Shown: piece after piece, positions 1 to 64,000 of the stretch
How positions within the stretch are numbered: the first letter of the stretch is position 1
Layout: each line of letters begins with the position of its first letter
DNA from: Paramacrobiotus metropolitanus
Lineage: Eukaryota; Tardigrada; Eutardigrada; Parachela; Macrobiotidae
Assembly (NCBI RefSeq): GCF_019649055.1
Contig: NW_026570450.1
Coordinates: 1-64,000, forward strand
DNA length: 64,000 nucleotides
Reading direction: 5' to 3'
The notes under the pieces: generated by a model
What the model was told of the DNA's origin: nothing
The model's input: the letters and a program-made list of their open reading frames with translations, nothing else
The model's database searches: none
Translations under genes and position numbers: made by a program

Positions 1-492
1 ACATGATCCAGAGCGACCGATTTAGTGCGGCGCGTCAAATTTAATTGTCAGACAGCGCAAGATTGTGTTTCTTGTCTTTAGTATAGTACCGAGTCACCGA
101 CTACAGTTATAATGTGTTTTAGTTTCCTCTTGCTCTCTTTATATCTGTACAAACCGAAATAATTTACTCTTTTCACTGTAATTTTGAACGATTTTGGTAA
201 ACACATGCTCTTTAAACGTCGAAACGCACATTTGCAAACTTTCGCGTTCAGTACAAATTATACCTAATCAGCAATGCTGTACATCATATAAAAGTATGGC
301 GTGGAACTTCTTAGCTGGACCGGCTGGCGTGTACTGTGTAGTCTGTACTACCTAGTTAAAACGTAGCTTTCAAATATAGATATTCGCTTGATATGCGGTT
401 GGAAATAGCAGGATAAATGCAGTTTGCGCAAAAGATACTGCGGCCCTGAATATCGTGGGACACGCTAATTAAAAGATAATTGCATTGAAAAG
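1..492. other. Non-coding stretch, nothing recognised
   Basis: No conserved reading frame, splice-bounded exon, RNA gene or clear repeat was seen here. Short open frames have no similarity to any family in the window. Confidence 0.4.
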
Positions 493-570
493 TGCAGATG
501 GCATCAGACCGCTGCAAGACGAAACAACCAATGATGGACTGGCGTGCCGTGCAGTGCAGATTCGGAAGAT
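493..570 (+). pseudogene. Inverted scrap of a tail-collar-family exon
   Basis: About 75 bases closely match, in opposite orientation, the part of the minus-strand collar-family gene at roughly 2020-2090. The shared run includes the stretch encoding DGIRPLQ and MMDW. Two small indels split the match across two reading frames, so no long product is possible. No splice sites or further exons surround it. It is best read as a dead fragment left by an inverted duplication of the neighbouring gene. Confidence 0.75.
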
Positions 571-819
571 GCCGGTTATGTTATACATTCCTGCCCAGGC
601 CGCGAGTATCCTTCGTGTTTTCGCTTGTACCTCGGGTTTTGGACTATTGTGGATTTACTACGCACCTTTTATGATGATTAAATTGTACCTATCATGAAAT
701 GTATCCGTGTTTTGCATGTGCATGCACTATTTGTACTACCAAAGCTATTCCTTATCAAAATACTGATATAGTCATATCTACGAATATTAATTTTATATTC
801 TGCAGATATAAGGGGTAGC

Positions 820-993
820 AAACTAAACGTGTTCCACGGTTTCCGGCCTGCTGCCGTCACCCGGCTGGAGTTTTACGTTGTGGCTGAACAGCGCTTATGT
901 ACCGCGCCAGATTTAACCATATGTGTGCCGTAACGTCACACTCCAGGCGGGTGACGGCAGCAGTACTGAGGTCGTGGAACACATAGTTTAACT
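820..993. repeat. Foldback / MITE-like inverted repeat
   Basis: Two arms of about 60 bases, near 820-882 and 928-993, are imperfect reverse complements. They share GTGTTCCACG, GCTGCCGTCACCCG and CTGGAG blocks. A loop of about 45 bases separates them. It has no coding capacity. It lies between the collar-family scrap and the broken collar gene, so it may have taken part in their inverted arrangement. No target-site duplication could be confirmed. Confidence 0.7.
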
Positions 994-1283
994 ATATATG
1001 ATATATGTACATGAGATCATAGAAACGCTCTTTCGACTTTATATCCTAATTTGGAAGCAATAATCCCTGGTTGTAACCGTTAAAATTATGAATCGATATT
1101 GTATTCACATTACACATTAAAATTGTAGCACACTAATGTTAAGGGAATTTGGCTTGTACCGTAAATTTTTCCAGTAAAATGATAATATTATGAGCCGGTA
1201 ATAGTAAGTACATATATCTCATATGCTAAATCATTAAATTTAAACGAAAAATACAAGCTCTATCTGTACACAAATAATTCCCT

Positions 1284-2991
1284 TCATTTAGCACGCGCGC
1301 GAATCAGATAGCGAACGGTCAAAAACGGGGGCAAGTTATTGTGAGCCTGACCTCCTCCCACCGACAGACTGGTGACATCTTTCTGGCCACTGTATTGGCT
1401 GTCATCGCCGACTGAGGGCCAGTTGTGTATTACGTCCTCATAATATTGCGCTTCTTGAGACCACGCCGGAATGGTGTGACTGTGCACCGGCATTTCGTCC
1501 GCTGTCAAGACATGACTCTTCTCACCGCCGGCCACTCCAGTCAGCTGTACTAATGGATCACTCGAATTGATACCGATGGGAAATTTCCCTTGCAAATCCG
1601 GTGTGATGGTTCGCTGCAATACAGCCGCCAGAAGCGGGTATTCCCCGTTACTGAACTCCGCGCCGTTACACTCCAACCAGCAGTCAGGGACGTTGTAATC
1701 GCGATGATACGCTACTATTGTGCCCACAGGTACTAACGTCGAAACGGTGTAGGCTATCTGAGATAAATGTTCAGACGTCTGGTTCAAGCTGCGCTTCATC
1801 CGGTGGAGGTCGTCACCCAGCTGGTCTCGGTTAACGTTGTCAATATCTTTGTTTATAGCCGACGAAAGGTCAGCATGCATGGTTTGGACTGCTCCACACC
1901 GTGATCGAACCGAGGTTCTCGTTCCCGCGGATGGCGCTCATGTTGATACAGTGCAGTGTCATCGGTTTAATGACAAACTTATCGCCGTTCCAGTGCACGC
2001 TGCCGCCAGCTTCCTTCAGCTGATTGCGCACGGCACTCCAGTCCATCATTGGTTGTTCGCCTTGCAGCGGTCTGATGCCATCTATCGCAGTGAAATTACT
2101 GCCGATCTGGAAAAAGGCTTTCATCCACTTATTTCCGTTGCCCATTAGCTCGTTTAGGCTCTTGATCTTCTCGTCTGGACGGATCGCGCCGATAGGCCAG
2201 TACATTCTTCCACTGTTCCTCCGTGAAATCTGTGGTCGTAATTACACTCGGTTTAACGATTCGTTGGAAGCGGTTGACAGCGGTGAACAGCTGACTTTCG
2301 CCGACGAATTCATCATCCGGAATCGCTCCTTCAAGGAGATGGTCCAAGGTTTCTCTCAACAGCCGGCGCAAATCCGTTTGCTGCATACACATGGTCGGCG
2401 TTTCGGGAACGAAGCTGAAAATTTCCGACGCCTCAAACGCTGTGGTATTAAGAGCCACTTCCCGCTTCATGCGACCGGGCTTCGTTAGCGCAAACGACAC
2501 TTCGAGACCAAAGAGCAGCTGATCCTGAGGATTCTCCACTGCAGTTTTAATATCACTACACTCTTTTTCCGCCGAGCAGATGATACGTCCGAGGACAGTG
2601 GTCGGCTGATGCGGAATGGGGATCCATTGGTTCATGACCTTTACCGGCAGTGTACTGTCGATTAACTCCATGCGCATACTGTGGAATGGAATGGTGCGGA
2701 GATTCAGGGAGTTGGACAGCAGATCCATTTGTTTTAATTCTGTCTGGATATAATCTCGGTAACTTGCCTCCCAAAGTTGTAGCGCAAAGACTAAGTAGTT
2801 CTGATGGTTATTATAGACGACATAGGTAGAGTTGGGGACAAATGTACATGCTGGGGCGTAATAGTACGTCACGTTGGGCGAGCCGTTACTTTCTTTGTAA
2901 ATTCTTGCTTGGAAATTTCTGTACGGAATGCTTAGGTAAGCGGAGGAAAGGGCCACATTAGCGGAAGACGAATCGGATTCCAGTGATAATA
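1284..2991 (-). pseudogene. Tail-collar family secreted protein, frameshifted copy
   Basis: Read on the minus strand, three overlapping frames together match the intact paralogue at 29397-31405 from its N-terminal family domain through a phage-type tail-collar domain (PVGTIVAYH, CNG, TPDLQGKFPIG, GGEKSHVLTADEMPVHSH, NNLPPFL). One frame change falls near 2196-2200, beside the WKNV/YWP junction. A second falls near 1870-1880, in a CATGCATGC repeat. Each is equivalent to one extra base. A plausible phase-1 splice acceptor ends at 2992, but no first exon with a signal peptide could be found upstream. It is either a pseudogene or an assembly with two indel errors. The first is favoured because the start is also missing. 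Confidence 0.7.
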
Positions 2992-5303
2992 CTATCTCGA
3001 AAGAATAAAACAAATCAATTCCTGCATATATCCGGTAATCAGTGCACACTTTTTTTTGTAGCGGTACAGGTTGATGCAACGAATACGTAGGATGACTTAC
3101 TTATCGGCAGTTTGACAGATAATATTTTAATAGTCAACTCGGATGCTCTAAAATTGTGGTCTAATGATTATAATAATTTCAAGAATGTACATAATTCTGA
3201 GTGATTCAAATTCCAAATTATAAGCATACGGTATGTGAAAAGTATCGTGTATTTCTTTAATATAATTTTTTCCAAGATTTTATGAAGAACAATTCAGTAA
3301 GCAGGTTCAGAAATGAAGTGAATTTCATTAATTTCTATCATCGCTTGCAGATTTTGCTGATCAGATATAAATAAATAGTAGTAACAATTCAACTGTAAAC
3401 GGCCAGCTGTGACTAGTAATAATGTTTACATTAATTATCGTATTTAATCGCTTGTCACGTTTAAAGTCATTAGAACGTAGCAAAATACTTTCAGTGCACA
3501 GGACGGTATTTCTATATTCCAGGCAGACAATTAATTTAAAGGAAGACGACAGAATTATAATTACAAACGTCGTGAAACGACACGGTAACTCCACAATCAC
3601 TTTTTATCGACTTTTAGTATAAGGCCTTCTCAGACAGCTTAAATTAGGTCGATGTCAGTGTTTTATGTAGGGGCTCGGTTCTTTTACCAAACGTACCATT
3701 TTGTGGCAATATCATCCAACACATTAAACCTCCCAGTACAAATCCCAGCATTTTAAAAGATAGGATTATTGAAAAGCAAAACTGCGAAGTTGACACTCAT
3801 GAGCTTCTTCCCGGGTCTGGACGGTCCGAACAGACTGACAATATTTAAGTATCACCGTATGATCCTTACCAGATCGCCATAAACCATAAAGGATGACCTG
3901 TTCGAAAAATGATGTTGCGATATTATTTTATTGTAAGGCAACGAGACACAAAACCGACAGCTGCTATTCACGCGAAGCCAGCTGGCACACGTTAGTTAGC
4001 GTTATCTTTTGTTGACTACCGGTCATTACTTGCCAGTAGTACACTAGTAAGTATGTACGAGTATGTGTACATATGCAGTATTTCTCTGTAATTCAATATT
4101 ATTACTGTAAGAAACAGCCAAATCACGTTCCAAATCGCAACGCGTTGATTAGATTGAGATCGCTGGGAATTTCACATCAAGATTCCAACTTAAGTACATA
4201 CATCAGATCACGTACGCACTTCAGTTACCTACGTAAGTATTAAGTTACTGGCTCTTCCGCGCGCATCTTCGTCTAACTGTATCTGTGTCATTCGTGCCTT
4301 CACGATCCGTTTCGGTGTGGCTCTTGGGCCCTTGGCATAATATTATTTTTATTAAAACATTATGTAGATATTACCAAAATTAGCTCAGGCATCTAATTCA
4401 AAGTGACAGCTAATCTTAACCGTTTGTCTACAACCTCGTGCAGGAGCTAGTCCTGATTGTTGTAGACGTTAAGCTGATTAAACAATAAACAAACAAACAT
4501 ATAGACCACTATAAAAGCAAACGCTGTGTCGAATGTGAATCACGTCCGGTATTGACAGAGCACGATACCGATAACGCAAACCTGTTGGATGCAAACGCTT
4601 AACCGACGGTTATTACCACAAAGAACTGTTCATTAATTCAAAGCCGTGCTCCGATTAGGATAATGCCACCATCATAAAAATTACAGAACAGGGCAATTTT
4701 CAAGAAATTTTCATAAGGCAATTTTTTCATAAGAAATTTTCATAAGGCAATTTAGGCTTGAGAGAATTCATCGTACCCTACTCATTATATCTGTAGTACG
4801 TAGATATAAAACGATGCGCACGGGCGCGGATGCAGGGTCATAGGTTACCTGCGCTCTGCAGCGGCACTGTGCAAATCGCTGTGAATAACGTTTGTTTAAG
4901 GAAGTCGTATCACCGCGCTTAAAGGGCAAAGTGTTCTTCTCACAAGTTTATTGTCCTACTTATGATTCCACAATCGCCGGTTCGTGAAAATATCGTGACA
5001 AAATGTTGCTGGTTCTCCAATCAACAGCAAACACGATGAGCAAAAGGCAAAAACTACACAAAATTGTCAGATCGGATACAGTGCACTTTGGAGGAAAACA
5101 CAGCTGCACGTGATACACGACAAAACATCCAGTGTACGGACTATACCGGCATTTTACGGATGCCATCCGGTTGCGCAAAATACAGCCGCGGTACAAACCG
5201 GAAATGGTCACTTCGGACGCGCAAACGGGAAATGAGGCTTACGGATTATCAACTTCCATAACTGTCCTATTAATCTAAAAATAAGTTTGTTCGGTGATCA
5301 TAT
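2992..5303. other. Intergenic region, no gene seen
   Basis: No supported exon. A hairpin with 9-base perfect arms lies at 4425-4433 and 4459-4467. A short direct duplication containing AAATTTTCATAAGGCAATTT lies at about 4695-4755. A possible signal-peptide-like frame near 3600 on the minus strand starts with GTG and has no good splice donor, so it was not called as the missing first exon of the neighbouring collar gene. Confidence 0.4.
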
Positions 5304-5310
5304 TATAAAA
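5304..5310 (+). promoter_or_regulatory. TATA box of the 5399 gene
   Basis: TATAAAA sits 89 bases before the ATG at 5399. A start of transcription about 30 bases downstream would give a short leader of roughly 60 bases. This is inferred from motif and spacing only. Confidence 0.5.
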
Positions 5311-5398
5311 AGCGACCTCGGCGGAGAACTGCAAATTTTCAGTTCATTTTGATTTTTTTGGCGGTTCCGATCGAGTCACTAGCTTTCTTCAATACAAA

Positions 5399-8300
5399 AT
5401 GTCTCCTTTTTCAGTATGTTTGTTTGCGATAATGGTTGGGCATGCGTTGTGCACATCCTTTCCCAAATGTACCTTCCTCTTTGAAGGCGGCACGTGTGAC
5501 TGTTCCGGTCGACCGCAGAACATGATGGACTGGAATCTCCTGCTAAAGAACACTTTTCCCAACACTACCATGATTAATTTTGACAGCACCGGACTGACGC
5601 ATCTGCCGGATTCCAAGGGCATCGCACTGGCATTTCCAAAATTAGGTACAGAATTCTCATGAATATGTTGAACTATATTGAATATATGTTTTCATAAATA
5701 TTATCAAGAACATTTTTACATAATTACGTAAGTTGAAATATCTGTTTTAGAATTATCTATTCAAGTACAGATAACACGATATTTAGTACACAGAAATATG
5801 TAGTATATTGTTTAATGCTTAACTAAGCGAATGTTGGTGCACATGTTTCGTATTGCGTCGTGAAATTAAGGTAAAACACCTCGCGAAATACATCGTAGTA
5901 GCACATCGTGAAATTAATTACTTAATTTAATACAGACTAATATTGTAATTTTATTAGCGGCGGATGATTTGCTTGTTATCCTTTCATCTAAAAAGCATTA
6001 GAATTTAGCATGAATCGAAGCATTAGCATTCAAACATTAGCATGAATGTTGTTGTTGTATAGAAACGATCATTGTGGATTACAAAATGGATTGCTTATAC
6101 TTGCGCTTATGGATCAAGGAATTCCAGTGTAATCCCAAGCGGACCATCAGCATCGTATCGCAGTACTGCTCCGACCTGACCACCAATCCCATCTGCCCGG
6201 CGCCGGCAGCAGCCGTCCCAGACCCCAGTCCGAAAGATATCCTACCCACTACCACTGATAACGGCAAGTGCAAGAAGCCACCGTGTAAAGAAGGTAATCA
6301 TTCTGTCACGAAAGGGCATATTTATACTATTACTGATTTCATGGACCTTCGTGAACAGAAGTAAGTCAATTGTGCATACAAATTACTGTGCATACCAAAT
6401 TATTGTGCAAACATAATTTGGTAATTAGAAGCGCACGAGTCAGCCGAAATACTGTAGTTATGCTCGTAGTATCAATTCAAATTCAGTGCACCGTACGCAC
6501 ATTTTACACGAAGTTGCAATGGGAATGCCGTTTCGTACTTAATGTTAAAATCTGTTATAAATCTACATAGTAAGTCATTATTGCATTATAAATGAAAGTT
6601 TTTCTTTTCGTGCTGATTGATACTTTTTCAAATGTGTTGCATGAAGCTTAAAGTAGACCCCAGTAAACCAGGAAGCACATATCTCGCAAAAAAACTTTTA
6701 TACTGATGCTTTTTTCTTCGTATCTTCAAAAATACTAATGCATTTGTCTCGTACGTTACAGTATTACAAGTATTTCCAGTCTCTTATACACAAAACTAAG
6801 GATCTATGTTGGAACTTGGAATTATAGGATTATATAAATTCGTGTTCTTGACTACAGAGTACTGTAACCTGTAGTTTTCGTTTCTAGAGTGAAATGCGTA
6901 AGCAAAGCCGCCCAGATCTCCAGTTTTGTAGTATTATTTTCCGACTTCTTAATATTTTGCTGTCATGACGCAAAACTGACTCTTATAATCATGAGAAAAG
7001 TATGGTCGTTGATTCATGGGCCTTGACTTTCGGCCAACTACCCGCTTGTACAGAGTACGTACCAAAACATATGACATCACCATTTCAACATCTAATCAAT
7101 TCTGTGCTGTGTTTTGCAGATAAGCCACACACCATTGACCTTTCCAAGTCGCTTCTCACGGTGCCCGTGCGTAACTTCCAGACCCGCATCTTCAAGGATA
7201 CCGCTGACGATAAGAGCGATCAGTACTATCACACCACTGCTTGCACCCTCTACCCAAACTCCTCCCAGATCTTGCTCAACAACGACACCCACGAGCACTT
7301 TGTCCTCATCGTCCTGCGCTTATGGGACACCGATTACCTACAAACCGTGCAACGGCTGCTGTCCGAAAAACTCCAGCAGAACATCACCAACATCCAGCTT
7401 ATTCCGTTTCACAGTCTACGGGTGTTCTTTGTGGACAATCCCTACTCGTTCCAAGTGATGGACCAATGGGTGACGATCATCGATAAACCAGCGGAAATTT
7501 TAATTCAGCTGATATGTAATAGTGTCAGTCATTGTCAGTATATAAAGTCCTTCGTCTACGCACATCCGGTATATTTCGCATCGACCCTGGGTGTGACCTT
7601 TTCCTTAAGTAAACCCTCCCGGACGAAAACGACGGTGAGCGTCCTACGGGAACACCTCTGGACGTCGCGTCTGTACGAAACCGTAGTGCAGCGTCACGGC
7701 CACGCCTCCAAAGTGTGCATGCAGGAACAGGACATCCGGCAGATCCTCCACGAAGCCCTCCAGAACGCTCTGGACGCCACGCTCCCCGACGACGAATTCG
7801 TCAGTGAAGACCAGATGTTCGCGTTGGTCGGAGACCTCTTCCGCAGCCTCCGCCCCAAAGTAACCAACACCCGGAATTTCAACGAGGAAGCCTGGAAGGG
7901 CGTCTTCTGGAAGGACGAGCACAACCGGCCGGATGAGAAATTCCAGTCTATGCTCAGCGCGCTGGGACCGCAGAGTAAACTGGGACAGGCGCTGAAGAAC
8001 ATGTTCCGCCACGGAACCGATTTCACCGGACTGGATACACTGAAAATCACCACGGATACACAGTCACAGATGGACCTGAACTCGGTGGTCTTCCAGATGA
8101 AGGAGACGCCCAGTGGGCTGCTGAACTGGAATGGCCATGCGTTCGTGACGAAGCCGGTGACGCTGTACTGTCTGAATCTGACGGTGTGGCAGAATCAGAC
8201 GGTGGTGGGGAACGTGACGGTGGTCAGTCGGCCTAAGTACGGGGATCTGTCGGGCACGGTGAATGTGCTGCCCATGGTGTATAAGCCGGAGGAGGGTAAG

Positions 8301-8399
8301 CATGATGCGTATAAGGTGAAGAAAGAGAAAGACCACGATGCCGGTCAGTCGGGTAGTAATCCGGTGCCGTCGTTGGCACCCTGGAGTCGGTATTCATGA
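5399..8399 (+). CDS. Secreted LRR-like plus collar-family protein without collar domain
   Basis: Three exons (5399-5645, 6063-6293, 7120-8399) join through two phase-1 GT-AG introns into one 585-residue frame. Residues 1 to about 18 form a signal peptide. The first two exons give a Cys-containing, leucine-rich segment (CDCSG, MINFDSTGLTHLP) followed by a Pro/Thr linker with CKKPPC. The third exon carries the family domain shared with the 29397 and 1284 genes: TVPVRNFQTRIF, ACTLYPNS, VCMQEQDIR, DDEFVSEDQMF, LYCLNLT. It diverges just after GDLSGTVNVLP, exactly where its relatives continue into the tail-collar domain, and ends instead in a charged tail. Function is unknown; an extracellular binding role is inference. 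Polyadenylation signals follow at 8565 and 8656. Confidence 0.8.
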
Positions 8400-9913
8400 G
8401 TGTCCATAGACTGTTTTAATTTTGCGTAGTTAATGTATGTTCCTGTGCATTTTGGCTGACCGAAAGTTGTTAGTCATAAGGTTTTCAGTGTGAATAATTT
8501 CAACCTTGATCTTTGCGCTTGCACTTTTTGGGTCTGTAAATCTTTTTTTACTGTTGTATTTTGCATTAAAAATGTGATGTGTTTAGTTGAAAAATGTTCC
8601 ATTATTATGCATTATATCTTGCAGTGTAAACTAGCTTGGTTAAATGATGCAATACAATAAAAAACGTCACAATTTACAAAAAATGAAAGAAAGTTGATTT
8701 ATAAGGAAAGCGACCGCGAGAAAATATGAAAGCAAAGATATAAGAAACAGAATAAATTAGTACAAAACACCATCAAGATACTCGTATCCCAGAGTGTCAT
8801 AGCTAAGTTTAACTTATGTGTTGTCGCCTGAAACTTCATTTAAGTTTCCTCACGATGGTCATAAAAGAGCGGCAAAAGACTGACAATTATACAAGAAGAG
8901 AAGCGGAAAAGCGGAATAGCTGGCATGCTTTAAATTAAAGTACTACTCGTAGGCTTTTATACTATATAGTATATATAGTCATGTGTATTACTAAACGGAA
9001 AAACATCAGAAATCAAACTCCAGGTTCTTAAAAGTTATGATAATTATGTTGTTCTAAAAAAATTACGCCAAATACATTACGATGGGATGTAAAGTATACG
9101 AATGAGTAAACTGCTATTACTGTAAATCTGGCCTTTCTGTAAGAAATACTATAATACTGTGCGAATACCGGGATCTTTCTTTACGAGTAGTTGTGGGAAA
9201 TCAAGTATTCTCGTTCCACAACTACCGTAAACTTACAACCCGCTACTGCGTAGAGTAACGCGCAATGACTATTATATTGTTTATTTACGAACTGCATCGA
9301 TTTATGCGCTAATACTTCTGCAGTACCATCCACACAGTCATACATACCTTACATCCACTAACAAACAAGTCTCGATACGGACCGTCAGGTTGCGATTGTA
9401 CAAACTGGACAGATGAGCGATATGTATTGACACTAAACGACTGCCAGCCACACTGACACACAGCCACTGCGTTACCCATTTCCCACAGCTGACAAGTTGC
9501 GCGACGGATGACCGTCGATGAGGTTAATTGATACAGCCTTTAGTCACATATCTGACAGCTACCTGGGTACCTGGGCGGACAGCTGTATGCTTGTCTTGGT
9601 CCACACCGGTTAGCATCGCGGAATATTTAGCTCCCTAATTAACCCTCTCTCCAACACCAATTAATACTGGGACCGTGTGAAGACAGAGAGAGCTGCGAGA
9701 CTGTCATGTCATGTCAATGCACGGATGAACATAATTTAAACAAGCTGGCCAAGTGATTCCGCGTTGACCACCCGCCCACCCATCGCTATCTGTCGCATCG
9801 ATATAGGGAAAATTAATAAAGATTCCTAGAGTGATTTATTGCGCCGGTTGTACGGTTTAGTTGGCCCAGATCGCGTCGATCATGAACGTGAATTAAAGTG
9901 GTACTTGGAAATC
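8400..9913. other. 3' flank and intergenic region
   Basis: Contains the likely AATAAA signal at 8656-8661 for the upstream gene. The rest is AT-rich and shows no exon or repeat I can support. An open frame runs into the chitin-binding gene start from about 9839, but the signal peptide decides for the ATG at 9914. Confidence 0.4.
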
Positions 9914-11266
9914 ATGCAGTGTAATGCGGCCGTGATAGTGTTATTGTACACGCTGTTGGTCACTAACCAGGTGACCTTTGGGTATACTGCTGGAGAACAT
10001 GCCGGGAAGTATGCCAGACGGGGCCATCTAATGCTGGATGATCTGGAACGGAAGAAAATCTACGAGCGGTGCGAATTCATTCTCGTATCTCGACTTTAAT
10101 GTACTGTACAAGTACAGCGGCGGCGATATGTATGTATTCGTGTTGCTGTTTTTATAGGAGTCCATCGCACAGCACTTATGAATTCCTAACGCAGTATTAC
10201 AGTTTCATTTGTCATCAGAAAAGTCCAGGATATTACGGTGATCCCCATTATGATTGCCGGATATTCCACGTTTGTCAACCCGATGGAAGGAGAGATACGT
10301 TCTTTTGTCCGGCATGGACACGCTTTAACAACAACGTACAGATCTGCGATTGGCAGCATAACGTAAGATTTGCTGGAATTTTTATCCTTGAATTATTTTT
10401 TGTAGAAACTCAAAGGATTTAATTAATTTTAAAATTCTGTAAACTGGTACAATTTCCCACGTAAATTGCTGATGTGAATCATAATTATGATGTGGCTGAA
10501 GATGCAATTTACGCCCAATTATTTTTGCAATGGAAAAAGCAATTTTTTGAAGGTTGATGATTACTGCACTTCACGGTACGCCCAATCGCACAGCGACAAC
10601 AACCGACTTCCGGCCAACAGTTATCTCCTACAACAACCCACCGTCCACACCAGAGTGGAAGCTCTCCCGGAATCACCGCCGCCGACAGAAGAACACGACC
10701 GCTACCGCAACAAATACGAACAGCAAGAATACTACAAATCCGTGTACGACCAGCAGGAACCCAAACTGAAATTCCTCATGGACGAACGCCCGGCGGTCTA
10801 CTACCCCAAACGCACCCTACTCTACCTTCCGCAACCGCACTTTAGCCACCCGGACCCGGTCGCCGACCTTCCAGTGCCGCTGCAGGAAGACAACGCGGCG
10901 AAAGAAGCCCCACCCCCGCCGCCGCCCGAACCCGTGGAGGTCCTGTCGGTGGTGCAGATGGTGGTCCCGGAGGAGACGTCGACGCTGACCCCGGAGGATC
11001 CGGCGCGGCCGCGATTCCCGAGCGAGCACAGTACGAGAGTGGTGGTGCACGTGATCCCTCGCATGTTATTCCGGTCCCACCCACAACCGACTACGCGGTT
11101 TTGCAGAGTCCTCCCGGGTCCGGAGGAGAGGTTGGTGGCGGCGGAGGAGGAGCCGGAAACGGAGTCGGCAGCGGCGGACACGCTGGCCCCGAAGGCCAAA
11201 GTCCTGCTCATGTCGCATCCCCAGAGGGAAGTGCTCATCCGGCAGAAGTGGATCATGCCGGTCTGA
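9914..11266 (+). CDS. Secreted chitin-binding (CBM14 / peritrophin-A) protein
   Basis: Exons 9914-10068, 10158-10362 and 10553-11266 give 357 residues (phases 2 and 0). Residues 1 to about 23 are a signal peptide. One CBM14 domain spans Cys70 to Cys125, with the family pattern GDPHYDCRIFHVCQPDG, FCP, FN and CDW. Its last cysteine (VDDYC) lies on the third exon, as in the other two chitin-binding genes here. The remaining 230 residues are low-complexity: Gln/Tyr-rich, then a run of prolines and acidic residues, with no second domain. Such proteins bind chitin in cuticle or gut lining. The neighbouring chitin-binding gene is convergent. A polyadenylation signal lies at 11411-11416. Codons in the tail are markedly GC-rich, creating long antisense frames that are not genes. 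Confidence 0.85.
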
Positions 11267-11410
11267 ATGCGGCCTTTGATCTGGGCCCGGTTATTGAGTT
11301 GTGGATACCCACGCCATTTAAGAAAATTATTTAAACTAAACGTGCGGTGCAGTAGCGGGATAAAGATTGAACGAACGTTTTTGTGAATGGCGGTTGTAAG
11401 TCTGATTGTA

Positions 11411-11416
11411 AATAAA
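11411..11416 (+). terminator. Poly(A) signal
   Basis: AATAAA 145 bases after the stop codon of the chitin-binding gene ending at 11266. The convergent gene has its own signal on the minus strand (TTTATT on plus at 11740-11745). Confidence 0.5.
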
Positions 11417-11921
11417 TTTTGTGTATATAATTCTTGCAGTTAGTGTGGCGGATGTTTGTAATAATTTTATGTACACTACAGACGCGCTTGTTTATTAATG
11501 TATTTTTTTTATAAAAGCTCTACTTCGGCAGACTGAAATCGTTGACCGATTGCACACTTTACAGAATAGAAATTTCAAAAATACGGTAATAAATATGGAA
11601 ATCTTGCAGTACTGTCTTTTACAGAACATGAATCATAATAAAATAATTTATTAATCTACTGACACACCGCATCACCAACATTCCGCGATCCTTCTTTTTT
11701 AATTTTTAATAGAGTCGTTAACTAAGAATACAGGGCGAATTTATTAAGAACAAAAAGCGTTTCGGTACATCGAAGCGCGTATTCGGATAATCGGATTATA
11801 CTAGTGCGGTAGTGCCATGTATGATACATGTATATACAAGATGATAATATATTATACAAGTAGTTACACACGACTGACACGAGTATCCATAAAAATACAA
11901 ATAATTTATGCACACGTACGA

Positions 11922-13521
11922 CTAAGGCGACACACCAAACCTTCTCACTTTTTTATACCCTAAATACGCCGGGTATGCAATTTCGAAATACGGCAGCGCC
12001 TGCCGGGTGGTCGGTGCCTGTTTCAGCCGGGTTTGCTGGCGGAAGTAGAACGGGACCCTGTCGATCCGGTTCCGCATCCGTGCCTCCGCGAACATGTGGT
12101 ACGATTGGCGGGAAAATCTATTGATATCCGCTCCTTCGTGGAAGCGGATGTCCAGTTGGATGGTGTCATTCAGTGGTTTGACAAAATGTGCCTCCCCGCG
12201 GCGGTATACCATCGATTTCTTGACGGCGTTGCACTGATCGTCAACCTGCAATATTGGCCAGCTGATGTTTACACATTAACCACGTAATCAGTGCAAAAAA
12301 AGTGGCTCCAGGGGGGATCGAACCCACGACATCCGCGTTATTAGCACGGCGCTCTAACCGACTGAGCTATGGAGCCTGGTGATGGCAGTGCAGAAATTAA
12401 GTCCTACTAGCAGAATTTGGGCTGATATGCCCGCACATGCTATATACATGTAATTAAGTATATCACAGCCGATAACAGATAATGTACAGCATTTTACCCT
12501 ATTATACTGCAGGAGCTTTTATCGGTACTTATTGCTGTTATCATGATATTTTTATAATTCCTAGTTTTGATTCACAGTTTATTCATTAGCAGCCAATAAG
12601 CTTACACAGTCATCATTACTTATATAAATACGAGTCATATACTGTAGGTGTGCTCATGTAACATACTTACATTATACGGCCAGTCGCAGACGCCAACCCG
12701 ATCATTAAATTTGAGACCTTGTGGGCATGGCAAAGTGTCATATCGTACGATATCTCCGTCCGACTGGCAAACATGGTATATAACGCACTCATAATGCGGA
12801 TTTCCGTAGCTTCCGGCTTTCATTCTGGCACAGAAATCCGCTACGGTGGTGATAGTCTGGATTGACGGTCGGTAATAGCCGCGGTGCCGTTTCTTCACTA
12901 ACTGCCTATATAATCACCCAAAAAATGTATAATATTTTTTTCTATTTAAGGGAATTCTTTACCTTAATAATGTAGTTCTAATAGTTTTACAATTCTAGAT
13001 ATTATTCGTAGTATTATTAAATTATTTTGTAATTTATGTCGCTAGTTTATGTTTTTTTACTACACATTTAGATTTTTTAAATAACTGATTTAATTAAAAT
13101 ATTCTTAATTTATGCTGTTAATATAGTTCAATCATCCAGATTTGCTATGAAAACGCTACCAAAATTGTCTCAGATATCGCAGGATCAAAATGTATGATTT
13201 TTATACACTACCAGTAATTCAGCTCGGTGGCCGCGCTGTCGTATGCCGTAGTATCCCTAGAATAAAAACGAAATTCGTCATGATATTCATAAGACCACAA
13301 TGAAAATAAATTCTGCAAACTGCATACCACAGCGATACGTTTTGAGATATGGCCGGATCGGTTACAGAAGAATCGTTCTGAGGCACGACGACTTCCGCTG
13401 CCGCAGTAATATTATTCCCTATGAGTACCGTCTTTCCAATATCCCAGTACCAAGAATGCACCGTCGATAAATTAGCGCCGGATATAATCAAGAGAAAAAC
13501 ACACGCAATTAAGTTGCACAT
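11922..13521 (-). CDS. Secreted chitin-binding (CBM14) protein, four exons
   Basis: Minus-strand exons 13521-13328, 13256-13212 (only 45 bases), 12905-12671 and 12245-11922 join in phases 2, 2 and 0 into 265 residues. Residues 1 to about 23 are a signal peptide. A single CBM14 domain spans Cys105 to Cys163 (YGNPHYECVIYHVC, CPQGLKFND, CDWPYN, then VDDQC on the last exon). The last exon encodes a basic, Arg-rich tail. The tiny second exon supplies the segment joining W64 to the W80 region and is supported by matching phases on both sides. The gene converges on the chitin-binding gene at 9914. Its third intron contains a tRNA-Ile. Role: binding chitin in an extracellular matrix, by family. Confidence 0.8.
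12303..12376 (-). tRNA. tRNA-Ile (anticodon AAT)
   Basis: Reading the minus strand gives a full cloverleaf: acceptor GGCTCCA pairing with TGGAGCC, a D arm with GCTCAGTCGGTTAGAGC, anticodon stem CCGTG/CGCGG around the loop CTAATAA, and a T arm with GGGTTCGATCCC. The anticodon is AAT, read as isoleucine. There is no tRNA intron. It lies within intron 3 of the chitin-binding gene, on the same strand. Confidence 0.95.
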
Positions 13522-14594
13522 GATTCCTGAAAGTCATGATGTGTACAGCTAGCCAGTTCGGTGTATTATGAAATGTCCCAAGTGGCGACAGTGCAGTGTG
13601 GTGTGCCGTGCTATGTTATGTTATATTGGCTGCATTGGTGAGTGCCGAGTCGCCGACAGCTGACCGGAACTGTTCCCAGAGTGAGACGCTTATACCGGCA
13701 TTTAGTGCAGCTTGGTGTGCGCTTGCCCTTGGCCTGCATTCAGTAGCGGCGTCAGCGTAGCGGTGCGTTACAATGCGGGACAGTTTACTTTGGGGGATGT
13801 CACAGCTACCGACGGTGCTGCCGACTAGTGTGCAGTAACGCCGATTGAGTTTCAATTGGAAAACGTGGAAATAGTGCGTGGTTTATATTTCAACTTTATA
13901 TTGCTATTTTTTCGTAGCCCGTATATACATATAATTGAGTAGTCTTGCTTGTTCTTGTTAACGGTTACTGAACGTAAGAATACTCTTGACATAAAAAGCA
14001 TCAACCAAAATCTCCGGTGCAATGCGTATTTATTGCACTTAACAAAAGTTTATAAAATTATTCTCGCAGTGCTGCAACATGAAGATTATCAGATGAAACT
14101 GATAAAACGGAAAAAGAGCAAAAAAACTGATCTTCGTATATAAAGCTTTAACAATAAAATGAAGTTAACAACCAGATGTGAAGGCCGATAGCTCCGCCTT
14201 CATGATTGGCCATTCGCTGTTGTGTTTCGCTGTTTCTGGGGATTTCCACCCTGCACATTTCTGTGGTGTTTTGACGGATCTACAGCACAGCTGCGCTGGC
14301 TGTAGGATCCGATCTCATTAGTCTAGTGTTGCTGCGCCACGGTGCGCGAGTTAGATTTCGGCATTAAAGCCTCAATCCGGGTTCGCCGCTGTTTCGCCGT
14401 CGAAGGTACGTGGGCGCCCATAAGGCCCCACGTAACACAGATCTATTAGAAGCGAGATCAGCAGCTCTCTGTGCTAGTTTTTGTGAACAGGCAATGAAAA
14501 CTGATTTATGGTACTGCAAGTACTGATTCTGGATAAAGCGGTTGTCAACTACAGATGACTTGGCAGTAATGATCTTAACCGTTAAAGAGGGCAG
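13522..14594. other. Intergenic region, no gene seen
   Basis: Upstream of the minus-strand chitin-binding gene and downstream of the XK-like gene. A short hairpin (GAAGGC...GCCTTC) lies near 14180-14202. Nothing else was supported. Confidence 0.35.
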
Positions 14595-17593
14595 TCAAAA
14601 CTTCAGCAGATTTCGTACGCGACTGCCGGATCTGAACTGCAGTATACGCACAAACCACGGTGTATACACCCGTGAGCTGTTGGCACTTTCCTCCTCCAGC
14701 GGGCATACACGCCGCTTGGGCGCCTCACAAATCTCGTGCGGATACCCGGTGTCGATTTCCTGTGGAACCACACTGAAGAACTCCAGGACTTTGGGCTCAA
14801 TTCCATCCCCGGTTAAACTCGCCGGAAGAACCGCGGCAATTAACGCCGCATTGCGGCGTTGATATTTTGGATGCGAGTGCTTCATCCGCCGCTGCAGCAT
14901 CTCCGTCAAATCCCACACCGGGTACAGGAACAAGCAGCACGTGGATTTCGCGCACGAAATATGCTGGCGCCGTAATTTCTTTGCCAACCGCCAACATTCG
15001 TTCTGCATGGTCCGGTCTATTATGTTGCGGGAGTACGCATGGGATTTGAAGATCAGCTGGCACGGCATCCGCGCGTTGAGGAAGCCGGATTCGTAGTACA
15101 GGGTCATCAGGAAGCGGTACATGTCCATGGGCAGGCAGAATCGGAACGTCTCCACGCATCGGATGTTCGATAACTCGATTATGTCGGTGTTACTGATGCA
15201 GGTTACTTCGATGTCGGCTAGTACTATAGTATCGGAGCTCAGCGAGTACCTGCTATGCGATTCTACCAGCAATTCGTGTCGCAAGGCCCGCAAGCACTCA
15301 AAATGACCTCTGCACAGCAGGAAATCATCGTCGGCACTGGTCTCGATTTTTGCCAGCATTGTCAGAAGTTTTTGGACTTTGTAATACGGTTGCTCATCGA
15401 GAAGAGGCACTGTATCTACGCTCTGTGATCGGCGGAATTCGTCGACTACTGGGAAACATGGAACGAAAGAAGGAACATCGAAGTCATCGCATGTCTCGGG
15501 TTGAAACGGCTTGATGAACGTTATCCGACGTTGACCCTTGCCTTGTTCTACGGGATGTTTATGGCAGTAGGTCCACTCGCATAACCAGCAAGGTCGATAT
15601 TCGCAGTATCGCTCCCGAAAAACTAGAAACCGTTTAATTGGCCAGTTAACGCTAAGTAAGTAACGCATATTTTGGCTGTTAAGCATCTAATGGCGAAACC
15701 AGCTTTTCAAATAAAAGGGAGACTAAAAGCGTTTGCCTAAAAAGCTGTAGAAAAATTAGGCTTGACTCGCAAGCTAAGTACAAGGAAAAAACAGCTTTAT
15801 GCAAGCAGTCAAATGTATTCGCCTATCTTTGTTTTGATAAAAACAATGATCTGATCACTGCAAATTACAAATAACTGCGCGTGTAAATTCCAAAAAGCAG
15901 TTAGAACGCGTTAAAAGCGTTAATCGTTAAGCAGTCTTACAAGCAATAAAATAAGTACAGGCCATTTGTTGCTGTGGATTAATCAGCCAACAGTTTAATG
16001 GATCTAACTAAGATGACGTATACGTTATTACCGTTACACGAGGAGCACTTTCTGAAATGATCCCACTTATCCATACGCATCCAACAGAATTCCATGATAT
16101 AGAGTAATAGAGGCAGTGAAACCAGCGCCACAATGTTGAGTCCCACCATAAAGCTAAACTGCGACGTTCCGAGCTGCGGCGCCACGGTGGTGTCATTTGA
16201 CACTCTGGCCATACGTATGGCACTAGTTTCGTAGTTCCACTCCATTTTCACAACCACCACGTAAACGATGAAATTGCACGTCTGCAGGACGAATGCTAAC
16301 AAGATGCCCAGCTTGGTCAGCGTGGTGGCAATCGGGATGACCAGGAAGTTGCCCACCATGTAGAACCATTTCGACACAAAAGCCATACAGTTGGCGATGA
16401 TGTACGGTTCATTGCCTTCATCAAAGACCCGTTTATGTGTCTTAATCAACACGATCGCGATGACGAGCATCTCGAAGGCGGTGACGCCTAGTTGCGCCGG
16501 CCAGTTGTACAGCCATAGCGTCACGACCAAATTGTACCGGCAAACAATGTAAATAAAGTTCCTCACTGCGCCGCTATAAATATAAATATTCGGCTTGAGA
16601 AGTCCCACTAATTCGTTCCATTCAATGTAGTCCTTCTCGGAAAAAATGCAATTGTTAAAGGCACATATTCCCGGGAGATGGTTGGCCGACGGGAAATATT
16701 TCGAAATGGAGAGGAAGGAGAGAAACAGAACGCCCCATTTCCATAAAGGCGGCGGTTTCCCGGTTGATACCCAGATTGACACACCCAGCAGCAGCTGAAT
16801 AATCAGTTGCGGTGCTGACTCAAACTTGATCTCATCGAGCTGCGCTTTCTGCAGAAATAGCAGCTGAAACTTGGGATCCTTTTTGTAGCCGTAGTTGTTT
16901 AAGAATTCTTGTGGGTCGTTGACTTGATGACGCCACGTAATCCAGAATGACAAACACCTGCAAAATGTCGTTGACCTTTTCATTCTTCTTTTCTATTGCA
17001 AAACTTACAAGCTACAAATTGCTGTGACCTTTATGAATGTATATATTAGAAACTAAAACATATTCGTGACATTTTGGCACTTCGTTTTCCCTGCAACGTA
17101 AAACTCACCGGCATAGGACACTAAAAGGATACACCTCCCGAATCCAATGCGCAAAAGTCGGATTGAGCCATTTTAATCCCGGCAAATCAATACTGGCGTT
17201 GATGACGTCACTCTGGGATAAAACCAGCGTTGTGTCATCGCTGCGAATCAATTGATCGGTCGTGTGTGACCAGTTCATCCGCACATTGGGAGCCTGTTTC
17301 AGACCACCCTGGAAGAATGATCGCACCAGCGACGCCATCACCGGCAGACCCAGCACGCTGGAGATGATGACCCGCCATTTGAAGCGGATCTCATACGGAT
17401 TCACCGTCCACATGTTATATATGTCCCAGCAATCCGACAGCATATCCAACAGCATCAGAATGACGCCAAAGATCCCAAAGGAAAAGATCACTGTGACGAT
17501 CTTGGTGCCCATGGGATTCTGGAGGCCGAATAGCCAGTGCGGAATTTTGCGGAGAACAGCGCATAGTAGCCGGTTGGATATGTGTTTTGGCAT
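14595..17593 (-). CDS. XK-related-like membrane protein with Cys/His-rich cytoplasmic tail
   Basis: Minus-strand exons 17593-17109, 16957-16032 and 15622-14595 (phases 2 and 1) join into 812 residues. The first 470 residues hold many hydrophobic segments, with DMLSDCWDIYNMW after the first helix and the motif EIKFESAPQLIIQLLL. The position and spacing of both recall XK-related proteins (LLDLxxDxW and ETAPQL), a family that includes phospholipid scramblases. The third exon adds a soluble domain opening with eight metal-ligand-like residues: C466, C469, C477, C482, C485, C490, H491 and H493. This Cys/His cluster spans the splice junction, so the two parts belong to one protein. The paralogue at 35391 has the same exon phases and the same cluster. 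The XK assignment is moderate; zinc binding is inferred from spacing. Confidence 0.7.
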
Positions 17594-19257
17594 TGCATCG
17601 GCGGTGTCCCATTCGTGATGGTGACCTTTTACTATCGCCGCAAGTTGGTCTCGCCCATCAACATCATCCTACGAAATGTGTCGCTTGCGTTTTTTTTAGT
17701 TAGAAGCGCTTGCTGTCGGACTATCGATGCTCGGGTTTTCCACGTGTCAGCAGATTGCCCCGGGCAATCTGCCTGACATCTCGCTCATTTGTTTATATCG
17801 TGCGTTTCTTTCGAAGAGTGATAGTATTGTTGCCACTTTGCGCATCGTGTTTATCCAGCTGTACCGGGCGTTTGGTGAAGTGCCATGGAGGCTGTTGATC
17901 GCTTCATCTGGACCTTGACTTTGAGGGAGTGGGGAACACGGTACTACATGAAACGGCCTTCTTGGACGATTATGTGCTACGTTTAAGCATCCCTGGCGCT
18001 TATTGCTTGCCAGGTTTCTTGACGTCAGATCTGACTTATCAGAACCGAACTGTGTCTCGCGATGTTGTACGACGCAGTCCTCAGAATAAATGCACCTGCC
18101 AAATCGCAAAGGCCCTACATAGATACTAGTTTGCCGCATTTCCGGGATCGGAAGCGAAAGCAGTAAATATTGGACAAATGGCACCGGTTGTAGATACAAG
18201 CGCTGCGAGTAGGATGTTTAGGAACATTATCTTACACCACTTAATAGGGATACGCTTTAAATTTGTGAGAAAATCAATTATTTTAATACGAGTATACCGA
18301 GTATCAATATTCAACGTGCCGCCACATTCTACCACTCTGTTCTATTGTTATTTATGGAAAAACTTAAAATCGGATCAGAAGCCTTTCGTATTTGCGCAAT
18401 TATGTATCTGATATATGTATAGCAAAGCAGTGCGTAAATTTCGTTAAACGTTTCTTGCTGTTGTAGTAACTGGGTCTGGAACCGATTATGCACTTTATAT
18501 AGCTAATAAAGTTATCGCTGCTAAACATAACGAGATTTTCGAAAAAATCGGCGATTACTGTACAAATTTCCTCAGCCGGCGCACGTCATTCCTTTGGTGA
18601 TTTCACATATCGACCAAGTGGGCATTCATTTGTACTCATTTTTCTGGCTACTGTACGCAAGTGATACCAGAGTTCGCTCTACTTTATGAGTCATAAGACT
18701 GTGCGTGCGATTTTAGTAAGATTGTTTTCAGTGGCAACCGTTAACCCTCAAGCCGGTTTTCAAGGCAATGCAGTAGACAGTAGTGCGCGACGGTAAAACC
18801 GAGTGTACGTCTGTACGGTATCTATAAATGTTGCTGCAATCAGTCGCTGCCTTTTAATACCGAGTGATGTATTGATTTTTCCGCAGACAGCCTGTGCAAG
18901 CGTGGTATGGGTTCAAACGCTGCACTTCCGGTCGCAAACTAACGTAAGCAGCAGCGTTTTGGAGAGCTCATAAACACGAAGATAACTGTATACCACTTAT
19001 ACTGATCTACAGTTTTACATGCTGATTTAATTATTTAAGCGTCCTAACCAATCTCATCAACAACACCTTCTGATCCGCTTATCGTTATAAAATGCCGACA
19101 AAAGCCCAGTAAAATACATTCGCGTGAAACCCCTACTGCATCCTGCGCAACTTTATTTTAATCCTCCGCTTGATCGTGCAAAATACTTCTAGTGTGCTTG
19201 GGCGGATTTCGAACTAGCGCTACGAAAAAGAGAATCCGGATTTGCAGAATATTAATT
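17594..19257. other. Divergent intergenic region
   Basis: Lies between the start of the minus-strand XK-like gene and the start of the first TMEM151-like gene, so it should hold both promoters. TATAAAA at 19086-19092 is a candidate TATA box, 166 bases before the ATG at 19258. Open frames here overlap one another in several directions and look like chance. Confidence 0.4.
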
Positions 19258-21150
19258 ATGCCGCAACAAGAAATTCGCATTGAAATGGGACCAGGCGGCA
19301 GCCAAACGTACACCGTTACCAGCGGCACCGGGAATGCGGATTTCCAAAACTTTGCCAACCAGTTCTTCACCTCCGCCAACCAGTTCTTCGCCTCATCCGG
19401 TTCCGGAACTAACCAGACGTTCAACTTTCCCCAGTTCAGCACCTCCAGCAACGTTCCTCCTTTTCCTGGTGCATCCAGCAGCCGCGCTGACGAACCTCCA
19501 TCCTATAAAGATGTCGTGGATGACGAGAAGGACCAGGTGCGGGATCCGCTGCTAAACAATAAACGGGCACCCAGTCCCGGACCCACGCCCACCCGCACTC
19601 AGCCAACCGGTCCCGTGGATGTGACCCATCTCCTGGTCGACCCGGAATCGTCTTTGGAGGATGAGGAGTGCACCGCGGATGATTTCGCCATGACGTGTGT
19701 ACGGATCGGGGTGATTGTAGCGATATTGGGCGGGATAGCACTTGTTCAGTGGGAGGAGTCCTACCAGGCTAGTGTGCGGGCCATGCACAATCCGGATTGG
19801 CGGGCCAAAAAGCAGTTTCATCTGCGGTCGGGGTTCGGGTGGACGCTAATCGCCCTGGCGTTGGCGTTTTACTTTGCCGACGCCTGGGTCAATGATGTCG
19901 CTGAAATGTTCAAGAAGTTGTCGGACGTCAATTTGGAACAGCATTTGGAAAATGTTAAGCGAGGTGAGCCGCAAAACTGCTCGTGTCGATTTAATAGCTA
20001 AAATATAAACGTTTAAGTTTAACGGGAACTAATAAAAACTTTTTACAATTTTTTTAATGTTTTATTATTATTGTAATTATGCTGTAATAGATATTGTAGA
20101 TAGATACTTTAATTTACTTTTTTATTAATCGTGTGCTGCTCCATAGCGCATCAAATTTGTTTCTGCACCGCACCAGGGTTCCACCCATTTTTTGAAATTT
20201 TAAAACATTTCCTAAAATATTCGAAATTCATTTTGAGATTTTAAAAAAATGGTGGATACAGCTGGCGTGGTGAAAACGATCTTTATGCTAAAGATCGTTT
20301 CTGTGCAAAATTAAACTGGAAGAAGATCGCTTTATAATAAAACTTCGGGTACACGTCCATGCGTCTAAGCTTTAGGAATTTTGTTTCCTCGATAACTCTT
20401 TAAACGGATGTTGCGCTCACAAACGGTTTCACGCCAGTGTACCGATATAATATAAATAATATATATAATACAAATCGTTTGGCAGTACTAGTAAAATGTC
20501 ATAAAAAATGCAAAAGAGTGTCCGGAATCGCGCGAAAGCGGAAGACGAGCTGCCATTCTACAATGTATATTCGTACGAGTAAACAAATTTGGTACCATGT
20601 GAGCACAGGCACATGCACTTCCCTCAAGTTTGTCATATTTGTTATTTTAGGCAAACCAAAGTTAACGTGGTACATGAAATGTTTCCACCGTGACACCAGC
20701 ACCACGGTGGTAACGAACGCCGATGGAACCATGCGCACCGAAGACCGCAACGACCAAATCACCACGTGGACGGGACTAGAATCCTTCCGGTTCTCTCAGT
20801 GGGCGGACGTCACTCCTGATCAAACAAAAAACTTTGGTTCCATTAACAAAATCACCTTTCACAGCAAGTACGTTCTAGCCAATGCGGCAACGCGACAAGC
20901 GTACGAAGCACAGAAGAAAGCGTTTATCGACGCCAACAAGCCTCGTGGTGCGGAGTACAGTATCGAGGAAATTTTTGAAATCGAGGGATTTGAGAAGGAA
21001 ATGCTGGTGGAATCGGGAGGTTCCTGTAGAGCAAGTGCAGTTGTCTACTTTTTCTTTGTTCTCACCGGTCTGATGTATCTTTGGCGGTATGTCGTTAACA
21101 GCGGTGTACGTCGCGTAGCCTATACTCACGTCAAACAATTATCGATTTAA
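19258..21150 (+). CDS. TMEM151-like membrane protein, copy 1
   Basis: Exons 19258-19963 and 20651-21150 join in phase 1 into 401 residues. An unstructured, Gln/Phe/Ser-rich N terminus carries DEPPSYKDV, a PPxY motif at residues 80-83 of the type bound by WW-domain ubiquitin ligases. Two hydrophobic helices follow (CVRIGVIVAILGGIALV and GWTLIALALAFYFADAW). Exon 2 opens with WYMKCFHRD and continues through FRFSQWADVTP, INKITFHSKYVLAN and EAQKKAFIDAN to a third hydrophobic segment near the end. The layout and the FxYxxW, KxxF and AYxxQ-type blocks resemble TMEM151 proteins, whose function is poorly known. Copy 2 at 22925 is about as long and shares the intron. Reading through the intron gives a stop at 20001 followed by AATAAA at 20031, so a truncated isoform is possible. 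Confidence 0.75.
20165..20640. repeat. Half copy of the palindromic repeat in an intron
   Basis: This part of the TMEM151-like intron matches, with gaps, the right half of the palindromic element at 62998-63684. Shared blocks include the AT-rich centre (GAAATTCATTTT), GGATGTTGCGC, CACAAACGG, CACGCCAGTGTA, GCGCGAAAGCG and CACTTCCCT. Only one arm is present, so it is a degraded or half element. It does not disturb the splice sites. Confidence 0.6.
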
Positions 21151-22924
21151 ATTGTTGTGTATTTTAGATATTGTCCGAGATGTTTTAATGCATGTCTGGT
21201 CTTTTTAGAGCTTTTTTAAATGGTGTATTTTCTTGCCAGTTTGGAAGCATGGTGGCAGTCGCAATGCTTCGTTTAGTTATGTGGATTTTGGAGATACATA
21301 GATATATTTCTTAAATCTCTAAAGCCATTATTGGCATTGTATGTGCGCTTTGTGTTGAATTTGATATGAAAGATTTCTTAAATCAGTACCCAGTCCTCGT
21401 AAACGGAATTATGCCTTTGTAAACGGAATTGTCTTTTGCAATTAACAAAAGTCTGTCCGGTTAACGGGAGTCAAAAATCTGGTCGTTTAACACGAGCTGA
21501 TACATGCATGTTATGATTCTTAGTTAAAACATTTAAAGAACCCAACACCATCGACGTTATCGTATTTTAAGCATATATACGTAATTACGTATACATTATA
21601 GTGATTACACCGTCAGGTTGTACAGATATTTTGATGATAACGCCATGTTAAAATGAAGTACAGAAATAAATCTTTGTTCTCTTGTAAAGATCTTTGTTTT
21701 ATCTGTACTGCATTTGTACACTGCAGGATCAAAACTAGAATGGAGTTCACAAGGCAGTGCACAAGACTTAGTAAGCTGCGATTCAGTATGTATTACTATG
21801 TATGTACATGGTTCCTAGAATTTGAAATTTTACAAGTAATAAGGAAATGAAAATACTGCAGGCAGTACATTTTGTGGGTACTTGACAGGTCTATAGTGGT
21901 GCTACATTTGTACCTAATACAATGGATTCAGTATGCAGTGGGTACTTGCTGTACAATACAGAGGGGCTTGTACTTGAAATACCAATCTACGTAAAATGGT
22001 TAACCCCGTGACCAGTTATTGAACGCCGATATTCACAATTCCGCTAAAAAAATACAAGTAGTTCAAATACAGTAATCGCAAGAGTTCTACGCCTGATCAC
22101 ATGATGCACAGGTTTGTTCCCATTCTGGCAGTGCGACGGAGAAAAAGCAGCAACTGATCAATGAAACACTGTGAGGAAAAGGACTCTTAAATGAAATTTC
22201 GGGATTCCGTGCATACAGAGTACAGCAGTACACAAGGGATGACCTTTATTTACAGGTCAACATATACACTGCATCCGCTATACACTGCATCCTACAGTGT
22301 ATAGCGCAGGTGACCGGTAAATAATAGCCATGTGTGTATCCTTTTCGATCTGCTCGGGGAGGCCGGATGGTCGATACCTACTTTTCTTTTCTCATGGGTC
22401 TATTAATTTTCATATGGCAGTAACATACGTGTAACAAACCGCGCGTGAAGCTACGTGAGCAGCTTAGCTATCGTCCTTCACGCTGGGCTGTATTGATTTT
22501 CCGGTTTAACCCAAGCCCGGTACACCACCACCACCGCACACTACTCTACTCTTGCGCTATCAGTCTCACCATAAACAGCGTTATGGAAAACGGAAAAATT
22601 AACTAACTGGATTACTTTATTCCGACCCAATACTATGTCGATTTAATTGTATCGTGACCAATTTTATCAAAGGATTGCGATTTGAATGTCCAAGGCGATT
22701 AGTTCCACATTCCACTGCATCAAATTTTACCCAGTCTCGTAATTAAGTGAGCCTAATCTTGTAAAAGTATTGCTTCCTGCTCAACTTAAGTTGCCGTGCC
22801 TTCATGCCAAACATCCGCTTCAGCCTTTCTGGTCGCGATCAAACGAATAGTAAGCGTGCGACGCACAGCTCCGTTGTTACTCCGCGGGAAGGCAGATAGA
22901 GCATCTCATACTTTATCTTTTACC
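21151..22924. other. Spacer between TMEM151-like copies
   Basis: No exon supported. A small inverted repeat around TACACTGCATCC / TACAGTGTATAGCG lies at about 22263-22305. The open frame that runs into copy 2 from 22796 has no counterpart in copy 1 and is treated as leader. Confidence 0.35.
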
Positions 22925-24218
22925 ATGCCAGAAATTCGGATCGAAAATGGACCTGACGGAAGTCACACCTACACGGTAACCGGGAATGCGGATTTTCAAA
23001 AGCAGTTTGTCAACCAGTATTTCGGTTCTGCCAACCAGTACGTTGTCTCCACCGAGTCGGGATCCACTAGCCAAACGTTCAATTTTCCCCAGTCTGGTGC
23101 ATTCACCAGTCGCGCTGACGAACCACCTTCCTATAAAGATGTCCTGGATGATGAGAAAGAGCAACTCCGCGATCCGTTGTTGCACAACAATCGCGCTCCT
23201 TGCCCGGCTTCCCGCCCCACCCGCACCCAACCCTCCGCTCCAGTAAATGTGGCCCACCTGCTGGTCGACCCCGAACCGGATCCCGAAGATGAAGAGGGCG
23301 ACAAATATGATTGTGCGATGGCATGTATGCGGATCGGGGTGGTTGTGTCGATCCTGGGTGGAGTGGCACTGATTAAGTGGGAAGAGTCCTACCAGGCTGA
23401 TGTGTTGGCCTTGCCCGACCCGGATTGGCAGGCCAAGAAGCAGTTTCATCTGCGGTCGGGCTTCGGGTGGTTCCTGGTGGTACTTGCGCTGGTTTGCTAC
23501 TTTGTTGACGCTTGGGTTAATGATGTCGCTGAAATGTTGAAAACTTTATCCGACACGAATTTGGAGGATCATTTGGAAAGCGTCCGGCGAGGTAGGCTTA
23601 AGCGAATTACAGTACCGACAACTATCTTTGTCACCAATAGGTTGTCTAAAATTCGTTTAAGCCTTTACTTCATACGCGCAGTGTAATTAAGGAACCACAA
23701 CTATTCGCTTTATTATAGGCAGACCAAAGTTATCGTGGCATATGAAATGCTTCCATCGTGACCGCAGCACCGCGGTGATAACCAGCGCCGATGGATCTAA
23801 GCGCACTGAAGACCGCAACGACCAAATCACCACGTGGACGGGTTTGGAATCCTTCCGGTTCTCCCAGTGGGTGGATGTAACTCCTGATCAGACGAATGAA
23901 TTCGGTTCCATTAACAAAATCACCTTTCACAGCAAGTACGTTTTAGCCAATACGGAAACGAGACAAGCGTACGAAGCGCAGAAGAAAGCGTTTATCGACG
24001 CCAACAAGCACCGTGATGCGGAGTACAGTATCGAGGAAATTTTTGAAATCGAAGGATACCAGAAGGAAATGCTGGTGAAATCTGGAGACTCGTGTACCGG
24101 GAGTGGTTGCGCTTATTTTCTGTTTGTGATTACCGGTCTGATGTATATTTGGCGGTTCGCTGTTAACGCCAGCATACGCCGCGTAGCATATACGCACATC
24201 AAACAGTTATCTGTTTAG
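22925..24218 (+). CDS. TMEM151-like membrane protein, copy 2
   Basis: Exons 22925-23591 and 23719-24218 join in phase 1 into 388 residues, collinear with copy 1 throughout. The start was chosen by alignment to copy 1 (MPEIRIE against MPQQEIRIE). The PPSY motif is kept, as are both N-terminal hydrophobic helices, WHMKCFHRD and the C-terminal helix. Exon 2 is exactly 500 bases in both copies, and the splice phase matches. Copy 2 has a much shorter intron (127 against 687 bases) because it lacks the repeat found in copy 1. The two are a tandem duplication on the same strand about 1.8 kb apart. Most differences lie in the disordered N terminus, which suggests the membrane and exon-2 parts are under constraint. 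Confidence 0.75.
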
Positions 24219-24355
24219 ATCACTGTGCATTTTGGGGGGTTGCCCAAGATGTCTCTCAAGTCTGATTTTAAGAGAATTTTCTAGACATATTAGTGTACCC
24301 CTTCTAATGGTGATGACGCCTCAATGGTGGTCACTGACACACTGGTCACGGTGCG

Positions 24356-24560
24356 AGTACCGAGTAGGTTAGTAATGAATAATGATGCTCGTAGGAATGA
24401 AACCTGCAGCATGTACAGATATGTAGTATCATCACTAGAGTAGTATGTGCATGTAGTAGGCAAAATGTAGGGTGTGCTGCGTACCGAACCGAAATAGGTT
24501 GGTAGTGCTCCTCGTAAAGAATGAAACCTACAACATGTACAGAAATGCAGTATGCACACG
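24356..24560. repeat. Two imperfect tandem repeats
   Basis: Two copies of an AT-rich unit, near 24356-24440 and 24480-24557, share the order GTACCGA, TAGGTT, TGCTC, GTA, GAATGAAACCT, CA, CATGTACAGA and TGCAGTAT with small changes. They lie just downstream of the TMEM151-like copy 2 stop and may be in its 3' UTR. Confidence 0.5.
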
Positions 24561-25352
24561 TTGTATGCAACCTATAGTATGTACTACGTAACGAACTGAA
24601 CAGATTTGTAATGCTGAAGAAATTTTAACTGCTTTAAATAATGTTGAGTGGAAGACAGTATTGTCGCTAAAAAGTTTTTACCACGAGGATCATGTACTGT
24701 TGTTGGAAGTGTAAATACTTGTTGATTTTTTGGTGGTGATTAATATTTTCCTGTTTCTTTCTTCCTGTGACGTGTCTGCTGCCTCGAATTGGGTTTGACC
24801 CAGACCGCTTGCGAACGTTAAACGATCAAATTAAACAATAATTTTTACATTGTTTAACAGTAGATTCTGATGCAAAATTTATTTACTAACAAAATGCAGT
24901 AAAAACAGCATAAGCATCTCAAGCTAAGTAATTAATTTACGTTTACAAGTTTCAGATATGGACAAATACAAGCTTATACTAGCTCAGTTTTCTTATGTTA
25001 CTAGTACTCAGCGTTCCTAAATCGTGAGCCAACAGCTAAATTAATGCAAATGTACTAGTACTATCGACTCGTTATTAGTTAGACGTGTGACATTATCACA
25101 GTTGCATCGCAATGATGATCGCATCCACCGTACAAGAAAACGATTGCGATCAACCCTACCATAAAAACACACAGATACAGTACTTACCCACTTCGTTCTT
25201 AAACAAACAATTATGTACTTACACTGCACAGTGTACGGTAAAACCAACTGCAAAATAACCAAAACTACTTGAGCATTCTCTCCACCTCGTAGAAGTGCGT
25301 TCACAGACATTGGCCGATAGTGCTGCAGCCCATCGGGATAACAACGTACAAC
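24561..25352. other. Intergenic region before the astacin gene
   Basis: AT-rich and without a supported exon. It should contain the promoter of the astacin-LRR gene, but no convincing TATA box was found. Confidence 0.3.
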
Positions 25353-28300
25353 ATGTTTATTACATTATTATTCGTGCCATTACACCTTACTTTAGCGAAT
25401 GCAATCGGGGAGTCGCTTTTGAATCTGCCATCAGGCAAGTTCATCCTCCAAGTGCTCTCCAGATGTATGCGATCAAGTTTAATATATGGAAAAAAAGGTT
25501 GTTTTTAGCTGCAAGAGATTCGCCGGAAAGCGATAGAAATTCGTACTTCAACGACATCATCTGGAATGATGAAGATGACGGAGAACTGCACCAATACGCC
25601 AATGCCACCGGATATCTTCCAGTGGAAAATTATTGGCCCAATAACGGAAAAAATATTCCTTATGCCATCGAAGGGTTCAGTCAGTTTTCTGTGCTGGCTC
25701 GCACTGCTATACATTTATGTATTTCCTGGGATTTAAACCGGTAATTATAACCGTTTTGACAGGTCCGGAACAGAAACAAGTAATCAAGAAAGCTCTGCGC
25801 ATAATTGAATGGCGAACCAGCTTGTGCATCACTTTCAAAAAGCGCAAACAAGAACGGGAATATATACAATTCTATCCGGGAAGGAGGTACTGCAGTATTA
25901 GCAGTTTTGTAAAATGCTTTTTATATGTAAATGTTTACGCCGTAAATCGTGTAGTTGCAAAGCGCACATTGGGTACGTTTTCGGACACGCTGCCAAAGTA
26001 CAGCTGCACACGGACTGCTTCTCATCCGGCATTATCCAGCACGAAATCCTGCACACGCTAGGTATGTTCCACGAACATAACCGGCCCGACCGCGACCAGT
26101 ACATCTCCCTGATCGAACACAACATTCGCACCGACCTGGATAAACGGAACTATGAGATCCTGCCGCGCATGGCCACATACGGCATGCCGTATGATGTAGA
26201 CTCGATTATGCATTATGGGAACGGTGTGGAAATTTCCAAGAAAGGCCGAACAGCTATTGTAGCCAAAGTGCCATCCGACAACATGGGACAGCGGAAGGGT
26301 TTAAGTGTTTTGGATGTGGCTAAGCTGCAGAAAGCCTATCGGTGTTCACTGGACGATGGTGCATTTGAAGGACGACTGTTGGAACGCATGTTGGATTTGA
26401 ATTCGGATCTTACTCCAGGTTAGTCGAAAAGCTGCCACAGTAATCGCAGCAAAGGAAACGATAATCAAATTAAAAGCCAATGTCTTTTTTGCTAATGCTA
26501 ACTGCAGCCCCAAAGTCCGGGAAATTAGAATTTTGCTATCGGACATCGTATAACGTCTTCTTAAGACTTTTCGTTTTTTCTTGTTTTCTTTACTTTTGGT
26601 AAACACTCACCTTTAGTCGCTAAATCACTTTACCTTTAGTAAAGTTTTTTAAAAATCTTTTAGCTAAATTGTTGATTTTTTTAAACGAGAATTTCATAAT
26701 TGTCTATGTGAGAGCACTTCAAAGAAACATGACGTTTTTTTAGGTGAAGGGACGGTGATGTTGGAGCCGTTTCCGCAGTTCTCCAGAGAACCAATGGCAC
26801 GCGAGCACTGTGCCCTCCAGTTTACAACCAACTGTCGACCATCGTGGCCATCCACACCCAGCAACTGCACTCACACACAGAGCCTAGATATTACCTGCAA
26901 TAACCTGGCACGCGCGCATGAACTCCGGCAAATGACCGCATCTATGTCGTCATTTCCGTTAAAAGCCACAAAAATCGATGTGTACGACGGCGGCCAAATT
27001 AACGTCGACTCTTTTGCTGCCATTCGAAAGCAAGTTGTGGTCTTCGATTTACGCAACTGTACGAACGAAACAGCCACGCAAAAGCTGCTGACCATGCAGT
27101 TTACGAATTTGCTGGATTTTGGTCTAATTAATTGTTATAATTTGGAGATCAGACGTCTCGACTTCAGCTTATCAAATAAGCTGAAGATGATTGCGTTCTC
27201 CAACGTGACAATCCAGCAACTGGAAAGGGATACATTTACCGATCTCCCGGCTTTACGCTTGCTGTCATTAGAATATGGACTAAACAACATGGAAAATTTT
27301 AACAAGCCTCTACGCGAATATTTGAACCGCCTTCATTGTAGCTGCGAGTTCAAATGGTACCGGCAGTGGTGGAGTAGCAACCGGCAACTGTTGCGAGTGG
27401 CGGCCGAGGGTGAAATTTATCGAACCGCTAATTCGTGGGGAAATGTTGCAATTAGTAAGGAAATGCTGTACCTACCGATTGACTGCGATGCGGTGTCGTT
27501 TCCATCAGGCCCAGCTTCCATTAACCATTCGCAGTATGGATTTTCAATCAATGCACCGAACTGTGAGTATTCTACTTTGCATTCAAACTGAAAACATGAG
27601 ATACCGTAATTGAAGCGTTTGTATAGGCGTTCATCATTCGAAATCGTTCGGTTTTACAATCGTTTTTCAATTTCTTCGATCTTAATAATCGCAAGTTGAC
27701 AAAAAATATTTTTAAGCCACAACTTCTTCAGTGTTATGTTAGTATTTCTATAAAGCTCACAAAACATTCATTAACAAACACATATGTGCGTGCGGTTAAC
27801 TGGAAAGCGCGCCAACAGCAGTTGCACTACGAAAATCAGTTAAAGCATTGGAACTTTTTGAACTCTGATTATGGTTAAAGGATTTGCAACCCATACACCT
27901 ACGTGTATTACAGCGATTTAAATTCTGCTTTTAGATGCCTTAGAAGGAAAGCTCAGCTGCACATCCGAAAGTGGAGAATCCGATGAACCCTTCCCGGATT
28001 TTTCTACTGAACCGTTAACCAAAGAACAGTGTGACCTCCAGTTTAGCACCCACTGCGCCCCGTACGGCGGCAAACGATTCAACTATTGTGGGACTTCCGC
28101 TGGCATGGCAATCGTTTGCGGCCGGCAAGCAGATGCACAAGAAATTCGGCAGATAACTTCGAACATGGCTAAATTCCTTCCGCGGGCAACCTTGCTAGAT
28201 TTGTATGACGGATCGCATCTATCCTTCGGGACATTCTCCCCAATCCGCAGACAAATTGTGCTGCTCGGTTTATTCCAGTGCATCGCTGCTCGATCCACTG

Positions 28301-28794
28301 GCAAACTTAAAGAAATGCGCTTAATGAATTTGCTACAGTACGGATTGTACAACTGCTATAATCTACAAATCCTCAAGGATGATTTCAAGTATTCCACGAA
28401 ATTAAGGGTCATCGAAATGAGGAACTCAACAATCCGGACGTTAGAAAGCGATACATTCACGAGTTTGCTATCCTTGCGAATTTTGGCTTTGGAATTGGGG
28501 TTGAAGGACGCTACTGTTTATAACAGAGATATTCAAAACTATTTGTACCGGTTGCACTGTTCATGTGAATTTGCCCCATTTCGGCACTGGAGAAAGAATA
28601 ACAGCAGGCTACTGGATCACGCTGAGGATAAGGAAGTTTATGTGATCCCGCGCGCTGTCGGTAGTTTACAGTACTCACGAGCTGACATGTACTTGCCGGT
28701 TAACTGCGCAATGAATCCATTTCCTTTCGGAGTTGGCTCCATAAATTTTAGCCAGAGCGAATTTTCGTTGCATGATGACAATCGTTACTGCTGA
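25353..28794 (+). CDS. Secreted astacin metalloprotease fused to two LRR modules
   Basis: Six exons (25353-25434, 25509-25679, 25763-25886, 25955-26418, 26744-27562, 27935-28794) join into 839 residues. A signal peptide is followed by a short propeptide and an astacin (M12A) domain. The zinc site HEILHTLGMFHE is at about residues 155-166, then NRPDRD, and the Met-turn SIMHYG at about 209-214. At residue 281 a phase-1 junction starts the first of two related modules (281-553 and 554-839). Each opens with FPxF and Cys motifs, has leucine-rich repeats ending FTDLPALRLLSLE or FTSLLSLRILALE, and a Cys-containing C-cap (LHCSCEF). Usual astacin partners such as EGF or CUB are absent. Intron 1 is GC-AG (CAG/GCAAGT). 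The catalytic residues look complete. A secreted protease targeted by LRR binding is inference. Confidence 0.85.
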
Positions 28795-29396
28795 AATGTT
28801 TTCTACTGCCAGTTGTGCTAGAAATGTCAGTAAATTATTGCGCGTGTCCTTACTGCTGCCGCATGGGCATCTTTTTTATACCAGTTTAAGCCTTATGATT
28901 ACTTCGTACCGGTTATAATTGTTCACTTGCTGTGATTTGCCATATAAACAATGTATTTCACAAGCCAAATTATTGCTTTAGACTTATGGCTGTATAAATA
29001 CGAAAAAAAAACTAACTGTAAATTCCACTGTGAAAAGCGCGACGGGAAGGAAATGACGCATGGTTAACAGGGATCGACATGGTTGATAATTTGATATCTG
29101 CTTTTCTCACGAACCTATCTCTTGATATGCAAGGGACGGTCTACACTGATGCCTCTTATCTAGTGAGCGTCATCGCTTTATTAACAAAAACCGGAAGCGT
29201 CTGGTACAGATTCGCAAGATATTCCTGCTAAGCTAGCAAGCTTGGAATGCAAGTAGAAGATTTATTATCTCAAAAAATATTATCCTCGCAGCTGTCACAT
29301 ACTTTGCTTTTTATTTTTTGACAGCAATAAATTGTCAGAGTTTTTAGCCCATAATCCGTAAAGGTGGTTAACCTAATTCTTAGCAAAACTATAAGG
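28795..29396. other. Intergenic region
   Basis: Holds the 3' flank of the astacin-LRR gene and the promoter of the collar gene. Nothing specific was recognised. Confidence 0.3.
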
Positions 29397-31405
29397 ATGG
29401 ACGCCAGAATAGTAAGCAGAATGCTGATTGGCGTAACCTTTGGAGTGATCGCGTTGCAACAGCTGGAAGCTACCGACCACCGTAAGTAAAAGTTTTTTAG
29501 ATTACAAGTACTGCAAAAAGCTTGCAAACGCGCTAGCATAATGAAATTTTACTAGTTCAGCATTTATGTGAAATATTCACAAGACTTATATCTGAAAACT
29601 TATACCAGACGGTCTCGTTCTGTAAAAGCGCAAAACAGAGCCTTATGACGTATTGCTGAATTGGTCAAAAATTAAACTGCAATCGTAAACTTGCAGAAAT
29701 CGGCCAGATGGCTGTGGATTTATTTTTGCCGGTAATAACGGTTCCATACAGCAACGTCCAAATAACTATCTTCAAAAGCCCAGCGGCCATTTATTACTAC
29801 GCTCCCGCATGCGCCTTAGTGCCTAATTCCACCTATGTATTCTCCAGTGTGAACTCGCATCAGAATTTTGTCGTCTTTTCCGTGAAGCTTCGCGATGCGC
29901 AGTACCAAGAATACCTGGAGGCCGAAACATCGCTGCGGCTACACGAAACCATCAACCGGACCAATCTGCAGATGATCCCATTCCAAAGCATGCGCTTCGA
30001 TTCCACGGATACATTCTCCAGATTAGCGATATCCAATCAGTGGATCTCGGTGGGCCATCAACCCGGTATCGTTCTCGGCCGTATCATGTGCTCGACCAAT
30101 AAAGAATGCAACGCAGTCAAAAAATCTTTGGACGATCCCAACCAGCAGAACCACATCTTTGCCAATATGGAAGTCACCTTCGCTCTGAAAAAACCCTTAC
30201 AGATGCGGAAGCGCGTGACGTTGACCACCGCTTTTGAGCACTCTTCACTGTTCGGTTCAATGGAGCAGCGTTTCTCGCAGGCTACCGATTCAACGGTCTG
30301 CATGCAGGAATCCGTTCTGCGCAGTATGATGCGAGAAGTACTGAACGGGATTTTTGAAAACCAGTTAGCGCATGATGAATTTGTTAGCGAAGACCAGATG
30401 CACAAAGCGGTCAGTCACGCCGTGCGCATGGTTAAACCAAATATCACGTCCACGGATTCGTTTCGGTCTGAAGATTGGCTGAAAACGTTCTGGCCGAGGG
30501 TCACCGACCGCCCGGACGAAAGAGCCAAAAACCTGAACGCCCGTGTCGGTGGCGACAAGACCTGGATGAAGGCCCTGTTCAAACCGGGAAGCAGTTATAA
30601 AGCCATGGAGCCGGCTCGTTCGGGGCTGGACTCGCAGTCACAAATGGATTGGAGCGTTATTGCATCGCAGCTAGAAGAAGCCGATGGGTTGGTTCAGTGG
30701 AACGGCGAGTCGTTTGTCACCACACCGATAACGTTGTACTGCATCAACTTAACGTGGTTACTGACCGCGGAGAAAATTCTAGGGAATATTACCATCCTGA
30801 CCAGCGTCAAATCGGGAGACTTGACGTCAGCTGTGAATATTCCGGCAGCTGCGTCTATCGACAAATTTGTGCAGCCGTGGAAGCGGGAGACGGAGCGATG
30901 GGAGCAGGCAGAGAAGCGCATGCTGGAGATGAGAAACTCGGTTACAAACTTGGTACCGGTTGGGTCTATCATAGCGCACTACCGCAATGACAGTCTACCG
31001 GAATGCTGGTTGTATTGTAATGGCAGCAGCTTTAACGATTCACTCTATCCGTTATTAGCCAGTTTCTTACCAAACAATACCACGCCAGATTTCAGAGGGC
31101 GGATTCCGGTGGGAACGGGTGCGGTTTATAGTAAGGAGATCGGATTAACTGGTGGAGAAGCTAATCATACGCTGACGGTGGACCAACTGCCTCCTCATCA
31201 ACATCGCGTTAACGTTACCGGGACTAACAACTACAGTGATGGGATTTACAGACTTTACAATTCATACGTAACCGGTTACCGGGATAACAGCGACAGAAAT
31301 GGAGCGTCTCATGGAACTCTTCTTACGGAACCAGTTGGGAAGGGACAAGCATTCAACAATCTACAACCGTTCTTAACAACATCGTTCATTATTCGCGCTT
31401 GTTGA
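29397..31405 (+). CDS. Secreted protein with C-terminal phage-type tail-collar domain
   Basis: Exons 29397-29481 and 29697-31405 join in phase 1 into 597 residues. The first exon encodes a signal peptide (MLIGVTFGVIALQQLEA). The family domain follows, with ITVPYSNVQITIF, ACALVPNSTYV, VCMQESVLRSMMREVL and DEFVSEDQM, and many N-glycosylation sites. A short helical linker precedes the last ~150 residues, which match the phage tail-collar fold: VPVGSIIAHYRN, PECWLYCNGSSF, YPLLASFLP, TPDFRGRIPVGTG, GGEANHTLTVDQLPPHQH, then AFNNLQPFLTTSFIIRA. In phages this domain sits in tail-fibre proteins that contact host surfaces. Here it is in an intron-bearing secreted animal gene with two relatives in the window. 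Origin by transfer is inference. A polyadenylation signal lies at about 31799. Confidence 0.85.
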
Positions 31406-31916
31406 TACCAACTGCTCTGCAAAGTCTGTAATACCTGGGTCACGGATTATGCTCTACAATTGCAGTTTACGCATGTTTACTGTATGCTAGTGCTGCGGAT
31501 ACTTGTACCGGAGAACCAAATACCAGTATGTGGACGGCAGAGTTTAACTGATAAACATACTTGGCTATTCTGTTGGTCGGGTGTTACAAAATAGTCTGTT
31601 GTTAACACTTACATGTATAATATTTTAAACTTGTCCGCTTCAGAAACACAAACTTTTATGCTGGTATCGAATTTTGCGTTTTTTTTTAACGCTGACAGGA
31701 AACATGAAGATGCAGTATACACGAGTATGTGTCTTCAAAACTGAACCCTTGCAAAACCGACCCGATTTAACACGATAACCCGTTTATTTTCTGTCTTAAA
31801 TAAAAATCTTCTGACGTGTAAGATTTTGGTAAGGAAATCTGTATATTATTTGGACGTACAAGATCCGCCTTTGGTCTGTTTGGTCTGTCGTGTGGTTTGC
31901 TTAGCCAGTATAAGCG
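31406..31916. other. Spacer before the retrotransposon
   Basis: Contains AATAAA at about 31799-31804 for the collar gene. The left boundary of the retrotransposon lies somewhere here, but no terminal repeat could be matched by eye. Confidence 0.3.
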
Positions 31917-31921
31917 TTGAG

Positions 31922-31929
31922 TATAAAAG
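31922..31929 (+). promoter_or_regulatory. TATA box of the DIRS-like element
   Basis: TATAAAAG in a GC-richer stretch. Transcription about 30 bases downstream would start near 31955, after the first ATG of the gag remnant frame, so the remnant frame may not be translated from that ATG. Confidence 0.45.
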
Positions 31930-31953
31930 GCCGGCGTACTCTGTCATTCCCCT

Positions 31954-32147
31954 TCGCATTGCTGTCATTTGCAGTTCGCAAAAACACCCAGCGAAAGTAT
32001 AAGTATCGTTGTTGTTTTTATTTTCAAGAAAATCGCTGCTCAAAACGCGATTGTGAATTTCCACACTCGTGCGGCGAGTGTAACGGAAACCACCGCGCCA
32101 TGAACTGTGGCTCTATTAGAGCCGGAAACGGTTCGCATAATATGTGA
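31954..32147 (+). pseudogene. gag: Gag-like remnant with Cys/His motif
   Basis: A basic stretch leads into CCFYFQENRCSKRDCEFPH, then CGECNGNHRAMNCG. This Cys/His arrangement is typical of the end of gag or the linker in DIRS-like elements. The frame is closed by TGA at 32145-32147 and continues open, in the same frame, into the reverse transcriptase. The N-terminal bulk of gag is absent. Confidence 0.6.
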
Positions 32148-33911
32148 CTGGATTCTGTAGAGAGCGAAAATGTTTCTTGTGACCTTGTTAATTTTTCGTT
32201 AGATTCTGATTTGTTAACTCGCTGTTCTCTAACAAAGTCGTTTGCTAAATGGGTCAGCGCACTGGGCGATGATCCAGATGCAGACTTTATTTTAAATGGC
32301 ATTGCTTACGGATTCAGGTTGGTGCCCGATTTGTCTCTTGTTTCGCCAGTAGACTGTCCCAATTATCGCAGTGCGCTAGATCCCGTTGCCAACGCGGAAC
32401 TGAATAAGCTCTTTCTCGAAGAGTTAGAACAGGGCCGTATAATGGAACAGGACATGAAGCCTCTGCGCATTCAGTCAATAGGCGCCGTTCCCAAGAAGGG
32501 CAGTAGTTCATATAGGCCAATCACTGATTGCAGCAGGCCAGTTGATTGTTCTCTGAATTCATTTACTCAGTCTGAGACGTTCGCCTTTGAATCTATTGAT
32601 AACGTTTTGGAATTTAGCACACCTAACTGCTACTATGCGGTAGTGGACATAAAAGCAGCATATAGGTCAGTTCCTGTATATCCACCGCACAGGCAGTTGC
32701 AAGGTTTCTGATGGTCCTTCGCCGGAAGACCGCCAGATGTTTATTATGTTGATTGTTTTCTCTGTTTTGGCCTTTCTAACGCACCATCGATTTTTCAAAG
32801 GATCTCTACTGCTATTGCTAGAATTTTGAAAAAGCGCGGGAGGAAAGTGGTTGTTTATTTGGATGACTTTCTTGTTAAAGGCGACACTTTTGAAGAATGT
32901 GAAGCCATAAAACAAGAACTCATTAATTTGTTAATTTTACTCGGTTTCTTCGTTAACTGGGAAAAAGTGCAAGGGCCGACACAAATCATCACCTTTCTAG
33001 GTGTTGTTATTGATTCAGTCAGACAGCGTCTTCTGTTGCCTGATGATAAAATTAATGAGCTTGTCGCACTTGCACATAATCTCAGTGAGCGGAAAAAAGT
33101 TACGAAACGTGAAATTCAAAGTTTTGCGGGGAAAACGGCATTTGCCGCAAGGGCACTGTACGGTGCGCGTACGTTCTCCCGCATATTTATCGACTGCGTT
33201 TGTGTATTAAAGCAGCCAACCGATCGAATGCGAATTACAGATAAGTTGCGCAATGAACTAAAATGGTGGACAATTTTTGCGCCAACCATGAATGGTTTAT
33301 GCATGCATCGTTTTTCGTGCGAGCGCACAGTTAAAACCGTAACCACAGATGCTTCGTTTTCGGGATTTGGTGGGTGCACACAAGGAACCTGGCTGGCAGG
33401 AACTTGGGATGACTCCCGGAGTGTGCCGCCGGGGTTCACACAGAATTGGGTGCCGTCACCTGAGTTGCACAGCGCGCTTGTTCGAAACATTAACTTTTTA
33501 GAATTAATTGCTGTTTGTATTTGTTTAGTTGTGTTTGCGCCGCTGCTGCAGGGATGTAAAGTAATCGTTAAATCTGACAATACGCAGACAGTGGCCTTTA
33601 TAAACCGTGGAACTACAAAAAGCGCCCCTGCCTTGCAGTGGCTTAAACTGGTACTGTTCGCCAGTATACAGTTCAATTTCCGTGTGTTTGCGGTACACTC
33701 GGCGGGAGCACAGAATGTAGTGGCAGACGCCCTCAGTCGCCTGACAGAAAGTGTAAATTTTAGTAAAATTCTTTTTGAAAATGTTAATTTTTTATTTCCT
33801 GGGACACGCTTACCGATCGGTTCGTTTTGCAGCTACCCAGTTAAAGGCACTGGAAAGCGAGCTGACGAATTTACGCCATGGTGCAATGGCGCCAAGTACC
33901 AGGAACACTAG
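32148..33911 (+). pseudogene. pol: Reverse transcriptase and RNase H of the DIRS-like element
   Basis: One frame with an internal TGA at 32709-32711. RT motifs are clear: SYRPITDCSRPVD, then YYAVVDIKAAYRSVPV with the catalytic Asp, then FGLSNAPSIFQR, YLDDF (the YxDD box) and TFLGVVIDS. RNase H follows with TTDASFSGFGG, ELIAVCICL, KSDNTQTVAFINRG and HSAGAQNVVADALSR. The stop replaces one codon between GF and WSF, just before the downstream RT motifs, so it would truncate the enzyme unless read through. The 3' end overlaps the recombinase frame by 137 bases. Confidence 0.8.
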
Positions 33912-34800
33912 AATGTCCCAATGGAAGCGGTTTATTTTATTTTGCGACGAATTTTCTTTAAATAACTTGCCAGCAGAGGAGTATACTGTTGCCCTTTATA
34001 TAGCTTACCTTGCACGCACACTTGAATATAATACTATTCTTAACTACGTGTTTTCGCTCTCATCTTATCACCAAATAAATAACTTCGTCTCGCCCGACTT
34101 GAATAATTTTCTGATCAAGCAAGCGTTAGCAGGTGTACAACGGTCACGTTATAAACACCCAAACAAACGCGCACCAATTACGCTTGAGCCTTTGTACTCT
34201 ATTAATTCCCACGTTGGTTGTCTTCCAAATAAATACAGAACAACATTTTGGGCTGCCTGTTTAGTCGCCTTTTTCAGCATGTTACGCAGCTCAAATTTGT
34301 TTTTTAATGACACCGGCATGCATTTAAAAGTTTCTGACGTTACGCTTCGCCCATGTTCTCTTGTGCTCTCTGTGAATGTACTTAAAACAGCCCGCCATCT
34401 TTCGGAGCGTATTTCGGTTCCGATACCGCGCTTAGCAAAAGGTCACGCTTTGTGCCCTTACCGTGCTATTAGGGACATGCTGGCCAAAAGCAAAGCTAGT
34501 GGTGATGATGCTTTGTTCAGTTATTGTGTTGACGAAATTGTTATGCCCCTCTCCAGTTGCAGGTTCAATGAATTACTACGGCTTGCCCTATCCTCCGCCT
34601 CCATACCCGCCAAGAAGTTTTCCGCGCACAGTTTTCGCGGTGGCGCCGCCACATATGCCGCCGAGCTGGCCATTCCCTCCGATGCACTAAAGGCACAAGG
34701 GAATTGGAAAAGCCAGTGTTTTGAAACTTACATTCAACGGACAGACGCCCTTCGTCGCGACTTCGCTACTCTCATAGCCAGTGGCGTTAACTCCTCCTAG
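33775..34800 (+). CDS. Tyrosine recombinase of the DIRS-like element
   Basis: 341 residues, uninterrupted. An N-terminal SAM-like DNA-binding region (STRNTRMSQWKRFILFCDEF, EYTVALYIAYLA) is followed by the catalytic domain: the first Arg in SMLRSSNLFF, HSFRGGAATYAAE giving the HxxR pair, and the nucleophile Tyr in CFETYIQR near the C terminus. It would cut and join circular retrotransposon cDNA at its insertion site. It overlaps the end of the RT/RNase H frame. The intact frame contrasts with the interrupted polyprotein upstream, suggesting recent decay. Confidence 0.85.
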   Translation: MKMLIFYFLGHAYRSVRFAATQLKALESELTNLRHGAMAPSTRNTRMSQWKRFILFCDEFSLNNLPAEEYTVALYIAYLARTLEYNTILNYVFSLSSYHQINNFVSPDLNNFLIKQALAGVQRSRYKHPNKRAPITLEPLYSINSHVGCLPNKYRTTFWAACLVAFFSMLRSSNLFFNDTGMHLKVSDVTLRPCSLVLSVNVLKTARHLSERISVPIPRLAKGHALCPYRAIRDMLAKSKASGDDALFSYCVDEIVMPLSSCRFNELLRLALSSASIPAKKFSAHSFRGGAATYAAELAIPSDALKAQGNWKSQCFETYIQRTDALRRDFATLIASGVNSS

Positions 34801-34880
34801 CTGCTCTTCCCTCTTGGGGGTTTGGGTGTTTCGGCTCGGCGTGTTACCTCGCCCTGGATGTTTTGGCAATAAAATCCATT

Positions 34881-35390
34881 CCCCCTTTTACATAGTTATG
34901 TGTTGTGTTTAAGCGCGATACCACAAGTACAAATAATATGTTGAAACTGGAGGAGGTACAGTGAATATGGGCTCTCGAACATGGTGAACTACAGTATATA
35001 ATATACAGTAGCTGCAGGGCAGAACGACATGTAGAGTTCAGTACGCAGAAAATTGCAGATGTCGGCATCAGTATGGCTGCTGTGAATTTACCTATGAGCT
35101 GCAGTCCAAAAACCATACAACTGTGTGGTTTTGTAGAAGTACACGTACGTACTCGAACGCGTAATGCATGAGTTGAATTGCCGCAAAAACTTCCGTAAAA
35201 ACAACACCTTGTGGCTTGTGGCAACATAATTGCGCCCTGAAGCAAATTACATTTCACACAAGTATCAGCAACGCCAGAAACGATGTAAGGGAAGAACGCA
35301 GGAAGCGGCTAGTACGTGCTATAGTGCAGAAAAGGTTTCAGATTCAAAAGAAAATGAATACAGCGTGAAAGTTTAGCCAGCTTTTTTAAA
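34881..35390. other. Intergenic region, no feature seen
   Basis: Lies between the retrotransposon and the second XK-like gene and should hold that gene's promoter. No clear signal was found. Confidence 0.3.
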
Positions 35391-38389
35391 ATGCGCATTT
35401 CAAATTATTTATTGTGTACCATTTGCAGCAAGATTCCTCATTGGCTGCTTGGCCTACAGAATCCCACGGAAACCAAAGTTGTTACGGTTATCGTATCTTT
35501 CGGAATTTTCACAATTTTTTCTGATGATACTTGACATGCTGTCCGACTGTTGGGATATCTACAATATGTGGAAAGCCAATCCATACAAAATAATATTTAA
35601 ATGGCAGATTCTCATTTCCACAGTACTCGGTCTACCGGTTCTGGCATCGCTAGTTCGCGCGTTCCTTCTTGCACGCTTGCGGAGCGCACCGAATGTCCGA
35701 ACGAACTGGGGGAATACTACGGATCGACTGATCAGGAATGAAGAAAAAGTACTGGTGTTTTCGGAAGCTGCAACGGTGAACCGTGGTATCAAGGCTTGCG
35801 GACAGAGCTGCCAGACTGCAGCATTTTTCCAATCTTTTTGGGAAATATACCCATTAAGTGTCATAAGCAGGCAAGTTAGTTTAGTCGAAGCTTGTACTGT
35901 ATGCTTGCCTGGCCAATAATGTACCAACTGTAGCTACTAGCTATTCTCGCATTTTGCAGTCGCTCGTACCGTTGACTGATTCTTTCATGTACATGTACAG
36001 TGTATATACAAATTACTTGTACAAATTACTTATACACACAGACCTGCGCCTTATACAGTTATGCATGAAGAAGTAGTCCGTATTCACTCAATTATTCGTG
36101 TTACTCTTCGATGCCAATAAATTGTTCACGTAGATGTTGGACGTTTTGGACCGTATGGAAAAACCAGAAAAACAACCCTGAGGAGTTTCTACATTCATAC
36201 AATTATAAAAAGGATCCTAAATTCCAGCTTCTTCTCCTGCAAAAAGCTCAGCTTGATGAAATTAAATTCGAAGCCGCACCGCAGCTGGTCATTCAGTTAT
36301 TATTAGGCGCTTCAATCTGGGTGGCCACTCAGACGGCCCCGCCCGTTTGGAAATGGGGTGTCCTATTCCTCTCGTTCTTGTCCATCTCCAAATATTTTCC
36401 CTCTGTCAACCATTTGCCGGGAATCTGTGCATTCAACAACTGCATCTACGTCGAAAAGGATTATATCGAATGGAAGGAGCTGGTTGCGATGCTGAAACCA
36501 AATATCTATATCTACAGCGGAGCCTTTAGAAATTTTATTTACATCGTGTGCCGGTACAACCTGGTGGTGGCGTTGTGGTTGTACAACTGGCCGGCACTTG
36601 TGTATGTGACGGGGTTTCAAATGATCGTCATTGCGGCCGTTTTGTGTGCGTTGCACAAAAAGGAGTTTCATGAGGACAGCGAACCGTACGTCATGGCGAA
36701 CGGTATGGCCTTCTGTGCCGAATGGTTGTACGTGGTGGGCAACTTTCTGGTGACCCCGATTGCCACGACTATGACGAACCTCGGCATTCTTCTGGCTTTA
36801 TTTTGCAGGCGTGCAATTTCGTGGTGTACGCTGTTTTGTTTAAATTAGGATGGGGCCATCAAACCAGTGCAGTCCACATATCGGCCGATGTGGCTGAAGA
36901 CCACACGGTTTCTCTGCAACAGAACAGAGACTCGGATCGTGAATTTTATTTTATGGTGATATTTAATACCATAACCCTCATATCACTGCCCCTGCTATTG
37001 CTACTTATGGAGTGCTGCTGGAAACGTATGGATCAGTGGAGTCACTTCGACAATTGTGAACTCTGTAAAGGTGCGTAAGGCCGTCCGCTGGAGGCAGTTA
37101 ACGTTATGTTAAGTAATCAGTGGTTGACCGTATCGAGCCTCAGATGGGATTAGTACGGGTAGACCCTTCTTTACCAAACTCCAGGAACAAGCAGATGCAC
37201 TAACGTGATGAACAGGCTATAAAACAAGGTTAAACGAATTACGAATATTAGTTCAGTTTGCTTGAGAAAGTCTCTATTTATACCGTACTTCGGTAACTTC
37301 GCGTGGCTTTCTCCCATTACACAAGTTTTTAGCGTTCTTGTGTTTGCCATCTGCAATGCAGCGATCCCATATGGACGCAGTTTTGAGGGAATTTCTTGTG
37401 CTGCAGGTTTTCGTGCTCAGTTCTGTCAGTATCGGCCGTGCTGGTTGTGTGAATGGACTTATTGCCATGATCATCCTCTAGAGCAAAGTAAGATCCAGCG
37501 TAAGATACCTTTTATGAGGCCGTTTACACGGCAAGATGTGGATGATGTTGATTTTCCTGAACGGCGAAGCAATGAGGAAGGCGTGCAACTGCTCCCGAAT
37601 TCTACATACTCCAGCATATGTAAAATCTTGAAAATGCTTGGAGATGTACAGGTTACCGACGATGAGGACTTTCTACTGTGCCGAGGTCATTATAGGCACC
37701 TGCAACAATTGAAAAGCGCAAATTTAACAACGACCGTTAACGATAGCTACCGGTTTGATAACGCAAGTGTGGTGCTGGCAAATGTGCAAATAGATCACTC
37801 ACGGGGAAGTAAAGTTATGGAGTTAAGAAAGAATGGTGAGGAGGAACCTTGGAAGTTTAGGCTGGACCCTTTGGATATGTACAATTTTTTAGTTACGCTG
37901 TACTCGAATGAGCAACTATTGAACGCGCACATACCATATCAGTTGTTATTTAAGGCCCACGCTTACACGCAGGGTATTACAGCTGCTGTTTGCCAGAATG
38001 AGTGCTGGCGTCTTGTCAAACGGCTTCGGAAGGAGCATGTGTCCTGTTCAAAAGTCGCTTGCTGCTTATTTGTGCGCCCTGTTGACGAACTGATTGCACT
38101 GTTGCCGGCGCGGCTCGAGTTCCATCCTGTCTGCAGTCTAGAATACAAAACCCTGCTTGTTCAAGGAATTCTTCCTCCCAGCTCGGAGCTGACCCGGTTT
38201 GATTCATTCTACATGGATCGGCCGGGGATAGATCATAGAGCACTGGGGTATTTCGAAATAAAAACGGACGAAATGGATCTGGATACGGATCGCAGCATAG
38301 GCGAGATCATCAATGAAATTAGAAGGTTTCCACGCAGAATAGTATGTCCTTTGGAGCAAGTCTCAGCAAGAGAACGACAACCAGTTTAA
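35391..38389 (+). pseudogene. XK-related-like membrane protein, copy 2, with two indels
   Basis: Exons 35391-35870, 36134-37070 and 37407-38389 mirror the minus-strand gene at 14595-17593 in order, phase and sequence (DMLSDCWDIYNMW, EIKFEAAPQLVIQLLL, and the C-x2-C-x7-C-x4-C-x2-C tail cluster in CELC...YRPCWLCEW). Two single-base indels break the frame: one extra T in the run at 35515-35520, and one missing base in the TTTATTTTG run near 36800-36804. Both are in T runs, so sequencing error is a real alternative to pseudogenisation. Intron 1 is GC-AG (CAG/GCAAGT). The third exon is fully open for 328 codons and splice sites are intact, which argues for a functional or very recently broken gene. 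Confidence 0.7.
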
Positions 38390-39400
38390 TGGACAAACAC
38401 GATGGTATATGCCAAGACGATGCAACACCGGCAATAATAATGTAATAGTTTAATGGGTAATTGTTTTGAACAACGTTACCAAATTGTTTTGAACAACGCT
38501 ACCAATACCAACAACAAAGGTTTTTTGTACTGGTAGTGGTGTCGTAAGTTTTTACAGTAACTGCAGTACTAAATTGCAGACTGATGAAATTAATATAATT
38601 CTGTTTTCTTAGAATCTTTGTGTAGATATCATTATTTGTATTATAATTATTACGGCACAAGGGCCGATGACCCCATTATAAACCGATATTAAGCCAGTAG
38701 CAGCAAGCCTATTTACAAACATAAGCCTTACTTTCTAGTATGTGTACCCTTGGATGTTTCAATTACCTACATAGGTAGTTAGCATTTTAATAAAAGCAAA
38801 ACATCTAATGCTGCACATTCTGTATAAAAATGTGTAAAATGGTTTCACCGGTTTACAGCAGAAACTTCTTGCATTTACAATACTCTAATCTTTGTCAAAA
38901 ACAGCCCGGAATTACAACTGTCCGAACTGTATTAAAGCTAGAAGGAATTCACTGTACTACTCCCAGTTTTCCAGTACTCCAGCACTACTGTAGTGTAAAG
39001 AACTCGCATAGATACTTGCAATTTGTTTCTATAATGCCTCGTAAAAGCACTTATATACAAAACATAAGATTTGCATTCACTTGTATATATTTATATATTG
39101 TCAGTTTGTCACTTACATAATGTATATTTTTGTTTTTTTTGAAGTGCGCATTTAGATACAAGATTTATTGCTTTTATAATAGAAGGCAGATACATCGGCA
39201 AATGATTTTGTTACTAAAGAAGTCGAACTGTTACGATTTAATACGCGTACCACAGCAGCTGTACTGTATAGGCCATCTTGTATTTTACATACTGCAAACC
39301 ATATCCATACAAAATTTAAACATTCCCCAATTCCTTCTTGATACTGTATGTATTCACAACCGGTGGCGTTGCATTTGTGCATAAATTATCCCAGCATTCG
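38390..39400. other. Convergent intergenic region
   Basis: Lies between the 3' ends of the XK-like copy 2 and the minus-strand chitin-binding gene. AT-rich, no exon or repeat supported beyond a 20-base local duplication (TTGTTTTGAACAACG) near 38461-38500. Confidence 0.35.
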
Positions 39401-40859
39401 TCAATGTTCGGAACTATAATCGCCTTTAACATTATCCTTTTGCTTCTCTTTCTTTCCATTTGGCTCCTTTTCTTTCTCTTTGGCTTTCGTCTTTACCGCT
39501 TTCGTTTTAACCGCTTTCGTCTCCGCTCCGGCATAGTACAAATCCTGATCGTAGTGATCTCGCGGTGCATCGTAATAATACGACCGTGGGCTGTCATAAT
39601 TATAATTGTAGCTGTTTCCGTAAAAGTTTTGGTTTGGATACACGGGATTGCAGTAAGAATCCACCTTTATCAATAAACTGTACATGCATCTTTGTACCAA
39701 ACAAATTAAATCACAGGACCGCAAAATTAATCCTGTTGACATGCGGAGTCGCGGACATACCTGATTTGGCCAATCGCACACTTGGAGATAGTTGTTGAAC
39801 TTGAGCGAGGCCGGACAGTCCATCTTATCGAAACGTCCATCGGCCTGGCAGATGTGGAAGACACGGCAGTTGTACCCGGGATTGCCGTACATTCCCGGTG
39901 GGTGTCCGTAGCAACCCGGAGACTCGTAGCGGTAGATGGGACGGTTGTATGTCACTGGCCGGTAAGCCGGTCGATATTCGTACCTAACATAATTCAAAGT
40001 TTTTAGTGAAACAGTTTTGTCATGAGACATTTAAGTTCGGTCAATCTATTTGTACTGCTCGATCAGGAAAATGAAAAAGTCAACAAAAAAAGCTACTCGT
40101 ATAAAATGTTAAGGCAACCGTATAGAAACAGTATACTGAACAAGTATTTTGAGATATTTGCTAATCAGGAGCCCCCATAATCCCTTATCATACCAAATAC
40201 GTATTTCATAGACGCAAAATCGAGCGCACAGAACAAATATTATACAGCAGAAACAAGTAATCCGCTTCTATTGAATAAAAACTTATGAATACGGGATCGA
40301 CCACCTTCAAACGGAGATTCATAAATACCGTAGATAGGCGACGGATTTGTAAACAGATATTAATATATAAGATAGGTTTATTGCTTATGCAGAGATTATC
40401 TTAAAATTAGCCGGCAAATTATGATTGCCAAACATTAGCTTTCCTGCCTTGGATACAAATACTTTATGCTGCACGTTAAACTGGCAAATTAGCTTCCGAA
40501 CTTAACATGTTACAGTGTGTACCTGGCATATCTCGGTCGGTAAGCCGGTCGATAAGACGGTCGATATAAACTGTAGCTACAAAACAAATCAGCTTAATCC
40601 TCATCCAGCATGAACCCAACAACACGAACACCGGCACAACATACTGCCTTAACGGATATCCGCTCTCCGCTGCCTCGAAGAACCGGGCGCTACTCGAGGC
40701 ATTCCGCTTGGCCCCAGGATTCCCACTCCGGCCCACCTTCTTTATAGAGAACGCCGGATTTTTCCTGACCCGTTTAAGTTGATCGGCCCAGGAATACTTG
40801 GCATGCACGGCATTCCACGACACCATAAACAACGCCAATGTGGCTATTCCACAGCGCAT
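39401..40859 (-). CDS. Secreted chitin-binding (CBM14) protein with YRP repeats
   Basis: Minus-strand exons 40859-40648, 40576-40523, 39983-39761 and 39664-39401 join in phases 2, 2 and 0 into 250 residues. Residues 1 to about 20 are a signal peptide. The short second exon and the start of the third encode YRP repeats (YRPSYRPAYRPRY and more), a pattern seen in cuticle proteins. One CBM14 domain spans Cys113 to Cys168 (YGNPGYNCRVFHICQADGR, FNNYLQVCDWPNQ, then VDSYC). The tail is Tyr/Asn-rich and then Lys/Glu-rich. Intron 1 needs a GC donor (AAG/GCAGTA) to keep phase. The domain resembles the gene at 9914 more than the one at 11922. A TATA box lies at 40991-40997. Confidence 0.8.
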
Positions 40860-40990
40860 GATGGAGACCGATTAATCCGCTATCTGATAAAGAAGGCGCT
40901 ACAATGTATCAGACAGTGGGCTTAACATGCCAACAGAACACTAGTCCGCTTAGTCGCACACTAACCATCCCCGCTCTTCTCGCCTCTCTA

Positions 40991-40997
40991 ATTTATA
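40991..40997 (-). promoter_or_regulatory. TATA box of the 39401-40859 gene
   Basis: TATAAAT on the minus strand, about 130 bases upstream of the ATG. Position is plausible; no other promoter element was identified. Confidence 0.4.
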
Positions 40998-42722
40998 AAA
41001 TGCCAACCAGCTCCGACGGTTACCACTGCAGGCACTGCTGTATCTTCACACCCCGCGGCCCACATTCGCCATTGTGGGGGGATTGTTAGTCCGTTTGGTC
41101 GGCGCGTCGGTGTATTAGGCGATAACGTAATCAACATTGATGGGAATTATGTCCGAACGGCTGTCTGTATTAATAAGCGAATAGCCTACGCACCGCAATA
41201 ATCAACAATTATACATATACAACGAGCCACCACCGTCTTTTCCCCCGGCATCGCTGTTGTCCGCGTAAATGACCTCCAAGGTTTGGACAAAGATGCGCTG
41301 ATGCAGCAGACGGCGTCACTTGTAGTGGACACTCATAATTAAGTTGACTTAAAGCGATTGCTGCCGCTGATTGTTTGCTCTTTATTGATGCGACGTGTTG
41401 AGTGGTCAGGTGCCGGTTTTGTTGTGTGGCTGGATATGAGACCAGGCAGATGCTGTACCGGTTCTGTGTCAACACCGTGGTTAACGTGACTCGAGTAATC
41501 GTTGTTTGTGGTTATTGTTTAGGCAGCTGTTCAGGACTGTAGTGTGTTAAGCTACCTAAGTTTGTGTGTGATCATAATTAAAATGTACTTTTAGCCATTC
41601 ATTGGTCGCTTAACAGTAAAATTAATGGCACCTGTACCGGCTTTTCGTAAAGACTGTTAATCCTGTCCATGCAGAAACTTCGACTGCAAGAGAAAAGATA
41701 TTAAAATTATTTAGAAAACAGGGAGGTGGCTTAAATACATAAATTAACCACTGCGAAACTCTGTACTGGCGTATTACGTAAAGACTAATTAATGTATCGG
41801 TAATATCATTATTATTTATACAAACAAATATAGGATTATGATTATAAGTGGTTTTGCCGGGTAAGACAAAACCAGACAAAAGTGTATCATCAATTTTTAG
41901 GTAATCACTTACACCTGAAAGGCCACGCCACTTTGAACCCTGCTTGCACATTTGAAAAAATCTGGAACAACTACCGCGCTCGCTCTCTGTCCGAGAATAC
42001 GTTCGTAAAAAATTTCACGAGACTGTGTCAATAGTGTAAACTACTGATGGTTTATGGTGGTGAATGGCCTTTACTAATTGCTAACTCAGATGCGACGCTA
42101 ACCCAATCGACCTGACCACGTTGACCTTTATTAGCTAACCAAAACACAGTCACTGAACCACTGAACTACTATCAGACTGTAGAAAACCTTCCATAGAAAA
42201 TATTCCACTATCCAACAGCTAAAAGGCGATAACTAACTCTCTTCACATTTGCTCTTCTTCCATCACACTCAACAGTGATCTTCCATGCATTTTACAAAAC
42301 ACACAAATGACACGCCTCTAAAATAATATGTACTCGTAGACAAAACATTGGACAAGTTTTTATCGACCACTTTTTAGGGATTAAAGTCCACTTAACACGG
42401 ACACTTTCTGGCCACTTCCTTGGTCTTCTTCCTGTGGTTTCTCATAGGACAATCTCAGCACCCTTAGTCCCTTACATATGTACTCCGATTATTGCTGTCT
42501 GTTGTCTGTCCACAATGTACTTATACCAATCGATAAGGCAATGAAATGATTCATACACACTGATCCCTTCCGGCCATATCACGATATGACTGTCCATACA
42601 AACTGTACTTCTACCAGTCATACATACTCATGACAACTGCATTTTAAAATGGGTGATTATTAAATCAAGATTTTGTACAAATGAATTTGTACAAAATTAA
42701 TCTTGGAGTGTGTAAGGCAGCT
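40998..42722. other. Intergenic region, no gene seen
   Basis: No exon is supported on either strand. Frames at about 41209-41475 and 41622-41951 (minus) lack motifs, splice context or paralogues. Confidence 0.35.
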
Positions 42723-42726
42723 GTTA

Positions 42727-42790
42727 GCTGGATTTATCATGCAGTAGCGATCAGTTTCGGCAGCTAGCCAGAACTCTATCTCTTTAATCA
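42727..42790. repeat. 60-base repeat, copy 1 of 3
   Basis: Shares GCTGG, TTTATCATGCAGTAGCGATC, AGTTTC, CAGC and AGCCAGAACTCTATCT with copies at about 58057-58120 and 60902-60967. Each copy lies near a serpin or LRR gene unit, so it may be a marker of the repeated segment. Confidence 0.6.
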
Positions 42791-43078
42791 AAATACACGT
42801 AACGAGATGTCTTTTGCAGCAGGTTTATCAAAATCCTGTTTGTACCTTCTGTTAAGCTTTAAACGTTACGAGATTCTTTCTGCTGATAATGTCCCCAGAC
42901 ATCCAGTTTATGACTCATGGGGGCAACAGTCGAATTAAATTAATAAACTATCTCGTTTCGACGCCGAAAGGTATGTACTGTATATCCGACTGCTGTCTGC
43001 TGGTATAATATGTAAAAACATGTTGTAAAATTGGCCAGATGGAAACACCGTCTCTACCAAAGTGGCATATCGTTCAAC

Positions 43079-44396
43079 ATGGCAAGCCGCAGTATATCGG
43101 TGAACCTGCCAAGTCTGGCGTTTAACCAGCTGTTAGACACCAACGTTGCCCAGCTGTACAGCGCGGCCACCGCCCTGAAACCTGATGGAAATCTGGCGTT
43201 GTCCCCTCTGTCCATTCTGTATGCGAGCGCGCTGATGTACATTGGCTCATCCGGATCCACTAAATCCAATTTGGACAAGAGCTTCCATTTCGACCAGTAT
43301 TTCAGCAGCAATGCCGACTCCGTGCTCTCCGCCTTCTCCACATCCATGGCCAACTTTACCTCGGTCAAAACTGATGGTGATCCCTTCGTTATCAATTTGG
43401 CTAACGGTATATTTTTGCAAAAAGGCGCGCCGTTTGTCAGCAAATTCAAAGATGCCGCTGTTTCCAAATTGAAATCCGAAGCTCAGTTCAAGGATTTCCG
43501 AACCGGCGCCGAGAAAGCCCGAGGAGAAATTAACACGTGGGTGTCAGACAAGACAAACGGGCGCATTAAAGATCTGTTGCCTGCTGTCTCAGCGGATACC
43601 ATTGCGATACTGGTCAACGCCCTGTACTTCAAGGGCAGCTGGGAATCCTGGGCGAAATTTGATCCCAATCTCACCGAAAAGAAGGACTTCACGCTGCTTA
43701 ACGGACAGAAGACCAAGGTGGACATGATGCAGAGTTTTCAATACTCGCTTGCGTATGCTGAAGATTCTGCTTTAGATGCCAAATATATTGAGTACACCTA
43801 CACGAATAACCTCGGCGCCATGCTTTTCTTGTTACCCAATAAGAAAAACGGAGTGCGCGCACTGGAAAAAAAACTAACGGCCGGCATTTTCAATACTCTG
43901 AAGAAAAAAGCTAAAGAAGAGCGAGTGTCCCTGCAGATCCCCAAGTTCAAAGTGGAAACGAGTTTCGATCTGAAGATGCTTTTGCAGAAGATCGGCGTAA
44001 AGGAGGCTTTTGATCAAAACAGCGCTGATTTCTCCAACATGACTCCGCAAAAGCCGGTGTGGATTGGCACTGCCTCGCACAAAACATTTGTCGGTAAGAG
44101 TGCATCTGTTTTAAAGAAACCGGTTACTGACAGCAAGTTATTTAATTTATTCTACAGAGAAGCCGGTTGTTGCTTACTTAATTCTGGAAATAATTAATGT
44201 ATGTCTGTTTTGTTTGACAGAAATTGATGAGCAAGGCACGGAAGCCGCGGCGGCCAGTGCTTTCGAAATGATGGCCGGAGCATCATTGCAAGAAGAACCA
44301 CCGAAAGAATTTATTGCCGATCATCCGTTCATCTTCGCCATCCGCCACAATCCAACCAATGCCATACTTTTCCTCGGTCGCGTGGAAACATTTTAG
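43079..44396 (+). CDS. Inhibitory-type serpin, copy A
   Basis: Exons 43079-44093 and 44221-44396 join in phase 1 into 396 residues, the usual serpin length. Serpin hallmarks are present: [16 protein letters not shown] near the N terminus, [19 protein letters not shown], the breach/shutter sequences, and [21 protein letters not shown] at the C terminus. The hinge [14 protein letters not shown] (residues 339-352) is of the inhibitory type. Counting from the hinge puts P1 at Gly358 and P1' at Ala359, within EMMAGASLQ. No signal peptide is visible from MASRS, so it may act inside cells like ov-serpins. A leader intron with donor AAAG/GTATGT near 42970 is possible. AATAAA follows at 44548. Copy B at 54230 is collinear. 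Confidence 0.92.
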
Positions 44397-44547
44397 CGTG
44401 CGTTTGAATAGCCCGCTAAACAAATTGTTTTTTTCCAAACTTTCTTTAACGCTGGCTTGGGTAGCAAAAAAGCTTGATCAAATATTCAGCCGTTGAAAAG
44501 TCCTTAAAATTATTCGTAACTCCCTCAGCTGGATTGCGGCCATCAGC

Positions 44548-44553
44548 AATAAA
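44548..44553 (+). terminator. Poly(A) signal of serpin A
   Basis: AATAAA 152 bases after the stop; the matching signal in serpin B is at 55700-55705. Confidence 0.6.
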
Positions 44554-44688
44554 GAATCTTAGCGTAGACCGACACCATATAATAATTGTGATATAAAAGA
44601 TACACTGGCAGCAGTAAATCGTATCCAGCATAACTGATAACACGGTCATCAGACACACGGATAATGCAAAGTGTGAGCAGTAAACATT

Positions 44689-46615
44689 TGTAAGAGACAG
44701 AAAAGTGGATGGTGGGTGTCCCGTGAAATCGCATCCACCAATAATAAGGACCACCATGCTGCCAAAATCCGGCAGAAAGATAGATGACGTTCGGCAGAGA
44801 TGCAGAATGCGGGATGGTGTGCAGTTATGGCGAGCGGCTGGGGTAAAAAGACAGTCACCTTCATTTTGATCGTTTTATTCGAAACTTCACTTTCTTCACC
44901 TTTCTTTCTTCATTTTCTTCGCTTTTTTCATTTTCACTTCCTTCACTTTCTTTACTTTCTTCACTTGCTTCGCTTTCATCACATTCTTCACTTTCGTCGC
45001 TTCACTTATTTCAGTTAGCAAATTTCTTCATTTCTTTAAGTTTTTCGCTGCTTCTCTTTCTTACGTATTGCTCCTGTGCGATACCTAACTAAAGCAAAGT
45101 GAGTTGCTCAGAATCAATTACAGAAACCTTGGTTAATGCAGTAACAAGCAGCAGTAAACATTTTGCAAAAGTGCAACACTTAACAGTACGTCGCAATAAC
45201 GCAACAATAACATCTGAAAATTTGCAAATTTATATTCCTCACACCATTTTATTCTCGGCATGGAAGAAGTCGACGAAGGAACAGATCTCAGTGTCCGTTT
45301 CTTGGATAATATACCTGATGTCATGATGACAATCCGAAATCTTTGAGACGTGCTTTTCTCCCGATGGCTCGGCAGTCGGCACAATTACTTTACAGTCTAC
45401 GATATTTATTAAAGTTAAAAAAAATTTATAGGCACCCATTTTCATCCCCGTATACCTTGTTTAATATTTTTTTTATTATTGTAATCCTTTATTAGTAAAA
45501 TGTCAGGCCGCTTTGCAAATTTTTTCTTGAAAATATACGCTTCCTACTTACGTACATGCCGGCTTCAAAACTCTGCACTGCTTGCTGAGACATAAGTACC
45601 GGTAATCGTGTTCAGTCGTTAACAGTTTATACTCGTAAATTCTGGACAGTTGAAAACAAGTAATATCGTAATTTACTAATAATCTCTTCTGAACTTTTTT
45701 TAAACACCAACTTTTTCCCCCAGAGAGATTACTTCCATTCTTTGGAAGACGCCTTTTAACATACAGGTCTATGGGAGGCTGCTCTTGTTTTGAAGTCATC
45801 ACGAACACTGATAGCATAAAATTCTTTTATTAGCCAGTAACAATACCTCGGGGTCTGTTAATAGCTTTGAAAAAGTTTGCACTAAAACATCTGCTGCTGG
45901 ATTTTTTATGGATATCGTTATCAAATCGTTATTAAATGACCGCTACCCCCTTCCAATGAACACCGCTTAACTCGATACTGGCACATCAAAACGCAACTAT
46001 TATAGTACTCGTATTTATATATCCGCGAGAAAAAGTTCATACAATGGAAAAGTAAGAAAAAGAAAATGACATATGTATTTTATAATTTATTTCCAAAAGT
46101 GCCCGACCTTGCCGAAGCAGGCCTTTAATCCTTGAAATACTGTACCGGTACCTATTGTACTTTACTTGTTGAAAATAGCAGTTACATTCTGTCGGCTGTC
46201 CATTCGCAAAACTAGTTACTATTATCATAAAGGTATGCAAAAAATACGGCTGGGTAAGTACGGATCGTTATTTCTAATGAAGTAAGTGAAACAAATGAAA
46301 TAAGTAAAGTAAGTCAAGTAAGTCAAGTAAGTAAAGTAAGTAAAGTAAGTAAAGCAAGTAAAACAAGTAAAACAAATAAAGCAAGTAAAGTAAGTGAAGA
46401 AAGTGAAAGTAAAGTGAAGAAAAAATGAAGAACAGTGAAGAAGGTGAAGTCTCGAACAGAACGATCAAAATGAAAGTAACTGCCTTTTTACCCCAGCCGC
46501 TCGCCATATGCAGTTGTGTATCACTGCCGAACCTCATCTACCTTTCTCTTTCTGTAGGGCTTCGGCTGAAAGATGGATGCGATTTCATTGATTATCCACC
46601 GTCCTGCCGACTACA
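44689..46615. mobile_element. 1.9-kb nested inverted-repeat element after serpin A
   Basis: The outer ends (TGTAAGAGACAGAAAAGTGG and, reversed, TGTAGTCGGCAGGACGGTGG) correspond to those of the 129-base element after serpin B. Inside, a second inverted repeat is formed by about 44824-44950 and 46400-46512: CGAGCGGCTGGGGTAAAAAG, then a match encoding no protein, then pyrimidine-rich (CTTCA/CTTTC)n on the left and purine-rich (GTAAA/AAGTA)n on the right. The interior from about 45010 to 46260 is non-coding. It is a foldback-type element without visible transposase. Confidence 0.65.
46280..46440. repeat. Low-complexity AAGTA/GTAAA repeat
   Basis: A long purine-rich tract of AAGTAAGTAAAG-type units that forms part of the right inner arm of the 44689-46615 element. 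It is the approximate complement of the CTTCACTTTC tract at 44885-45000. Confidence 0.7.
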
Positions 46616-46709
46616 GATGTTCATTTCTATTGTGCGCATTATAAGTATGTCTCGTCTGAATGATCATAACTTTTTTTAGTCATGCAAGTAACTAACCAGA
46701 ATGTTTTAC

Positions 46710-46810
46710 CGTAGTCTAGCCGACTCTATCTGAACAGACAAGATACAGAGTAGAGAGGTCCAGCCGCGCATATGTTAAAGCCTTCGCCGATCAAAATCAG
46801 CTAGACTACG
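46710..46810. mobile_element. 101-base MITE with target-site duplication
   Basis: Perfect 11-base terminal inverted repeats CGTAGTCTAGC/GCTAGACTACG bound a 101-base insert. GTTTTAC is repeated on both sides (46703-46709 and 46811-46817). The duplicated region after serpin B has a single uninterrupted GTTTTACCGATCC at about 56034-56046, the empty site. Confidence 0.85.
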
Positions 46811-46989
46811 GTTTTACCGATCCAAGCATACGACTGCTACCCACAGTGCATGACAATGCCGCACGCAAATAGTGAGTGAAACACTATGATATTTTCACTA
46901 CATACACTGAAAGTCTGAAGCTGGTTAAACAGTTTTAAAATGTAAATGTCACTGATCAAAAGCCGTTATTTTCCGGAAGCAATAACAAT

Positions 46990-47520
46990 TCAAGCAGATT
47001 TTTGGCGCACTATCCTTGTCGAATCTTTTGGCTCTAAAAATTTTCAACTGCAACAACTTGATTGTTGCAGTTGAAAAAGGTGCGAAGAACGACTTCGCGA
47101 CTTTTAAACATATTAAATTCCTGGATTTCTTCCTGACATCCCTCGCATCCATCGAGCCGAATACGTTTACAACCATCCCTAATCTGAAATCGCTCTTACT
47201 GGAGGATCGACTTGCATGGTATCCGCCAAGTGTAAAAGATACACCCGAATCGAAGGCGGAGATAGCGGCAATCCGCAAAATCCATTGTGACTGCGACTAC
47301 GCCTGGCTGCGCAGCTGGTTGGATACCAATCCGCATCGCATCTGCTTAACGATAGGGACGAAGGCGAACTGTGCATTATCGCCAACCACCTGAGTAAACG
47401 CGTGTTCAGGTCGACAGCATTTTACGCTGTTGACTGCGCCTCGCCGACATTGTTCACGCAAATGAAGACTACTACTATAACAACGCTCTCAAGTTTTCTG
47501 TTAACGCCGCATGCAAATAA
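46990..47520 (+). pseudogene. Secreted LRR protein, broken copy (last exon only)
   Basis: Matches the last exon of the intact LRR gene at 58397-60552 from GALPLSNLLALQIF through the C-cap IHCDCDYAWLR to the terminal FSINVACK-like end. The 5' part of the exon and both earlier exons are missing. An 18-base in-frame insertion sits at about 47066-47083. A 5-base tandem duplication (CGCAT) near 47334-47343 shifts the frame, and a further one-base loss lies near 47456. It cannot make the full product. Confidence 0.8.
47041..47077. repeat. Perfect 16-base hairpin from a snap-back insertion
   Basis: TTTTCAACTGCAACAA at 47041-47056 and its exact reverse complement at 47062-47077, with a 5-base loop. 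The right arm is largely the extra sequence absent from the intact paralogue. Confidence 0.85.
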
Positions 47521-47946
47521 CCTGTTCTTGCGACGGCCTTTAGCGGTATTTTAGATGTGGTTCTTCCTTATGCTGGTTAGAAAAATCTACCGTAATACTC
47601 TGTGATTTTCCTATGCCATAATTTATTACCATTGAAGGAGTGGTTACATCAGTAGTATTAGCCAAACCTATACAGGAGATTTAGATTTACACAGCAAGAG
47701 AAACAAGGGTATTTGGCGCCAAAATTTTTGATAAGTGCAAAAATCACCACGGACTCCTGCAGTTTAACAGGTCACATATCAGCACCGTACACTGTTCACA
47801 GTCAACGTTTTGCAGACAGCATCGGTAATAAGTTGAAGTGCAAGTAAGAAGGCTCCGTCGATTCTGTTAAAGTCATGCATTCGATCTAACCTTTTGCTGA
47901 TCCTGGTTCTGCATAAGCGGTTTATTCGTTTGGGCCGAAACGCGCG

Positions 47947-49875
47947 TGTAGCCGGCAGGAAGGTTGACGGGTTGATGGTTGACGTTCAATGAAGGTCATC
48001 AACCTTTCTGCCAGACCTCGTCAACCTTTCCCTAAAGGTCATCAACCTTTCTGCCAGACCTCGTCAACCTTTCTCTAAAGGTCATCATCCTTTTTGCCCG
48101 AGCACAGCAACCTTTCTCTAATGGTCATCAACCTTTCTGCCAGAGCTCATCATCGTTTCTCTAAAGGTTGTTAACCTTTCTGCTGAAGGGCATCAATCTT
48201 TCTCTAAAGGTCGTCAACCTTTCTGCTGAAGGCTTCGTCTTTTAACAGAAGTCGTGCACATGTTTTGCTAAAAACACAGCACGTTTTGGCTAAACGTTTA
48301 TTGTTACTGCGTTATAAAAAAATTATTATTTCGGTATTTCATTTCGACAAACTGTTGTTTCGTTTGCTTAATATGCAAAATGGATATAAGGGTAAGGCTA
48401 CCAAGTATCATCCTGGCGTCGTAGCTGATTACCGCACCAGTATCCGGCAGGAAAGTGGACGGGTTGATGGTTGACTTTTGTAACCGAGAGGAAGGTAGAT
48501 TGAAGAATGGTGGGCAGACAATGAAATCGCATCCACCTTCCTGCTGAAGCCAGGCAGAATGTTGGACGACTCATCCACGAATCAGCCCAAGCGCGTTCAC
48601 CTTTTCTGCCAAATCATTGTTGGTTTCAACTGATCCAACAACGATGCCATTGTTTGCATTCTGGCCCATTGTGAGATGAGTGCTTGCCGCCACTTCTTCG
48701 GCAGAAAAGTAGACGCAGACATGTCAATCTATCGCTCTGCCTGTACAGCTTATAATTATAATACCTAGGGTAGTCGCTTTCTCATATCCCGAATGAATTA
48801 TTTATTTCGGATATTTAAACGGAACGTTTACTAGGTACTTGAGATGTACGAAGAGCAAATTATTTACTAGAAACAAATTATTTCGGCTTGCCATGCACCT
48901 ACTCAGCTGACTAATTAGTTTTTAGTAAATATTTTGTTTTCTCGCACAACGCAATGGTTAACTTTCAATTTAAATTCCCGAAATGTGCACAATTCAATTT
49001 GGATATAGAAAAACGACTAATATGGTATAGAAACTGTACAAGTAGAACAATAGACATATCTACGTCCACCTCTCTGCTAGAGCAGTGACGGCATGCATTG
49101 ATCTCACAATGGGCCTGAATGCACACAATGGCGTCATTGTTCGATCAGTTAAAGCCGGCAATAATACGGCAAACAGACAGACGCGCTCCGGCAGATTGGT
49201 GGATGCGATTTGATTGTAAGTCACCTATCATTAGTGCGGGTTAAGGACGTTCAATGAAGGTAATCTACTTTTCTGCAAAGGCAATCAACCATTCCGCCAA
49301 GGTCAGCAACCTTTCCGTAAAGGGCATCAACCTTTTTGAAAGGTCATCAACCTTTTTTTAAAGGTCATCCACTAATCTACTGGCGGCATCCATTGATGAG
49401 TATGAGGCCATTGTACTCCTTTTGTTGTTTCATTGTGAGTAACACCACTGAATATGACTGTCTCGTGTACTCTCGGCTGTATGAATGATAAATATTTGCT
49501 TACACATTAAGCCTGCTGCTTGTATGTTTGATTAAACAAGCGGAATGGTTTTTCTGATGCAAGAACCAAACTAATGATATCAGTGATCAATGGTGCAGTA
49601 CTTCGATCAAAGAATGCTGTCATTTGTTCCGCAGACATCACTGTTATCGTCAGTTCGAGGCGGGGTCTGGCAGAAAGGTTGATGACGGGGTCTGGCAGAA
49701 AGGCAGAAAGGTTGACGAGGTCTGGCAGAAAGGTTGATGACCTTTAGAGAAAGGTTGACGAGGTCTGGCAGAAAGGTTGATGACCTTTAGAGAAAGGTTG
49801 ACGAGGTCTGGCAGAAAGGTTGATGACCTTCATTGAACGTCAACCATCAACCCGTCAACCTTCCTGCCGGCTACA
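47947..49875. mobile_element. 1.93-kb foldback element with tandem-repeat arms
   Basis: Outer ends are exact reverse complements for over 60 bases, beginning TGTAGCCGGCAGGAAGGTTG. The arms (about 47947-48240 and 49660-49875) consist of tandem units near 42 bases built from AAGGTCATCAACCTTTCTGC and CAGACCTCGTCAACCTTTCT. Further in, 48600-48740 and 49065-49170 are also inverted relatives (CCCATTGTGAGAT / ATCTCACAATGGG), as are 48480-48560 and 49190-49300. No coding region is seen. The architecture is that of foldback elements. Confidence 0.8.
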
Positions 49876-50600
49876 GACGCCCATTTACGCATAGTAGTAG
49901 TTTGACGATTGGGAGCACCCGTATGCCAACCGCACGTTTGTCGCTGCGGATCCGCAGTAGATACTGGATAGTCTCGGTCACCACGGCCTGGTGTGTAAGC
50001 TGGCAAAGGGAAGACACGGTACTCATGCTGTGTTGAACGCTGCAACAAAAAGAGCCCTGAATTCCGCTAGAGTGCCGTCGACGCTTGAGCCGTCGGGACT
50101 GGATAGAGGAGATGGGAAGAGGCCGGACGGAGTTACTGCTTTTCCCTGGCGCAATGAGAAACCGTTGGTATGGGATGACACTGTTGCCGATACCTTCGCC
50201 CAAACCTACATAGGCAACGTCAAGTGTTCCAGGAAGTGCAGCGGAAGTAAGAGAGAATCAGAAGTTACGGAAGTACGATAGACTCGCGGATCGCGACGTA
50301 GTACAACCACTGGCTTTTGAAACTACGGGAACCTTTGCACCGCTACCAAAGAAATTTTTCAAAGATCTGTCAAGAAAGATTTGCGAATGTAGGGGAAACC
50401 CTCGGTCGGGAGAGTTTCTGCGTCAGAGAATCAGCATTGAGATGCAACGCGGAAGTGCTGTGTATGTCCTCGGAACATTAAATGAGATGCGAGACAACGA
50501 GGACGTTTTTCTAGCTTTTAGATTGGCTGATCGGGAATGATTAGTTTCCGATGTTGTTTTTCTTGGCAGCCCTGCTGTGATTCTGTTATTATTGTAATAA
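49876..50600 (+). mobile_element. LINE 3' fragment
   Basis: Begins right at the edge of the foldback element. Encodes the C-terminal part of a LINE-type polyprotein: LVCKLAKGRHGTHAVLN, ARVPSTLEPSGLDRGDGKRP and LVWDDTVADTFAQTYIG, then after a frame break DVVQPLAFETTGTFAPLP and GEFLRQRISIEMQRG. At least two frame disruptions separate these blocks. The 3' end carries AATAAA near 50597. It is a 5'-truncated dead copy. Confidence 0.7.
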
Positions 50601-51112
50601 ATGTTCAATTACAAAAACATCCTGGTTTTGTTGTGTGACATAACAGATATATGTGACGATCAGAAATTCTGCATCCTGCTGATTTGCCCACTAAAGGTGA
50701 GGAAAGCCAGCAGGTGTGAGGGATACCGGAAATTAGTTCCAGGAATATTAATGAAAGCAATATTTTTTTGTTCTGGTGCATAGTTTGTACTCGTACCCTG
50801 ATACTTTATTAAAGGTTTATCGTATATTTTAAAAGATTTTAAAACAAGAGTAGATTTTAAAACCAGAGCATACAAGCAGCCAATAACGTTCTTTAAATTC
50901 AATAATTTACTAATACGGGTATCTCTGGTCGTTATTTCTCCAAAAAGTTCGTGTCAGATACGGTATATTGATAAGCGCCGCGCAAAGTGTCTTCGGCAAA
51001 AGTATCAGCAGCAAGCTAACAAAGATCTGTCGTTGTGATCTTTTGCTGAAAGTGTAGAAATGGCTTATCCAGTTTGTACCCGAAAGCCAGCACATCGCCT
51101 TGCATTAATATA
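50601..51112. other. Spacer, nothing recognised
   Basis: No exon or repeat supported. It precedes exon 1 of the broken LRR copy. Confidence 0.3.
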
Positions 51113-51990
51113 ATGAAAAGCAGAAACCCGATGCGATTGCTAAGTTTGCTAGTCGGGTTGCACGGCTTGTGGAATTTCGCTGTTGGTTAGTGATGGAATT
51201 GGACAGTAATGTAGGTTTGACCGCGCATGTCTCACGAAATTTCGGAAATAACCTCCGGTTGGAATTTTTGTAGCTCAAAGTGATTACCCTGTATTCGACG
51301 GGCAGTCCGTAAGTGAAGCAGAATGCCACAAATTACCGAAAAACCGGTTCTGGGAAAGGATGAAGATGTGAAGCGATTCCCATGAAATGCTGACCAAAGT
51401 CAATGCTACTGTTAATTTGTTGGAGTGCAGTTCGACTACAGCTGACCAGGTAAAGCGTAAGCTATTTATTAAAGCGTGGCTGAATTTTTTAAAGATTAAA
51501 ATTTAATCATACCAATACTTTGATTTGACCTTAAAACTTTATAGTTCTTTGTACGTATAAATGAAGATCTACCTCGAATAACCTACAATACGTTTGCAGT
51601 AGTTTTGAACACAACCACAAGTATTTCGCGTGCAAACCCAAACTGTGCAGTCATACTCACTGCCAGAGTGTCCCACAGTGAAATGTTTTCAGTGCATACA
51701 AACTGTGTCCTGAAGCGGTCGATCCCATTAAGAAGCAAATCATTGAATTGTATTTTAGGCAATGCAGAGATGAGTCAAGTACATCTCGTATTGGTGCTCT
51801 ACCCTTATCGAATCTTTTCCACTTGCAACTCTATGGCTGCAATGACCTGGTGGTCCGGAAAAACGACTTTGCACCTTTGAAACACTGGAAATTCCTAGAT
51901 TTTTTGCTGACTTGCATCGCATCCATTGAACCGCTGTGTAATGTGTCACTTTCGGTTTTATTGGACTTGTTCCGCGGCGACGGCATTAAC
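51113..51990 (+). pseudogene. Secreted LRR protein, broken three-exon copy
   Basis: Exon 1 (51113-51185) still encodes a signal peptide. Exon 2 (51274-51449) has exactly the same 176-base length as in the intact gene and keeps YPVFDGQ and EAECHKLPKN, but carries a TGA at 51369-51371. The third exon, near 51600, matches TTTSIS and STSRIGALPLSN through FLDFLLTCIASIEP with a frameshift between the two parts. Similarity ends near 51990, so the C-cap is lost. Splice sites of introns 1 and 2 remain intact. Confidence 0.82.
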
Positions 51991-52189
51991 ACAGCCCGAA
52001 GACTGTTCCACCAGAAAGGTTATACCAGAAAGGTCTTTCATGTGCAACTGCACGTGTTTACCTTTCTGCAGTAGTGGCCCATCACTTAATAAACGGACAT
52101 AGCGATCCCGTTCCGGACAAGCGTTTTTGGCGTTCATGTTTTCCGGGTGGATGAGAATCCGTGGGCAACCAATTCGTAAACGAGACGGA

Positions 52190-52800
52190 ATTACTCTGGA
52201 CAAGCTAACTCTTCTACTGCGCTATATTTCTTCTTTGCCTGTTCCTCCGCACACTATTGCTATGCTTCGCGCTGCCTGATCACTCAGCCCTGATGTCTTT
52301 CTTTCTATGGCTTTCTTCGAGTTTCCGAATTTTGTGCACCAAAGCAAGCAGTTGTTTCCAGTTCAACTCTCCTAAGATCTGACATAGTTTTTTCTGATCG
52401 CTGCATCCGGATTTTTTTTAAAGATCTCGAAATCTTCTCAGCTGACTCCTGTCACCGTTCTCATTCCTAGCCTGCACAACGAAACCTGCCCAGTGCTTAA
52501 CTGTCGTACTTTTCTTTCTTTTCGCGATCGTGTTCATACTCCTACGTCTCCTTTATTCCTTTTCCCTGATGGATCATTTCTAACGCGTCAATATCTGTCT
52601 TCATTATTGAAACGAAGTCTTGGCCAAGCGTATTCTTCTCACTAGATAAGAATTGGTGCAGCCTCCACAGCAGCCATTGCCGGAATTCCTGCAGAGCAAA
52701 TCCGCATGCTCGGACGTTGGTCGAGTGATGCAGTTTATCGTTATATTAAGTCTGATGTTTGTCATATTTCCAGATTGCTTATTCGGATGTCGTCTGTGCA
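52190..52800 (+). pseudogene. Tyrosine-recombinase remnant of a second retroelement
   Basis: Pieces in different frames line up with a tyrosine recombinase: ITLDKLTLLLRYISSLPV, YGFLRVSEF (first catalytic Arg), LFLFPDGSFLTRQYLSSLL, SH then a stop then IRIGAAS where HSFRIGA is expected, and LGRWSSDAVYRYIKS holding the Tyr. Frameshifts and stops show it is dead. It differs from the recombinase at 33775, which has HSFRGG, so it comes from another element family. No reverse transcriptase accompanies it. Confidence 0.75.
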
Positions 52801-53954
52801 GTAACCGGTCTACATTAAAATATTTTCCTCATTCGTTTTTTCTTCCGCTCCGGGTTGGGGGTTGCGTTCCGTTTGGGGTGTCCGGTGCGGTTTGTGTTGA
52901 TTTGCCAAGCGACCTGCGGTTGCCTTTCGTCGCCAGTGCACCGTACGGACATTGCGCGGCGTAGACGACAAGCCCCGGTATCCTCAAGCGGCAAAGGTTT
53001 ACTTCCGAGAGCTCGATAAGCGTTAATTTTCCATTAACGCGCCATGCAACTGACCTTTACAGTGCTCACAACGTGTACGTTGTGTTTGAAGTGGCGCTTT
53101 CTTTTGGTAATTTGAAAAATTAAGTTGTCTCTGTGTAATTTTTCAACGTCATCGTTTGTAATCGATAATTTTACTCCCCTATTGTCGGCTTGCTGCATTT
53201 ATGAGGTTTCTGCAGTATGAGAAATAAAGATACTGTAACTCGGTGCCGTTATACTTCCGGTACGTGAAACAACCTCGAGAGGTACAGAAGATTTGCGCAC
53301 TTATTTTACAATTATATCCTTACAATCAACTATAACCGTTCTACCAACTACATCTGAAAGTAATTTATTGGGCAAAAGCCATCAGTGTAACAAAAAGTGC
53401 ATTCGCGTAATAATACTTAAAATGATAGAAATTTAATGATATACTACATCTTATACATATCTTATACATTATACTACATCTTGTATATATCTGTTTGCGA
53501 GAGGTCCCTGATTATTCTGAACCAGCAGTTGTTCCTGATGGTACGAGGACCACACACATGGCAAGGACCACACAAGGCAAGGACCACACCACACAAGGCA
53601 AGGACCACACTCGTATCCAGACAAGGCAAGACCTCGCATATCAAAGTCTACGAGACTCCGACAAGAAAGATGCCAGTGCAGACAAGGTCACAACATCAAA
53701 ATCTATCAAATTCTAACCACGAAAATCAGTCATGAGCCGACATGTCAATTACTCGATCGATAAACCGGCTAAGAGAGGAGAAAGCGGATGTTGCGATGAA
53801 TAAGCAGATAAAATGGAAACGCAAAAAAATCAAGGCGAAAAAAGACTTTCGCAGGCAGGAAAGGTGACAGACGTGGTTGATAGTGCTGAAGCTGGTGGAC
53901 TGTCAGGGAGAAAGATAGCGCTGCAGTACTGCAAATCACCCCTTGCGAACCGTT
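52801..53954. other. Spacer with short tandem repeats
   Basis: TATACTACATCTTATACATA-type repeats occur at about 53437-53490, and CAAGGCAAGGACCACA-type units at about 53545-53610. No gene is supported. The duplicated serpin segment starts at its right edge near 53955. Confidence 0.45.
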
Positions 53955-54229
53955 GGGACTCAACGTAACGAGATGTCTGGTTTATCCGGTTTGTACCTTT
54001 AATTAGGCTTTAAAAGTTACGAGAGTCTTTCTGCTGATAATGTCTCAAGACATCCAATTTGACTCATGGAGGCAGCAGTCGAATAAATTACCATGTTTCG
54101 ACGCCGAAAGGTATGTAACACCTGTATATTCTATTGCTGTCTGCTGGTATAATATGCATGAACATGTTGTAAAATTGGCCAGATGGAAACATCGTCTCTG
54201 CCAGCGTGGTACTCTGTATATCGTTCAAC

Positions 54230-55549
54230 ATGGCAAGCCGCAGTATATCGATCAACCTACCAAGCCTGGCATTCAACCAGCTGTTAGACAACAACGTAGC
54301 TCAGCTGTACAGCGCGGCCACCGCCCTGAAACCTGATGGAAATCTGGCAGTGTCCCCTCTCTCCATCCTGTACGCCAGTGCGCTGATGTACATCGGCTCA
54401 TCCGGATCCACTAAATCCAATCTGGAAAAAAGCTTCCATTTCGACCAGTATTTCAGCAGCAATACCGACTCCGTACTCTCCGCCTTCTCCACGTCCATGG
54501 CCAACTTAACCTCGGTTAAAACCGATGGGGGTCCCTTCGTTATCAACTTGGCTAATGGAATATTTTTGCAAAAAGGTTCGCCGTTCGTCAACAAATTTAA
54601 AGATGCCGGTGTCTCCAAACTGAAATCCGAGGCACAGTTCAAGGACTTCCGAACCGGCGCCGAGAAAGCCCGGGGAGAAATTAACACGTGGGTGTCTGAC
54701 AAGACTAACGGGCGCATTAAAGATCTACTGCCTTCTGTCTCAGCGGATGCCATTGCGATACTGGTCAACGCCCTGTACTTTAAAGCCAGCTGGGAATCCT
54801 GGGCGAAATTTGATCCCAGTCTTACCGTAAAGATGGATTTCACACTGCTTAACGGACAGAAGACCAAGGTGAACATGATGCAGAATTTTCTATACTCGCT
54901 GGCGTATGCTGAAGATTCTACTCTGGATGCCAAATACATTGAATACACCTACACGAATAACCTCGGCGCCATGCTTTTCTTGTTACCCAATAAGAAAAAC
55001 GGACTGCGCGCACTGGAGAAGAAATTAACGGCCGGTATTTTCAATACACTGAAGAAAAAAGCCAAAGAAGAGCGAGTGTCCCTGCAGATCCCCAAGTTCA
55101 AAGTGGAAACGAGTTTCAATCTAAAGACGCTTTTGCAGAAGATCGGCGTAAAGGAGGCTTTCGATAAAAACAGTGCTGATTTCTCTTACATGACTCCGCA
55201 AAAGCCAGTGTGGATTGGCGCTGCCTCGCACAAAACATTTGTCGGTAAGAGTGCATCTGTTTTAAAGAAACCGGTTACTGACAGCGAGTTATTTAATTTA
55301 TTCTACAGCGAAGCCGGTTGTCACTTACCGATTTTGGATAATTAATGTTTTTGTTGCCTGTTTTGTTTGACAGAAATTGATGAGCAAGGCACAGAAGCCG
55401 CAGCTGCCAGTGCCTTTGAAATGCCGGAAGGAGCATCAATGCAAGAAGAGCCGCCGAAAGAATTTGTTGCCGATCATCCGTTCATCTTCGCCATCCGCCA
55501 CAATCCAACCAATGCCATACTTTTCCTCGGTCGCGTGGAAATTTTTTAG
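54230..55549 (+). CDS. Inhibitory-type serpin, copy B
   Basis: Exons 54230-55244 and 55374-55549 are exactly as long as those of copy A (1015 and 176 bases) and give 396 residues with the same phase-1 intron. The serpin core motifs are conserved, including [31 protein letters not shown] and the C-terminal [19 protein letters not shown]. The hinge [14 protein letters not shown] is identical to copy A. The reactive loop differs just beside the predicted scissile bond: residues 356-357 are PE instead of MA, and 361 is Met instead of Leu, with P1 still Gly358 by hinge counting. The segment duplicated with the gene runs from about 53955 to 56095. AATAAA lies at 55700-55705. Confidence 0.92.
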
Positions 55550-55771
55550 CGTGCGTTTAAATAGCCCGCTAAAGAAAATGTTTTTTTTCCAAACTTACTT
55601 TAACGCTGGCTTGGGTAGAAAAAGCTTGACCAAATATTCAGCCGTTGCAAAGTTCTTAAAATTATTCGTAACTCCCGCAGCTGGATTGCGGCTATCAACA
55701 ATAAAGAATTTTAGCGTAGACCGACACCATATATTATGATATAACAGATACACTGGCAGCAGTGCAGCAGT

Positions 55772-55794
55772 CACACACACACACACACACACAC
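55772..55794. repeat. (CA)n microsatellite
   Basis: About eleven CA units, not present at the corresponding place after serpin A, where the sequence is shorter and non-repetitive. Confidence 0.85.
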
Positions 55795-55824
55795 GGATAA
55801 TGCAAAGTGTGAGCGGTAAACACT

Positions 55825-55953
55825 TGTAACAGACAGAAAAGTGGATGGTGGTTGTGTATCACTACCGAACCTAATCTACCTTTCTCTTTCTGTCGGGCTT
55901 CGGCTGAAAGATGGATGCGATTTCATTGATTACCCACCTTCCTGCCGACTACA
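55825..55953. mobile_element. 129-base MITE after serpin B
   Basis: Ends TGTAACAGACAGAAAAGTGG and, reversed, TGTAGTCGGCAGGAAGGTGG are imperfect inverted repeats. They are related to the ends of the 47947-49875 and 44689-46615 elements. It has no coding content and is collinear with the outer parts of the serpin A element. Confidence 0.65.
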
Positions 55954-56230
55954 GATGTTCATTTCAATTGTACGCATCAGTATGTCACGTCTGCATGATC
56001 ATAACTTTTTTTAGTCATGCAAGTAACCAGAATGTTTTACCGATCCAGGTATACAACTGCTGCTCACAGTGCATGACAATGGCGCACGCACATACTACAG
56101 TAATCAGTATCTTCGTTATTTATTAGATACATTTTCTGTGCTGTACGCTTTTATGTTCATTGTGCGCCCGTATACCACAAGAAACGCCCAAAACATCCTA
56201 TGACTTTATTGTAATATCATTATTAGTATT

Positions 56231-56312
56231 TCGACCAGACTTGAAGTCCCTTCGGGGTGGTCTGCTCTTGTGCCGCAATAATAATAACAATAATTATTAT
56301 TATTAGTAATAT
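56231..56312 (+). mobile_element. LINE 3' tail with (AAT)n end
   Basis: CGACCAGACTTGAAGTCCC, GGGG, TCTGCTCTTGTGCCG and then an AATAATAAT run. It is the same tail as at 61764-61825, where it follows a coding LINE fragment. Only the tail is present here. Confidence 0.65.
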
Positions 56313-58056
56313 CATTATTACTACTATTCGGAGTCTTGGATCAAATCCATATCGATACATCACGCTGTTTATAGTTTTCTTTGTAGTGGGACTCACGTTA
56401 ATCCCTCCTCGGACATCCGAAACGATTTGGCATATTTATAACGGCACTTCTTTATCTAAAAATACAGTTCCCACAAGTCTGCACACTGAGTGCACTTTCC
56501 TGTACTGTGTACTCATGTACAGTACATAGGGTATGCGATTCCCGTAAACATTAAGACGAGAGGTACCCAACATATGGTTAAATTGGTACACCCCCCGTGC
56601 TGCATATTGTTGGAAAGAGCGTTTCGTGATCTACAACCCGACACCAGCATAGTTTATTAAAATTTTAAATTGAAAGAGCTATTTGGACGTTAAACAGCAG
56701 TACAACAGAAAGTTGCCAAAAGCGCTCCGTTACAGCAGTGGCCTGTCGGTCAGTTTAGTGGGCAATGGGCAGCGATCGGGCCTGCCGCCTGCTAGCGCTC
56801 CTGAACTCGTGCGTCTTCCTGGTTATCTCTCTCTCCCCGCTCACAAAGAATAAGTAGGCCATCAAACTGGCAACGATGCGAGTAGTGATGCACCTGACAA
56901 CAAATATCCTACACGGCAAGAGTTGAACCAAGGTTGAACTTTAAAATAAGTATTCTAAGTTCATTGGCATTTCAAAACAGGAGTAGAAGTTTTCACAAGA
57001 AAGCAATTAAAGGTATGCTTATATTCAAGTGGCTTATTCACATTTTAATAACAAAATACGCGCTTTGTGCCGTAGGTCAAAACCTTGCTTAGTTCATTCG
57101 AAACTTAGGAATTACTCCTAAGCTAACAAAAATTATTACATCCGTGCAGTCTTTCCTGTTAAAGCCAGTAGGTAGCGAATTATTTGATACGTTTTGATAG
57201 TACTTATTACATTGTTACGTTTTGCTTGGTATTATTGGTAAAAAGTACTAAGGCACGAAAATGAGATGACAACAGGTTTGCACTTAGCAAGCAGTTTGCT
57301 TCGGGTCTATTCGCTATCGTAGTTCGGGAAAGACACTGAAAAGAGATGAAAAGGTTCGAGCAGGATACACAGTATGCGGGTTTCTATATGACGCGTCTCA
57401 TTTGCTTTTCGCCACATGGCCCGGTTTGTATGCAATCGGCCATTGTGGTCAAACAGTCTTCGTGGTCTGACCGGCTGACCGAATGGCTACCGGCAGGCTG
57501 GCAGGCAGAATACTCTGTGCGTGGCTTCAGTGGTCACTTGCCTGTTGTACTGAACTTTGACGCGATAGTGGCTTCCAATTTATCAAGTCCAAGAAGATAT
57601 TCCTGTTACAGTGTACATTGTCGGCATCAAAGTGAACAGGAAGACAACTACTCGCTCTATCCGTTGCACTAATTTTCATCTCGATGTGACGTCGGGTTCG
57701 CCCGGAATTTCGGTTTAAAATTTTGTTTTTGATATTTCAATGGCGTTTTTTTCGAATTTTTCAAAACCCTACCAGCAACGGATAGTCGACATCAAGATCT
57801 ATCATAAGACGACATATCGTCCTAACCGGATGTATAGTGAATATTTTCACCGGGGTCGAAGCTAAAAATTAATTTCCCCATTATTTTGTTAATGACCCTA
57901 CAAAACTTCCCAAAAATATTAGTAGATGATAGCACAACATCTTGGTGGCGTACGGCAGTAGTTAAATTGACCGTACATTTACCACCGCGTGCACACAAAA
58001 AATTAGCGCAAGGGGACCATATGCTGGGTACCCCTCGTCTTAACCGCTTTACTGTC
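56313..58056. other. Spacer, no gene supported
   Basis: An open frame at 57346-57672 has no recognisable motif, signal peptide or splice context. No other feature was seen. Confidence 0.3.
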
Positions 58057-58120
58057 GCTGGTTTTATCAAGCAGTAGCAATCAGTTTCTTCAGCGAGCCA
58101 GAACTCTATCTGTTAAATCA
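58057..58120. repeat. 60-base repeat, copy 2 of 3
   Basis: GCTGGTTTTATCAAGCAGTA, GCAATCAGTTTC and AGCCAGAACTCTATCT align with 42727-42790 and 60902-60967. Here it lies about 280 bases before the intact LRR gene. Confidence 0.6.
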
Positions 58121-58396
58121 ACTTCACCATGCTACAATATACTCGATATACAACTAGTATTTTGCTTAAATGGTTTACTCATTTATTTGCTCAGGCTGAT
58201 GTTCCTGTAAAATAGTGTGTCAGATTTAAGCACCGGGCACTGGTTAAAGTCGCGAGTGTCGAAAAAATACTAAGAGTACGGTTTAAGCCACCAAAGTTCC
58301 ATTGTTTTTTAAGTTTTCTTTCGGTCTAACTTTTTGCTGATATTGCATTAACGGTTTAATAAGCAACCGAAAACGCAGAACAACTTTTACATTAAG

Positions 58397-60552
58397 ATGG
58401 TGAAAATCACGGTGTCGTTGCGATTGTTAATTTTGCTAGTCGGACTGCAGTTATTAAGGAATTGCGCTGCAGGTCAGTCATGAACACGTATCGATGTTAA
58501 ATTTACTCGCACTACATATTGAATACTGGCACCGCGACATTTCGCCGCCGACAACTCGTCGCAGGACTTTTGGTCGCTGAGATTTCGCCGCAAGGTCATC
58601 ACGCCCTGCGACGTTTCGTCGCCGGACATTTAACCGGCAGGACATTACGCCGCGAGACATTTCGTCGTCCGGCCGTTTCGATGCCGAGACATTTCGCCGC
58701 AGGGCTGTTTTGACGAAAAGTCCATTTTAGCAGGAAAACATTTAAAATACGAAGGTTAAGAACCATAAGAAAACCTTAAGAAAACTAAGAATAACCTAAG
58801 AATATGTAACCTCAGAATAACCTAAGAATACCCTAAGAATGACCTAAGAAACCTAAGAATAACCTAAGAAACCTGAGAATAGCCTAAGAATAACCTAAGA
58901 CTAACCTAAGAATATCCTTAGAAGAACTTAAGAAGCCCAAAAGACTTAAGAAAACCTCCCAAGAAACCCGGAAAACCTGCAAAATTAAGCGTGTCGAATG
59001 CTTTTGCGGCGAAGTGTCCGCGACCAGAGTACGTCTTGCGTCAGAATGTCGCAAAGTCAAAATGTTTCAATGCTAATTGTCCCTAACCGAAGTGTCCCAG
59101 CGTCAAAATGTCCCGCGGCGAAATTTCTTCGCGGCGAAAAGTCGTGCGTCGAATTTAATTGCGGCGAAATGTCACACTCCCAAATGTCCGGGTGCGTGAA
59201 TACTACTGATGCAGTCGCAACGAAAGGTTGAATTTTGTCAGCGTACGACTGATATTCGCGTTTTGTCGTAGCTGAAGGAGACTTCCCTGTATTTGAGGGG
59301 CGGCCTATTAGTGAAGCAGAATGCAACAACTTACCGAAAAACAACTGCTGGAAAGGGATGGTGAACTGTCGTGTATCGTATGCAAAACTGAAGAGGGTGA
59401 TAGGAAGTGTCATGACATTGGAGTGCTACGGAAATGCAACTGATCGGGTAAGGCGTACGTTACAAAGCGTGATGGAATTTTCAAAATGCAAAATCGTCTG
59501 CCAGCTCTGCCTGGTCTTTAAGCTATCTATGCAAGCTATGTATACGTATTGTACACGACGCTACGCATATTTCAAAATATACTGTATTATTTTGAATTGT
59601 AGTATGAAATACGATGAATATATCAAAACATTAAGGAGTCTATCAAAATTTATTGTATGATGATCCTTATTACAATCTATGACTAGAAACTTTCTCTTGA
59701 GAACTTTTTGTTATCCACATGGGCGTAGCCAAAGAACGTGCCTTGTGTACAGGTAGCAAATGCAAATCTGCTACCAAGTTTCCTTGACCGCTTGTATTGT
59801 AAAAATATTACTGATAGCGCCTGTTATTCATTTAAATTGTTAGACCGCAGACATTGTATTAAAAGATATACGGCGTGATGACCATTGACCAATGACCTTT
59901 TGTATTTGTACAGGAGTATCTGGACACAACCACAAGTATTTCCCTCTCTAACCGAAACCGCGCAGTTGAAGCGTTCTACAGCGAAAAGTTCGATTCTTAC
60001 AAACTGTCTTCAGAAGCTGTCGCACCCATCCAGAAGCAAATCATTGAGTTGCATTTTCTGAATTGCAAAGACCAGTCAAGTACATCCCGCATTGGCGCAC
60101 TACCCTTGTCGAATCTTTTGGCTCTACAAATTTTCAGCTGCAATAACTTGATTGTTAAGAAAAATGACTTTGCGCCTTTTAAACATATTAAATTCCTGGA
60201 TTTCTTCCTGACATCCTTCGCATCCATCGAGCCGAATACGTTTACAGACCTCCCTCAGCTGAAGTCGCTCTTACTGGAGGCAGAGTCGAAGGCAGAGATA
60301 GCGGCCATCCGCAAGATCCACTGTGACTGCGATTACGCCTGGCTGCGCAACTGGCTGGATGCCAATCCGCATCTGCTCAGCGATCGGGACGAGGGCGAGT
60401 TGTACATCATCGGCAACCACCTGAGCAAACGCGTTTTCAGGTCGACAGCATTTTATGCTGTTGACTGCGCCTTGCCGACATTGTTCATCGCGAATGCGGA
60501 CTATGACTATAACAACGCTCTCAAGTTTTCTATTAACGTTGCATGCAAATAA
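58397..60552 (+). CDS. Small secreted LRR protein, intact copy
   Basis: Exons 58397-58472, 59272-59447 and 59914-60552 join in phases 1 and 0 into 296 residues. Exon 1 is a signal peptide (SLRLLILLVGLQLL). Exon 2 opens EGDFPVFEGR and has cysteines in ECNNLPKNNCW, NCRVSY and LECYG, matching the start of each LRR module in the astacin-LRR protein. Exon 3 holds leucine-rich repeats (LSNLLALQIFSCNNL, FKHIKFLDFF, FTDLPQLKSLLLE) and a Cys C-cap (IHCDCDYAWLRNWLD, then YAVDC and a final Cys). No membrane anchor is visible. Intron 1 carries a foldback repeat. It is the only complete member among four small-LRR relics in the window, so it probably represents the functional gene. A binding role is inference. 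Confidence 0.85.
58530..59200. repeat. Foldback repeat inside intron 1 of the LRR gene
   Basis: The left arm (about 58540-58700) is a degenerate tandem of GACATTTCGCCGC-type units, and the right arm (about 58985-59185) has the reverse complement GCGGCGAAATGTC. Between them, 58765-58960 is a tandem of CCTAAGAATAA-type units. No coding frame makes sense. It fills most of the 799-base intron. Confidence 0.75.
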
Positions 60553-61520
60553 CCTTTTCTTGAGCCTGCCTTTAGCGGTATTTTAGATGTGATTCTTCCT
60601 CATACTGGTTAGAAAAATGCAATACGTACTGTGTGATTTTTCTATGCCAAGAATTTATTGCGACGGAGAACACCAGAATTTAATCTCAGTTCGCTTATCT
60701 TCTTCTGCGTATGACACCACACCGTTTCCCGGTTGGCTTGTATCAACCTCCGTCACAGCCTTATCAGTATGCATTGTAATTTCGTTGCTGTAACTTCAAA
60801 CTCAGAGACCGCATCTTGTGGCGGAAATTAGTAGCATATGGGTCTCTGCGGGTCACGCTGCAAATTGTGTATATATAGAGTGTAAAGATTCAATCGATTT
60901 AACTGGATTTGTCATGAAGTGGTGATCGGTTTCGGCAGCTAGCCAGAACTGTATCTTTCAAATCAGTTTATACACAGTGCTATAATACGTACATAACTAC
61001 GGTAGCTTCCTTTTGAAGTTTAAAATTTAGGGTGAGACTGCAGGCACCCCTTTCACCCCGGTTTGCTATAAGCACCCCCTTTTGCACCCTGTTTTACTAT
61101 AGGCACCCCTTTTCTATTAGATAATTCTCGCACCCCCTCTTTTTCCGCGGACTATAGGCACCCATTTTTAGTTTTTTTCCCGAGCAGTGACTAAAATTTT
61201 TTGAAAGTTTTTTTTTTGTTGACAAAGATTTTTTGACGATCTGATATGACTTGGTCAGGTATCACATAAAAAGGTGTACTAGCCTACTAGGCACTCCATC
61301 CGACAATGAGCCGCCTTCAGATCGTCTGATAACGGGGGTGAAAGGGCGTGCCTATAGCCATTTTCTAAAATTTAACGTGGTACTCGTACATACGTTCTCG
61401 GTGACTGCCAAAACAACGTATCAGAATGAGATAAGTTCTGGACATTGCAACTGTTTAAAATCATAAAAAAGTACCTCTTTTTGGCTAACAAGGTTCCGTT
61501 GCATTTTTAGAAGTTATTAT
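60553..61520. other. Spacer with GGCACCCC repeats
   Basis: From about 61025 to 61170 a degenerate unit TATAGGCACCCCTTTT recurs about four times. Its reverse complement (GTGAAAGGGCGTGCCTATAG) lies at 61337-61357, suggesting another small foldback. The third copy of the 60-base repeat is at 60902-60967. Confidence 0.5.
60902..60967. repeat. 60-base repeat, copy 3 of 3
   Basis: CTGGATTTGTCATGAAGTGG, TTTCGGCAGCTAGCCAGAAC and TATCTTTCAAATC align with the copies at 42727 and 58057. Confidence 0.6.
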
Positions 61521-61825
61521 ATGGTCCAAGTAAAAGATAACACCATGAGCTATAACCTGCGGAAGCCGGCACGGATCGAGGTTGCACGGGCAAAGAGAGT
61601 AATCGGAGAGAAGACTTTGGAAATGCGTATAAGGCGTCTTTTTGATAAAATTCTTGCTGTTAACTCTAAAATTCTCGATGCCAGTTCTGTACCTGCCTTT
61701 AAATTTCTACTCAAATCTGTGGATCTGTCTTAGTTCTTCACTTGCATTTAAAACTGTTTTTTGTTCGACCAGACTTGAAGTCCCCTTGGGGTTGTCTGCT
61801 CTTGTGCCGTAATAATAATAATAAT
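61521..61825 (+). mobile_element. LINE 3' fragment with coding end and (AAT)n tail
   Basis: An open frame to 61733 (YNLRKPARIEVARAKRV, LEMRIRRLFDKI) resembles the C terminus of a non-LTR retrotransposon polyprotein. It is followed by a tail ACTTGAAGTCCCCTTGGGG, TCTGCTCTTGTGCCG and AATAATAATAAT. The tail matches that at 56231. The 5' truncation is typical of target-primed insertion. Confidence 0.6.
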
Positions 61826-61929
61826 TCTTTAAGTGCGACCTTTTTCTGACATTGTATAAATAACTTTCTATACATTCAGTTTATTACTGACCGTAACATA
61901 CCCTATACCTGACCACCCCATACCGTAAC

Positions 61930-62015
61930 ATGATGGAAAGCAGGGTGTCGTTGCGATTGTTGATTTTGGTTGTTGGCCTGCAACTATTACGGAATTGCGA
62001 TTGCGGTTGCTTTCA
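61930..62015 (+). pseudogene. Orphan exon 1 of the small LRR gene
   Basis: The translation MMESRVSLRLLILVVGLQLL plus RNC is nearly the signal-peptide exon of the gene at 58397 (SLRLLILLVGLQLLRNC). The donor GCAG/GTCAGT of the intact gene is altered here, and no following exon is found within the next 2 kb. It is either a relic or the first exon of a copy with unrecognised later exons. Confidence 0.7.
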
Positions 62016-62997
62016 CAATGAACTTGTTACATAATATTATAATATTGCAAATATTAATCCATACACAGAACTAATTTCAAAGCTCGTACCACATGACTTC
62101 CTTGTGTCTACTTGTACTACGTACATCTGCAGAAATGTTCGCGCTAATACAGAATAGTTTGTAGCAATAAATCATGCAGGCCTTTTTACGAAACAACTTT
62201 ACGATCTCATTGTCAGCTTTGTAGTATTGCAAGACGTCAGCAAAGGTAGCAGTGTATAAAACGACCTTTAAAATTCGGCACATCTACATCACACGTTATC
62301 TGTATACTGAACGGTAAAGGCGTGTTGTCTAGTGGCATTAATTTGTTTCTGTAGTTTCTGTAATAATAATTAAAATCGAAAATATTTTTACAAATGATAC
62401 GAACACTTGTCCGTTAATTAATAGTACTGCAACCTTGCGAGAGATTGGACAAAGTACCGACCTAAAAACAGCGGGAATATAATGGTAGTGATGTGATTAG
62501 CCTGGAACTGTTTTTTACACAATCGGTAATGCACGAAAAAAAATTGAATAAACTTCGGAGACTTTTAAATATTTGAAAAGCCGGGAGGCATATGGGCATT
62601 GCTGCCAGTTAGCTGGGCTGATCACAAGAGTCCAAGAGTCTGATAATCCTCTTCGAATATACCGTTTAATCCAGTGGGGGAGCACACTTACAATCTTGCA
62701 TACATATTATTTATGCTAATACGGTGCTGCTAAGAATTTAAAATATTCATCCAGTTTCGCGAATCCCTGTATTGTATACTAGTGACACTACCCTTTCCAG
62801 TACAGTACATACACTGAAATTCTGTCATATACTGAAATTCCATTCATCAGTTATTTAACCTTGGTGACCCTTTTCGGCACCGCGATTTATGGACTGAACT
62901 CGTTTCTGCGCAGACTTTTCCTTAAAACTGTACAGAAATCACAAGGTAGACGTAACAAACAAAACAGCCGTCTTAATGCTCCGCTCCTTTTTAGTAA
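62016..62997. other. Spacer, nothing recognised
   Basis: AT-rich without a supported exon or repeat. Confidence 0.3.
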
Positions 62998-63684
62998 TTA
63001 AGGGAAGTGGCCCGGTACATGGTACCAAATTCGTGTACGTGCACGAAAACTTTCGCTTTCGCGCACTCCCAAACACATTTTTGTTTCGGTTTATGACGTT
63101 TTGTAGCCAGAAGATTTGTATACACTGGCGTAAAAACCGTTTGTGCGCGCAACATCCGGTTCGGGAGTTATGGCTGTTAAAAAATTCCAAAAAGTGTAAA
63201 TGCATTCAGGTGTACCAAAAGTCTCATTATGGACCGATCTCCCTCAAATTTTGCACGTAAATGCGCATGTCTATGAAGATCGTTTTTACACCGATCCAGA
63301 CTTCCATGATTTTTTTCAAATTTTAAAATGAATTTTAAAATTTTTGAAATTCATTTTAAAATTTGTAAAACATGCTAGAACAGTGGATCGGTGTAAAAAC
63401 GTTCTTCGTGGTTACGTGCATTTACGTGCAAAATTTGAAGGAGATCGGTCCATAATGAGACTTTTGGTACACCTGAACGCATTTAAACTTTTTGGAATTT
63501 TCTAACAGCCATAGCTTCCGAACCGGATGTTGCGCGCACAAACGGTTTTCACGCCAGTGTATGCAAATCTTCTGGCTACAAAACGTCAGAAACCGAAACA
63601 AAAATGTGTTTGGGAGTGCGCGAAAGCGAAAGTTTGTGTGCATGTACACGAATTCGGTACTATGTACCGGCCCACTTCCCTTAA
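62998..63684. mobile_element. 687-base palindromic element flanked by TTAA
   Basis: Two arms of about 310 bases are near-perfect reverse complements around an AT-rich centre at about 63310-63375. TTAA lies at both edges (62998-63001 and 63681-63684), followed inwards by GGGAAGTGG. TTAA duplication is the mark of piggyBac-type transposases, so this may be a non-autonomous member. Open frames of 75 to 94 residues on opposite strands are the same sequence read from each arm and are not genes. A half copy lies in the TMEM151-like intron at 20165-20640. Confidence 0.8.
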
Positions 63685-64000
63685 GTGTACCGTTGATGGT
63701 TCCGGTTCCTGGGCAGTTATGCTAATCGGATATCCCAGCGATAGGAAGAACAGTTATAACGTTATAATCCGCATGTCCATTCTCAGTTTTCATCAACAGT
63801 GTCAGAGTGTTGTGCGTAGTGCACAGGATATTGGCGTGTTCGCCTCACCATTACTGGATCGGCTCACCATTTGCCATTCTGCGCACATGCTAAAGCATGT
63901 TTTGCCATTCGAGTGCCAGCCTAGGAACCGTTAACATCGTTTCCTAGCTTTCTATGGTTTCATGCCCTTTTCTCGCCTTAGATTTGTTTCTGATGTCCTT
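63685..64000. other. Window edge, uncertain
   Basis: A frame from the palindrome edge to 63934 stays open for about 80 codons with no recognisable motif. It could be an exon of a gene that continues beyond the window, but nothing supports that strongly. Confidence 0.2.

Follow-up and report, generated by a model that had tools for sequence, protein, structure and literature searches.

The closest described systems are the tips of the T4 tail fibre proteins gp12 and gp37, in which a collar fold at the end of the fibre is combined with an HxH site. The HxH sites of gp37 are described as iron sites and that of gp12 as a zinc site (PMC6116203), and a second paper divides the gp37 collar into two separated stretches with the receptor-binding part in between (PMC12724248). 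When produced as a recombinant protein, T4 gp12 assembles into trimers and binds LPS, and it reduced LPS responses in mice (PMC4943950). Outside phages and bacteria, collar proteins are carried by virophages and a giant-virus relative (PMC3671162, PMC12724248), and a secreted protein of Plasmodiophora brassicae represents a eukaryotic carrier (PMC9530463). In the literature searched, that is, titles and the starts of abstracts, mostly from beyond subscription journals, no collar domain was reported in animals and we did not meet a phage receptor-binding tip serving as a diversified, secreted animal family. InterPro holds collar entries of other eukaryotes.

Gene transfer into animals is known mainly for enzymes and toxins. 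Bacteriophage lysozyme genes have reportedly been co-opted by bivalves; these are likewise phage genes in animal genomes, but they encode an enzyme and not a receptor-binding tip. Genes that combine animal with transferred sequence already form a recognised class, as exemplified by the arthropod HGT-chimeras, in which an animal gene is likewise fused in frame with non-animal sequence (PMC13389597); no word beginning with "collar" or "phage" occurs in the main text of that paper. What sets the tardigrade chimera presented here apart is that it forms a large family whose tip has been diversified and exchanged.

The window analysed, meaning the whole stretch of 64,000 nucleotides from contig NW_026570450.1 (C230 below) of the tardigrade Paramacrobiotus metropolitanus, contains gene A and two paralogues (Table 1). 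The family is like T4 gp12 and gp37 in its collar fold and HxH site, but differs from them in being encoded by an animal, in possessing a preceding N-domain, a signal-like exon, introns and, in 18 copies, a cysteine pair, and in belonging to no phage particle. With the bacterial and phage proteins that combine PF07484 and PF21939, about 150 residues can be aligned and the PxHxH and NN.PP motifs are common to both, whereas the N-domain, the introns and the cysteine pair of the 18 copies are additions of the animal proteins.

Table 1. Positions of gene A, its parts and its two paralogues within the window.
Feature	Position	Strand	Basis or remark
Gene A	29397-31405	+	597 residues; Paramacrobiotus metropolitanus NW_026570450.1 window
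Gene A exon 1, 85 nt (MDARIVSRMLIGVTFGVIALQQLEATDH), encoding a signal-like peptide (MDARIVSRMLIGVTFGVIALQQLEA...)	29397..29481	+	sequence and translation
Gene A predicted intron, GT-AG, 215 bases, phase 1	29482..29696	+	gtaagt donor, ttgcag acceptor, frame retained
Gene A exon 2, single open frame with N-domain, helix and collar	29697..31405	+	translation
Gene A N-domain	29729..30841	+	no Pfam, PDB-sequence or viral-contig relative found
Gene A predicted helix, 34 residues, preceding the collar	30845..30946	+	model residues 383-416, block pLDDT 63-90
Gene A phage-type collar/tail-fibre tip, PF07484 then PF21939, residues 448-597	30953..31402	+	
Gene A cysteine 5' of the conserved Trp (CWLxC), pair member 1	31004..31006	+	
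Gene A HxH motif (HQH)	31196..31204	+	family profile puts the site on HKH of T4 gp12
Gene A variable stretch, HxH to NNLQPF (tip region)	31205..31336	+	high entropy, low pLDDT
Gene A C-terminal cysteine, pair member 2	31400..31402	+	
Gene B, paralogue with N-domain and collar (31.5 bits)	1287..3100	-	
Gene C, N-domain paralogue, no collar detected	6969..8396	+	

We confirmed that the C-terminus of gene A is a phage-type collar, as a preliminary description of this DNA had proposed. Both Pfam models exceeded their cut-offs, Collar (PF07484) with 27.4 bits (cut-off 24) and Gp10_C (PF21939) with 27.9 bits (cut-off 27), and 19 PHROGs families matched at E ≤0.01 (best 1e-14), 16 of them in the category tail. 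Single-copy Pfam scans of some paralogues were below cut-off (Collar 21.4 for L015, Gp10_C 20.3 for L023 and 23.6 for L028). Run against solved sequences, the collar profile gave 11 matches at E ≤10. Nine of these are tail fibres, one is the bacterial C24 protein 6ov6, and the last is unrelated (E 2.1). The E-values included 3.3e-13 for 9nxk, 9.8e-11 for 9cuy and, for gp12, 5.9e-6 (1pdi) and 1.2e-5 (1ocy); in the profile alignment to 1pdi the PxHxH of the family lands on HKH.

Structure prediction likewise returned the collar fold. The mature gene A protein was modelled as a monomer from an alignment with 57 partners, taken from the window paralogues and from related loci, giving a mean pLDDT of 59.7 with blocks of 89-97 (residues 421-470), 63-71 (481-510, which includes the HxH at 500-502) and 44-60 (511-550). 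The top ranks in Foldseek were the T4 gp37 (E 1.1e-3) and gp12 (E 1.3e-3) tips, both with probability 1.00, and no match of this model had E ≤0.001. VIA-align gave Z 10.3 for gp37 (2xgf, 104 residues aligned, 22%), 8.6 for gp12 (1ocy, 80 aligned) and 8.1 for 8kec (77 aligned), where a Z of 7-8 may reflect a common arrangement. Heptads before the collar beat shuffled sequences in 9 of 25 copies, gene A not being among these (p 0.854, not significant), and the Trimer_CC score of L015, 20.0 bits, lies below the cut-off of 27.

That the collar is joined, in an animal gene with introns, to a domain of secreted appearance is supported; this fusion was one of the points that the preliminary description had called unusual. 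Gene A has N-domain, helix and collar in a single open frame, and an N-domain goes with the collar at 30 of the 33 places compared (28 regions plus the window, with two overlap pairs counted on both contigs). At L019, L025 and L037 no N-domain was found beside the collar within the bases taken around each. The intron and the signal-like peptide of gene A, and hence its secretion, are predicted from sequence; in a rough scan that had no control, the top-ranked first exon was signal-like and ended in a phase-1 junction in 8 of 13 family genes, gene A included.

The N-domain proved as unfamiliar as had been claimed. It matched no Pfam family (best E 0.05 among six members), a single-sequence search of PDB sequences found no relative, and none of its 38 pattern hits in the viral contigs was confirmed. 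The N-domain profile retrieved two designed repeat proteins from the PDB (E 0.005 and 7.1), no stretch passing alone, and four proteins scanned against NCBIfam had no match at E 0.01. A fold search with a low-confidence model (mean pLDDT near 60) yielded no clear match, the best Z being 5.0. The attempt to name the fold by Pfam, PDB sequence or fold match therefore failed, which is not evidence of a new fold. Among the material searched (assembly, viral contigs and Pfam), the N-domain occurs only in this genome. In a side observation, the N-domain frame of L055 (317-1915, minus strand) continues into a P-loop-like GSTGAGKTTLINGLFN stretch with weak matches only, and the junction may be an intron or the border of an adjacent gene.

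The preliminary description had spoken of a small paralogous family. The copies are indeed paralogous, but the family is not small. The Pfam collar model found 28 stretches in the 169.8-Mb assembly, all 28 above cut-off, and the collar of gene A as query found 37 collar-coding stretches. These amount to about 35 collar places, broken ones counted, once pieces and contig overlaps are merged: the two stretches on C54 are one place, the pairs C230/C260 and C319/C94 each represent the same stretch, and C15 was found by Pfam only. For the comparisons we took 28 collar regions; four places that were weak or broken, two of them on C63 and the others on C60 and C135, were omitted. The N-domain query matched at least 90 stretches (100 of 116 candidates scored). 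Among 18 further N-domain regions of about 3 kb, from which distant exons may escape, one shows a collar, namely L049, which is a flank of the L028 gene. The collar place on contig C15 (L037:489-1304, minus strand) codes in a single frame for a separate protein that has a probable membrane helix and whose collar is limited to the first half (43.1 bits); it is without the N-domain and resembles bacterial collars more.

The reading frame of gene B shifts twice at the end of its contig. The left ends of C230 (window 1-2252) and of C260 (1-2085, L011) overlap head to head with 97-98% identity and differ mostly by small indels, and over its part C260 contains gene B as a single frame. Since the differences in the overlap are mostly small indels, the frame breaks of gene B are probably assembly errors, and we doubt that it is a pseudogene. 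C230 and C260 probably lie next to each other, with the cluster of collar genes running on into C260 by two more genes. Broken frames in gene B and some other copies are what might be expected if the whole family were an artefact, that is, bacterial contamination, chance similarity or dead pseudogenes. However, the contigs that carry copies reach lengths of 3.2 Mb, most copies have an N-domain beside them, the collar scaffold is under purifying selection (see below), and C260 shows none of the gene B breaks where it coincides with C230. Contamination and chance similarity were rejected on the fusion, the many contigs and the selection, and given also the number of copies an artefact of any of these kinds is scarcely credible for the family.

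Conservation was assessed in 26 full-length collars, which are the 30 animal rows minus the truncated L021, L032 and L035 and minus L011_2, which is the gene B locus. Both PxHxH and NN.PP are retained in all 26; among the 159 bacterial and viral rows of the matches listed, they occur in 158 and 123, respectively. A cysteine stands directly before the conserved tryptophan (CW) in 18 of the 26, of which 17 terminate in cysteine, and the 18th (gene B) does so in the overlapping C260. Seven copies have GW instead and all end without cysteine. The remaining copy, L014_388, is out of frame just upstream of this site and has the C-terminal cysteine. The pattern at this site was matched in 117 of the 159 bacterial and viral rows of the matches listed, none of them with the cysteine. 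In an animal-only collar tree CW and GW form one supported split (98/96), and because of this the covariation of the cysteines represents one or a few events. The two cysteines, residues 18 and 150 of the collar, may form a disulphide. Sequons reached 1.39 times the shuffled mean in the animal collars (9 of 500 shuffles attained this) and 0.85 times in 135 prokaryotic and viral collars of the matches listed; the excess would match the expectation for secreted proteins. The cysteine pair, together with the variable tip, the tip swap and the Link siblings described below, goes beyond the preliminary description.

The part of the collar that follows the HxH site is the most variable one. Mean column entropy over collar residues 85-128 was 3.03, compared with 1.06-1.81 in the four other segments (27 rows). 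Of 23 pairs with more than 50% identity, that of gene B and L011_2 is one locus twice and was not used; 13 pairs gave both dN/dS values. In these, dN/dS was 0.07-0.27 in the scaffold, indicating purifying selection, and 0.36-0.88 in the variable stretch, which was higher in 13 of 13 pairs, although the pairs are non-independent (two are one comparison made via both gene B contigs) and dS exceeds 1 in several. Positive selection was sought, and no variable-stretch dN/dS above 1 was found in the 13 pairs. The tips of phages may vary likewise.

Tips can also be exchanged. The N-domain of L015 is 79.1% and 80.2% identical to those of L023 and L030, but its collar only 34.4% and 35.2%; L023 and L030 are 85.3% identical to each other in the N-domain and 67.9% in the collar. 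The similarity of L015 to its siblings drops within the coil past SELSSRINILPSAS. Forcing the collars of the three together cost 27.5 log-likelihood units (p-AU 0.0045), the group having been defined after the trees were viewed, which is a bias toward rejection. Judged from these comparisons, L015 carries a swapped tip. The same combination of N-domain and collar is present on C319 and C94, which are 98.7% alike over 3.5 kb, and the two copies may be one locus.

A different kind of replacement was found among the siblings that have longer C-termini. In three of the seven scanned, a Link domain (PF00193), which is a ligand-binding type of domain, scored above the cut-off of 27 bits (L039 37.0, L040 34.7 and L042 29.8). 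This means that collar and Link take the same place on the N-domain scaffold: where the Link-domain siblings end in Link, gene A and others end in a phage-type module. The L039 protein also contains low-complexity KDKGK and T-rich stretches. An N-domain tree was built from 45 genes, without L011a, L021 and L029, which are duplicates or too short. It requires five changes of the collar label, four of them forced, where genes labelled as having none may hide collar exons. Since collars stand on both sides of the midpoint root, we infer an old fusion followed by several losses or replacements, the position of that root not being fixed. One clean fusion would be too simple unless several losses or exchanges occurred.

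The main rival to a recognition or adhesion role is that the collar is a passive, purely structural or adhesive element, which would do no more than cap and trimerise the end of a protein secreted into a matrix, cuticle or egg coat, with an unconstrained tip. The variable-stretch dN/dS, which stays under 1 wherever a pair gave a value, is compatible with such a cap, as is the finding that collars are missing or replaced in several N-domain branches. However, HxH and NN.PP are retained in all 26 full-length copies, three siblings have a module of a ligand-binding type in that position, and the exchanged tip of L015 better fits selection for tip variety. We regard the passive cap as rather doubtful; judged from their anatomy, the proteins most likely serve in recognition or adhesion, either in soluble form or bound to a matrix.

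Where the collar came from was addressed with phage, bacterial and viral relatives. Collar relatives were found in 332 of 50,697 phage records; the bacterial collar loci used were the best 80 of 483 confirmed and the viral contigs the best 80 of 415. The closest bacterial collar among the matches listed belongs to a Saprospiraceae MAG (L057, 38%, E 1e-24 among candidates). The 159 bacterial and viral rows were reduced to 135 by a length and coverage filter and to 82 by clustering, and a quick tree of these with the 27 animal rows (109 rows) requires two changes of the animal label. In a careful collar tree of 79 rows, 30 having been removed by hand from the 109, a branch supported at 44/73 separates the 27 animal rows from the bacterial and viral rows. 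Three Bacteroidota rows and one viral contig make up the adjoining branch, where the order is unsupported (25/11), and the collar tree does not resolve the donor. The phylogeny that the preliminary description had called for, here with bacterial and viral rows, gave a common side for the animal rows, but neither firm support nor a donor. Its proposal of horizontal acquisition still appears the most likely reading, since the domain is phage or bacterial in the collections searched and the animal rows share one branch side, although the uniting branch is weak and absent from the quick tree.

Introns bear on the same question. In 24 of 26 full-length copies a single frame covers the collar from close to its beginning as far as the end, and in several copies introns occur inside the N-domain or in the interval between N-domain and collar. 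The collar of L014_388 begins late, after a frame change. That of L028 (plus strand) is split by a 97-base GT-AG phase-1 intron (2254-2350), and no such intron is visible in the other full-length copies. We abandoned the statement that no collar is split by an intron; with it one argument for transfer is removed, and vertical descent gains slightly in likelihood. The idea that the CW and GW groups share an ancestral intron near N-domain position 250 was also dropped, the sites being about five codons apart. The L028 intron is what might be expected if the collars were an old eukaryotic family that descended vertically, with no transfer into this animal line, and the same can be said of the divergence of the copies (30-48% collar identity to gene A in the 11 other copies compared) and of the domain in a second eukaryote, P. 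brassicae (PMC9530463). Against vertical descent stand the domain being phage or bacterial in the collections searched, the single-frame collars of most full-length copies, and a literature naming the domain in whose titles and abstract starts no animal case appears; we consider it unlikely. Instead of a phage or bacterium, the donor might have been a DNA virus of eukaryotes, such as a virophage, a polinton-like virus or a giant virus, given the virophage and giant-virus collar proteins cited above, but the N-domain is without a relative among the viral contigs scanned, and we consider such a donor quite improbable.

We therefore propose, with a probability of roughly 60%, that a captured phage or bacterial tail-fibre tip gave rise to a secreted, probably trimeric animal family for recognition or adhesion. 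A tip comprising the collar and the receptor-binding head would have entered the animal genome and become fused in frame behind the secreted N-domain, and the fusion gene would have multiplied to about thirty copies. Each protein would be secreted and probably form a trimer via the collar and, in some copies, also via a coiled coil. By analogy with the phage tips, a metal ion would be held at the HxH site, and the variable stretch would be presented so as to bind a ligand on a surface, for which a glycan of microbial or extracellular origin is the likeliest candidate. A role in defence or adhesion is presumed. The tips would diverge fastest in the variable stretch and be exchangeable between paralogues, and one branch of the family would carry a Link domain in the position of the collar.

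A more far-reaching version, which we put forward only tentatively, is that phage host-range machinery was adopted as an animal recognition repertoire: a secreted family recognising bacteria, with tips diversified in the receptor-binding stretch and swapped as cassettes, and with collar and Link as alternative modules on one scaffold. A phage receptor-binding tip turned into a diversified, secreted animal family with exchanged tips would in any case show that animals can adopt the means with which phages discriminate between bacteria. The family is a directly testable candidate for a class of innate recognition proteins that would be new, and it offers glycan binders that nature has already fitted for secretion.

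The window contains further genes. About 740 bases downstream of gene A lies a retroelement (32148-34800, plus strand), in which RVT_1 scored 49.1 bits within 32712-33908 and 16.3 bits, below cut-off, within 32148-32708; the open frame after the reverse transcriptase has no Pfam match and looks similar to a tyrosine recombinase, as in DIRS-type elements. Two related genes for multi-spanning membrane proteins stand in opposite orientation (15979-17668, minus strand, and 35377-36848, plus strand); they had no Pfam match in the two pieces scanned and appear XK-related. Related proteins with weak leucine-rich-repeat matches under cut-off are encoded at 26668-28794 and 59896-60552 (plus strand), and CBM_14, astacin and serpin genes, which fit an ecdysozoan animal, are present according to Pfam.
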